NCBI RefSeq assembly: GCF_964019385.1
Contig: NC_088646.1
Coordinates: 12,755,091-12,819,090, forward strand
DNA length: 64,000 bases
Reading direction: 5' to 3'
Source of the DNA: Sycon ciliatum
Taxonomy: Eukaryota; Porifera; Calcarea; Leucosolenida; Sycettidae
The stretch's first letter is position 1. Each line of letters opens with the position of its first letter. Position numbers and translations under genes: made by a program. Shown here in pieces: positions 1 through 64,000 of the stretch. The notes under the pieces are model-generated. The model ran no database searches and was not told the origin of the DNA. It worked only from the letters and a program-made list of their open reading frames with translations.

Positions 1-337
1 CGGTAACCCTCAAGAGTGTGCAAACTGCCTGCACATGTACTGTCTCAATCCAGTGCAAACGAGGGCATAGTTTCACAGCACATGACAAGGGTCAATAGAC
101 AGGGTGAACAATGATGGAGTGTTTACAAAGTGTGTGCAAACATGTAGGACTAAATGCATGTTGAAGTGTTGTTTATTAGATCTTCTGAGCACCGAAAGTC
201 AATTAACCGCACGCATATCATCTAGAAAATGTGTACAAATGACATCACTATGCTATTGTGCGTTGGGTCCATAGAGCGCACTTAAGGCAGCTTTTTTTTT
301 AAACCGAAAATATTCGTGCTTCTTTCCGGTTACCAAT

Positions 338-1873
338 TCAGATAGGTTCATGAAAACTCCACAGGCTGCATGGCTTTACGACGAACCTTGAAAGCCTGCC
401 AAACTCAGGCGCAGCACACATCGCGGAGCATAGGCCTTCCCTTTCTTGATCAGATTTGTGCCTCGGCCACTGGGAGGTCTGGTTATTGGAAAACATCAGC
501 AAGCCCTCTAGTGCAACAGTCTGGATATTGGGCTTCTCGCCAAGGTAGCGATCCAGCTTCCCAAAGTCACTCTCACAGATTGCGTTTGTCTTCCTCACAG
601 ATACAGTCTCAGCTTTGCAGGCTGGATGGCTGGTGAAATGTGCCACCAGGAAGGTTGTTGCATAGCAGTCAGGTAGAATACAATGCAAAGCCAGCAAACA
701 GTACTTGCTGGATCTCGCATGTCAAGGCATCACTCTGATGTGGCTTGATCAACTTGTTGAGAACAACATCTGTGAGATTTTTGCTGCACTAGGAGACGGT
801 CAAGCATTTCCTTGTAGAATGGGCGTCGAGCCTTGTGGCCGCTCCTCCATCTTCTTCATAAGCTCAGTGTAGATCAAACTCATGTCAAATATGGTCCAGT
901 CTCTGTCCTCCATGACCGCCCACAGTGGTGCGATCACAAGCTTGCAAATGAGCCCAAGAGCTTTGCACCCAGAAATCAGCGCCTAAACACACAAGTCAGC
1001 TTTCACAGCCTTCAAAGTCCGGTTAGTCTCACACTGGACATCCCCAAGGACGGACACCACCACTTCATGTAGATATGCAATACCCGCTCTATTGAAGAAA
1101 ATGACATAGTTTCCGTTGCCACGGAATTCAGAAAATGACATAGTTTCCGTTGCCACGGAATTCATAAAGCGAGGAATTCAGGTTCGAATTCGGAAGGAAA
1201 GATTTGAAATCTGTCATAAAACCAGCTGACTCATCTCCATGCTCCTCAAAAGCTTAGGTGGCCAAATAAACAAGGTGGTTGATGCAGCTATGACTTGGCT
1301 CAAATGCTCCATGAAAGTTAGTGGCACCGATCTTAGCACCTTCAAAATAAGCGTCTGCCCATTTTGTGTCAGGATTGCATTAGATTGGTGAGCTTGGCCA
1401 ACTATAGTACTGGAAACCACAGAGAAAAATGAGTGCTGACACCTGCCTCTGTTGGTCTTCCGAGAGTTCAGTCCCGGACTGAGTCATGTTGCACACTGGG
1501 GAGTATTTCTGATCGGTACTACGGTCCGCCAAAAGATCAAACAATGCATCGGTCGCTCATTGTATTCTTGACATTTGCGAGGATGCGATCACCTGCACTG
1601 GTGCCCCCTTCAGCACATGTAACTGTCGACTTGGACTGCAGTGCCTCGCTCCATGTCCACCATTGCAAGACTGTAAACACACTGCTGGCTTGTACGAATC
1701 TGGAAAGCACCGGACGTGTTGCCATGGTTACTAGTACCGTTGCTGTGGAGTGTCGTATAATGGGATACTCAGCACTCTACTCTCTTGTAGTATACATAAT
1801 TCCAAACTCATGCCTGTTTTGTGTATCAATTTATCCCCTACATGTGTCTCCTACTGATATTCTATGGACGTGA
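338..1873 (-). pseudogene. eroded transposon-derived coding sequence
   Basis: On the minus strand, short open stretches follow one another in order but are broken by stops and frame changes: about 1725-1537, 1420-1214, 1165-983, 980-790 and 697-338. Readable pieces include PLWAVMED, an MSLIYTELMKKMEE stretch, and a C-terminal part with KTNAICESDFGKLDR and EKPNIQTVALEGLLMFSNN. From memory these resemble the C-terminal half of a multicopy transposase-like family common in cnidarian and other invertebrate genomes (motif of the type TNxxSExDFxxLD...KPNxxxxALExxxMxxxNxT). That resemblance is recall and not a search. No intact reading frame spans the region, so it is probably a dead copy. A short direct duplication of about 35 bp (tgacatagtttccgttgcca) occurs at 1102-1155. 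Confidence 0.45.
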
Positions 1874-2299
1874 TGGTGACCAAAGATTTGAAGAGGTGAG
1901 TAGCTGACATATTTTCAATTTTCTGGCAGGCAGTTACCAACGATATGCATTCCTCCGTCAAGATGAATGGTTGATTGCCTGATCTCCTGGGAGTTGGAGA
2001 ATCTCACTGTCTTCACTCTTTGGCACTTCATACACTGCCACGACTCTATGGGCCAATGGCCAATACATCCTAGGTAATTTGTATTTTTAACTTTCTGTTC
2101 TTGACCTAGATAATGGGCTAGTATTCATCAGCACCGAAGGAACAGAAAGGGAAAAAGTATAAGGAATCACCATGACTCAAACCAGGGACCTTCGCTGGCC
2201 TGAAGGCCAGCGATCCACTGAGCTATGGGGTATAATGAGTTATGATGATCACCGGGTATTCTTGCATTTCAACTCGCCTTTTTTGTCATGTTTGCCCAG

Positions 2300-3820
2300 G
2301 CTATCAAGACCATGGATGATGAATGTGAACGAACACGTCGCAGGAGAGAAGAGAGCCAGACAGTAAAGCAGGAACTGCAGCAATCGCTAGCAACGTTGCA
2401 AGGTTTGTGTCCGCTAGTTAAAAGTGGTCATCGTAAAAGCGCCACCCCTCAAACACACACTGTTCACTCGGGAGGTGGCGGGCTAAAAATCATAGACAGC
2501 ATGGAACATATTGGGTAGTTTGGGTGAAAATACGCTGAAGAAATTCACTATTCAGCACGCTTTGCCTTTCCTACTGTGCATTGTCCTTTCCGTATTCGCC
2601 GATAAGGTCCACTGTGTTTGGTTGCCGAGTATCCATACACTTCAAACTACTTGAACCGGGTACCCCGGTACCCCAGTACCCTGGTACTTGATTGTGGGTA
2701 GGGTTTGACTGGTTGCATGGTTTGACTGGTCAGTGCATGGTACTTGACTGGTTGCATGTAGACTAAGTACAAATCTCTTCTTGGTTGCCTTTGTGATGTT
2801 GTGTGTTGTTGCTTAGGCTCATTGGCATCTGGCTGGTCCAGAACGAAGGCTATGGAGCAGGTACGGGTCAGACTTCATAAACTTCTCACTAACCGCTCAG
2901 TGTTCCACTACTGGGACACCGATGTGACGTTATGTGTCCGATGCTTCAATTCTGACTGGCTCAGACACTGAGTGATGTGTGGGTGGGTGTGTTGGGGGGG
3001 GGGGGGGGGGGTATTCTCATGACTGCCATACAGAACTCATGAAAAGCCTGTTGAAACTTCACTTGGCAGATATGTAAGAGAGCATCTCACCCCGCTTAAT
3101 GCACATTGTCATAAGTCTGTCAAGTTAGTACCAAATCAAGTCAACAGGAAAAGCACGAACTCCCACACACGGTGCGGAGCAATCGTCAATTCCTCAACTT
3201 GAGATATTGCCGAAGTCGCTACATCATGCTGTACTGTGATTGTTTGTGCACATGTACTGTCTGAATGCAATCACCATCAGTTCCTGTACGTGCAATGTCG
3301 TCTGTGCTGTACTGTCGTGTGTGCTGTGTATCGTGTGTGCTGTGTATCGTGTGTGCTGTGTATCGTGTGCTGTGTAATGTCGTGTGTGCTGTGTGCTGTG
3401 TATCGTGTGTGCTGTGTATCGTGTGCTGTGTAATGTCGTGTGTGCTGTGTGCTGTGTATCGTGTGTGCTGTGCAGGACTATGCCAGTGGAGATTGGCGTG
3501 TCCTTCAGAACATTGACGAGTTGATGGAAAAGCTTCATAAGCGACACTCAAGGTATGTCCACTGCAGATATCAGCGTTGTCTTAGGTGAAGTACCAATTC
3601 TGCCGGCAAAAAGCAACTTTACTGACCTTCCTGCTTTTTGCATTCAGATGCTTTTACCCTTCACATGTCCATGCGCTCTTGAAGCCGATCCTGAATCCTC
3701 AAACACAGTTTATACACATCCTCGATTGCTAAGTGAAGCCAATACGATAAAACAATGTCTGAGGTCCATTGCTTCATCAAGTTCATGTGATCCCAGACGT
3801 TAAGCATATCTGCTCATTGC

Positions 3821-3865
<45 letters not shown>

Positions 3866-4079
3866 GCTCGTATGCATGTGTGTATGTGTGTATATCCGCC
3901 TGTCTGTCCATCCAACTCTGTGTGTGTGTGTGTGTGTGTGTATGCTGATGCGTATGCCCGTGCATGTGTTGGATTGAACGTTTCTGCATGCGCAACATCA
4001 CAGCATCAAACAAATCGAAACCCAGCTGGAGTTGGAGCTAAAGCAGCTCGGTCGCGTGAAGGAATCTGTTCACCTATGA
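2300..4079 (+). CDS. coiled-coil protein, C-terminal four exons (unidentified)
   Basis: Four exons with good splice sites and consistent phases: 2300-2402 (out phase 1), 2817-2860 (phase 0), 3476-3552 (phase 2) and 4004-4079 ending in TGA. Together they encode about 99 residues, mostly charged amphipathic helix: it begins AIKTMDDECERTRRRREES, includes WRVLQNIDELMEKLHKRH, and ends with IKQIETQLELELKQL and KESVHL. The heptad-like spacing of Leu/Ile with Glu/Lys/Arg suggests a coiled coil. No catalytic motif is visible and I do not recognise the family; a cytoskeletal or centrosomal protein would fit but is a guess. The 5' exons are missing: they lie either before the window or hidden in 1.9-2.3 kb. 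The third exon's acceptor abuts a GT-rich minisatellite. Phase agreement across three junctions is the main support. Confidence 0.6.
3303..3470. repeat. minisatellite, GTGTGCTGTGTATC-type units
   Basis: About eleven imperfect units built from gtgtgctgtgtatc and a longer variant containing taatgtc. The array runs directly into the tgtgctgtgcag acceptor of the coiled-coil gene's third exon, so the repeat supplies the pyrimidine/GT-rich context of a working 3' splice site. A run of 18 G residues lies upstream at 2994-3011 in the preceding part of the same intron. Confidence 0.85.
3822..3960. repeat. GT microsatellite cluster
   Basis: Interrupted (GT)n tracts at about 3822-3854, 3860-3890 and 3919-3940, inside the last intron of the coiled-coil gene. 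Long apparent reading frames here (CVCV / HTHT) are products of the dinucleotide repeat. Confidence 0.9.
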
Positions 4080-4860
4080 TGGCAGTCCACACCCAAGCCT
4101 GCTACTGCTGTTGCTGTTGTTATGGCAAGCTGCTCACCAGACACGCAAAAATCATGTGACTGCCTACTCTTGTTACTTGAGATTAGTATAAGCCTCCTGT
4201 CGTAAGTACCTCCAGCCCAGATCACACAGCAGCAAGACGAACTAAGTACAGCTGCTGCAGCAGCTCTCCTGTCTTTCTGATCTTTTTCCGCTTGCAGACT
4301 TGAAAACACAATACACCCAGCAACAAGTAATTCTATTTTGACACGTAATGTTTTATTGAAGAGATTATCATCTGAGTAAAATGAGTACACACTAGAGAAA
4401 AGACATGCACATAGCACAACATGTATTCAGAAGCAGTTATTATTGAGAATGATGACAGTGGCTATGCTTATCTTGTCAAGAAAAATTATATCAAAACTTT
4501 TCGATTAAAAACAAAAAGCGAAAATCAACCGAGATTCACGGTGCAGCAGGTGTATGAGACAATGCCAGTCTGTACACAGTGTACGGTGAGCCGAATGCCC
4601 TGACCGGCATTTCCCCAGCATGGCCGGGAATGGTGGTGGTAGTGGTGGAGCCGGGCAGAGATGGTGATGGTCACGATAATGGACACCAGGGAGAATCTCG
4701 GCGAACAAAAGGCAGCGAATCACAAGGGCAGTGTGGCCTTGCTGCAGACCAGGCTTGGATTCGGGCTGCCAAACAGCGCAAGCACTATCTTTACAGCTAG
4801 CATGTGACTGCAGTTGCCTCAATTGGCCGGGTCAACGGACGATATAATTATTATTCCATG
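4080..4860. other. no supported gene
   Basis: This follows the stop codon of the coiled-coil gene. Short open frames exist on both strands (for example 4505-4822 minus) but none has splice or composition support. The complement of AATAAA at 4351-4356 could be a polyadenylation signal for a minus-strand transcript, but no minus-strand coding sequence could be tied to it. Confidence 0.5.
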
Positions 4861-5030
4861 AAGTGTTTTACTCCGAGTTTCGTGCACTAAGCGATCATCA
4901 GAAAACAGTGTGTTTTCATCACCAGAAAACAGTGTGTTTTCATCATTAGAAAACAGTGTGTTTTCATCATCAGAAAACAGTGTGTTTTCTGATGATCGCT
5001 TAGTGCGTGAAACTCGAAGTGAAAAACACT
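4861..5030. mobile_element. short foldback (MITE-like) element with internal tandem repeats
   Basis: The left arm (from about 4861, including cgagtttcgtgcactaagcg then atcatcagaaaac) is repeated in reverse complement at the right arm ending near 5030, with only a few mismatches. Between the arms the unit agaaaacagtgtgttttcatc occurs about four times. The unit itself is nearly palindromic (aaaacagtgtgtttt), so the whole 170 bp can fold into one long hairpin. No coding capacity. Confidence 0.75.
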
Positions 5031-5436
5031 TTTTTCATCCTCTTATTCTTGTTTGAACTAGCTCTGCCTTTCGGTATTGAGCATTCTATCGGACAGCCTG
5101 GAACCTCTCTGTTTTATTCCATGATACGTACACATACTGTGATATTGTCAATTCAATCCTTACTGCCACGGCTATGTACCAGTTTCTTCAAGTGGTTGGG
5201 CCAACGAACAGTATTATATTCCATGATACCGGGGCGTACACATAAACCAGTTTTTACTGTACTGCAAGATGGTCATCTCCACTAACGATCCGTACTGCCA
5301 CAGCTATGCACCGTAATGCAAAGAGAAAAAGTAGATCATTGGAAGGAAAATGGGAAAGAGCAGAATTGAAGATATCTGCTGCTGCTCTTTTTGGATTAGG
5401 AGCAAACCAACACTGTACGTAGACCAGGTAACACCA

Positions 5437-5541
5437 AACACCCTGGCATGTGCACAAACACCCTGGCATGTGCACAAACACCCTGGCATGTGCACAAACA
5501 CCCTGGCATGTGCACAAACACCCTGGCATGTGCACAAACAC
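5437..5541. repeat. 20-bp tandem repeat, five copies
   Basis: Five identical head-to-tail copies of aaacaccctggcatgtgcac with no spacers, followed by a CA-rich stretch to about 5580. The open frames across it (repeated CAQTPWHVHKHPGM on plus, CQGVCAHARVFVHMPG on minus) are repeat artefacts. Confidence 0.9.
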
Positions 5542-5937
5542 ACATACACATACGCACAAACTAACACACACACACACGCACAGAGGAAAACTCATGTCAT
5601 GACTTGGCAGACCTATCTTAGTTATCTTCAGCATACATGTAGTTGAAAAGCCACTTTGAAATTTGACTTCTATCCTTCTCATATGCACTGCAACTACTCG
5701 TGCACACAAGCACGGTGCACGGCACTACATATAGGGCTAGCTGGAATAGCTAGTAGTATTAGCATGGCACAAACATGCATACAAGTATTACATAACACAG
5801 ATAAAGACAAGAGGCACGTAAACACAGTTGACGATCCAGAACCTTTGCTCGGAGAGCCTGAGATGACATACTCCATTGCCCCACTGCTCTCCACTCCAGC
5901 TGCTCTGGGGTATTTCATCTCACCTGCACCATATGGG

Positions 5938-5938
<1 letters not shown>

Positions 5939-6012
<74 letters not shown>
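5939..6012. repeat. (CA)n microsatellite
   Basis: Uninterrupted CA dinucleotide repeat of roughly 36 units. The rest of 5542-7050 contains only short, unsupported open frames on both strands and an A-rich stretch near 6330-6350. Confidence 0.95.
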
Positions 6013-6016
<4 letters not shown>

Positions 6017-7053
6017 AAGCACAAAAGAATAGTACAAGGTTATGTATGCCATGATGTAGTAGTGCATTGGGTATTGAGAGCTTGACACATGAAGTGGCGA
6101 GTAACTTTCGTGACTGTAGTGTGCATGTGGACCAGTTTAATTAGTATTATTATAAAAGATTGCTCTCCATCTCCAATGACCAAATGGTACCGTTTACACA
6201 TACAATTGTTTTCATTTTTGGTGTTGTTCTAAAAACTTCTAATCATTCGCCATGCCACTGTCAATTGTATTCTGTTTGCCCGTAAAAGAGACCATTACTT
6301 AGTATGGCATGAGTCTTCATGCAGTAAAAAAAACAAAACAAAAACAAAAAAACCTCCAATGACCGGCATGCAATGTTCAACAGATCACGAAAAGCAAAGT
6401 CATGCAGGTTGCCGGTCCTGACGAAAAGCCTCCAAGAAAGCACCACTCCCCGCTAGCCGCTGACAGTGTTTCGGGGAATTCACTCCTCATCAGTTGAGCT
6501 TGAGTAGGGCTAAACTAAAGCCTAAAGGCTAATGAAATTTATGCTCCGACTCCCGGCGAGAGCACTGCCGTGCGTCTGTAGTGCTCTCCAAGCCAAAAGT
6601 TGCAAAACATCAGTACTACACTAGCACTAGGTCTAGGGATACCAACCTAGTGACGCTCCGTTTCCTGCGCGACAAACATCTCGGGAGCATCAGGCAGCAG
6701 CTAGCGGGACTCCGGAGTCAGTGTCACACATGGAGTTGTGAATGCAGACGCTGAGGATCGTTGACCGTGCACAACGCTGACACATCGGATCCGATCATCT
6801 ACAAGTTTTGGTCGCACGCCCGCGCGGGGAACAGAGAATCTGAGTCTTCATGATCTTTGGTTCTGGTTGCTTGCAGGGTGTTCCATAAAATACAAGGCAC
6901 TGAATCGCACGGAAAGAGCTACTATAAAGACTTAGTATAAACTAATAGAAAACTTAGAAAATACTTAGAAAACCAACAAGATCAAAAAAAAAGAGAGCTG
7001 ACTAATAAATAACTAAAGCAGAAGAGCGACTGTTTTCAACCACAACTGTCATC

Positions 7054-7380
7054 ATGGCGCTCCAACATTTTGATCTGGAACTGGGAGAAAAGAAAACCCT
7101 TTGTTGAACGATATTGGCGATGAGAATGAGAAGAGGCTGAAACTTGTATTGCGGAGTCGCTCGCGAAGGAGATCTTGGACGAGCCGGATGAGCCTCAGAC
7201 AAAGCGTGCAATGCTCAGGAACCTGCAGGAACCGCGCGATTTGCCGAGGTTTCCGATAAAGACCTGGGAAAAATCCGCAGGAACAGAATGCCCGATGCCC
7301 AGTCGACAATGATTATGTCCATGGCCACAACGAGAAAAAAGGCACCATGGACTACCAGAAAACAATCACACAACACAATG
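7054..7380 (+). pseudogene. frameshifted relic, possibly ZMYM/Crypton-like N-terminus
   Basis: An apparent start (MALQHFDLELGEKKT from 7054) is followed by coding-like segments that change frame: KEILDEPDEPQTKRAMLRN, then RFAEVSDKDLGKIRRNRMPD and AQSTMIMSMATTRKK. The RFAEVSDxDL...I segment resembles the opening of the zinc-finger-MYM-like / Crypton-derived proteins that are multicopy in many invertebrates; this is recall only. Stops and frame changes indicate it is not functional. It could alternatively be an unrelated decayed gene. Confidence 0.3.
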
Positions 7381-7499
7381 CATGTGCAGCATGTCATACT
7401 GGTGTGCATTGTATATCTTTGCAAATTTGGCTTGGGTGCATGCACACGGGAAACACGTTCCGGTCACTCAGAGTCATACTCGTAGATCTACTCGGTCAG

Positions 7500-10400
7500 T
7501 ACCGCTGTTCATCCAGCCCTTGCCGCTATCAGTATCGCGGTGTGGGCTGGGTTCCGCGGTACTGCACTCGTGCAGGAACAGACGTGATTGTACTTTTTGG
7601 CTGCTCCAATCCGAGGCCCCGAGAGTCGCGCGTATATAGTCGAGGGGGATTCGAGGGAGACGAAAGAGACGCAAAAGATCTCGACGACAAGCCGAAGGTC
7701 CAAAGGTCGTCACCATGGTCACACAGCCTCCAGCATCCCTACGTGCAGTACAACTACAAGACCGATCCCAGTGCCAGTGCCAGTGCCAGTCGACTAGTCG
7801 TCATCAAGCAGCTGCACATGAACGGTAGGTCACAAAATCAGCCAATCAGCGTGCAGCTCGTGTTTTGAACTGTGCTAACAGCGCATGCTCGATAACGCCA
7901 TCTTCCCAATCAATCTTCCTCCTTCTTTTCGTCTTCCTGCTTCTGGATGTAAGTAATGGCTGCTTGGTTCGTTTCGCTTTGTGGCTTCGCGTTGTTCCTC
8001 TTTTGTTTGTGTTGTCCCCTCTCAAAGCTGCTGTCAGTCTCGTGACGCACAATGAAGGTGTAGAGAACCAGCCATGCCTTATCAGACGCCTGGATAGCGA
8101 GCAGTCCGTTCCTCCAACAAACACGAAACGTAAGGTCGTTTTCAAAAAAATGTGCTCTGCTTGAGCCCGAATTGTCGTAGGAAAGTGACAGCGAAGGAAG
8201 TGTAATTCCAAACCCATCTCTAGCATGAACTCAGGACTATTATTTTTTGTCTTGTCGCCTGGATTTCTTGTGATTGAAATGCTCGGTAATGAGGTTGTGT
8301 CCTTTGCCAGATAAAGGTAGTTTCGTGTTTGCTAATTGCTTGTAACAGTTAGACCTGCTTAGCATGTCTTGCCGATTCTGTACATGAGACCAGGTAGTGA
8401 GGGATCCTCTGCAGGACAATTAGGAGACTGCTTTCTTTCATTTCTGCAAGTTTCTGCTTCAGCTTCCGGATCTGGCACAAAGTTAGTTACTTCCCGGCAA
8501 GATTCGTGCTCGACGGCCTTGAACATTCTCTGCTGGCCATATTATAAGCTCATTATAAACAGCATATTTGCCTGCACAAGTCGCTTCACGAGTATATAAA
8601 TCAATGATCATTTTCACTGTTAGGAGATCCCACCGATAGGCTATGCCTTTGGGAAATTAAATAATAATAAAAAAATTAAAGGGGAAGTTAAGGCAAAAAT
8701 TAAAATTTCACCAGTTGTAGTCTTCGGTGTGCTGAGTCGAATGGTCTTGGTCCGAGGAAGCTGAGACGCTCCCTTCCTACTTGAATCCCAATCGAACTCG
8801 CGCATTTCCACCGAAACTGGGTGACTGCGCCCTACTAGATGGGGATTTGTATGCAAAATGTCACTAAAAGCGCCATTTCGTTCTTATAAAAGCACGGATG
8901 ACCGCGATTGGCCCATATGTTGTAGTCTTTTGGACGCTGAGTCGACTGGTTTTGGTCCGAAAAGGCTGCGATGCAGCGTTCCTCCTTTAATCCCAATCGA
9001 ACATGGTTGAAGAAGCGGTCACGTGGTCCTGGGGGCCCGAATCACCTGGTCACCACGCCAGCAGGTGACAACTTTCACACCAAGGTTCAACTCGAGTTCA
9101 ACTCAAGTGACAGGACTGCACCCAAAAAAGGTCAAACAGGCTAGTAAGTTGTACCCTGCAGGCACGGTGACCAGGTGACTGGTGTACGCAGGAGCACGTG
9201 ACCGCTTCTTCAACCATGTTCGATTGGGAATAAAGGAGGAACGCCGCATCGCAGCCTTTTCGGACCAAAACCAGTCGACTCAGCGTCCAAAAGACTACAA
9301 CATATGGGCCAATGGCGGTCATCCGTGCTTTTATAAGAACGAAATGGCGCTTTTAGTGACATTTTGCATACAAATCCCCATCTAGTAGGGCGCAGTCACC
9401 CAGTTTCGGTGGAAGTGCGCGAGTTCGATTGGGATTCAAGTAGGAAGGGAGCGTCTCAGCTTCCTCGGACCACGACCATTCGACTCAGCACCCCGAAGAC
9501 TACAACTGGTGAAATTTTAATTTTTGCCTTAACTTCCCCTTTAAAAAAATAAGGCTACCCACCGCACGTACAACTCGCGCACGTGCACATGGTCGTTGTT
9601 TAGGCAAGGCCTAAGGGTCCTGAGCGGTGCTGATATTGTGGTTGAGTTGATCTTCACCCGTATCCCTACGCTTCCTTATATTTCCCAATCTCTTCCCAAT
9701 GCAATCTTATCAATTTGTGCTCAGGTTTCATGAGGAAGTTCATTCATGGTGAAGGCGGCAGTATAAACATATTCGCTGCTTCCCTGCTTCGTGATTTGGC
9801 AGGAATATCGTTCTGCTACATGTGATGCAGTAAGATGTTCGGTGTCCCGGGAAGATGTGTACCTTGCGAACCGAAGTGGACGCCTACAACTCCTACTATA
9901 TTGTGCAGCCGCTCTTTCACCACTCTTCATCTGGTGCAACGAGTCGTGTGTCCGAGGTCAGCGAGTGGTGGCCAGTCAGTTCGATCGTCACGCCAGGAGG
10001 CGCGGATATGCAAGGTACGTTTGAGAAGCGATTAAATTTACCAGTAGTTGTGCTGTGTTGGTGTGTAACTAGCAGCCAGAGTAGACGCCGCGTAGATCTA
10101 CTCGTATCCGGAAACAGTCAACTAGTCGCTACTATTCTGATGCGGACTGGGTCAATGGCTGTGGTAAATTTGTCTTCACCAGTGTGTTTATGGCCTTATC
10201 ATTTTATGAGTTCGTTAGTTTTCATGATTTGCCTTCTCTTTTGTTCACTTTTCTTCTGTTCGCGAGTGCGTGAAGACTCTTCTACCACACCGGCCCGCAT
10301 CAGTCAAGTAGCACATCGCGCGTAACTAACTTTGAAGCAGCCTACATCTTTGTTTTGACAGCGGAATACGCGAGCAAAACGCTGCGATTCCGGGGCTCAT

Positions 10401-10759
10401 TTGGGCCACGTTTTCTTTGAACACTTCACTTTGTGCGGTCGGAAAGTAGTTCCCAGGTGTGCATTTTTAGTGCATCAACACAGTCATACTCATCGACACA
10501 CAGTCACACTTATGGCAGTTATGCTGTTAGCAGTGTGTGTATCAAGCTTTGTGGGGCTTTTGCTGTTTGTGGCGCGACATGTATGCGGTGTTGAGTGCAT
10601 GTGAGTGAATTTTGTGCAGATTATCCGTTACTTCTTCCTGCTGCCACAAACTTACGACCATTCCGAGCACACTCCGCTATCCAGAATGCAGCTGCTGGTC
10701 GCCCGTCTTCTTCATCATGCAGCGAACTGAACGCCACCATCCTATGAAAATGTGGTAAC
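7500..10759 (+). CDS. unrecognised multi-exon gene A (reconstructed)
   Basis: Four exons joined by phase-1 junctions throughout: 7500-7824, 8028-8129, 9835-10014 and 10620-10759 (stop TAA at 10757-10759). The translation carries YRCSSSPCRYQYRGVGW near its beginning, HPYVQYNYKTDPSASASAS, EVSEWWPVSSIVTPGGADMQ and ends NATIPMKMW. A repeat of symmetrical phase-1 exons is typical of extracellular or membrane proteins, but I see no recognised domain and no definite start; 5' exons are probably missing or overlap the 7.1-kb relic. Exon 3 has a pyrimidine-poor acceptor and an alternative frame is also open across exons 3 and 4, so the model is tentative. The second intron hosts the 869-bp foldback element. 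Confidence 0.33.
8676..9544. mobile_element. foldback element with ~385-bp terminal inverted repeats
   Basis: The left arm (8676-9060) reappears as its reverse complement at 9161-9544. The arms run from ttaaaggggaagttaaggca inward to cacctggtcacc, with few mismatches over about 385 bp, leaving a loop of only about 100 bp. The arms contain no intact transposase; short frames such as those with HLVGRSHPVSVE occur once per arm in mirrored positions. A-rich flanks on both sides (ataataataaaaaaa on the left, aaaaaataagg on the right) could hide a short A-rich target duplication. High arm identity indicates a young insertion or ongoing gene conversion between arms. Confidence 0.92.
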
Positions 10760-11045
10760 CTTTATTTTTCGGCCATTGCAATTCTATTGTCAACAAACAG
10801 GAGTACTACTGAAAACATTTAATTTTACATGTGCATGTACACTGTAAGCTGTGTGTTCTAATGGATGGTGGTAGTTGCTTTATATAAGAGTGCACTGATT
10901 ATGGTGGCTCACTCTGAGGTCGTAAAGTGTACTAGAAATCCACAATACTCAATTCTCCGAGTACAGCCTCCTGTATGCCATGTGAGGCAATGAAGTCTCT
11001 CTTTCGTTTTGTTTCTGAGACGTTTGTGCGTTGTTTGGTGTGTGT

Positions 11046-11079
<34 letters not shown>

Positions 11080-11269
11080 CTACATGCAAATGTTCATGCC
11101 ATGTTTGTTCTGTATATGCATTGCATTTTGCACGTGATGTGTGTGTGTATGTGGTTTCCCCCTTTTCTTCTCCCTCCTCTACAGGACTCTCATCTGTCAA
11201 CTTATAATTTCGTTTTGCCCCTGAATGACTGTTGTGGCATAGGACATTTGTGACGAGCCGTCCTTGCCA

Positions 11270-11450
11270 GTCCATAGTTTTTTTTAACAGCCTTTGGGCA
11301 CTGGAAGTCCTCAAAACGGGTTGACATAAAACGACAGGTGTTCTGTTCAGCCCACGGGATTGGGTGTGGATGGGGTATGGGCATTGCTGGTGATGGCAGG
11401 CTGGGTCGACTCCTTGACTTGGCTGATCAAGGATATCATGCTCCACAAGG
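11270..11450 (-). repeat. dispersed repeat copy (minus orientation)
   Basis: The reverse complement of this stretch (ccaagtcaaggagtcgaccc, cctgccatcaccagcaat, gggctgaacagaacacctgt) matches, in the same order and with scattered differences, the plus strand at about 14310-14480. It is therefore a family of dispersed repeat present at least twice here in opposite orientations. Any peptide read from it (PSQG..ACHxQQ) is shared by both copies and may be a transposon remnant. Confidence 0.7.
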
Positions 11451-11604
11451 AGGCATGATATTCATCGAAACTCCCGTGATTTCTTCTCGGGTCAAGCTTC
11501 AATTTTAACATGCTTGACGTACCTGTACTTTGCAGCTGTACATGTTTGTATTCCAACCCGGATCAAGCACTCTAGTAAGGCCAACAGTGGTTTCTAAGAA
11601 ACAG

Positions 11605-13665
11605 ACTGATTGGGACTGTCCTTGGGGAAAAGATCAAATATGTGGCATCAATGAAAGATGACCATGAGTTCTCTACCGTAAGTACTTCCTATGTACTTGT
11701 ACATCGGTGATGAATCATGTGACTATTGTGCAAATCACTAGAATACTTATAGATGTAACTGCCCTGATGCCAGAACTGGATTGCATGGGGCATCTGAGCA
11801 CTTGCTGGGTAGCACTCTCATACCTGGTATTCTTGACTGTTTTCATCTCTTCAGGTCCAGACCCGGCGTCAAATCCCCGGAGGCTGGATGCTTGCCATTG
11901 AACCACAACATCGGCTAGAGGACCAGGTATGTGTTATTCCGAGCACCTCGTTTGTCCGGTCTGTAGCAAAAGCAGCATCCAAATAGAAATGCCCTCTATT
12001 GGAACCATGGACCATGTCTGCTGTGATTGAGATTCTCTGAGTACGAGTCCCTCCGCCCTCCCCCTTGCTGAGGTCTGACGACACTGTATTCCTGATAATG
12101 CAAATTTTCATTTATACATTCACAATTGTATACAATCAGAGCCTGACCGGAATTTATGCCTTTTGTTTGTGTCGCTGCAGGACGATCAATGCCACATCGA
12201 CACGGACGGGTGACAAAAACCCTAAGTATTTCTGTGATGTATTGTTTTACCAGACTGTCAGCCATGACAGTATGGTGCTAATGCCTGGGTCAACCACCTC
12301 TCCCCAGCCATTTTCCATGAAAACACTGAAGATTCACTCCTAATGATGGTCATAGATCACAACATTTCCAAACGCAGAATTTCTTTGAATAGCAGCGTGA
12401 GTTTAGTTGTGGCCAGAAGCATTTTCCTATAGATGTGAAGCCGCAAGAAGCACCCAGATTTTTGAACTCAAAGACATTACCTTTGCTCTTCTACTTTGTT
12501 GCCTGGTGAATGCACTGAGCTGAGTATGAAACTCAGAGTTGCAACTGTTGTGGTCAGTGTCCAACTAGCCTTGTTCCACTGGTGTACTGTAGCTTTCTAC
12601 TTTGAAATTTTTTACAAGGAGTGGATGAGGTTTGGACTGCAGGAAATGTCTACCGATACATATCTACAAATTTCTGCCCAAAGTGCTGGTCAGTTTGCTC
12701 GAAATCTTCTCCTGTGCGGCAGCACTCAATTTCAAATTGGCTGGGGAGGGGAGTTGCCTAGTGTGTTCCGTTTCTGCAAACACTTCCATTTTCTGAACGT
12801 TTTCCACTTCGGAGAAAACTATCACTAGCTCTGGAGCAGTTACATGTGAAAAAAACTTATCAATGAAGAATCATTTCAGTTGTGCTTTCATGACGCTTGC
12901 AGAGAATTTGCATGAAAAGGACAATTCTATACCTTCTGAAACAAAATTCAGTTCCGTTTCTTTTCCTGTTGGAAGTGTTTGCGGAAAGGGGATGAGGGTT
13001 GAATACTTTGCATTCATTCTATTCATTATTGCTTGTATTATTTGCATTATTTGGGCTGCTGTCTAAAATGATTTGTTTGCTCTTATGCCTCCCTGTAGTC
13101 CGTCAAGCCCAGAGTCAAGATGGACGACGAGCGCTACGGACATCACCGTCGTCACAAACAGTCTAAGTATCTCTTTGCTGTGCATGTTGCATGCATCAAT
13201 AGACCAGTGCAAAAGGTCCTCTCCGTTTCATTTTCTCCCACAAAAAAAAAACAAGTTTGCTCAACCTGAACTTCATTACCTACCAAGTCATTAGATCTTC
13301 AGCCATAACCTTTTGCACTGGTCTGTTATGAGTGTATTTGCATTCTGCATGATTTTCTATCCCAACCCTATCCCCAATAGGACCCTCTGCATTCAGGGAG
13401 TTGGATTGAACAGCAATGCATGCTTGACTGTTTTCACCCACCCTGGGTGGTAGCATGTTGCATGTAACCCTGCCTGCTTCCCCCATGGTCTTTATTGCTC
13501 AGCGACGTTGTCTGTATGCTTTGACAATCCCCGTGGGTGGGTAGTTAGGGTACTGATATTGTAGTACAGGTTCATCGGTTTTCTATCTCCTGTGTGTTTC
13601 TTCTCGCCAGCCCAGGTCAAGCGTCGTGGACGGAGGACTTGATGGTGTTGCCGGTGCCGTGCAAG
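11605..13665 (+). CDS. unrecognised multi-exon gene B, internal exons
   Basis: Five candidate exons keep one reading frame: 11605-11677 (LIGTVLGEKIKYV.. ..DDHEFST), 11855-11926 (VQTRRQIPGGWMLAIEPQHR..), 12181-12209 (DDQCHIDTDG), 13099-13166 and 13616-13665 (QASWTEDLMVLPVPCK). Donors are gtaagt, gtatgt, gtgaca, gtatct and gtaaac. The first two exons look convincingly coding; exon 4 is also open in a second frame (SVKPRVKMDDERYGHHRRHK) that would result if exon 12181-12209 were skipped, so alternative splicing or a wrong call is possible. Start and end are not found. I do not recognise the family. Confidence 0.38.
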
Positions 13666-13855
13666 GTAAACCATATGCCATGCTCTGTAAAGATCTGCTG
13701 TTGCATAGCTGTAAATACAGTGGGTCTAAGCCCCTTGAGCCTCGGTTTCAAGTGCAATGTGTTTACCGGCATGCTAACGTTATACCTTTGGGTAGCGCCC
13801 CGGATTCTGAGAATTATAGCTCTCCATAGTTAGCTTGACAATCCCACATGATGTC

Positions 13856-14089
13856 CTGCCTTCGGGTGACATTCCAGAGTCTGAGACTTTCTGTGGGTCT
13901 CACAGAAGAACCTTGACTACTGGTCAGAGTGCTCGATGCACAACTGCGTGCTTCCGTTTCAATTGTAGCTCTCTGCCTTCGGGTGACATTCCAGAGTCTG
14001 AGACTTTCTGTGGGTCTCACAGAAGAACCTTGACTACTGGTCAGAGTGCTCGATGCACAACTGCGTGCTTCCGTTTCAATTGTAGCTCT
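13856..14089. repeat. 117-bp tandem duplication
   Basis: Two head-to-tail, essentially identical copies of a 117-bp unit beginning ctgccttcgggtgacattcc. The unit length is a multiple of three, so the reading frame stays open through both copies (repeated SGDIPESETFCGSHRRTL on plus), but no splice sites or neighbours support translation. Confidence 0.9.
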
Positions 14090-14299
14090 CTGTAGTTAGC
14101 TTGACAGTTAAGTGTTTTCTGTTGGACATAAATTTACAATGTTTGGGTGGGAAATTGAACCATCCCCAGATGTATTTCTTGTTCCTACCTTGCGCCTCGC
14201 ATTTGTTCTGTTCTCTTCATTCGCCTACATGTATCCTCATAGGGAGCTATCAGCATTTCAGCCTCCAAGAAATGTCGATGCTGCTGACCATACCCTTTG

Positions 14300-14490
14300 G
14301 TATGGTTTTGCACATCAGATGCCAAGTCAAGGAGCGACCCAAGCCTGCCATCGCCAGCAATCCCCGTCCTGGGAATTATTATTTTGGTCGGGGGATGTGG
14401 GCTTGAACAGAACACCTGTCACCCTGGGAGGGGATGGGTTCTACATGTTTCTGTATATTGCTGGCTATTACGATTGTTGGACTGGCAGAG
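14300..14490 (+). repeat. dispersed repeat copy (plus orientation)
   Basis: This matches the reverse complement of about 11270-11450 over accgaaggcca-type blocks such as gccaagtcaaggagcgaccc and gggcttgaacagaacacctgt. It lies within a 202-codon open stretch at 14112-14720 whose composition and shared repeat make a host gene unlikely. Confidence 0.65.
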
Positions 14491-16654
14491 TAGGTACGTC
14501 TGAATGTTGCTGCCTTTGCTTCAGGGATGAACTCTTTCAGGATCACCAATGGCTCTGCAGCAAGAATGGTTGTGTGCAAGCTGGCACCTGGGTGATCCTG
14601 AAGGACTTCATTCCATTTGGCTTTGGCTGTGTGTGTTGCAGTGGTTTCCCTATTGGGAACGAATGGCTGATGAATAATGACATCAATGGTAATGCATGCT
14701 GGGGAAGGGTGCATGCATAATTAGGCCAGCTGATTCATGCATGAGGGTCGAGCAGCCAAAGGCTAGTGCATAACGCTTGAATGCTGTGCTAATGCATAAT
14801 TGGGGTGCATGAAAGTGACGTCATTCACATGCACGAAAGCCGAACCCCCCAAAAAGGAGATAATACCCCAAGTTCATGCCCAAATTTTCCAGCATTCCGA
14901 CTCTTCATCAAATGCTGGTCAGTCGACGTGCAACACCTAATCCGGACTGAATCCAATGAATAGCCCTGCATGCAGTCCAGATCCCCAAACCTGTGTAAGA
15001 AGATGGTTCAATCACTTACATGTACATGACTTGTGTACTTACAGCAGGTCTAGCCTCGTTATTACGACATCGGTTACAAAACAAACCTCATTAGTAATTA
15101 ATTATTTAGTAGACAACCATCCAAAATCCCCTGCTGACGAAATGCATTTAGCAGTCGTACATACAAATCCGGATAAGAGATACGTGTACTTGAAAGGTAA
15201 TTCGTTGTAGAAAAATTCGTTATGATGTCACCTTCAGCTGTCCCACAGGTTCCATTCGATTCCCTCATTACAAGGCAATGCAAATGGCCATGGAAGCTCC
15301 ATCGATGTTTCATGTAGTCTTGTATCGGGGTCCGATGGAAAATTGTCTTATAATGAGGAAACATCATTTCTGAAGGGTCCATTATGAATGATGTAAAACA
15401 GCAGAAAGTGTGCAAGTCCGGATAGTACGTAGATAAACTCGTTAGGCCACCCGGAATTTGGATTAGTATTGAATTCTGGCAGGCTTTGTGAGTGTAGGGT
15501 AAGGGTGTGTGTGTGGGGGGGGGGGGGGTGGCAAAGGGTATCGGAAGTGAGCAAGTACGCACATGCGTGGTGAGAGAGAGCCAGAAAGAGGGAGGAAGGG
15601 AGCCAGAGAAATAGATAACCATAGACAGAGAGAGAGAGAAATAGAGAATTGGAGAGGAAAGGAAAGAGGTAAACAAGCGGGTGGAGAGTACAAGAATGCG
15701 ATTAGAAGTCAAGGTGCGACACTCTGTCTTTCATACAGAGCTTCGTGGTCTCCGAACGCCGTGTGTCAGTGGATCGGGCGGTCATGTAGAGGCGTACAGT
15801 CATATCTGTGCCATAGTTGCGTGAGATTGTGGAATACGAGCCACGAGCAAAACCATGTTTATTTTATTTATTTATATATTTCTGCACCTCGTGGCATGTC
15901 AAGACAGCCAATTGAATTGAGGAGAGGGTGAGACCAACCATATGTTCTGTGAGCTGACTTCAGACTTCAGTCACGATGCGAATCTTAGAACTGCTGCCTG
16001 TACACTTGAACAAGTAGCAGTTGAAGTTTCTCACCTCAGGAGAGTGGAGTAGGCAGTTGTTACCTTAGGACACAAGCCATAGTTACTAAGTAAGGCCATA
16101 ACGACAGTTGCAGCAGCTTAGCACCTTATAACTTAAAGCACCCAGAACATCACTTTGATCTCACTGTTATGGATCATTAGCGGCTAACATTAGTATTAGC
16201 ACAGTTAACCTCGCTTAGCTGTCAGGATTACAGTCAAGGCTCTTACAGTGTACAGATAGACGGGAGTTTCCTTGCTAACTAGACTACCGGCCGCTGTGCG
16301 TATGACGAAGAGAAATAGACAAGTGTGCAGCTTGAGTCCATTGCCAATACTGGCAATGGATCATCTGACAGCTGTCAGGTGTTGTTCAGGATTTCTCGTG
16401 AAAGGTAGCTCCGCAAAGCCTGATCAGACGGACTCTCAAACATCCAGACTCAAACTGGAGGAGGAGGATTTCATTGGAGCGTTTCAGTGTGGGCTGGTTC
16501 ATGTTCATGGCTTTGTAATGACTACACCGTTGTACGCAGTCGATACGTGAGTGCATGTATATGTGGCGCCGTCCACCAGTTCGGTGTGGAAACCTGTGTT
16601 GTTACTTCTTCGGATTGCTATGAGCTGCGTTTGACCAGTGGATTCGCTAGGAGA
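14491..16654. other. no supported gene; poly-G and GA-rich stretches
   Basis: This interval lies between gene B and the first formin exon. It contains a G-run near 15515-15529, a purine-rich stretch at 15563-15670, and several short open frames without splice support. A coding-like segment at 16272-16550 has no clear partners. The formin 5' untranslated region and promoter should lie in the last kilobase, but no TATA or initiator element is convincing. Confidence 0.5.
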
Positions 16655-19600
16655 ATGAACTCACCGAGGTTACTACGCACCAGCAAGAAGGCTAAACAGG
16701 CCAAGTCGGGCATTGGGGGAGCGAAAGCCGAAGACATCGTCCTGATTCAGTCACCAGCAATCAATCAAGGTCTGTATTGTGGGATGTACCCTACTATACT
16801 AGTGATGGGATAGTCTGAGTCCGTGCATGTACTGTGCCGTAATCTCAGCAGCACGACACAATGACATGGCTAGCTAGCTTACCAATGGCATAAACGATTA
16901 TCGCTTGGAACTTGGAAGTGCTTGTGCCATTGTAACGCCCTTTTCACAGCACCAGAGTACCACCATGCTTCTGTCCGTCCGTGATCCAGTTTGAAAGCAA
17001 CAACGTGATCGAGCAATGAAGGTGCCCCCTCTACACTCTACGGTGCACCGCACGGTCTTTATCATGTCAGAATGGGTGTGCTGGAACAGAGATAATGAGC
17101 AGTGGTCCCATGGTCACAACATGCATGCAGCCCTGGGCAACAGAGTGGCTAGCTAGTGCTCGTTCATTTCGATACAGGGTCTTGTGTGCAATGTTTGATA
17201 TGCTATCAACAAACTAAAGGGTTGGTATTATTGCCACCGAGCAGGGAGAAAAGGGACTGTGTGGACTGCAGTCTGTCGACATGTCTGTTATTTTCAGAGC
17301 ATGACAATTGTGCAGTGTATCGGAAGCAAGGTCATGAGTTTGTTGCGTATAAAAATACACAACAACCTAATTAACACTACTATCAACTAGTCAGCATCTC
17401 TGAGGATATCATTTTGGGAACATTCCGCATTCCGGCATAACACATGACTGTACAATAATGTCATGTACATGAACTGTGTTTCGGTCACGCTGTCTTGTAC
17501 TGTAGTGTAGTTGTAGGTATTGTTGAAGGTTGTCATGGGAATTGCAGATACATGTAGCCTTGTAGGTACGACCAGACCATAGTCCTCACTAGCATAATGT
17601 GATCACGGTCGGTAACATGTTTCCCTCTCACTCTCTTCCACACGGGTACATGCAAGCAAAGAATGTTCATATCATGGTGTTTTCGCGGTTTATGGCGGTT
17701 TAATTCTAAAGTATTTGAGGATGCCTCATCCTGATCACAGGCTTCACAGCTGGTTGTTCTACGGGGTGTATTGTGTGCGTGTGTGGAGGTGGACGTGGAG
17801 GGGGAAAGGGGGGGGGGGTCAACATGTAGCGTTGGCTGTATTGTCCCACATGATCTGTTCTCCATGATTTTGGCCCTTTTGGCTCTCAGGTTCTTCACAT
17901 CTTGTGCTGAAAGTTCTTCTAGCACCGCACCATTCATTGCCCTGACCTCCTGCATCCTAATACCTTATTCTCCTCTATGTTCATCACCACCAGTGATTCA
18001 TTATGGTTTATGTGAGCCTGCTGATATTTTCGGTCTTTGACCACTTTGTGGTGGGTCAGATCTACTCATCTCCCAATGCGGCGGCGTTAGAACCTGCGTA
18101 TGCACCTTGAACCCCGGCTGAGGGTGGTGGCTTTCCTGCGGATGCGGAAAACCCAGTCTGTGAATCTCGCATGACGCGTGATCTGCATTCTAGCTATTTT
18201 ATCACCACCAATCACCAAGTCTAAAATTTGTGTTACCCCATCAAACGTGTACTTCTGCTAATTTCTGCACTTCGTTCCCATTATCATAGATTATGATCCT
18301 ATGCACGATGTCACTGTCGTCAGTTGTTGCCTGATGATAGGCTCAAGACCATGAAGCTCTGAGCTATGGCCAGGTCAACCCGGTTACCGCCGTTGTCAAA
18401 CTGCATTCATTCACGATTATTATGGACATGTAGTTGCGTTTGTGTTTACATAATTATGGCTCCTATTTGTGTGTGTTTGTATTCCGTTTAGATGCCGCTA
18501 TGCCAGATGAAGCCACAGTGGAGCTGTTCTTTGAGAGACTTCTGGTCAGTCATAGTCTTCTGCATGTTCCTATTCATATTATGCTGTGGTTAACACTGTA
18601 AGCAAAAATAGCCATGTATCGCAATATTTACTGTTATCAACACTGTTTAAAATTAATAGTGTTTGTACACAAATGGTTTGCTCCCCACACCGGAGCTCGC
18701 GCTATTCCGCCGACTTTACTTGACATTTCTTACAAATCATCGCCGAAGTCGCAACCACTACTTCGTAGTGTTTATACACGTGAAAGGAATGAATATGGGT
18801 ATGATGCAGAGGACACTGGATCATTTTCTTTGCGTGAATCTCACTCATCGTTGCATACACTATGCAGTGAGTATCGTTCCAGCTTTCAGCACTACATTCC
18901 AACATGTATGCCTAGTTGGAGTTGTACAGGTTGTACATGACTGAAAAAAAGGACAAAACAAAAATGTCGGTTTGTTCACCGACATGCCGATGATGGATAC
19001 AACATATTATTATTCAGTTGAATACTGTAATGCGTATGTCTGTGCAAATGTAGTATGGCTCGATGTATTTCTTTGCACGCAGGAGAGAATCAACGTCACT
19101 CCAGAGAAGGCAGCAGAGCTCAAGAATCAGCCAGTGGAGAGAAAATGGCGCATGATACGCAGCAGAGTGAGTGCGACAAAATGGCAGTGCATTTTCGTGA
19201 ACCTACATGTATCTTGTTATTATCATTGGAGATGGGAGAGGAAAGGTACATGTACATGTAGGTGCTGTTTGCACGAGTACAAAGAAGAAATACCGGTACT
19301 AAACATGACCACGTGATGGCCCATGATAATTATGGTGGCAAGATCATCTGGCTATGGAGCGCTGTGCGAGCAGTGCAAGTCATCTACTACATGTGCTTCA
19401 GTGAAGGCATGTGCATGTACAGCGTTCGTGGATTTCAGGAGACACGCAATAGGAGTATCATAATGATCTTTAAAGAGTAATAAGTATACAATGTACATAC
19501 ATGTACGCAGGTCATGTTTTTGCCGGAAGTATCCCTGTGAGCCAAGATATTGAACGTGGTTTTTGTAGTGTATAGATACTATAGTACATAGTGTCGTCAG

Positions 19601-20878
19601 GCCAAACACAACAGTGTTTAATAGTGTGGGCAGATTCTCCTCTAGCCCAGGCAACTGCACACTGAATGGTTGTAAAACCGTAGTGCCAGCTGCATGCCAG
19701 CTACAGCATGGGGGCGATCACCAGTATAATGCCAGTAATGGGCCTGTTACCCTGTGTCAGCTTCGTTGCCGTCGTAGGAGTTGCAGGTCGGAGAGCCTGG
19801 GATACTCAGTTGTAGATTCCAGTCTGAGACCAAACATGAGGAATGAAGAACAATACGACGCTGGTATACCCCCGTTTACAATAGCATGGAGGGGGGGGGG
19901 AGAGATCGGGAAACAGTAATCATCACATGACTCATCAAGCACGTATGGTCCACAGACAGCACCGTACTGTCCGTAGCCTGCCTAGCACCACTGGCAGATT
20001 CAAACAGTAACTACATTCACGGTACATGCTTTACAAGTCACATTTCGCCAAGTTGATGAGCCATAGCAAAACTCCTTAGAACCATCGGTTGTGCTGGGTG
20101 TGATAAACGCCTTATGGCTGCCGGAAAACTCAAAAGCTATAATTCTAACGTCCTTTCTGCTCGACTACTAAGTACTATCCCTGCTGCGAAGAGACTCAGT
20201 GTTACATCAGGGTCTGCGTTGTGAGCATGTAAGCCACAACGAAGTGGGACCCAGACATGTTCCCGGTAGCAATTACCATGCCCGTGGAGAGCAATGCTTT
20301 AAGTTGTTCGTGGTCAGCTCTCTCTCTCTTCCTTCTTGTAGTGGTCGCACAGATATCGGCGGATATCGACGATCAGAAGGGAAATTGCATTCCTTTCCAG
20401 TTCCTGTCCCATCAGTAGACCTTGACTTGTCCATAGTAGGCCAGTACTACTACTAGTACTACAAGTGCACGCATGCGCAATGATCTATTTGTGGTCATCC
20501 CCGTGTTGTGGTGATATCCCCGTGTTGTGGTGATATTCCCGTGTTGTGGTGATATCCCCGTGTTGTGGTGATATCCCCGTGTTGTGGTGATACCTTTCAA
20601 CATATGCACAGGATACGTCATGATTGTAGTCTTGTGCTAGGCATGTGTACTGACAAGACACGCCACGAGTGAAATGTGACCATTTCTGAGCCATTGCTCT
20701 GCATCAAGACCTCATCTCCCGCGTGTATGAGAAAGAGGAATGCAGGCGAGAAAGACATTGGAGAAGAAAAAAAGGAGAGTTACAAAAGCAAGGACCATAT
20801 CTGGTAAAGGTGTCGCATTAGTATGCATGCTACAAGAGAAAGAGAGCGAGAGAAGAGAGGAGAAGAGAAGAGAGGAGG

Positions 20879-20976
<98 letters not shown>

Positions 20977-22023
20977 GTGAGTGAGTGAGAGATGGTGTGA
21001 GTGAGTGAGAAAGGGTGTGATAGAGAGATAGAGAGATAGAGAGAAAGAGAAGAGGGTCGTATCTCTCTGTTTTATAATTGTCACGAGTTACATTAGAAAG
21101 TATAGCATTGTAGTTTCATACCCGACCTACATTGTATCTGGTCTCTGCATCGTGTGATATTAAGCGATGTGCGCTCATGGTCGAGGCACCTACACATCGA
21201 GTTGCCGTGGTAATGCGTCTGCATGTAGTTAGGGGTGGATATCTGGAATGGCTACAAAGGATTCTCCTCGCGTGACGATCAATTAATATTCTAAAACCGT
21301 GCGAGACTTGGTGTCGAAGGTAATTCGGGCAATGCCACCGCTACTCAGACTCTCCTTTATTGTACAGGTGTCAGTGTAGTGCATGTCCGTGTATTGTATA
21401 GTTGTTATGTACAATCATGTTACAGCATATGCTCCAGTCGTTGGCTGCCCCAGTATAGACTAATGATCCGTACCTGCCAAGGTTAGGCCTGCGGGTGGTG
21501 AATAGTTAAGATGGCAAAGCAAACATGCCATGGTACAGCGAGAAGGCAAGAACATGCGCCGAGCAAGGGTAGGGAATAAGCCCTTTTGAGGTCTGCCATT
21601 TGGGAATGATGTTCGAAACCGCTCATCTGATAACCCGTCGATGAAATAGCCAGGTATGGACATTCTGGCCCAAAGACATGGTATCCATTGCTGCTGCGGA
21701 TAAGTACATGTAGTGCCAAATCTGCATCATAGTAGGCGGAGTGTGGTTGGTTCTCTGGTACCAGAACACTGTAGTCACGTATGTGAACATTCAGTCATGA
21801 TGTGAAGGGAATGATACAATAATTTTACTGTAATAAGTACTGGTGATGATCCCGCTGTCACTGTTATGTTGTTAAGCACTTTGTGTTCAGGAACATAACA
21901 TTACATTATACAGTCGGAAAATTGATCCTATCTGACCGATTATTTCAGCTGCAGACAACCTAGATTATAGGCGCAGAGAGCTACATGTACAACACTGCTT
22001 ATAATGCGTGCGGGAGTGTGTGT

Positions 22024-22093
<70 letters not shown>

Positions 22094-25000
22094 TGTGGTG
22101 TGTGTGTCACAAGTTTGTGTACGTCGCTGCTAGAGTAGAGGGAAGATACTCCTGTAGGATGGTAGAACCTGCACTCATCACACACAACGACAAGCTGCCA
22201 TTGTGACAAACACGCACACACACACACGCACACACACGCACACACACACGCACACACACACGCGCACATACACGCGCACATACATACATATACACGCATC
22301 ATAATCATCTGACAAACAGGTCTTTGCATGCTTAGATGGGGTTCGTCAGAAGCTGCTCAGTCAATGCAGATCTAGCAGGTGTGGGCCTCAGACGGACTAG
22401 TCTTCGTCTTGCTTAGTAGTAATAATTGGCAGGTGGCATCTGGCTGCGCGGCCACGTGTCATGTACTATATCAGTTTGATATTAACATCTGCAACCTGCG
22501 AAAGTTGATCCAGACGTAAATTCACGTCTCCTCCATGCGGCATGCTGGACGTACAAACGTGGCCTGACGCGGCTCTACATCAGTCAGATGAATATTGCAT
22601 GTCTGACGACGGAAAACACCATCACACAAGAACTGCAGCATGTGTATCGATAGATTGGTTCGCATTAGTCTGACACACATACAGCGATACGAGGAAGTGC
22701 GCATCGTGTTTTGGTCACGGCGAACAAATACGACATGCCAATGTTTTATTAAACAACAGGCAGCAAAATATGTACTGATTCGTGCACTGCATTAGATCGT
22801 GTTGAAATAATGACTGAGCTCGTCGGTTCTGGACGATATCACCGTAGGTATTGCTGTTCAACGTGCAGTGGTAGAGGGGGGGGGGGACAGGGGGAGGAGG
22901 AGGGGGGGGACAGGGGGAGGAGGAGGAGGGGGGGGACAGGGGGAGGAGGAGGAGGGGGGGGGACAGGGGGAGGAGGAGGAGGGGGGGGGACAGGGGGAGG
23001 AGGAGGAGGGGGGGGACAGGGGGAGGAGGAGGAGGGGGGGGACAGGGGGAGGAGGAGGAGGGGGGGGGACAGGAGGAGGAGGAGGAGGGGGGGGGACAGG
23101 GGGAGGAGGAGGAGGGGGGGGGGACAGGGGGAGGAGGAGGAGGGGGGGGACAGGGGGAGGAGGAGGAGGGGGGGGGGGGACAGGGGGTTGTTGGAACTTC
23201 ACTTACAGTAGTACCACTACCTGTGCTGCAGAACATAATAATGGACTGAGCGGCGGCAGTGGTAAACGAGAGGAATGGCTTCATTCCACTGTCTCCCCCA
23301 GGCCCTAGTCGTGGTAAGCAGTCTGTATTCATACATGCAGACCAAACACGTCCTCTTCCTCACCACAACCATAGTGCACACTACTACGGCATTCAATGAT
23401 CTACAATAATTATCGTTGATGCAGGTGCTGCTGTGATGTCACTAGCCTGGATGGCCGAGATGATGACTGATGCCTGGGATGGCTAAAGGGAGAGTTGGCG
23501 TGAGCGCGGCCCCGACCGCCAGCCGGATTCATGGCTGAAGAGTTTGACCGCCATGTTTTCATTAGCGCCAGTGCGAGCAGAGAAGCTGATGCTAGTGCCA
23601 GTAGTGCAGTAGTGCAGCGGTGGCGTGTGCAGGACAGCTCGCCGTGGATGGGCTACATGCAGGTCGCTGTCAGCGCTACGTGACGACAAGGAAATGGCCA
23701 AGCAACCGCCTTCCTATAGGTCTGATTGCCGGGCCAGGGCCCACCAGCATGGCCAAGCTCGGTTTGAGCCGAACGACAAGGATGCACACCCGTTTCTCTC
23801 TCACAGCCGATGATGGCGAGAACCCATTACATGTACTTGACTTCAGCTGAGAAAGAAGGAAAGACGACTCGTTGAGCTGCGAGTTGCAACATTAAAGATC
23901 AACTTCCTTCCTCAGCTTCCTTCCCCTCCACCCACCAAGCTAATGGGTTTCAGCAGATGAAAAGAAGTATCTGCCCCATTTTACCTGAAGCGGCTGGGAA
24001 AAATTATGCTGTAGACATTTATATTTTTGCATCGCCGGCAGAAGAAGGAGAGAAAGACGACGGTAGATGGTGCTTTCAGCCGCATTTCAAACTGGCTGAG
24101 TGAGATTTGAGACCCTGAGAGAGAGAGAGAGAGATGAAGCGACACAAAATTGCCAATGGAAAAATGGCTGCGCAGAGTGCGCTGTCGTTGCTGCTGCCAC
24201 TGCTGATGGTGATGCTGTGCGGAGTTGTCCAAGTCGAAGCTCAAAGAAAACCTCCTGTAATGGGTAAGATCCTGTAGAGAGAGTACACCATCGTAGAAGT
24301 GACATTGTATCCATCCATGACATTCCCTACTGTTGACAAGCGATAGTCTGCATGACCTAGCTTTTCTTAGTTAGAGGACCTTTTGCCGTATTATTACACC
24401 TGTGCACGGCCTGCTGTGTTCCGCTTTGCAGTCGATAGGAAGTGATATAGAGACACAGGAATCACACACATTGCACTGCATCGCTGATAGCTGTGTCCAA
24501 GATTGACTGCATGTAGATCCCTACAAATGCTTTACGGATATCCTGGAATATCACATTCTTTCCAGCAGGAGATCACTCAACAGGCCTAGAGCATATGGGA
24601 AGTCCAGACTCACAGCGAACACAAAATACTATAGCTTTAGCCTTGACATGCAATAATAATTATTATCATCATGTATTGTGTGCTGATGATTTGTTACATG
24701 CAGCTCAAGGTCCTTCTGAAGCCCCAACACCACAGCCTTTCCCGGATGGAGTGATGGGTGGTGGCATGCCCAGTGTAGGCAACCATAGACAGGATCAACA
24801 GAAGGCCTTTCCGATGCCAAAGATGCCAAACGTCACATACTACTTTGTGTTTGCACAGCTCTGGCCAAACGGGTATTGTATGGCGGCGATTAAAGATAAC
24901 TGCCACCAGCTGCCGCTTCACTTCCCTGAGAACATGTGGACAGTTCGTGGATTGTGGGTGGCAATGTCCAAGTCGAGTAAACACATTCGCTATTGCAAGA

Positions 25001-28000
25001 GTAGCGCTGAGGCGATGAAAACACCTCCAACAGCAAGCCTACCACAACCGCAGCAGAAAAATCCTCTACTCATGCAACACCATCTGAGTGATCAGCCACA
25101 CATATCCAGCCAAATGGCAATAGACCTGGATAGGATATGGCCACCACTGGAGGCTGGACCGGTGCCAGCTAATCGCTGGGTGCAGGAATACAAGACGTAT
25201 GGTGTCTGCACAGGTTTGGGCGAAGACGGCTACTTTGGCATGATCCTGAACCTTCATCAGCAGTTCAGTATGTATAACATCCTAGCCAGTGCCAGTGTAG
25301 TGCCAGATGACATCTACACGTACAGAGCATCCACTCTGAAGAATGCGATCCGCAAAGTGCACGGATTTGAGTGCGAACTGCTCTGCAGAAGAAGGCGTCT
25401 GTCGGCCAATGGACGCTTTGCCTACGTTAACATCCTGCAGGAAATACATTTCTGCTTCAACGTGAACCTGGAGCCCATAGATTGTCCATCCAGAAATAGC
25501 ACCATCAATCAAATCAACATCCTTCATGATCGGCCGTTTATATGCGCATTTGATGTTCTATATCCCAAATTCCCAAGTGGCGTCCATGATATGAAAGATA
25601 AAACTGTAGGTCAGCCGCAGCAGGTGATGAACCCGCCCGGTCCAGGCCCATCGCCGCAGGTGCACTACCCAGTCCAGACCATAGCATATCCGGTTGCTGG
25701 CGCTGCTGGCTTGCCACCAGTACTGGATCACCAACCGGTGCAAGGTGCCGCACCACAGCAAGTCGACTCGTACATCTATGTAGTGAATCCCGGAGCTGCA
25801 GCACCACCATCCACGGGTGCAGGTGCCAGCGTGGTGCAAGTAAGCCCTGACTACGGACAGCAGCAACACCAGCAGCCTCCGAGTAGAGTTTCCAGTGGTG
25901 GAATATTTGACGCGTCACCTGGTTATGGTCCCCATGGTGGTGGTGGCGGCGGTGGCGGTGGTGGCGGCGGAGGCGGTGGTGGCTATGGTCAAACGGTCGA
26001 TGCTCATCCACGGAACTATGCTGGTCATGCTCCTGGGGCCATTGATCCAGGTTTGCCAAACCCAGGTGGATATGGCTCTCGAGGCGGTGGTACCACAGGT
26101 GGTGGTCCTTATGGTAATCAGGGCAATGGATATGGAACAGGTGGTGGTGGTGGTGGTGGTGGTGGTGGTGGTGGTGGAGGCGGTGGTGGTGGTCACCAGG
26201 GTAGTCAACGAGGATCACCATTCGGATCGCCAGCTGGATCGCCAGCCAGCGCATACGGTAGACACGTGCGCGTTGACCCGGGCGCACAATTTGGTACCTT
26301 TCGCATCAGTCCGCAAGCACCTCCTGGTACACTGCAACACGCACAGGCCTTAGTAGCTGCACACCTCCTAGCAGCTGCAGCTCCAGGCTCGCGCCTTGGT
26401 CATGGGCCCCGGCCAGCTGGACCCGGCCACTCTGAACGCACACATGCACCCGACCAGGTTATCGACGTTGATGCGCACTATGGGGGAGAAGCCGCTAATC
26501 CTGCCGCAAAGGATCCTAAGACAGCGAGCACTCCAGGACACCACGTCGGTGTGCCAAGTAGGCAGCCAAGACAAGATCCCAGAAATGGCCGCCGGCCTGC
26601 TGTACCAGGAGATAACATGGCAGCAGAAGCAGCAGCACAAGAAGCCAACAAGGCTCCCATGTTCTACGATGGTACACCAGTTCTGTATAAACCTTATGCT
26701 TCCCTCGAGGGGAGAATTCCGGTTGCAGAATACAAGGCGAAAGCAGTAGGTGCTCAGGTTGTTGCAAGTCAAGTTGACCACACGCGCCCAATGCTGGATG
26801 CATCCATCATCAATGGTGTCAAACGTCGCCTTGGCAACAAGGCACGCCGCTGGTTTGACCCCGTTCTACCCAGCCAGAATCCAGCTGAAGTGGCAGCAAT
26901 GATTGAGAAGCGTAAACCATCAGCTGAAAACCATTTTGCTGGATGATAAGGACAACAGTCAAGTTATACATTCATCAATGTATCGTGTGTTACCTGTGCG
27001 GACAAAGCAACCAGTATATCTACACATAGCCTGAAGAATCTTTCAGATGAGTTTCGCCACCAGTCGACTTGATCCAATGTACGACCGTAGGATATGTATT
27101 GACTTGTTCACTATGTTGAATAATACGTGTTTATCTTCTGTACACCCCACACCCCAAACTGGATAGCATTATTGAACATCATCCGGGTCTAGTAATTGCG
27201 GAGGACTATCATTAAATGATCTTGACTATGTTGCCGGCACAGCATAATGTCACTATAAAAACTATGATTTCTATCAATATTGATTCAAGCACAGAGAAAG
27301 GAATTCCATAATATACTTATAATGTTTGTCACCAAACGCTGGCAGTCGATTTTATGAAATCCCAGGGTATCTGGTATAGTAACTTTTTAGTATGCACTAT
27401 GCTACAGCCTTGAAAGTAACTGCTCCATGCAGGAATACCCTACCGTGCACACCTATGATAATCTGCACGCGGAGCCTAGTCTACACAGCAGTATGATTTT
27501 GTTAGAGTGGTGTGGCCTGGTCTACACAGCAGTATGATTGTGTTAGAGTGGTGAGTGGTGTGGCCTGCAAGCAATGACGCTCACTTGACTGGTTGACCTA
27601 TCCTCTCCTCCCGCTCTTTTCCCTCTCTGCCATTGCAGTTAGCATTCCTAGTTTAGTGGGAGTCGTGATGGCCGTCGCCGGGCTATATGGGTCCCTCCAC
27701 AGACCAGGAAGATCGGGATCTGTGTCCGATCACCCCGGCTTTTCCTCTGCGGCTCCGCGGGAAGGCCGGTGTGTAAGTATGCAGGGCTAGAACAAGCAGA
27801 TCAAAGGAGATGCAAAAACAGAAAGATTTTCAAACTTGGCCTCAGTCATTTGCATCCCAGTCGCCACCACCATGTACCACGGCACCAGCATTCCAGTTCC
27901 CACTTCCATAATTGTTAGATATCAAAAGTGAAATCTTCACTTTTGTCTTGGCCTCTCTTCTTCTCTGCACTGTGGTGTGGAGAGGTAATACTAAAAAGGA

Positions 28001-31000
28001 AAAGAAAACCTGTCTAACAAGGTAATGGATAAACGTGGAGTGGAATGCGAGAAGGAGGTTGGAGTGGACAAAGAAACCTGAAAAGTGAATGCATAATGGT
28101 TGTGTAATCGGTCTGCATGCCGCAGTCAGTTCATGCACTTCTACTTGGAGTAGGTAGAATATCCACAATACAATGGTGTAAGTGAGTTACCGTCTAGCTA
28201 AATCGTGCACCTATGCGTAATGTAAGCACTGGTATCGGCTTTAATATACACGGTAATGTTGTTCGGTGTTAGGTCCTGACCTGCGTACGGGTGCACCTGC
28301 ATTTGCTCGGCAGCATCACCAGACTGCACACCTACTGCAGACTACAGTCCAATTAGCATGGCTCCAATGGTGATGGGCCGTGTCCTCCAGGGAATCCTCT
28401 CTCCATACAGATACATTTGTATACTGTATAGTAACGCTCAAAGGCCGTGTACAGGTCCTCGATTAGGAACCGTCAAGTGTGGTTATCTCCTCAAATCAAA
28501 GAGATGACTAAGAATTTGCCTCGGTACCTTCGGTCTGCGGGCAGTTATTTAGTGCTTCAAGTACTTTTACCCTCAGGTTCTTTATCCAGGTCAGTCTGCA
28601 GGTTTTCAAGATAATTGTGTATAAACCGAGCTAATTGTTCGACAAACATGCACAATTCCGGCGTTGAATACTATTTTATTTCTTCGAAGAACATGTCCTA
28701 TCCAATAGACATCGGAAGTGAGTGGAGTTACGGGGAGCTGCGGGATGTGGAACGCACTTGTGCTCATTTTGACGGGCCTAAACTAAAGTGCCGTATACAT
28801 ACATGTACATACCAGGTACTACAATGTACAGTGTAGATGATTTTAGTGTTTGTATTGATGCAACTGCATGCTACAAGTACATGACGTATAATCATTATGA
28901 AAGAAAATGTTCACAGCTGAGATGACGTCCGGGAATATAACGTTAGCTACTGTGAGCTGCTGTTGATCGTATTACCGTAATTGTGACTCTATCTGGGCTA
29001 TCTGGGCTATCTGGGCTATAGCATTGGATTAAATCATAGTTATTACACGCTCAGGTCAGGATGATGCATAGAAACTACATTAGAAAGTGGAGAATGAAGT
29101 GCGGACCTTTGTGCTAGACATCTTCTCTAACCCTGCATGTTGCTAGTTGAACACAATACAGTCACCCGGTATGGTGAGACTGAAACGCCACGCATCATCG
29201 GTATGCGGAGAGGTGGCATTGTGAGAGATATCGGGGGAAACAGCATGACATTTCGACAGTGACTGATCTAGGAGAGAAGTAGAGAAGAACAAGTACGTCT
29301 GACTGAGTCCGGCTACAAGTTTGAGTTTTGTTAGGGGCCGCCAACCCCTGTGTTCCTACTACGGGTATACCCGGCACTGTAACTGCCCACTCAACATCTC
29401 ATCGGAGAAGTAGAGCCTTTTGGGTTTAGGTATTTCATCAGAACATCGCTATAACCTTTTAAAGGCTAGCTGCAGATCTGGTTATCAGTTCAGTGTTTGC
29501 TAGGATAATGACTACACCAACTGCCTTTATCTCATACGCCGAAGGACTAGTACTGAGTGTTCGATCATCATTGACCAGGCGACTGGCGTCCCTGGTTCGA
29601 CTGAGTGAAAGACCAGACCACGCCACCACTCCCCTTATTCATGGCTCACACATGACGGGTTTACGTGGCTCTAGTAAAAAAAGAAAAAAGAAAAAAAGTC
29701 ATCCACATCATACTTCGAAACTATTTTAGGTACAATATGGGGCTAGATTAGTAGATGAGAGAGAGACCAATTCGAACTCTATACAGACGATCAAGGAACA
29801 TGAATTAAAGAAAGAAGGGGTTACTAGTACTAGCATGGCATAACTCAATTTGAGCTCGCATTGTGAACACAGTGGAGGACTGAGACCAAAAAGGAACTGT
29901 AGAAACAGCATTCAGTGCTGTCGGCACACTGGTGACTAGGTGTTCTAGTATTCAGCGCGTGAAGCGTTACACCCAGAGCTTGAGGGATGTACTTCTACAC
30001 GACACGGAAGCTACCCCTGGGCAAAGGTTTGGTGTGACACAACTCGTGGTGAGGTGAGGTCCGGCATGATCATAAGGATGTCGCGCACAGTAAGTCCAGC
30101 ATGCAGTTGCAAACACTACCATGGTCCAGTACGGACGGCTAGAGTAGAGTGCAGTACTTCATTGTCTTTGCCGGAGACGAGGAATTCCTGATTGAGTGGC
30201 AAGTACTCCCTGATGGCAATTACAGCAGCCAAGGACATCCCCAGCGTCCTACAGAACGCAATTATCTGACAGTGGCGGCACTTCCTGGAAAGTAGCAGCA
30301 CTTCACCGATGAATCGAGTCTGTTACTCATCGCAATATTTCAGCAAGTTGTTTCATACTTCTCCCCGGCCCTTGGCCAAGGCTTGGGTGTGCACGGTTTG
30401 TTAGGAAAACAGCGTCCGCGCCCCGACCGCACATGAAGCCGCATAGACAAACGTGCACGCTCACGTGATGCTCCAAATATGGACATCGACACCGGGGATG
30501 CCCGCGAACTGGTCACTTGTGTTTGTGACAACTGGTTGGTGGACGCAAGGTTGGGGTTGGTATGCTGCTAACATGCATACCGTACTGTGTGCATGACTTT
30601 TGTGGTGTTCGTGAGCAGCTTGCTGTAGCATCGACCATTGCCATTGTCTGACCCCTCAATCATCCCCGGCATCAGTATCCATCTATCTAAGCACACCCGT
30701 TATACAGGCTCACCGACTCACTACTGTGTTATGCTGCCATACAATGATACACGACTTGTATTATCATCCTCTTCCTCCGGATGATCTGACTGGGGCCACG
30801 CACATAATTATTGTTTGTCCGATGAGCAACTGTTTACATTGCAGACATTACAGCGCACAGCATGTGTGCTTATCTTCACGATGGTTGACTGTTGAGCGAA
30901 CGAACTGTCCACTACTAGGCTTGCCTGTATTCCAGATCTGCTGAAGACAGTGAAGTACTCCCGAGGATGTCAGGTGGCGTGGCTAATTCTACTGTAAATT

Positions 31001-33666
31001 AGTAATTATTTTGTATAGCGCCAGTTCGTACATTTAAAAGTGTTATGTCTGCCGGTACACATCACTAGCGGCCTGAGCTTTCTCGAAGGGCTTCTGTTGT
31101 CGAATCGTGGCCCATTACCCATTACTGGCATTAGGCAGTTGGACGTGATGAATTGGTATCCTCCACTGGCTCCAGTCCTGTGTTTGATGGACGGTTGTTG
31201 CCAGCGCTGATCGCCGCAACGCTAGCACTGCTCCGTCACGCGTCATTGATGTGTTGCTGCACGGCCATAGTGGCACATAGATAACGACGTAACAACGGTT
31301 CACTGTATATTTCCCTGCCACCCTGTCCCTGGCATGGGTTCCACGCTCTTTCGAAGCATTTCCGCAATACTGCCAATAGGCCCTGCGCGCGCGTTTCTGT
31401 CACCGCGTGTACGCACGCCGGTACTAGTAAGCACTTTCAAGTTTCAGTTTGCACCTGCATGCAAACAGAACATACTAGATGCTGCCCCCGGTAGCCTCCC
31501 TCACTGGCCTCAGTCTTGGAACAGGGTCAGAGGCAGGATATTGGATAGAATAGCGAGCGATGCACACAACATCTGTCACGCGCGCGCTCGCGCTGTGTTC
31601 AAATCGAATCCGTTCCGAGTTGCAGTCGGAGGGAAATCCGTTCTGACCTAGCTACGTAGCTGCATGTACATCGCTACACAGCAACTGTACCCGGCAGATG
31701 CATCGATCACCTACATCATGGGTTTGTGCATGTAGCGCCATTTTGCCGCGAGCCAGCCTTCGAGAGGCGAGCGCATGTGCATGATGATTGTGTGACCGCG
31801 GATAGTGTGCAGGCCCTCCCTGAGTTGAACGTGCACTACTGCCAGTACTGGCACTAGATGGACTTCTTCAATCTAACGGTCGGCATTCTCAAGTGGAGAC
31901 TGCCTCTCAACAACATGTTGCCTTTCGTGGAGGCGAGCTGTTATTCTCCCACGGATTGTCTGTCGTAAATATTCTGAAGGTTCTCTGTCCGTGGTTCAGT
32001 CTTGTTGACGCAACTTTGCTTGGGAGAGAAAAAGTAGAACTTCACATCAGGGAAAGGACGAAATGTTGGCTATGAAGCAGAGGATTGCCAACTGGCAAGA
32101 TAGGCAGCGACAGCCCGTAAGGCAAGGCGATGGGTCAAGTGACAGGCGAGATTCGCCTCTCTGGGCAACGGACGACGGAGGTGGGGACCTTCAACGTCGA
32201 GGCAGAAGGTTATCAGTTGGCAGCAACACCGCCTTTCTTGTCCGTGTCAAAACGGAAAACTCCACGTGCGAGGCACCTCGCTCGAAGAATGGCGAGCTTG
32301 CACCTGATTTCAATATCAAGCGATTTGAGGAGAAAACGAACAACTCCCGGACGAGTCATCGATGGTCAGAAGGCAACTTTCACCCGGTGCAAGTGTACGA
32401 CGTGGCAGATTCGTTAGCCTCTCTGCCCACGTCTGCATCAAGTGGCAGCGATAGCGGTTTAGTTTCCTGCAGTACCAGCGTGGTGGAGAACCACTGGGAA
32501 ACTCTCAACCCACAGGTTAGTAGAACACACTATCGCTTGCAATGGCCTATTACATAAGGCTGGTTTGGAAAGGTTCGAATTCTTAGATATTAATTTTCCT
32601 CAAGGGACTTCGAAGTAAGTTGTGCCCTACTCGTCTGAGTCAGCGTCCGCAGATCTCTGGTTACTTCACGAAGTGAAGTAGATCACGAACTCTGCTAGTG
32701 TGTGACAAGTTCATGTCAGTGTGGCTGCTGATTGCATTGAGTTCTCAAGTTCCTCTCACTTGTCTCTACAATCACCATTATTCTGATGCTCTGGGACCAA
32801 GCCGTGTGCACTGACTACTGTACACAGCAGCCGTGTCCGTGGTGTCAGTTAGCAGTCGTCTAGAGTTCTGAGTCAAGTATCAGCAGATGCTGAGCTTCAT
32901 TAGGCGTATACCTTGTGTAGAGTACAGACAGGCATGTAGATCATGTAGATCATGTAGATCCACCATACAACTATAAAGACTAGAGAGACCACGCAACTCT
33001 TGCTGATCATGCAGTTATCAGTGGGTACTGAGTCCTGTACTGCATGCAGTGCAATCACATGTATGCTGGCATAAGCCTTGATAAGGCCTTGGTCAGGATT
33101 AGACCCGTCACATGGTTAGGACAGGCTCACTGCTTGAGTACATGTGCTCCAGCTTCATTCTTCAACTTTGAACACAGCAATGCACTACTACTCCCTACTC
33201 CCGGCTCTTCCTTACAACAATAGTCTGCTCTGAGTTGCATGCAGTACTGCACAATGTCATGTAGTGTTTGTGATCGGTCTTGACATGATAGCTAGTAGTA
33301 ACATAGTTCAGTGCATTATACTCACAAGTGAAGTCATATGCCATGGAAGTGGGTTGCTTTCTCTCCAGCACAGCATGACACCCATTGCCTGCCATTGGGC
33401 CTCAGTGACCTGGCCTGTCACGAGATTCATGTTCCTTATCTGCTCATCTGAACCCCACATGCACACTTTCCAACCCTGGTACACTACTACTATTACAAGT
33501 ACTTCTTGCAGTTTACTTATGTGGAGTTGGCACCTTCCTATCATAGTGTGTGTGTGTGTGTGAGTACATGGGTAAGTTTGGGGATGCCGGAAGTTAGGTA
33601 GTTATGGTGATGGTGGTGATGCTGCTCACTGCTGGTGGTGGTGGTGGTGGTGGTGATGGTGGTGGT

Positions 33667-33700
<34 letters not shown>

Positions 33701-33884
33701 GGGGAGGGGAGGGGCGAAGGCACTTCAAGCTATGTTCGGTAGGTGTCACATCACAGATTTGAATATTATACATGTAAATGATCTCTAGTATTCTATGCAG
33801 ACCATACCAGTGTAGTGCCGTCCTGCTCAGTGACTGTTGCCACTCCCTAACTCTGTGTGTGTATGTACATTGTATGTATGTGCA

Positions 33885-33918
<34 letters not shown>

Positions 33919-36900
33919 TATATGGATTTGTGTTCAGCATGAAGTACAGCCCCGTTACTCGACCTTCTTCTATACGGAGCAGCTGCAAAGGCACATGGAC
34001 CCAGCGCTGCGGACGCGTAAGCTGAAGAAGAAGCACCTGAAAGGCCTACTAAGACTGCATGATATTTTGCAATCACTGGAGGTTGACCTCAGGACGAACC
34101 CTGGAGAGTAAGTAAAGCTTTGTGAAGACTAAAGACTGAAAGAGTCATACATTTATGTATTTATGTAGTCCTGCAGTCATTCAAAAACAGGCATAACGTA
34201 TACAGTACCTTGACAATGTGAACCGTGACTAGTAAGGAAAGTTTGTTTGGTAATCACAATCCTAATCACAATCAACTGTGGCCGTGTGATCTTGTTTCTG
34301 GTTGGCAGATGGATCCGAGAATTCATCGATGATCCGAACCGTGGAGCCTATCTCATGATCCAGCTGCTCACTGATATTCAGAATCCGCCACCGCCAGTGA
34401 AACTAAAGAAAGGTTATGAAGCTCTGGATCGAAATCCCGAACTGGTGAGAGGCATTTAGTAGAGCACAAGACAAAGATCTAACATCCAATCAAATTCTTC
34501 GTCTGATTCCGTTTCTGAAGAAGAAATGTAGAAGATGACTGATATCATGTACAAGTACATTACTCCAGTAATATACACTATGACAGCTGCCGTGCATGCT
34601 GTTGGTAATTCTAAAGTTTAGGTATGGGCTGCCTATCATATGTAGTATGTCCTATTATTTGTGTATCTATCTAAAGCAGTGGTGTGCACGGGTAGTCGGG
34701 TACCCGTGCTACCCGTGAGGACCTCGGGTAGACGGGTATCGAATCGTACCCGAAAACCCGAAGTCGCAGATGACATGTAGAAAGAGTAGAGAGAGAGGTC
34801 TACAGACTAGTACAGTGCACGTGTACAAATAATTCACGCATGTCTACCCAGTGTGTAAGGGAAGGAGCCGGTGTGCATTGTGGTCTTGCCATGGGAACAT
34901 TACCCGATCGGGTACCCGTGCTACCCGTGGAAAACTACCCGGACCCGATACCCGAAGAAAATGCTACCCGGCTCAGCCCTAATCTAAAGCAGTCATTCTG
35001 TTTTCTGATTCTTCTGTGCCCAGTTCGATGAGCATATCTGCGTCCTGTGCTTGAAGGCTATCATGGCTAACAGAGTAAGAACACGGGACCAACATGATCA
35101 ATTAATTCACCCGTATCAACCACATAATAAGTTTGTGATGAGCCCTCTCTTGCAGTCTAAGGCATTAGCTATGTACCAAACCTCATACTCGTCGAGAGAT
35201 TCACTACCTCAACTTCATAGTCAAAGAGAGATTTACCATTCCCCTCTTCCCGACTTCTTTCCCTTCCATCTTCTTCAAGACCACAGAACAACCAAATAGA
35301 AAGCCCTCTTAGATCACGTGGTCACTCTCTAAAGTCTAATCGATCAATCTATCAAATATAATATTATGCATATGTGTCCGAAAAGGCTGAAATGACATTC
35401 TTTCATTTCTATTGCTCTTCTTGTTATAGTATGGTTTTACAGCCGTTCTGAACATTGAGGACAGCATCCGGGTACTGACGTTGTCACTGAGAAATCCTCA
35501 ACCGAAGACCAGAGCGCTCGTCTTGAAGGTACCGTGTACAGAAGGCACTGGCTGCTGTTGTACTTGTACATGTGACTCTTATAGGAATGTATCGCACTGT
35601 CCTATGTCGGTGCATGGGCGGCCCGTCGCAATGGAATATTTAGGGGGGGGGGGGGGGCATTGATTCCATTTGCAAGTCAACCCACGAATATATACTGTCC
35701 ATGCATATACTACTACTTTATCACATGCGTCATTCATTTTGCGGTTTACACTGCTTCATTTCTCTCCTCCATCACCCCTACAGCATGTACCCGGATAGTT
35801 GAGATGTATATGTACTCATGTAATTTTGACAAGTTACCCACCTCAACAAGATGCTGCCATGAAGGAGTTGCTTACAATGGTCATGCCTTTGATCTATCTG
35901 ATGAAGGCTATTTGTTTTGTTTTTGCAATATAGCTCTTGATCACTGCAGCCATCACTCCTGGTGGTCATCGTAAAACACTGTCTGCACTGGATCACCTAC
36001 AACGTATCACCGGTGAACGTCGACGCTTTGAAAACCTGGTGGCACAGCTGACTGAAGAGCCACTAGATCATCATTTCCAGGTACTGCAGGCATATGCACA
36101 GGGATACTTATACCAGTACTTGTATGTACAGTAAAACCTGTCAATGCGACCACTCGGATGAGGCGACCACCTGTCCCAGAGGTCCACTACAACCAAAACC
36201 AAGGAATGCTATTTCCAGCCAAATGACCCTGGATAAGGAGACCACCTGGTGACAGAGACCACGTTTTGAAGGTCCTTTGAGCGGTCGTCTTAGGCGGGTT
36301 TCGATTTACAGCAGAATGAGCAGAGCATGCAGGTTTGAATCGGACATTGATGTTTATAGCTGAGACCATACAGTGCTGATTTTCACGACTATTTTGTCAC
36401 GTTTCTAAGCTAGCATATGTACACCATTGCACTACCTATGGTAGTCACATACTCTACATGTTGTAATGAGTTGTACATGTACATGTGTACTTGATCCACA
36501 GGTTGCTGCACTATGTTTCATCAACTCTCTGGTGCACACCGCTGCCAGCATGAACTTGCGAGTGTTCCTGCAACAGGAGCTCAAGTCAGTCGGCTTTGAT
36601 CCTGATCTAGTAGAGCGTGTAAGTAAAAGTAATACATGTACAGCCAGCATCTACATGTGCATTGTACTGCATCTTACTACTAACTACATCGTACTACTTC
36701 AGTATGACTGGTCCCTTCAAAGCATCTACTCCACAAGTACATGTACAGTTTGCTACCTACAGGTCCCTTCAAAACCAAAATGGTTGATATCGAACAATCC
36801 GTATGGCGTAGAGCAGTGCGTTGCTACATCAGCGGATCAAAGGGTCCATTTTAAAAGTCTAAGCTTGAACACTGATATGTTTTGAGCAATGATGGGGCAG

Positions 36901-39900
36901 ACTGAAGTAAACCATTCCTTGCCTGGCTTGCACCTGACACATAGTATTGCTAGCTCGAGAGTTGGAGGAATACATGTACGTTGCCCTAGCAAGTATCCCA
37001 TGCCAGTGTGTATGCATTGTGAAATTTTCTTCTACTTTCTACGTAGTCTCTACGTGGGCGTCAAGATGTGGGAGTTCTCCGTGAGCTGGAACAGTGGCGT
37101 TCCAATGTTGTGGATGTTCAAGGAGTGATGGATGAGTTCTTGATGCTGCGTAACCGTTCCAACTTACTCCGCGATGAGGTAAGATGCTCTGGCAATGAAA
37201 TAAATGTGCCTGCTGGTTATTGGTGTCCTGTAACGTCCTCCATTATTCGGTGCGTAATATATGATAATGCATCATTATTGTCGTCATATTACAGCTGTAG
37301 AGTGCCCACCCTGCGACGGTATTGACGCCAATGTGCACTGTTATCATGACCTTCCACGCCAATGACAGCTATACAAATGCACAACGGTTGAGATTGACAT
37401 GACCATTGTGTCTGAATGTTCATCAGTATCGTATTCAACATTGCCTATTTTAACCGTTTTGAAATTCATTTTCCACTCTTCTGTCCTCTGGTTGTCTTAG
37501 GTGGATCTCCTCCAAGGCCGCATCGATGTAAGTCAAGTCACACTGTGTGCTCCACCACGTTGTAGTCAGTGCATGCGTCTGCAGTCTAATACCTTGAGCG
37601 GTCTGCAATGATGATGAAGGACTATGCAGATATAACTCCAGCTTTAGTGGGCTACTTTTGCCCAAGGCAGCACTATAAGATGTATTCATATTGTGCAAAA
37701 ATATACTTGGGCTTGGATTTTTCCATGTTTCCGACCAAGTCCGCTTAGTGCCAGTAAGTAATACACTCTTTGCTCTGCATTTCATTCCATTTTCTCTATT
37801 GTAGGATGGTGAAAAGGAACGTCAATGTCTACTGCTGCAGAATGACGAGGTAGGGCTGCTGATGTCCACATAAGCAATCCACCGCCGGCTGGGGCGTTTT
37901 TTGTCGAGAGAAATTCTCTTTTCAGCTTTATATGTCTACATTCACACATGTTTACGGAGAGTGACAAGACAACATCATTGGAATCAAGCTTGACTGTTCA
38001 AACATGGCATATAATCACCTGCAGTGTTTTCTCATGCGCTGTGTGTATGCCAATCCCAGCCCGATACTGTTTTGTAAACCCTGCACCGAGGTTCCTGTCC
38101 ATGGCACTCATATTTTTGAGCTTGTATATGGCCGCAATAATTGACACATGCTGACATGTGGAATCCACCTTGTGCTCTGTTTTAGCTGGTAACAACTGGT
38201 GAGAAGTATCACGAACGAGCGAGGATGCTGAGGGAGCGTGTGGAAGTACTCTCGGTGAGCAATAGTGAAATCGGTGTTGTGATGTGCCTTTCAAGTCACA
38301 GCCCCATCTCCTGCTATTTTTCATTTAAAACCAGATGGACGCCGAGAATAACATGAGTAACTGGAGCATACAATATCCTATTTCTTACTTGGTTTATTGC
38401 TGTGTGTCCTTTTTTAGCCTGATTTGGCTCTGTCGAGTTCTAACTTGTTTTCATTGGTCAGCAAGAGTGTGAGAGACTACCAAGAGCCTACAGTATTGGG
38501 GATAGTTTGGTGATGACATAACGTTGATACACTGTGACACCTAGTATTCATTTTAGTTGACCTCTTTAGGTACTATCCAGCCTGCCGTCTCAATTCTTAT
38601 TGGAACTGTGTGCGTGTGCTGCAATTTGCAGAAAGTCTATGAAAAAGATGTAGGCAAGCCAGTGGAGATTGAAGGCGATGACGAGATACTGAAGCCAATG
38701 GAGCCACCGCCAGCAATGGGTGACTATGCCAAAGCACCTCCGCCGCCACCAGCATCGGGTGGTGCACCGCCTCCACCTCCACCACCGCTACCAGGTACAA
38801 GCTGTACTCCTCTTTGTTATTCCTGACGTTGATGACCTGTCATACAAAAGCCATGAGTTATACATCTTCTGGCTATTAGAAAGTATTTTCCTTAGCCTCC
38901 AGAGAGAAATAAAGCAAGGAGTAACCCATCATTATTGCTTTCATTTCAACTGAGTGCAGGTATACAACGTTGTAGTGTTGAATTGCCACGGACTACTGAA
39001 GTGTGTACACACACACATGCACACAGTCTACAGCATTTGCCATGTCTTGCTGTTATTGGTGTGACTACAAATTGTGCAGGACTTCCAGGTGGACCGCCAG
39101 CACCCCCGCCCATGCCCGGTATGCCGGGTATACCAGGTGCACCTCCACCACCTCCAATGCCGGGAATGGCTGGTGGTAAGCAGAGAGCTCTTATCAAGAG
39201 CAATGTGCCGTTGCCAATGCTGAACTGGGTGGTCTTGCGAGAGGTGGATAACACCATCTTCAAGGTTGGTACTATCTATGGATGTGGATGCCATGAAGTT
39301 GTTTGAAATAGCAGCTTGTCATCTGTATAATTTGCCTGGCGAATGTTTAAGATGGTGGTTTGTCGTTTGTATGGTATGCCACTCATACACTACCCAATTT
39401 CCTTTTGCACGTACAGAGTATCGATGACGAAGCCATACTAGCAACTTTCGACTTCCATGAGTTTGAGAGCCTTTTCCAGGTGAAGAGAAAAGAAGAAAGC
39501 GAGAAGGCCTTGGCCAAGAGAGAAGCTGGTAAGTTAGCTTGCCTACACTGATGTGCCAATAGTGTATGGATCTGCTTTTCAACTGCACAAGCTCCGTACC
39601 TAAAGAGCTGACTTTACTTTCCATGCATCATTAAACTTATGTATACTAATGTCTCCATTGCTGTCTATTGTGTGGTGCTTATTCACAGCTAAGAAGAAGC
39701 TTGCCGAGCAAGTTACATTGATTGAAACGAACAGAGCTCGCAACCTTGGTATGTAGCGGTCACTTTGTACTGTAGATCTCTGGAGCCACTACACATTAGC
39801 TAAGAGGATAGGGACTTGTTGGGGTGTGGAGTGATTAGACCGTGATAACTCTCTGTTATCAATCCAGTGAAGGCAACATCAGGTCAATATCTGCAATGCT

Positions 39901-42869
39901 GCATTCCCTGCAACACGCACATGCTTTGAAGTACACACCTCTGACACGCATTCAATATCAAGATGAAATCCTTCCTGTCGGTTTACGCTCTAACTTAGCA
40001 TCACCCTGATACCAGACATATGTTTGATGTTGTGTAATCAGATTGCTTGCAATGCAGCAACTAATAACATCTAGTGATGGAAAACAGGAATATACCTGAA
40101 GGGAATGGATAATAATTCCGTTGTCTTATAATCACATCTTGGTGGTTGTCTCTGTTTTCTTTTCTTCCGTGTACCTGTAGTTATTGCAAAGCGTCGCATT
40201 GGCCATCCATCTAACAAAATCCGACAGTACATTCAAAACACTGACTTGGATGGCTTGCATGCAGACCATGCGGAGCTATTATTGAAGTTTGTACCAACCA
40301 AAGACGAGGTGAGAGTGTACGATGAATTGCAAACACATGTATGAAAGGGGTGATGAAGGTGGGGGGGGGGGGTGATGAAGGTTGGGGGGGGGGGGGCAAG
40401 ATTTGTATCAAACTATTCTGTACAAACCAAGGTGCCTGGCAAGGTGTCTGGTCGACCGTTTCCAGAAGTATCACAGCATTGTGTCTGAGCAATATTGGTT
40501 TTACCGTGTTTCCAACTTTCCGAGTCAGTCGTGTAGAGGCCCTGAGAACTGCTCAATTTGAAACAAAAGTTGTGCTCTGCCATCAATTTCTTATGGCTGA
40601 CTGTCACATTCCTAGTAGTGTTCAAATAGCCAACAAATAACTTTCAAGCCCTAGACTTCCTCTTGTGCTCTCTGTCTCTTGTTTGTCTTAACAGCTTCAG
40701 AAGCTCAATGCAAATGCAGAGAAGGTGCAGAACTTTGGTGAGGCTGAGGAGTTCCTGCATGTGGTAAGTAGCCGGCAACACACAATCCCCATTACTTTTG
40801 CCTTGTTTAATATCTCCCTGCCTTCATTCTTAATAATTATCATGCATGGCATATGCACATGTTGTCTGATTACTGCGGCAGATGTCCAAGGTGGAGCGTT
40901 ACGAATCCCGGCTGCATGTCATGACGTTTGCTGGTTACTTCGATGAGCTAGTGGCCACGGTAGCGCCTGTAAGTCACCCACTGCATGCTTTCCTGATCTT
41001 GGTCCGAGGTCATGTGACACTATGTATAGTTTCTCTTGTAAGATGCTTAATTTAGCTTACCGGCACTCAGTAGAATAATGGGAGAGCTCAATTTTTCATT
41101 CAGTTACGGGTCTATAACAACTTGAGTGTTACTCACAGAATTAGTGTACTTCAAATAACACTCTCGCGGAATTCAACATGTGTCTGTGTGCTTCTTGAAG
41201 TGACATTCCCTCCTACCAACTGTGCTCTGTGCATTTCAGCAAATCAACGCAGTGCTAAAGGCGTCCCTTTCCATCATGAATAGTCGAAAACTGAGGAAGT
41301 TGTTTGAGGTAAGTCTATGAAAGTCTGGGGGAATATTTCTGACATACCACATTACCACATTTGTAGTGACATTTGTAGTGACATCGGTGATAATCGTAAA
41401 AAAGATTGGTTTCTCGTTGTGAGATACCACACTTGCCTCAGCATTTTAACAGATGTAGAACATTGAATGCAAGTTGTTTTACGGTTAGTCGTCGGGGAAG
41501 AGAGAACCTGCATGCAAGCCAGGCACAAGAAATTATTAATACAGAAAATTAATGGTGATTGCACTCCACATCACAGCATGTATGGCTCTCAGAAGATAGT
41601 ATTGCGAACTCATACTCTATTTCCCGACATTTTGTATTCTGTGTGCCCTCAAAGATCATTCTTGCTTTTGGCAATTACATGAATAGTGGACGCCGTGGGC
41701 CAGTGTATGGATTCAAGCTGGAGTCTCTGGCAAGGGTGAGCATGAAATGCAGGCCGTGTGATACGGAGCTGGGGAATTGCCTCTGTCTTTCTTGTATTGC
41801 TACAACAGCCAAACTTCCTGTTAGATTTTCCTGTTGGGTACTAATAAGGTGCCCCATAACAAAGTTTAGAAATATCCCGGATTTCCTTCTGACAGTGGAG
41901 AGCTGAAATATTGCTACTTCCTTTTCTACCGTTCGACACGAAAGTTTATGCCTTGGCGTCTTAGATCTCGGCAAATTATGACTTCATCATAATGTACCAA
42001 ATTGAGCGAAAAAAAACTTGAACAGCTGTGACTTAACTTCGTAACGTCATCAACCTGATCAACCTGGGGCTATCACCTTTGAAATCGGGGCATGCTTTGG
42101 TCATGAGTTCTCATTTGGCTGAACATTCCATCTAACTTGATCTCTGGTTTGTTGTATTCACATGTTCACTAGCTGCTGGACACGCGTTCGACAGATCGCA
42201 AGCAGAACCTGCTGCATTTCTTGGTCTCAACAGTGGAGAAGAACTTTCCTGACATCACTGACTTCTATGAGGAATTGAATCTAGCTGGAGCTACCGGAGG
42301 TGAGACAGTGGCCACACATCCAGACACACAGTGAGACACGTACACATGACTCTGAACCTTTGAAAAGCCCATTGCTAGAGGTAATGATAAGTACTTGTAT
42401 TAGATGAGCCAATGGTTCCTGTCCCGAAACGAGTCATTCTGATGATGGAAGTGGCAGTCGCAGGTCCAGATTGGAAGGCAAACTAGAGCATTGTTGTTAC
42501 TGTACTTAAAAAAAGTTATGTAGCTGCTCACATCCTGATGCATGTACTGCCACTTACTGGTTGTGCATAAGCAGTTGTTGTCGGATGCCCAACTTGACGC
42601 ATACATTATACTGCTGTAGATGAGAGTGCACTCAGTAGCTTATTGTGTGGTAATGCTCCCTGTCAACCAATACTACTATACCCGGTTTCTGCTGTATTTG
42701 TGTACACAGTGTCCATGCAGACACTTGCACAGGATGTACAGGGTCTGCGCAAAGGAATCGACATCACACTCTATGAGCGAGAGAAGCAGTCCAACAACTT
42801 TATCATCTTCATATCCTCTCCACACATGTGTTGATGAACTGGGATTTTTACAGCCACCGTGTATTGCAT

Positions 42870-42963
<94 letters not shown>

Positions 42964-44920
42964 TAGGGAGGTTTAGTCCCACGTAATCCGTGGGTACTTT
43001 ACGTGTGTGTACCACGTGATACTCAGTGACCCACGTACAGACGTTTTCTGATTCACGACATACCGTGTATGGAGGCTCACCCACGTTCCGCCAGAACGTG
43101 GGTGAAAATCAGAATGGAGCGCATTTTGCGAGCTGTGAGGGTGCTCAGCTGAAGAAATTTCCGAAGCACGAAATCAAAATATTCGATGAGCTTATAGGCC
43201 CGGGTAGCTTCGTCTTTGACCAGGTTTGGGCCTTTCGCTTCAGGCGTTTGTTTGTTCCGTGTGACTAAACACAACATCGCAACGTGGATGCCCTTCATCC
43301 ACTTTACGTGGATCACCCACGTATGCGTTTCCGTTACGTGGGAACTAAACCTCCCTAATGATACATACACGAAAAGGGCACAGAATGGATGTGCTGGGTA
43401 ACTGATTGACGGTGAGTATCCGCTCTGCATTCCTCCGCTACAACATTTTCAGTACAGCACATATGTCATTCATATGATGTAGATGGCAATTAACATTACT
43501 TTGGTACCGGAATCATGTGTAACGTGTGTGATGATGGAGATGTTGGGGTAGGTTCATGTCAACTTGTACTGTACTAATGCCTACACGTCTACTGCATCTT
43601 GTGACTGGGTTCAAGGTGTATATGTGCATCTCACAAGCATAGTGACCATCCAGAGTGGTTTGTCCTTGACTACATTTTTGAATACTCCTTCTATAACCGC
43701 GCATTTCGCAAGGTGACAGCTATCTCCGACAACTACAAGAAGATGGATGAAGCCTTCAAGGATGTGTGCATGCTGTTCGGGGAGAGCCCAAAGAACACCG
43801 ACCCATCAGAGTTCTTCGGGCTCTTTGTCAACTTTGTTCGCATGTGGAAGGTAGGTAGAATACCCATAGCAGAAGTACTTCATCTTCAGATCCTAACTAA
43901 AGTAATTAGGCGTAGATGAAATAACAGAAAAACATAGTTTTGTACACATGCATGATGTGTGTGTGCACGTATGCTTAGGTGCATTTCTTGGTGCATAGTG
44001 TTTTGTATGATGCATCACTACAAGCTAATAACATCATGCACATGTTGATCCGATGTCTAATGCCACTAACATCTATTCATAAATTACTAACTTACACTGC
44101 AGGGGGACCCGTAAGACCAATGCCGTGGTCTTCTTACCAGGCACCTAGAACTATGTGTGCATGTATTGTGATCGCTTGGTCACATACTGTGCGCGGAATT
44201 GATACACCTCATTGTATGTTGGAAACTTTAGTACAGTACTGTCGGGCGCCGACAACTGTAGTGCCGAAGAACAAACGGGCTAGAAAGTCACGAAGCACAG
44301 GCATATACTGATATATATACGCAGTGCCTCGACTGCGCATAGACAGCAACACATGAAAACAAGACCGAGCTAGGCTTTGAGGCGGACCGGCCCCAGTTCT
44401 TCGGCACCCGACAGTGCTGTTCTTACTCACTGTGAAATGTGTTGTGTAGGTATGACCTAGCAATGCTGCAGACGTGTTGTATTTACTTTGATGCAGTCGG
44501 AATGCCTACTGTAATGTTAGTAATGTGTACTCCCCATTCCTGACCGTGAATTGGTAATTTGTCTCTTTCGTAGGATGAACTGAGTGGAGCATGCCAGTGT
44601 AGCGTTGTCACCTCTTGCGATATGTTCCGCCGCCGCATGTCGCGCAAGAGAAAGTCTCGTCGTCGTCGATAACAACACTTTGAGCACAATGAGAAGTGTG
44701 TTTGGCTACTGCAGCACCTGATCAGGGATGTATGCATGCATGTATGCCACGGTATCAGGGGTCGTGCTGACAGGGCTGTGGCTGAGCGAAGTATGAAGTT
44801 GCGTTGCCCATATCAACTCTATTCGCTAGTCAGCGTGCGTGTGTTTTGCAAGTACATTATGATGCCCATGTGAGGGGGAGGGAAAAAGAGAGAGAGAGTG
44901 AGTGAGAGATAGAGAGAGAG

Positions 44921-45002
<82 letters not shown>

Positions 45003-48000
45003 CCAGTGAGTCCTGAATTTGCCTGATAAAAGACCTTATTTTGATGAATTTCTTACCACAAATTATTCCAAAATACCTTTCTGAGGAATGCGTATTAAAT
45101 AGGCTTCTAATCGTAAGCTAACTTTTAATTCCAATGATTTCTATGCTCTACACTGATACCACTTCATAACGAGGATGTCATTCGGATTGCATGTAACAAT
45201 AACAATGATAGCTTGAGACAACAGAGCATGGCTAGGCTTGCATTGTTAAATTGTTGTAATACGTATTGACACCATTTGGACATAACATTATGCGGCAGAT
45301 TCTGCCCTTTAAAATGTGCTAATAGTTAATATGTGGTCTAAATTGTGCTGTGAAATAGATATGTTTATACTAGCAAGAGATTGGATGCCACTGTATGGAA
45401 ACTACAGTGCATTGGATGCACATGATTGTATTGGCGGTAATCTTCATGCACAGAGACTCCATCTTTATCATAATGCTCTTTTATGCTGAAAACCTAATTT
45501 GTTGATATGACTATAAACATGACATTATTTGTTGACTACATAAATACTTCTATTCAGAGGCCATTGCGATGTGGTTGGACGTAACTAAAGTCACATTCAT
45601 AATATGAGTGGATGGGGAAGAGACGTGTGTGCGTGTGTTTTTTCATGGGTATTAAAGTATTTCTCTCCCTCCTAATACTTCAACGTGTCTGGGTATGCAG
45701 GCGTAGTTCGAAATCGGTGTGTTTCTCGTATGAGGGAACGCTAGCGTTCCAGTGCACACAGAAATGAAACCCATCGCTGATGAGATTCATGTGTTAGAAA
45801 ATGCACCCCTTCCAAAAGCCTTGCTATTGATCCCAATCGTTCTACCCAAAGATGGATACAGCGTATAACTACCCTCTACAAGATAATCTTATCGTGTGCT
45901 GCATTGCGCAGAATGCCTGAATCAGGCTGAGCAGTAAACAATCCAGTGACCTTGCTGCCGCCGAAAGCCCCAAAGGTAGTATAGTGCCCGTGAATGGGTA
46001 CTAGTATGGGGAGAGATACTTGTACTGAACGTTAGTACAGTCACCTACATGTATGTACTTATTTACCTGGGTTCTAGGATGACTCTAGTGTGTACCGCTT
46101 ATAGTAAGGGTGTAACCATGGTAACCTTCGAAGTTCAGTATGGCCACACATCACAAGTACTGTCGACTCCACGTGCTGTAAACGCAGACAATTTAGGTGG
46201 TGTTTTATTTTCAGTAACTTCGGTGCCGTTTTTTCATGGGTATTAAAGTATTTCTCTCCCTCCTAATACTTCAACGTGTCTGGGTATGCAGGCGTAGTTC
46301 GAAATCGGTGTGTTTCTCGTATGAGGGAACGCTAGCGTTCCAGTGCACACAGAAATGAAACCCATCGCTGATGAGATTCATGTGTTAGAAAATGCACCCC
46401 TTCCAAAAGCCTTGCTATTGATCCCAATCGTTCTACCCAAAGATGGATACAGCGTATAACTACCCTCTACAAGATAATCTTATCGTGTGCTGCATTGCGC
46501 AGAATGCCTGAATCAGGCTGAGCAGTAAACAATCCAGTGACCTTGCTGCCGCCGAAAGCCCCAAAGGTAGTATAGTGCCCGTGAATGGGTACTAGTATGG
46601 GGAGAGATACTTGTACTGAACGTTAGTACAGTCACCTACATGTATGTACTTATTTACCTGGGTTCTAGGATGACTCTAGTGTGTACCGCTTATAGTAAGG
46701 GTGTAACCATGGTAACCTTCGAAGTTCAGTATGGCCACACATCACAAGTACTGTCGACTCCACGTGCTGTAAACGCAGACATTTTAGGTGGTGTTTTATT
46801 TTCAGTAACTTCGGTGCCGACAATTTTTACCTAAAATAAAACGCACCGAATATGTTGGTACTAGCACTAGTACACTTACCTGGAAAACAGGTTTACCGAA
46901 AATTTCCCTCCACCGAACCGCTCATTTTGGAGAATACCGTTACCGTAGAATCCCGCGGATAAGCCCATGGGCTTATCTGTTTCACAAGGACATTTCGGTG
47001 GGCTTATACGAGAACATGGGCTTATACGCGGGCATGGGCTTATACGGCGACACAAAGTTGTGCTATTGAAAAGTATCAAGGAAGTGAGAAAAACATTGCT
47101 GAAAACCACTGTGCAAACAAAAACAACCGATGATTGTGCTGAAATGTACGAAAAAAACTATAATGTGCATGACTACGTACATGTACATGGTATGGCCAAG
47201 AGTCCATAATTTATGGACTCTTGGTATAACCTAGGCCCATGGGCTTGTACGATGAAGCCTTGTGATGTTCGAACAAACCCTGGGCTTATGTGCGGGCATG
47301 GGCTCATCCGCGGGATTCTACGGTAATATTACTTCGGAAAGTACACCACCAAAAATGTCTGCTCTTACAGTATAGCAAACTCTCTTATAGCGAATTTGAT
47401 GATAATATAGCGAGCCATTGTCCATGTCCCTGTTTGAACTCATACAAAATTGACCCTTTGTAGCGAATAGGTTTTGTTTAGAACCATATCTTGCATAGGG
47501 CCGCATGTAAACCAAGTAGGCTTTCCCCAAACCGGTCGCCAAAAAATTCGCTGAAAACCACATCTATCGAATAATTGCTAAGCTTTCGCTGATTTTGAAG
47601 GATTCCTTTGAAAATCGCCGAAAATCTACCAAATGTTGTTGCAAAGTGCATTTACGAACGAATGATGTTGGTGCAAGCATGACCGCTCGAGCTTTCTACT
47701 TCAGTACTTGTACCGGTAGTACTAGGGCGTTGAGATCGTGTGACTCGTGTCCTTTGACCTCCTCTCAAACAAACATTAGCCATTAGGAAGATCGTTACTA
47801 GTAAAAAAACAAATCGGCTGGCCGAAAAATTCGTTGAAAACGAGACTTACCAAAAAATCGCTAAGCTTTTCGCCGATTTTGGAGGGTTCCTTTGAGAATC
47901 GCCGAAATCTACCAAATCTTCCAATCTCTCACCAATTTTGAAGCCAACATGCCAACAATTATTTTTGCCGATTTTCCAATTTGTTCCAATTTTGCAGCCG

Positions 48001-50908
48001 ATTTTTGAACAATCAGCAGATTTTGCAGCCGAATCTGATGTATTTTTGAGCCGAGCGAAAAGCGGAATAGGCGAAAACGGGCTTATTTAGGGAAAGCCTA
48101 AAACCAAGTGTAGTCATACCAAGTGCAGTCATACAGGCAAGGGCCGCATGTCTTTCATGACGTGTTGCTTGTAAGGTGCGAGCGCACTTCTGTTATAAAG
48201 AACTTCGGCCACAAAAAAACCTACTTTTCCTGCACAATGGGGTTCGCTATATCAGGAGTCGATGGCACCAATGAAATACATTGCTGGAGGGGAGAGCAAG
48301 AACATGATGATAGTCATGTGACTGAACGTACAGTGTTTCAATATGGATGTCCGGTAGTTTTCAATGCAGTTCTGCTAACATGGAATATACATGTATGCGG
48401 CACTAAGTTACCCGCTCCGTCAGTGCATGCTGTTCCACTGACCCTGAGACGAGCATAGCATACCGTATTATCTCCATTACAAGCGCAGTCTCTCGTAGAA
48501 GCCCAGTCTCTATTATAAGGGCACTCCAAGAGGGCTTCAAAGATATACAAGCGCAGTCTCCAGTATTAGCGCAGGGCTTATAATGGAGAACTGTCTGGAT
48601 CATGTCCATGCATGTTTGACGTCCACAGTATCACATACACACATGTTATGACGCAGGTCTGTGATCCCCGAGATAAAAATGTACAGACTCAGTGTGCCAG
48701 GAAGTGCAAAACTGCATTCACGGTACTTGGTGGGAAATGTTGTGCTACTGGTACTAAGTATAAGAAAAAGTATTTGTACCAGACGGTTGAAAAATTAGAA
48801 GCCCAGTCTCTAGTAGAAGCCCCATTCTCCAATATAAGCCCAGGGTCAAGACTGGTTGAAAAAATATAAGCCCAGGGTCAGGAGTGGTTGAAAAAATATA
48901 AGCCCAGGGCTTATAATGGAGATAATACGGTGCCGGTAGCTATAGAGTATTGTAATGCTGTTCCACTGATCCTGAGACGAGCATAGCATACCGGTAGCTA
49001 CAGACTATAAAGTGCCATGATCCCAGTGCAAACACAAGTTGTATGTCCATCTATGGTTCAGATCTTAGATTTGTGATCAGATTGCAGTGATCATGTGAAG
49101 CAATGCACTTGACATATTCAATGCACGCTCTTGTCTGCCTTTTGCCATTTCAGCTTGGCGTGGATGAGAACACTGCTCGGGAAAAGAAGGCAGTCGAGGA
49201 GGAACGGAAGCTTCAGCTGCAGCAAGAGCAACTGCAGAAGAAGTATGAAAAGCAGCGACAACTGGAGCAGGAACAAGAGCAGAAGGCACAAGCAGAGTCT
49301 GTCCTGGCGTCCCAGCCACTACTTGAGCCAGGGCCGCCGGATTTGCCATCGCCGAAGCTAAGCAAAGCTGAGCAGAAGAAGGCAGAAAAGCAGGCGAAGA
49401 AGGACAAAAAGAAGGAAGAGAAGAAGCAGAAAGAACTGGAGAAGAAGATGAAAAAGATGGGCAAGTCGGGTCTGAGTGGTCAGCTGCTGCTTACAGAGTC
49501 TGGCCAGCTCCAGGTGCAAGACCAACCGAATGATGTCATGCTGAATGGAAAGCCACCAGCTCTACATGAGCCACCAGTGGAAGACAGTCCAGCGACTGTT
49601 GCCGAGTCCGATGGCAGCACTGCTGAGGAGAGGATCAGTGTCAAGTCACGACAGCCACAGCAACCCACAGTCATCAGCCAAGCAGTGGTTGGAATAGAGA
49701 CACTGGCAGAAGTGGATCAGCAAGGAGCTCACCTGAGCACAGCCAATGCTACGTATCAGAACCAGGATGCACTCCAGCCCAGAGCGGGACCGTCGCTAAA
49801 TATTGATGAAGGTGGTGAGCTGTACATGGCTCCACCCGATAGCTGCACAAGTTTTGAAGATGCAGACATCTACATGATGCCCGCTGAGACTAGTCAACAG
49901 CACTCTGCCCAGGGCAGCATTGCTAGTATGGACTGCGATGACTTTGTGATGCCCAAGGTCGAGCCGCCACCGCCCCTGGATGATGCAATGTCTCAAACAT
50001 CGACACGTGTTGGCTATGATGCTCCGCTATCGCCTGGTTCATTACAATCTGGTCAGATAGTGGACGAGTACTACGAAACGGCGCATGATTTGACGTCACA
50101 CACGCCTGGTGAAAGTCAGTACCAGAATGAAGTGCAACAAGCTCAAGCTGACGGTTTGATATATGAGATGGGCGAGGACTCTGAGGAGGAAGACGTCGTG
50201 ATCAAGCCAATACCGAACATGGCGGCAATAGCAGCGGCTCCCGGTGCCCGTGTTCAAGCGCATCCAAAAAAACCACTGATCACACAAGGCTCTGACAGCA
50301 CTCTCTACGAAGACATGCCACAGAGCTTGCCCGCACAAAACCACGCCACCACCCTTGCAGTACAGGAAGACGCTGGAGATATGTACGACTTCATACCTGG
50401 TGACAGCGCTAGCGGTACGACCAGCGGCGCCAGCTCTACTCTATCTTCTGCAATGTCCACGATGCAGAAAAACCAGCCAAGTATAGCACCACCACTCGCA
50501 CCGCCAGCCTTGGTTGATCAATCGCACTACGACTTCATACCGGTTAACGCGCCACCCCTGCCAGGATCAGCGTCACCACGGCTACCACCCAGACCAAGCA
50601 CTGCTACACCATACCTGCCTCCCCGTGATCCTGCACCGGCTGAGCGGCCAATGGAGGATGATGGAGAACTTTACGAGGCGTGCGGCGGTATGACAGCTGT
50701 TGATTATGACCGCATGAAGAGAGGCACATTGGATCCAAGAGCAGCCCAGACTGATCAGCCATCTGCCAGAAGCAGTGGTAACCCGTACGATCGAATGAAC
50801 TCTGACGGAGTGCTGCAGCCAGCTCAAGACCCGCCACAAGAAGAGTACATGGATATGAGCGCAATTGGTCAAGGGCAGAGTGACATATACGAAGGTTTTG
50901 ATGGCTAG
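16655..50908 (+). CDS. FMNL: formin-like protein (FMNL class), full gene model
   Basis: FMNL formins nucleate and elongate unbranched actin under Rho-family GTPase control. The exons read 16655-16769, 18492-18544, 19083-19166, 33938-34107, 34309-34444, 35024-35074, 35430-35528, 35934-36080, 36502-36618, 37047-37178, 37501-37527, 37805-37849, 38186-38254, 38632-38794, 39080-39264, 39417-39528, 39689-39748, 40181-40308, 40695-40763, 40882-40968, 41240-41308, 41655-41735, 42173-42299, 42710-~42827 and ~43616-43850, then a terminal exon at 44574 or 49154. Order: GTPase-binding/armadillo N-terminus (residues ~45-325; [29 protein letters not shown]), coiled coil (~330-415), proline-rich FH1 (~438-500), FH2 (~508-893; [28 protein letters not shown]). 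Spacing matches FMNL without gaps across exons 2-4. It lacks the Met-Gly myristoylation start of vertebrate FMNLs. Predicted length is about 925 or 1477 residues. The exon 24/25 junction is unresolved. Confidence 0.9.
17535..17955 (-). pseudogene. isolated minus-strand open frame in formin intron 1
   Basis: A 140-codon open frame starting [19 protein letters not shown] and continuing with a basic, helix-like stretch ([15 protein letters not shown]). The first 45 residues have coding-like composition; the rest is low complexity ([16 protein letters not shown]). No partner exons are visible. It may be a fragment of a mobile-element protein inserted in the first intron of the formin. Identity unknown. 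Confidence 0.22.
18092..18180. repeat. dispersed ~85-bp repeat, copy 1
   Basis: It contains agggtggtggctttcctgcg followed by gatgcggaaaaccc and a degenerate gaatctcgcatgacgtg-like end. The same succession occurs at 53963-54046. The two copies share roughly 80% of positions by eye. It could be a piece of a SINE or of a larger element; no internal RNA polymerase III boxes were convincing. Confidence 0.6.
20497..20590. repeat. 19-bp minisatellite, five copies
   Basis: Head-to-tail copies of tccccgtgttgtggtgata, one with tattcc instead of tatcccc. There are no spacers between copies, so this is not a CRISPR-like array. Confidence 0.9.
20829..21056. repeat. GA-rich microsatellite, about 230 bp
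   Basis: A nearly pure purine tract on the plus strand, with an uninterrupted (GA)n core at about 20884-20974 flanked by gagaagagaagag and gtgagtgagtgag variants. Confidence 0.95.
22019..22290. repeat. (GT)n then (CA)n, facing microsatellites
   Basis: A (GT)n tract at 22019-22107 is followed 100 bp later by an interrupted (CA)n tract at 22207-22290 (cacacacacgcacac variants). The two can pair as an inverted repeat with a loop of about 100 bp. Confidence 0.9.
22875..23187. repeat. G-rich minisatellite, ~24-bp units, about 13 copies
   Basis: Units of the form gggacagggggaggaggagg with variable G-run lengths (5 to 11 G). For about 310 bp the plus strand has almost no pyrimidine except the single C in each unit. 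Every unit carries several runs of three or more G. Glycine/proline-rich open frames on both strands come from the repeat. Confidence 0.95.
24134..26946 (+). CDS. secreted RNase T2-like protein with degenerate active site
   Basis: Two exons, 24134-24263 (phase 1) and 24704-26946, predict about 790 residues. Exon 1 is a signal peptide: MKRHK.. with hydrophobic core [14 protein letters not shown] and likely cleavage after VEA. Exon 2 begins with the RNase T2 fold: [12 protein letters not shown] (residues ~91-102), WTVRGLW (~122-128), [22 protein letters not shown] (~200-212), then conserved C-terminal elements ([11 protein letters not shown]). Active enzymes read HGLWP and EHEWEKHGTC; here the catalytic His are Arg, Gln and Tyr and the Lys is Thr, leaving only the Glu. 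Known T2 enzymes cut single-stranded RNA in secretory or lysosomal compartments; this one is probably inactive. From about residue 310 the chain is low-complexity, rich in Gly, Pro, Gln and His with two poly-Gly runs, ending in a basic segment. The gene lies inside formin intron 3, same strand. Confidence 0.85.
25935..26193 (+). repeat. GGT/GGC trinucleotide tracts coding poly-glycine
   Basis: Two in-frame runs of Gly codons (about 25937-25983 and 26140-26193) inside the RNase T2-like exon. Such tracts commonly vary in length between alleles. Confidence 0.85.
26947..32062. other. middle of formin intron 3; one candidate exon at 27639-27772
   Basis: After the RNase T2-like stop there is 5.1 kb without a firm gene. 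The best candidate exon is 27639-27772: acceptor ccattgcag, donor gtaagt, phase 1 in and 0 out, encoding [20 protein letters not shown].. and then Ser/Gly/Arg-rich sequence, with a possible membrane segment. Its phase-1 entry matches the phase-1 signal-peptide exon at 24134, so it could be an alternative 3' exon of that gene. A second weak candidate, 28691-28816 ([20 protein letters not shown]), fits phase 0. Three copies of atctgggct lie near 28991-29018. Nothing else stands out. Confidence 0.3.
32063..32515 (+). CDS. possible alternative first exon of the formin
   Basis: An open exon of 151 codons begins ATG ([18 protein letters not shown]) and ends in NHWETLNPQ at a gttagt donor in phase 0. 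The next downstream formin exon (33938) starts in phase 0, so joining gives an uninterrupted frame. Composition is hydrophilic and Ser-rich with a [10 protein letters not shown] stretch; no known domain is recognised. The canonical formin reads exon 3 directly into exon 4 with FMNL-like spacing, so this exon is not needed in that isoform. It would replace the first 84 residues, including part of the GTPase-binding region. It could instead be an exon of an independent nested gene. Confidence 0.5.
33552..33700. repeat. GT and GGT microsatellites before formin exon 4
   Basis: Short (GT)n at 33546-33562, (GGT)n at 33633-33670 and (GT)n at 33669-33699, with another (GT)n at 33887-33912 just upstream of the exon 4 acceptor. 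Confidence 0.9.
34677..34981. mobile_element. non-autonomous hAT-like element with 8-bp target duplication
   Basis: A 305-bp insertion in the formin intron between 34444 and 35024. It is flanked by an exact 8-bp direct repeat, atctaaag, at 34669-34676 and 34982-34989. The ends are imperfectly inverted: left CAGTGGTGTGCACGGGTA, right end reverse-complemented TAGGGCTGAGCCGGGTAG, the CAGxG(G)-type start seen in hAT transposons. The inside is rich in repeated gggtacccg/ctacccg palindromes. No coding capacity. The 8-bp duplication is diagnostic of the hAT superfamily. Confidence 0.9.
36131..36330. mobile_element. possible short element in formin intron
   Basis: This starts cagtaaaacctgtcaatgcg and carries repeated gaccacctg/ggaccacctg motifs, ending near gggtttcgatttacag. 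The start resembles the cagtaaaacctgtc.. ends of short elements found in many invertebrates (recall). The two ends are only weakly inverted, so the boundary is uncertain. A related start (cagtatagcaaactctctta) occurs at 47369. Confidence 0.4.
42871..42960. repeat. (CA)n microsatellite in formin intron 24
   Basis: About 45 CA units with one CC interruption at 42923. It lies 45 bp downstream of the end of exon 24 and ends at the inserted element at 42966. Confidence 0.95.
42966..43355. mobile_element. TA-flanked MITE, gggaggtttag family
   Basis: A 390-bp element flanked by TA on both sides (42964-42965, 43356-43357). The left end gggaggtttagtcccacgta is answered by an inverted right end tacgtgggaactaaacctcc, differing by an inserted base. 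The motif acgtg recurs internally. TA duplications and short inverted ends are characteristic of Tc1/mariner-superfamily derivatives. A related element sits at 53534-53898. Confidence 0.88.
44574..44672 (+). CDS. FMNL: formin alternative terminal exon with polybasic tail
   Basis: The acceptor ctctttcgtag joins in phase 0 to the last FH2 exon (ending FVRMWK at 43850). It encodes 32 residues, [12 protein letters not shown] followed by [15 protein letters not shown] and a TAA stop. The arrangement Gly-x-x-..-Phe-Arg-Arg followed by a basic cluster recalls the end of a diaphanous autoregulatory domain (where a LLxxL helix precedes the basic patch), but the Leu helix is missing. It may bind the N-terminus, membrane phosphoinositides or act as a nuclear signal; these are inferences. 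Confidence 0.7.
   Translation, partial: DELSGACQCSVVTSCDMFRRRMSRKRKSRRRR
44881..45000. repeat. GA microsatellite
   Basis: Purine-rich gagagagtgagtgag leader and an uninterrupted (GA)n from about 44927 to 44998, just downstream of the formin alternative stop. Confidence 0.95.
45636..46817. repeat. 591-bp tandem duplication
   Basis: Two adjacent head-to-tail copies (about 45636-46226 and 46227-46817) that are almost identical; one visible difference is gacaatttagg versus gacattttagg. Each copy holds the same 64-codon frame starting [11 protein letters not shown], which has no other support. Either a recent local duplication or an assembly duplication. Confidence 0.95.
46943..47323. mobile_element. 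TA-flanked MITE, ccgtagaatcccgcgg family
   Basis: 381 bp between TA dinucleotides. The left end ccgtagaatcccgcggataa is the inverse of the right end, which reads catccgcgggattctacgg with one change. Inside, the palindrome-rich unit gggcttatacg / cccatgggctta is repeated several times. No coding capacity. Confidence 0.88.
47324..48461. other. AT-rich, no supported gene; decayed repeats
   Basis: Contains a start resembling other short elements (cagtatagcaaactctctta) at 47369 and a stretch near 47570-48070 where cgccgatttt and gaaaatcgccgaaa words recur in both orientations. No plausible exon seen. Confidence 0.5.
48462..48931. mobile_element. inverted-repeat element with internal gcccagtctc repeats
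   Basis: The left end ccgtattatctccatta at about 48464 is inverted at the right end taatggagataatacgg at about 48913-48929. Inside, agcccagtctctagtagaag and aatataagcccagggtca type words recur four to five times. The ends begin CCGTA and run into ATAAGCCC like those of the 46943 element, so the two families look related. Target duplication not certain (TA on the left, TG on the right). Confidence 0.75.
49154..50908 (+). CDS. 584-residue tyrosine-rich exon, probable formin C-terminal tail
   Basis: The exon starts at a strong acceptor (tgccatttcag, ending 49153), so it needs an upstream partner; the nearest phase-0 donor in real coding sequence is the last FH2 exon of the formin (43850). The first ~110 residues ([20 protein letters not shown].., then a Lys/Glu run) form a charged coiled coil, as formins have just after FH2. 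The remainder is disordered and carries at least twelve acidic-context tyrosines: YMAP, YMMP, YETA, YEMG, YEDM, YDFI twice, YEAC, YDRM twice, YMDM, YEGF, plus proline motifs LPPRPS and LPPRDP. YxxM (four copies) is the PI3-kinase p85 SH2 consensus; LPPRP suits SH3 domains. It ends [11 protein letters not shown] stop. Alternatively it is the last exon of a separate FYB/ADAP-like adaptor. Confidence 0.75.
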   Translation, partial: LGVDENTAREKKAVEEERKLQLQQEQLQKKYEKQRQLEQEQEQKAQAESVLASQPLLEPGPPDLPSPKLSKAEQKKAEKQAKKDKKKEEKKQKELEKKMKKMGKSGLSGQLLLTESGQLQVQDQPNDVMLNGKPPALHEPPVEDSPATVAESDGSTAEERISVKSRQPQQPTVISQAVVGIETLAEVDQQGAHLSTANATYQNQDALQPRAGPSLNIDEGGELYMAPPDSCTSFEDADIYMMPAETSQQHSAQGSIASMDCDDFVMPKVEPPPPLDDAMSQTSTRVGYDAPLSPGSLQSGQIVDEYYETAHDLTSHTPGESQYQNEVQQAQADGLIYEMGEDSEEEDVVIKPIPNMAAIAAAPGARVQAHPKKPLITQGSDSTLYEDMPQSLPAQNHATTLAVQEDAGDMYDFIPGDSASGTTSGASSTLSSAMSTMQKNQPSIAPPLAPPALVDQSHYDFIPVNAPPLPGSASPRLPPRPSTATPYLPPRDPAPAERPMEDDGELYEACGGMTAVDYDRMKRGTLDPRAAQTDQPSARSSGNPYDRMNSDGVLQPAQDPPQEEYMDMSAIGQGQSDIYEGFDG

Positions 50909-51384
50909 TACATCTAAACCTACTAGTATCTGAAAGTTAGGCTTGGTTGCTGCATGAAGTTATGTGACAACATTCTACCTTTGCGCAGCTGACAAGAATT
51001 CAGCACACCACCTACGATATTATGTGAGTGCATGGAATAAGAAATCTATTGTGAGGACTATTGTGATTGTCCTTTCAAAACAATGCTGAGTTTGAGCATT
51101 TTCTTGGCCCGAATGCCACCCCCCCCCCCCCTCAGTTATTAAAATGTTTGGGGGCTTTTCTCCTTCGGATTTTTCGGATTAATTCAATTTAAAAATCGTT
51201 AAGCTCACACATTTCCCTGATTGAAGACCTCACAAATCGTGTGCATGTTCATACGTGTGGAGCGCTATCTCATCTACCGGTATGCCTTGTCTACAGTTTC
51301 TGGATGCCAGGGACACGGAAATTCTTGGGTAACTTATCACTCTGGATGTACAACGTAGCAGAACGTAAACACGCATGCCCTACG

Positions 51385-51427
<43 letters not shown>

Positions 51428-51855
51428 TACTTGAACAGGAAAAGAACAGATAAATTACGTTACGAAAATCGGTGAAAATAACGCAAGGAAACAGGAGGGA
51501 CAGAGAGAGAGGAAAGCTAAAATACAGAGGCATCAAAAGCCATATGAGTCTAATGTTTGTTTCATGGATGCCGCCAGCAGCAGTAGAAAGCAATAGCCCG
51601 GAATAGCACTCACTGTACAGTGTACTCAAGTCATTATGGGAATTTCATGAACTATCTCTATTTCGTGAAAGTTGTGAGAAATTTTGAATATCACAGCTTG
51701 AATTAATGAACAGACTAGCAACCAATTATGGGTTTTACCTGACCTGTCACACTAAGGTCTGGGCTGACTCTATTCACAATACACCCACAGTGACAACTGT
51801 TATCGTACGTTGAACATGCAGAAACTGCATAGGTTGTTATGCAAGGGCACGGCGG

Positions 51856-52899
51856 TCAGAGGAACATGTCCTGAAAGTAGTCGTCAAACTCTTCCTCCTG
51901 TGTTTTCTCCATTTCAACGTGAACCGGCTTTTTCCAGACTTGACTCGGGTCATTACTAGCCTGTGCAGCACGTGCTACATCACTGGACTGATCAGCAGCA
52001 GAACTCACAGTACCAGCATTGGCACCGGATGCAGATAGAGACGCAAACAATGCATCCGTTCTATCCGCTGCATCATTCGCGCCGTCGCCGGAAGCTGATG
52101 TGTCTTGATCGGAATGCGACGAATACTGGTCAGAATCCTCGCCAGAACCCTCTCGTCTCCTCTTCTTCTTCTCTTGTCGTTCTTTTTCCTGCTTTCGCTT
52201 CAAAGACTTTTCGAACTCTTTCTCCTTCATGGCTCGTTTATGTTCATGGTGGTAGTTCAGTTTTGCAGCACATGCTTTGCATAGCCTGAGTTTGACTAGG
52301 GCATTCTTCTTCATACCATGCTCCATGTAGCCAAAGTTCACTTCCCAACTGGTGAGCATGTCAGTGTTTGGACAACGTCTGTCTCCGCATGCAAACTGCC
52401 CCTTGCCATCCAGCACCTCCCGTTCCACGCGCCACCTCATGGCCACTTTGTTTTCCTTGTAGCGAGACAAATCAGCTATGCAGTACTCCTTGAACAGTTT
52501 ATCGTAGTACTTCTTTGCAAGTCGCTTCTCCCAGTTGTTCTGGGCAGCGTCGTCATCTTCGTCGTTCCACAAGAATTGATGATTCTCAGCCAACACGTCG
52601 TAATCATTTCTGTCTCTGGATGCGTCTCGTGTGAAATGCTCCTTTCCCTCATAATGTAGGCAGTAGTAGTTGACAAATTGCTTGTGCCTGGAATAGGCAT
52701 CCATTGCCATGAAGCCATTGTACCGGCCTATTCTCCTGGCAGCAGCGTCTACCTCGTCGCGGAACACTTTCTTATTGGGAAGGCTAGCTTTCTTGGATTC
52801 TTTCTTTGCCAATGGGTCCGAACGCCAAGTCTTCTTCGGCTCAGGCTCCTCCAGATCCGAGTCATAGCCATCGTTGCTAAAGTCTATTTTACTCGCCAT
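51856..52899 (-). CDS. FRA10AC1: FRA10AC1 homologue (spliceosome-associated)
   Basis: A single-exon gene of 347 residues from ATG at 52899-52897 (MASKIDFSNDGYDSDLEE). The frame is open slightly upstream without another ATG. The core is strongly like vertebrate FRA10AC1: AMDAYSRHKQFVNYYCLHY, FLWNDEDD, WEKRLAKKYYDKLFKEYC, IADLSRYKENK, GKGQFACGDRRC, SWEVNFGYMEHG, KNALVKLRLCKAC. The two cysteine pairs could hold a metal. A basic Lys/Arg stretch (~residues 215-245) is a likely nuclear signal, followed by a Ser/Asp-rich region and the conserved acidic end EEEFDDYFQDMFL. FRA10AC1 is a nuclear protein associated with late spliceosomal complexes. The gene converges on the formin tail exon, with 947 bp between their stop codons. 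Lack of introns is notable beside the intron-rich formin. Confidence 0.97.
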   Translation of the reverse strand: MASKIDFSNDGYDSDLEEPEPKKTWRSDPLAKKESKKASLPNKKVFRDEVDAAARRIGRYNGFMAMDAYSRHKQFVNYYCLHYEGKEHFTRDASRDRNDYDVLAENHQFLWNDEDDDAAQNNWEKRLAKKYYDKLFKEYCIADLSRYKENKVAMRWRVEREVLDGKGQFACGDRRCPNTDMLTSWEVNFGYMEHGMKKNALVKLRLCKACAAKLNYHHEHKRAMKEKEFEKSLKRKQEKERQEKKKRRREGSGEDSDQYSSHSDQDTSASGDGANDAADRTDALFASLSASGANAGTVSSAADQSSDVARAAQASNDPSQVWKKPVHVEMEKTQEEEFDDYFQDMFL

Positions 52900-53533
52900 T
52901 GTCCTGAGGATGCTCTCATTTCTGAGAGACTGCTTACGAGCCAGCAACCATTCATTCAGGCCGAGGCTTTCATTGCTTCAAAGGTAAGCAATAATAATTA
53001 TTATTGTATAAATTTTTGAAATTTCCAAGCATTTCATTTTCAATTTTTTTGAGAGACTATCATTTTCCTTCGTAAAAATGCGTTTGTCCAAAAGAAGGGC
53101 GTGTTCGATTGATGGCATCCGGATGCAGATCAACCGGATCCACTGGATTCCCAACCTTTCGATTGTTGAATCTGGATTCGGATCTGACAGAATTGGATCC
53201 GACCAACCCACCTCGGGTGCAGGCCGCAGATCCAACGGATCCTGGTTATGGTTTGCCACTCAACCTTTTTGGCACAGAAAAAAGCCTAAAAAACTCCATA
53301 TTTCGGGCAGGACCGAACCCACGGGAAGGCTGTCATCACACTACGGTACAACGTGTTGCATCTACGTCCACGTAAGCCTTGTAGGGGATTCACACGACAG
53401 GCAAATCCACGTGCACTGGAAAGTTGCTATGGTATTTTACCTGTGAGCGAGAAAAGTGGCTGAAAGTGGCTGAAAAGTGCAAGCGAGCTGGGGGCCCACT
53501 TTCATGATAATCGTGGCGTGCACGAGTACATTA
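52900..53533. other. upstream region of FRA10AC1, no gene
   Basis: It should contain the minus-strand promoter and 5' untranslated region of FRA10AC1. There is no TATA box at a credible distance. Repeated ggatccg/atccgga words occur at 53115-53245. Open frames at 53078-53446 (plus) are not supported. Confidence 0.5.
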
Positions 53534-53898
53534 GAGAGGTTAAGTTACACGTTTTTTGCCCTTTTTCAAAACGCGGTGCAAATCTCACGTTACGTGTAAT
53601 TTTTAGAGGTTAAGTAACACGTGCGACGTGACGTGAAATTTTGCCTGGCAGGATTCGGGTTTAGTTCGCACAAAATTAATATCAAATCTTCCAACAAACT
53701 TGATAAATCTCGATAAAATTCCGGAAACTCACACAAATTCGGTCGGGATAACCAAGCGAAACTTCCAAAAACCCACGTCATGAACTTACGTGCGGGACAG
53801 TCAACTCACGTAAAACACGTCAAATTTTACGTGAGTTTTTTCACTTTTTTACGTAAAAGTTCACGGACGTAAGACTTTTACGTGAAACTTAACCTCTC
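53534..53898. mobile_element. TA-flanked MITE, gagaggttaagt family
   Basis: 365 bp between TA dinucleotides (53532-53533, 53899-53900). The left end gagaggttaagttacacg is the inverse of the right end cgtgaaacttaacctctc with one mismatch. An internal copy of the end (agaggttaagtaacacgtg) lies at 53606. The ends are close to those of the 42966 element (gggaggtttagt), so both belong to one family. Confidence 0.88.
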
Positions 53899-53962
53899 TA
53901 TTTACACCAAAAAGCGCGAAACAAGACTTGATTTTTTACGCGGCTCTTTAGAACATTAGCTG

Positions 53963-54046
53963 CAACCTGCGCCTTGATCCTTGAAGGGTGGTGGCGTTCC
54001 TACGGATGCGGAAAGCCCGGCTTCCAGCCGAGTCTCACGTGAACCA
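53963..54046. repeat. dispersed ~85-bp repeat, copy 2
   Basis: It contains agggtggtggcgttcctacg and gatgcggaaagcccgg then gagtctcacgtgaacc, matching 18092-18180 block by block in the same orientation. Confidence 0.6.
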
Positions 54047-57000
54047 TGAATTTTTTTAATTTATATTTTTTAGAACATGATACTTATTGCATGCGTGTGT
54101 TTGAAAATTTGAAATACCCATGGCTACTGGTCGGTGAAGCATTCAAAAATGCGAACGTGCCTGTCGTCGAGTGCAGCTGTGTGAATCCACACTCCCTGTA
54201 AAACGTGCAAGTGCCTGTCGTGTGAATTGCCTTTAACAGTAAGGAGTTTTTGGTTGGTTGTCATGATGATCCATGTGCAGGGTGAAAACGGGGAGCAGAG
54301 GAAATGGGGAACGTAGACGTGTCAGGGAGAGGGGGGGGGGGGGGGAGAGGAATACAACTACATGTACGTGTAAAACAGGCAAACGTGCCGTGCACATCTC
54401 TCCCAGTCTTTTTCCAAGCGACCTTGTGTGCGCGTTTGAATTATTTTCAATTTTCTCCAAAAACGTGACCATGTGTACGGGGCAAGAACTATCCTGTGTG
54501 AAGACTTGACCACCCGTACCCGTTGTGGATTTTCCCCGTAGACGTACATGTAGATGTAAACGGGAGTCAATGAACGAAATGAACGGAGTGTGTTGATGGC
54601 CCAGGCAAGGTGAGCTTCACATTTAGTATGTCATGTGCATGTACGTGTATGTGTACATAATTTATACTAGATTCACTGTTCAACCGACGCTCACTGCAAC
54701 GATAATCTTTATCATAGCGGCTAACTTTGGCACAATGAGGACCAACTCTGGCAGTTTCCCTTGGTAGCCAGCATGCATACAACAGTAAAGCAATCATGTA
54801 CACTTCCCAGAGTCAAGCCCGGCCCTCGAAGCATGTTGTGCATTCTGCCGTTATCCAAGGAGAGTGTTGTGGAGGGAAGCCAAGGTACAAGTCTGCATTG
54901 TGCCGCATTGAGTGCTGTATTGCACCAGGTTTAGCTATAGAACAAAGCTAGGGCATTGCCTCTTATCCTCCAGTGTCGGCTTCTGTGAGCAAAACTCGTC
55001 TTGGCTCTATGACATCATTGTGTAGAGCGTGTTATCTCGACTTTGGGAACAACAGTAGCTAGAGAGTACTAGGGTTCACCGGGTGTTTGCGGCCGTCGTG
55101 AGTTCCCTTCGGGAACAGACATGATTATTTCCTTATTTTTACTAGCGTCTAAGTTTGTTTTGCCCTGGGAATTTGATTTTCTTGCCTTGCCTCTGTCACT
55201 CACAAAGGGACACACAACCAAAGCGAGGGCCTGGCCCTAGGCCCTGAGGGCCCATACTGAGGAATTTCAAAATGATTTTGTTTTCACTTTGTGTACATTT
55301 GGTTGCTGTGACTGTTGGTGTTGTTGTTTTACATTTGGTTGCTGTGACTGTTGGTGTTGTTGTTTTATGTACTACTCAGGCTACTGTCACCTTAGCTCTC
55401 AGCATGCTCAGTTGGAATGCCAAGTTGATGTCATGTTGTCCTCTGGTCTGGACCCCCTGGCGATCTTATTGCTATGGCTTTACGTGGTTCTGAAAAGCAG
55501 TCAATCATCGGCTGGACATGAGGTGCTGAAGTCACAGTTCCGTTGGCAGAGCTGCAGCACTTTCACAGTAGGTGGAGTTGCTGAGTGTGACCCATACATA
55601 GGGACCCCATGCCGTGTACACTTTCCACAGGGGCTGTGTGAAGGTGGCAATACTGGAGCAAGCATCCACAGTGACACGGCATAGGTAGTAAAAATATTAT
55701 ACTGATAACTGGTGCTATTAAAATTTGCATTGGAAAGACAGTTTGATTCATAGAGTTGTAAAACTTACTTGACTAGGACTGTGCGGAGCAACTGATCTCA
55801 TCCGACCCATCAAGCTGCTGCCTGCCAGCATGTCTTATACAAATGTAGAGGTTATGAGATTGTGTCATCATTTGAGGTGCTTTGCAAAACTACGGTGGCG
55901 CCGCAAGCCCTGTCTTGCCACTCAATACACACAAGTACAAGGCATAATGCGTCGATTGTGTCATTCGGCGTAGCCTCTATTCGAAGATAATGCAGATGGG
56001 AGAGCACAGCAATGCTGGCACATCATGCTGTCGTTGTGGCTGATAACACTTGGATTGTGGACTGTCAGAAACGTGCCACCAACACCGCCTATCAGAAAAA
56101 GAAAGATGGGAGGCCCTGAGCCTGCTCCACTGATCCGACCGTTGATATGCACGCTTTGGACTGGCTGAACTGTGCATGTGTGCACATGCTGTATGATCAC
56201 AACGTGCTGTGCATGAGTTCCTTGTGTCAGAATTCGTCAACGCTATGTCCAGACTGATTAGGCTCAGCATGTGGTCCGTTGCCAGTAGTCACAGTATCGT
56301 GTAGGTGATATGGACTAATATGGATCAGTCTTCCCTTTTTTTTATTCCTAAGACGAACTCAGTATCATGCATATCCAATACAGTATATAGAGCATCCCCT
56401 GAACTTCTGAAGACATGATGTCACAGCTTATTACAAAAAAACAACTCTTGCCTGGAGTAGTCTGGACTGTGCTGCATGTACTTGCAGTACATTAAATTAA
56501 ATTAATGCAAAACCTACACCAGCAGGATCTAGGACCAGGTGAAAGGAAATAGAAGATGGAATACAATGTTTAAAGTCTTGTTGGTTCATATTTCTGAGTG
56601 CACGTGTCTGCCTTTGTTGTTCCCCCTGATAAACGAGGAAGGGAGATTATACTTCACTGAAAAGTAGAAGCAAGCCATGATGGGCATTTTGGAGTTATTG
56701 GATTTTTTCTTTTACTTTTACTTTTAACCTAGAGATACAGTAGCCGTAGTACAGTATGCTTGAATACGTGGGAAAGTGAAACAGTGGTGTGCATGTGCAT
56801 GTTTTGGCTACTAAAGTATGTTCAATACTTTCTGACATGGTTTAATACACAACAATGACTGGATCCATTCATGACCAATGTCTATGATAGGCCTTTCAAC
56901 TCATGTCTAGTTAAGATAGGCCTTTCAACTCATGTCTAGGATTGCCCGGCTGAACACATCCTGTAATAAGGCTGTATACTCACAGTATAGACTGTTATGT

Positions 57001-57065
57001 CTACAGTAAATGAACATTACGTTTGTAGTCAAGTAAGTAATTCGTTTTAGTGTTTTCTTTTGCAG
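54047..57065. other. no firm gene; small tandem repeats
   Basis: Holds a G-run at 54331-54346, a 36-bp direct duplication at 55298-55368 (tttggttgctgtgactgttg twice), and another short duplication at 56889-56938 (aggcctttcaactcatgtct twice). Open frames at 55289-55684 plus and 55977-56270 minus lack splice support. Nothing recognised. Confidence 0.5.
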
Positions 57066-57352
57066 TGGGTCTTGTCACTATATTTTGCTTTGTTTGTTTC
57101 TCTCATGTTCTACATGTGGGAGCTGACTGTCGACGGTCCGGCCTCGCAACCGTCTCCCATTCACCCTTCTTCACGTTTCACATCAGTCATCATAGTACTA
57201 GTAGATCTACGTCTACGAGCAGTGGGAGCAGTTTCACACCTTGGGCTAGGTTTCAACACTACAGCGACATGTCCCAGCCTAGCTACGAAAGAAGTACAAT
57301 ACCAGAGTCTAGACGACAAGCAGTGCATCTGTTGTGGAGTGATGATCTGTGA
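57066..57352 (+). CDS. possible terminal exon, unrecognised
   Basis: An acceptor with a good pyrimidine tract (gttttcttttgcag) opens a frame in phase 1 with a hydrophobic start (GLVTIFCFVCFSHVL) followed by a Ser/Thr-rich, tyrosine-containing tail (HYSDMSQPSYERSTIPE) and a TGA stop. A second frame is also open for 114 codons across the same DNA. No upstream exon was found. Weak candidate. Confidence 0.2.
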
Positions 57353-59093
57353 CCGAATGGCAATGGCGGGACTGGTGACCCAGGAGCTGCGTTTCCTCAC
57401 TATCTAACACTACAAGTAGTAATAGTAACACCATGACCATGACATGACTCGGTTACACTGACTAACACTTGTATTGGTACTGACTACTGTAACTAACTAA
57501 GGCGTGACTGATTCGCTTTCCTGATGAGTGATGGCTAGTGTTCCTGTGTGCCCCCGAATACTAGTAATAGCCCTGAGCACTAGTGTTCCTGTGCGCTCCT
57601 GTGCGTGGCCCGAAACAACAAGCGCATGACGAACATCGGTTCCCAGGCTCACCGCTGATCCTCACTGACCTCAGTTATCTGCTGTACTGGCCATGATCGC
57701 CTGTACTACACAGACTCAGTCCAATATTACCATGATTACGCAGGCAATGCAATGATAATGCATACCACCACCACTACTCCTGGGGCAGTGTATCTGCACT
57801 ACTTTTCAACTCTGGCAATCGAACCGCAATGGGGCTAGGTATTTTCCAGGGATCGCACAGACTCACCGACTCAGTACAGTTTCTCACCGCGTCAGCGTCA
57901 CGCATGTCGGGCAGGGAACGCTGCGACACGCGAAGAGGAACGCAAGTGCAAGAGCACTCACTGTGACTAGTGTATATGTGCGCAGCATTATTGTTTGCGA
58001 TAACGGTCTGTTCCATTGTTTGATTGTGAAGTGCTCCCCTCTTCTGGGCCCTTGGATTTCATCAGCAGCAGGTGGGACATCACAACACTGAACAGCAACG
58101 GGAGTTGCAACTGCCACAACTGGTTGAGTTGCCGCTGGACTGTAGACTGTAGTCCAGTCGCGAATAGAGCCTCACCTTCTGGGAGCGCACCGCATAACGT
58201 CCTCGAATTCTTGAAGGTTTCCCTGTGCGGGGACCGGCCTTCACCGATTGGGAAGGTTTTATTGAGCAACAGCCCACCAGCAACATTCAAGCATTGGACC
58301 AGGCGACGCCTCTGCCGGAGCATTGGACGTTTAGAAGAGTATTTTTATTTTCATTTGTGGCTGTCGACTACAGTCAAAGTACCCTACACGGAGTGGGGTC
58401 GCTAGTGGCAGATGTGGGAGGTCGACGCCAGGGGACTACAGCTAGTACAGGATCTTAGACTGGCAGGGTCTCAAGAGGGGTCTTGTCCTGTTTGACGTTT
58501 GACTGGATTTCTCTGACTTGGACCACCATCACCGCCGAATGCTAGCACGCAACACCCTGCATGGTCTGTGTTGCTGCCTCCTGCAGGTTACAAGTACAAG
58601 CACAAGCACACGAGCTCATCAACGTTACGTTCAACTGAGTGCACGCATTTGTCATGACTTGAAGATCAAGACAAGAGAGGGAGAGACACGACGCGCACAC
58701 TGCGGCACAGTGCAGTCCGCCGTGGAACGGCATGGCAGTCTTTGGCATAGACGGATCGCGGAGTCCTCGACTCGTCTGTCGTGTGCACCTCTGACAGGCC
58801 TGTGGCTGTGGTCGCTAATATCAGCGCCGTCGTGCATTGTCGTGCAGTGTCGTGCAGTGTCGACCGACTCGTTCATCTTCTGTTGTGCTTGCGGCTTCAG
58901 CGTAGTTGTCAGCTGGTCTCAGTCCTGATTTCAACGTTGTGCGCCCTTTTCGGATTCCGACAGAGGATTGCAATGACCTACTGCTCGGTTGGGCAAGCAG
59001 GGACCAAGCTCGTGAAGTCAGCAGGGAGGAGATCCGAATAAGAAGAGGAAATAGTTTTGAAATTGTTCGGCGACAATCGCCGGTTTCTTTGGA
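57353..59093. other. probable 5' flank of the Ig-domain gene
   Basis: Overlapping open frames on both strands at 57988-58405 and 58518-59041 have no splice partners or known motifs. Part of it should be promoter and 5' untranslated sequence of the gene starting at 59094. Confidence 0.4.
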
Positions 59094-62000
59094 ATGGCGT
59101 CGTCGAGCGCTTCCTCTCGGAGTTGTTCGCGCTGCTGTGGTTCATTCATCTTGGCCATCATTGCAGCAATAGCGCTCGTTCCGGTTGGACACTGCAGTTC
59201 TGGTGAGTGGTCCTTACACATACTTGTAATGTGTTCCCGTGCCTGATCCCAGTGTTACAGTGTTACAGGGTGAAATTGCGGATGTCCTTGCACAGTTTGT
59301 TTTTTAGTGTAGCTTTCGTTATCAACAGTTGACAGCGGTGGAAGCGTTACCGCCGGTAGCTTTGAGTTTCGTTCAAAATGGAACCATGCTAGAACTCCAT
59401 GTCCTGCAACAATGCAAGGCGAGTCGGGTGGGTAGAGGAATATTGTATTTTTGTAGCCTGGTACTTGGTAGGGATGTACTGTACTCTGTAGTGATGGTTC
59501 AAGGTTCGATGGGACTGTCTTCAACTAATAATATTATTTACTTACTCATGTCCAAGTTAGTTACTTGAAGTAGACTGCAAAAGTGAAGCTTGAAGGATGT
59601 GTTTTCGACGGAACTCAATGGGTTCATTGTGCTTGTGTGTCAGCTTGGCGATGTCTCTGACTTTCAGTGCAGTGTACTCTCGCCTATTAGCGCTAACTAA
59701 TCGATTGTGTGTTGTGTAACATGGTGTACGACTTGCGGCGCTGGTTTGCGACAGGCCATCATCGGCCACGTCGAGACCAAAATTAATCGTTTCACTGTTT
59801 GCTTCCTTGACTAGCTCGCCAGCAGTAACTGAGCTAGGCAGATCGTCGTAGTCAATTTCATTGTCAGGGAATATTATTACTCTGATTTCGCCATGCCGCT
59901 GTCCAAGAGAGGAAGCAGTCATTCAATCTCTTTTCACCCCGCTGAAGCCCCGCTTTCCCTGGGTAGTCCGAGTGCTTCGGAATGAAATGGTAGTTCATGT
60001 GGACATTCACTCCTCCGTAGGTGCCTGTGGGGGAGAGGCATTGCCGGTGTTTGTCGTAAAAGCTAACGGTGATCCAAACCTTCCGTACTTTCCACATATG
60101 TACGGAAAGCACTCTTCCGGACCCACATTACGGAAGTAACATAGTTGAGCAATATATGGTACGAAATCGAAATGAATCGATCAGCTGAGTAGAAGAAAAG
60201 TGTAGATCTAGCAACGAAAAGACAAGTGCTTGCCAAAAAAGCACTGTATACGGTAGCACATTTCTTGGCATTGTTGGCATCGCAAAACACTGCGAATACG
60301 GAAAGTCAGAAGACCCAGCTAGCTCTGCGTAAAGGAAAGTAAAAACTGGAGTGGATGTGACTTCTATCACTGGCACTGCACTGAGTCTGTGCTCAATGCC
60401 TCCAATAGTAATACTGTGCAGTAGTACACATAGTTGAAGTATTTGTTTTCAATCAACTGTGACACATTTTCTAATGGAGTTACTGAAAGTGCAGGATACG
60501 GTGCATCTCAATTTCACTACCTAGCTGTAGACAGTGTAGTGTTACTGGTACTTGCTGCCTCTACACACTCCATGCAGTACATGCACTGTGCTCTTCTTTG
60601 CCTGGGCCCCAATATAAACTGGGCTGCCACAACAATACCATGAATACTGAAGCATCCAATTGAGAGACAGAAGAGGAAATCTTACATCTATGCAACGGCA
60701 TGATGGACCAACAAACAGCAGGAGAGTGGTGTATAGCAGTAATGTGCACCTACTGTTGACCAGGACATAGTGCTAAGAAACTGACATGATGAAAGTGGTC
60801 AATCTCTTGTCTGTTCTTCTAACCAAGAGGGGGCTACTTAATCAGCCCCTATTGATGATATGCTAGTGTTTTGCTTTTTCGTTGAGGCGGGCTGGAAAGC
60901 CAACCCTGAGAACATTTCTTGATACAGTGCACCAGCATGTACATACTTCTCAAGTAGCAAAATGCACCTGTTGTAAGGCCATCACATGCACACATGGCCT
61001 AATCATTACCATTAACATTATTGAACTTTTAACAACTGCAAGGAGTACATTGTCTTCCAAAGCTATGCTCATGAGTTGTTCCATTGCTGTGCTGATTGCT
61101 TCCGAAAGCAAGTGTTAGTTAGTGCACTCTAGTGTGTTGTTCTTTGTTCAAGCGTCCTCGAATACCTGAAAATCTTTTGCCAGGGGAAGAACTTGGTGCC
61201 GGTGTCCAGTTTGGCTACACTGCGCTGATTGCTGCAGTATTGTGTCTAGAGCAGTGTGCTCTCACCTTGCAGGCTATCGTAAATAAAGTTACATGTGAAC
61301 AGCTGGGCGCATCTTTTCTCTCAAGTTCGCGGAGTTCGAATTGCTAACCGGAGCAATGTATCATCAACGTATTTGGTGTGTTTGTTATCTTACACGACTA
61401 AGTACTGCGGATAGTTACATCCACTGGGCACTGTTAATCGTATCTGCATACTTCCCTGAACCCTTTGGACTAACAGCCTCACGTGTTACCTGGCCCAGGC
61501 AAGTAGTTAGGCCGGGCGTGTTGGAGAAGGAAGAATTTCCGGCAGTGTTAGAAATTGACAGGGATGAATCATGGAGGAATTGCTCAGTCTGCTTGATCTG
61601 ATGGGATATCCTTAGTTGACTGGGTTGCTATTTCCTGAAAGGAGATACTTGCTTTGAGAGTGTTATTCTGGGCAGTCTGTCCCACTTCTATTCACTGACG
61701 CCAGTCTGGATTGTGTCCACTGGGCAAGGGTTCAAGCAGGTCTGTCTAAACTACTAAAGTTCAGCACCCATTTGTTACGTTGCTACAGAGACAATCGATG
61801 TGTAGCTGTGCCATGGTCAGCATGTATTAGCCTGGGGGAAACTTCTGTTCCCGTTGAGTGCTGAATGGCTCACCTGGCAGTGAGGGCTACCATTTTCCTT
61901 TTGTACTGGCGGCAAATTCCATGCTGTTCACAATCTTAGACTGTAGCCAATTGTTAGTGAACCGCTAGTTTTGTAGGAGTACAAGGTATAGTACTGTACA

Positions 62001-63509
62001 TCATGGTATTGTGCTGGAGGTTTACATATATGTATAGCCATGTGTAACATTGACATCAAGTTCTGTGGCGTTCTTGATCCTGGAGAGATACTCCAGATCC
62101 ACCACCACCACCACCACCACCACCACCACCACCACCACCACCACCACCACCACCACCACCACCACCACCACCACCACCACCACCACCACCACCACCACCA
62201 CCACCACCACCACCACCACCACCACCACCACCACCACCACCACCACCACCACCACCACCACCACCACCACCACCACCACCACCACCACCACCACCACCAC
62301 CACCACCATCAACCACCACCACCACCACCATCAACCACCACCAAACCACCACCATCATCCGTGACCACGCCCATCATCCGTGACCACCACCATCATCACC
62401 ACCACCACCACCACCACCACCACCACCACCACCACCACCACCACCACCACCACCACCACCACCACCACCACCACCACCACCACCACCACCACTTATTATG
62501 CGGTAGCTATCTGTTCTTTGCCGCCTGGTGCTGTGGTATAATATTTGTAAAGAATATACGAAATATGGATGGTAGATGGGAGAGAGTGCTCTTGTCATCA
62601 AGGTGTCCATGACTACGTATACTGGGGCAAGATTAAAATAGAACGATTTCTGTAAGGGAATGCACCCTATAGACTAGGGTGTGTAGCCTGTTGGACAGCA
62701 TACTTGAGAGGTGCTCTAAACCATTGATGTTAGTATTTGCCCGGAGTGTTACCCAGGAAAGCAACACTTGAAAAAACAATATAGGCCATCAGGGATGTTG
62801 CCTTACTTCTATAATTGCTAATAGTCACAGTTAACTGGGCTGAGGATAAGTCCTGGGCTTGGCTTTGTTTCTCTATAGCCTGTTTCGCTCTTTAGTACAT
62901 GTACTGAGTCTATACTTTGGGTTGGTCATCTGGCTGTAAAAACATCTACTTACACCAATTGAAGTCATTCCTTTTGTACAAATGGGCTTGGTAACGAAAT
63001 TGATCACGAAAGGGCTCTGGATATGATTAGTTTTAAAAGCGGAAGGAGGGATGTGTGTAATTGGGAAACTCAGTTTCTTGGGCTCCACAAGCTTGTGTTA
63101 CTTTAAATATGTTGGGAAAGGATCTCAGTATAGCTTTGCACAATTGTGTAAAATTATCCTCGCCATGGTTGGAGCAACTTTTGGCCATGGCGATATTCAG
63201 TTTGGAGCTTTCAATATGTTCATTTTCACTTCTTGTTTCTCCCAGATGACTCGCCCTATTTTACATCTAGCCTAGAATCAATTGTTGTTGCAAGACCGCA
63301 TCTTGATGGATCCGTCCTCACGGAGCTGAATTGTGAGGTGGAGCCAGCAGACTCTGTTCTGGATGTCCGGTGGTACAAGGACGGCGTGTTTGTATCGGAT
63401 GCAAACTCCTCTCTGCTCGAGGTTACTGAGACTGGAGTGTACCAGTGTCATGTGGACACTAACAGCAGCACTGCAGTACTGGTCAGCAAGAATGCCACCG
63501 TCACGTACT
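59094..63509 (+). CDS. immunoglobulin-superfamily surface protein, first two coding exons
   Basis: Exon 1 (59094-59202) is a signal peptide: MASSSASSRSCSRCCG, hydrophobic FILAIIAAIALV, then PVGHCSS, ending in phase 1 at gtgagt. Exon 2 (63246-63509) enters and leaves in phase 1, the classic arrangement for an Ig-domain exon, and encodes one Ig fold: first Cys in LNCEV, Trp in VRWYKDG, and the second Cys in the ETGVYQCHV motif, with strand G VSKNATVTY. Three Asn-x-Ser/Thr sites suggest glycosylation. The donor gtgagt at 63510 shows that the gene continues past the right edge of the window, so membrane anchoring, more Ig domains or a kinase/phosphatase tail cannot be judged. The 4.0-kb intron carries the CAC repeats. 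Joining is supported by matching phase, domain logic and strand, not by transcript data. Confidence 0.7.
59557..59922 (-). CDS. possible small minus-strand gene or exon
   Basis: A 121-codon frame, MTASSLGQRHGEIRVIIFPD.. ..EIDYDDLPSSVTAGELVKE.. ending LLQSTSSN, TAA stop. A stop codon directly precedes the ATG in frame. An internal acceptor (ctcttggacag) just before RHGEIRVIIF would make it a terminal exon. Composition is coding-like, acidic then basic, but no family is recognised. It lies in the first intron of the Ig gene on the opposite strand. Confidence 0.3.
   Translation of the reverse strand: MTASSLGQRHGEIRVIIFPDNEIDYDDLPSSVTAGELVKEANSETINFGLDVADDGLSQTSAASRTPCYTTHNRLVSANRREYTALKVRDIAKLTHKHNEPIEFRRKHILQASLLQSTSSN
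59923..62097. other. intron sequence, no supported exon
   Basis: Part of intron 1 of the Ig-domain gene. Short frames on both strands (for example 61341-61601 plus) show no consistent splice structure. No RNA gene seen. Confidence 0.45.
62098..62492. repeat. (CAC)n microsatellite, two blocks
   Basis: An uninterrupted (CAC)n run of about 210 bp (62099-62308), an interrupted middle with catcaaccacc units, and a second run of about 97 bp (62395-62491). Poly-His, poly-Thr, poly-Gly and poly-Val frames here are artefacts. It lies in the first intron of the Ig-domain gene. Confidence 0.97.
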
Positions 63510-64000
63510 GTGAGTACCTCTGAGTAGACGCAGCGTTCTGTTGGCAATGCAGCTGCATGTGACAACAACACCTTTAAGACTAGTGCTACATGGACATGTA
63601 CTTCTTCACATGTTCGTCCTTACTAACAGTAACACCATGCCTTCCTATCTGCCCGTGACGAATCAAAGCTGAGAAAGAGTGGTTTGTTGGCATGGCCTCT
63701 ACTGATAATGTACAGGTCACTAACTGTGAAGAAGTGGTAGACGGGAATGTGTTTTCCCCGATTGTGCTTTCTGGAACATTGGGTCAGACTAATCACCATA
63801 CCTGTGCCGATAAGTACTAGGTGCAACATGTTTGGGTATGCAGCACTGCTGGCGGTGTAAGCTCTATTCCTGCGAAGATGCAAACTCTTCTCATGAACCT
63901 CTTGCCTTATCCCCAGACTTGTGAACTTTGTACCGGCATAGTTAGCATGTGAAAGATAAAATAGGGTCAAAATTTCACAATTGCTGTTGATATCCTCACA
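63510..64000. other. intron 2 of the Ig-domain gene, to window edge
   Basis: Begins with the gtgagt donor; no further exon is visible before the window ends. Confidence 0.5.

Follow-up and report, generated by a model that had tools for sequence, protein, structure and literature searches.

The window, meaning the whole stretch of 64,000 nucleotides that was analysed (C4:12755091-12819090, in a genome searched as 538 Mb on 313 contigs), holds a formin gene on the forward strand, which lies between an RNase T2-like open reading frame and, on the opposite strand, a FRA10AC1 gene. Gene content and genome size suggest that the DNA is that of an animal. The RNase T2-like domain (PF00445, E 1.5e-29) is found at 24517-26946, in an open frame of 809 codons with a long Gly/Pro/Gln-rich C-terminal extension. 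The FRA10AC1 homologue is a single open frame (51856-52977, minus strand; PF09725, E 2.8e-54) and lies tail to tail with the formin. Further along, at 62030-62380, there is a long trinucleotide repeat in which several frames are open on both strands. The exons of the formin were assembled from open frames and splice signals, six for the GTPase-binding/DID region and twelve for FH1-FH2. The model covers the DID block from 33983 to 36618 and the gene from the FH1 block at 38632 onward. The features are:

33983-34107, plus strand: formin exon, GTPase-binding/DID region (Drf_GBD)
34309-34444, plus strand: formin exon, GTPase-binding/DID region
35024-35074, plus strand: formin exon, DID
35430-35528, plus strand: formin exon, DID
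35934-36080, plus strand: formin exon, DID/FH3
36502-36618, plus strand: formin exon, DID/FH3
38632-38794, plus strand: formin exon, proline-rich FH1
39080-39264, plus strand: end of FH1 and FH2 lasso (PMLNW ... IF; lasso criteria as given in PMC5047451)
39417-39528, plus strand: FH2 exon
39689-39748, plus strand: FH2 exon
40181-40308, plus strand: FH2 exon
40695-40763, plus strand: FH2 exon
40882-40968, plus strand: FH2 exon
41240-41308, plus strand: FH2 exon
41655-41735, plus strand: FH2 exon (GNYMN)
42173-42299, plus strand: FH2 exon
42710-42810, plus strand: FH2 exon, followed by the AT-AC intron
42811-43685, plus strand: putative U12-type AT-AC intron (splice-site sequence and FMNL3 alignment of the joined protein)
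43686-43850, plus strand: last FH2 exon, with the end of the FH2 profile at 43850
43851-49153, plus strand: long last intron in the favoured model, containing a tandem duplication
44574-44672, plus strand: candidate for an alternative last exon, of 32 codons plus a stop, with an Arg-rich end; weakly supported
49154-50908, plus strand: C-terminal tail exon, with a charged start that aligns to what follows FH2 in other formins, a Lys-rich stretch and a tyrosine-motif region

Judged from its sequence, the gene is a Diaphanous-related formin on the FMNL/MWHF side. In a profile search with the joined exons, the FH2 part matches PF02181 with an E value of 8.1e-85, and against formins in the PDB it matches FMNL3 (4eah, 1.3e-81), DAAM1 (4.2e-52) and DIAPH1 (2.4e-32). 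The N-terminal part matches Drf_GBD (PF06371, 1.4e-19) and Drf_FH3 (PF06367, 4.6e-13), a match that covers GBD-FH3 without the start of the G-domain and without the dimerisation region. A sequence search of the PDB with the DID part gives FMNL2 (4yc7) at 2.3e-38, versus 3.6e-10 for DIAPH1. The Drf_FH1 match (0.0015) is below the family cut-off, but a proline-rich FH1 is nevertheless plain in the sequence. As described in PMC5047451, FMNL and MWHF formins share a lasso signature, with a proline four residues before the first tryptophan and a phenylalanine replacing the second tryptophan. Both features are found here, as PMLNW and NTIF, when the protein is aligned to FMNL3. The likeness to the FMNL formins (FMNL1/2/3 and FRL) therefore takes in the GTPase-binding/DID region, FH1, FH2 and both lasso residues, with FMNL3 and FMNL2 as the best PDB matches of FH2 and DID and with the post-FH2 region in register; what differs is the 584-residue tyrosine-motif tail, in which there is no convincing DAD/WH2. 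To the MWHF formins (multiple wing hairs-related) the likeness lies in the lasso signatures that MWHF, FMNL and the present gene have in common. There is no MWHF among the PDB matches, and the gene may be of either the FMNL or the MWHF type.

One intron within the FH2 domain has unusual ends. The exon before it stops at 42810 and is followed by 5' ATATCCTC, a branch-like TCCTTGAC is present at 43663-43670, and the 3' end of the intron is AC. By the U12 consensus, we take ATATCCTC, TCCTTGAC and the AC end to be putative AT-AC signals. The other 15 of the 16 introns within the two exon blocks are GT-AG, with 42811-43685 as the sole exception, and across it the joined protein aligns to FMNL3 with one gap that is one residue long. 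An earlier note on this DNA had let the last FH2 exon begin at 43616. That start is wrong, because the AT-AC intron ends at 43685 and the joined protein aligns to FMNL3; the exon begins at 43686, while the donor at 43850 and its phase 0 were correctly given. The Pfam FH2 match ends at residue 82 of the frame 43605-43916, which is base 43850, and at this point the profile is complete as well (372/372).

From this donor the transcript very probably continues at 49154, and among the continuations compared, the tail exon 49154-50908 is the best one for the formin. The exon is a frame of 584 codons that ends in TAG; as noted earlier, it has a 3' splice site at its start and fits the donor phase 0 to phase 0. 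At the local base composition, 584 codons free of stops have a chance of about 3e-14 per start. The donor at 43850 is among the best 0.26% of GTs. A simple metazoan matrix was used to score the acceptors from 43.85 to 51.0 kb, and here 49154 (5.8) is the best of the seven in the top 3%, with 44574 (5.6) as the second. The alignment to FMNL3 continues across 43850|49154 and is free of gaps at that point, and the E-N of the tail falls on the E-N of FMNL3, DAAM1 and DIAPH1. The charged start of the tail, which had been likened to what formins carry after FH2, does align to the post-FH2 regions of all three.

The strength of this likeness was measured by joining the end of FH2 to the continuation at each AG from 43861 to near the end of the window (1302 sites, 534 of them open for at least 20 codons) and scoring the joined sequences with phmmer against FMNL3, DAAM1 and DIAPH1. 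The site at 49154 gains 12.4, 17.4 and 14.0 bits, which places it at ranks 5, 1 and 1. Its summed gain of 43.8 bits is the highest of the 1302; the next sum, 36.0, comes from a site whose acceptor score is very poor. All of the other nine in the top ten (sums of at most 36.0) are later points in the tail exon or frames of GA repeats, with acceptor scores that are very poor. Thirteen acceptors score at least 5, and the best gain among them apart from 49154 is 4.3 bits. It is worth noting that this test was designed after the result of a cruder, ungapped BLOSUM ranking, in which 49154 is placed no higher than 16th to 30th among 1557-2658 open sites. Since it ranks so low without gaps, and since GA-repeat frames and later points within the tail exon reach 33-36 bits, an E/K-rich composition contributes part of the junction gain.

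The tail exon could also be thought of as part of a separate adaptor gene that has a promoter of its own and one or more upstream exons in 44.7-49.1 kb, or that starts at an ATG at 49103 or 49121. Both of these ATGs are in frame, and the gap of 5.3 kb before the tail exon exceeds the other introns within the modelled blocks. However, the two ATGs sit directly upstream of a pyrimidine tract that belongs to a strong acceptor, and the start of the exon aligns to the formin post-FH2 region. In addition, the first 98 codons of the tail, which precede its first internal methionine (residue 99), have a codon signal of 0.77 bits per codon, a value reached by no single-frame 294-nt window scanned in 44.7-48.85 kb. 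By this measure the tail is coding right from its start, so that coding should come from upstream. A search for a separate first exon gave 12 mechanical ATG-to-donor exons in 43.9-49.1 kb, none of which looks coding; the best total is 1.5 bits, against best totals of 28.0, 7.3 and -1.6 in three control stretches. A promoter for the tail exon at 45-49 kb, together with splicing that is always 43850|44574, had been named beforehand as an observation that would count against the join, and by the coding score of these 12 candidates there is no convincing first exon there. An independent gene is thus very improbable, and the join to the formin is the reading that we carry forward. The long last intron that this implies also includes a tandem duplication (45637-46818) with a spacing of 591 bp and 300 nt identical between the copies, which is either a recent event or an assembly artefact.

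In the earlier note the tail was called optional, and this part of the claim is weakly supported. The candidate for a shorter end is the exon at 44574-44672, and what is proposed is a pair of alternative last exons, one giving a short Arg-rich end and the other the 584-residue tail form; the long form would be compatible with the explanation that we prefer. The acceptor at 44574 is the second best in the region and the phase is kept, but the exon shows no formin likeness and its coding signal is weak. Its Arg-rich end recalls the basic end of a DAD, and a pattern search finds no loose DAD core in it. The gains against FMNL3, DAAM1 and DIAPH1 are 1.1, -0.1 and 0.7 bits (ranks 539, 813 and 354 of 1302), and the codon signal of 0.24 is matched by 5% of single-frame 99-nt intron windows. 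On the plus strand AATAAA is absent from 44672 to 46834, and there is none from 50908 to 61282 either; as it is missing after both, it is of no help in choosing between the two possible last exons. Alternative C-terminal ends are nevertheless spliced in FMNL2 and in fly Fhod (PMC5006604, PMC10797183). According to these accounts, the FMNL2 isoforms differ only after the DAD (PMC5006604), and tails A, B and E of fly Fhod have a length of about 30 to 130 residues, where formin tails in general range from about 0 to >200 residues (PMC10797183). The present gene is like these in having C-terminal coding sequence after FH2, which is isoform-specific in those formins, and differs in that its tail has 584 residues and that alternative use is only a possibility. 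A short form ending at 44574-44672 is possible, and a gene with two alternative ends is on balance unlikely.

The tail itself changes in character along its length. Its first 50 residues include 10 K+R and 12 D+E, and the next 50 include 16 K+R and 9 D+E. After the first 100 residues it is poor in Lys and Arg and rich in P, Q, S, A and G, and from this composition some 450-480 residues look disordered. There are 18 tyrosines. Twelve of them have at least two acidic residues at positions -4 to +3, where shuffles have on average 5.6 such tyrosines (p 0.002), in line with the dozen or so acidic tyrosine motifs seen earlier. Clustered SH2-ligand tyrosine motifs, which are a feature of docking proteins, are present: the four YxxM motifs that had been reported are at residues 385, 518, 545 and 565 (the last being YMDM), where shuffles have a mean of 0.64 (p 0.0016), and Y[DE] is found at 11 of the 18 tyrosines versus a shuffle mean of 2.9, with 0 of 5000 shuffles reaching this number. 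YxxP (4, p 0.11) and YxN (2, p 0.06) are not significant on their own, YxxL/I/V is not enriched over shuffles (p 0.76), and YDFI occurs twice. The SH3-type proline motifs of the earlier note do exist, two of class II and one of class I, but their enrichment is uneven, with p 0.08 for PxxPx[RK] over the whole tail, 0.03 over residues 131-584, and 0.40 for class I. Searches with the tail returned no Pfam family and no match in the PDB. In its own genome the tail is single-copy, with no other match at E <= 1 (36 candidates scored), and collections of viral and prokaryote contigs, where none was expected, gave nothing. No PH, PTB or SH3 domain was found by Pfam in the tail or in the modelled parts of the formin.

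A DAD was looked for with a loose and a strict pattern, both built from the DAD consensus. The tail has three loose cores, against a shuffle mean of 0.54, and when inspected by eye none of these has a basic cluster close behind it. The strict pattern finds nothing on the plus strand of 43.85-51.85 kb, and it also misses the clear DAD (GEFDDLVSALRSGDLYD) of a DAAM-like gene at C4:17.94M. From these pattern searches we lean to the absence of a DAD in the tail. Section 13 of PMC5047451 describes MWHF members as having no DAD/WH2 although their N-terminus is of the G-DID-DD type. The absence of a DAD alone would hence not be new, and here it would fit the MWHF formins.

The reading that we favour, with a probability of about 0.63, is that of one gene, an FMNL/MWHF-side formin in which 49154-50908 is the normal C-terminal exon and provides an adaptor-like phosphotyrosine docking tail. 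Of the earlier proposal that FH2 and a tyrosine-signalling tail are found in one chain, the join is upheld by homology and splice signals and the motif content by counts that are enriched in part, whereas its optional nature is not. In the proposed arrangement, FH2 would run through the splice into the charged stretch, followed by the Lys-rich segment and then by a probably disordered region of tyrosine motifs, where YxxM, YxxP, YxN and YDFI are clustered and two class II SH3 ligands are present. The tail may be phosphorylated by a Src-type or receptor-type tyrosine kinase, and SH2 proteins of the p85, Crk/Nck and Grb2 types would then dock on it; SH3 proteins may dock on the tail as well. The FH2 dimer would build actin while carrying two tail strips per dimer, and might sit at, or seed, a signalling cluster where actin grows. 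We infer that the join is transcribed and that the tail affects actin and autoinhibition, and we regard the proposed signalling role of the tail as a good prediction.

The main alternative with regard to function accepts the join and takes the tail as an ordinary disordered extension that tunes FH2 by charge, with the tyrosine motifs being incidental. According to PMC10797183, formin tails probably act on processivity in part through electrostatics, and the first 100 residues of the present tail are highly charged. Two neighbouring proteins also have a fair share of Y[DE], with 4 of 15 tyrosines in FRA10AC1 and 4 of 11 in FH1-FH2, and for this reason the incidental reading gains weight and the docking model loses some. 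On the other hand, Y[DE] and YxxM exceed shuffles of the same tail, and each of four other proteins that were checked has 0-1 YxxM compared to the 4 in the tail. Tuning by charge alone is therefore rather unlikely, and the docking tail is retained as the preferred explanation. Many formins are under the control of Rho-family GTPases (PMC5628938). A more far-reaching version of the preferred explanation, in which the phosphotyrosine and SH3 docking tail replaces the DAD and tyrosine-kinase/PI3K-type signalling, besides Rho GTPases, sets where and when actin is built, is put forward tentatively, as something that may well not be the case.

Possible readers of such a tail can be found in the genome. 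There are 86 exon-wise SH2 matches, some with internal stops. The p85 iSH2 model matches at 4 places, although it also matched one archaeal control, below the cut-off; at three of the 4 places (C1:67.58M, C4:2.69M and C4:31.67M), an SH2 match lies no more than 8 kb away on the same strand. FH2 matches number 25, at 13 loci by manual grouping with the present gene included. With the FH2 of the present formin as the query, a further, divergent FMNL-side relative is found at C2:35.87M. Part of this gene (C2:35863001-35893000) was assembled from tblastn rows, and it is possibly the MWHF of the organism; in a weak row (E 3.4) its FH2 is without the usual GNYMN. Two other formins, at C4:17.93M and C1:73.68M, look DAAM-like by eye, and yet another, at C1:45136664, carries an almost complete FH2 (profile 5-372) in a single frame, which is part of an open frame listed with 2932 codons.

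Docking proteins such as IRS, Gab, p130Cas and BCAP have several YxxM, YxxP or YxN motifs as well as SH3 ligands. The tail resembles them in its multi-motif region, with YxxM/YxxP/YxN and SH3 ligands, and differs from them in that it is fused to an FH2 actin-assembly module and has no PH, PTB or SH3 domain. To our knowledge, no formin with such a tyrosine-motif tail has been described, and among the titles and abstract openings of the literature searched there was none on a formin with an SH2/YxxM or tyrosine-linked tail. The formin is well supported, and its long adaptor-like tail is unusual. In the more far-reaching version, kinase substrate, scaffold and actin nucleator would be found in one dimeric chain. 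With an adaptor-like tail of 584 residues, a single molecule would combine the assembly of actin with tyrosine-kinase docking, and the gene would offer a clear case in which to examine how SH2 signalling is connected to the cytoskeleton.
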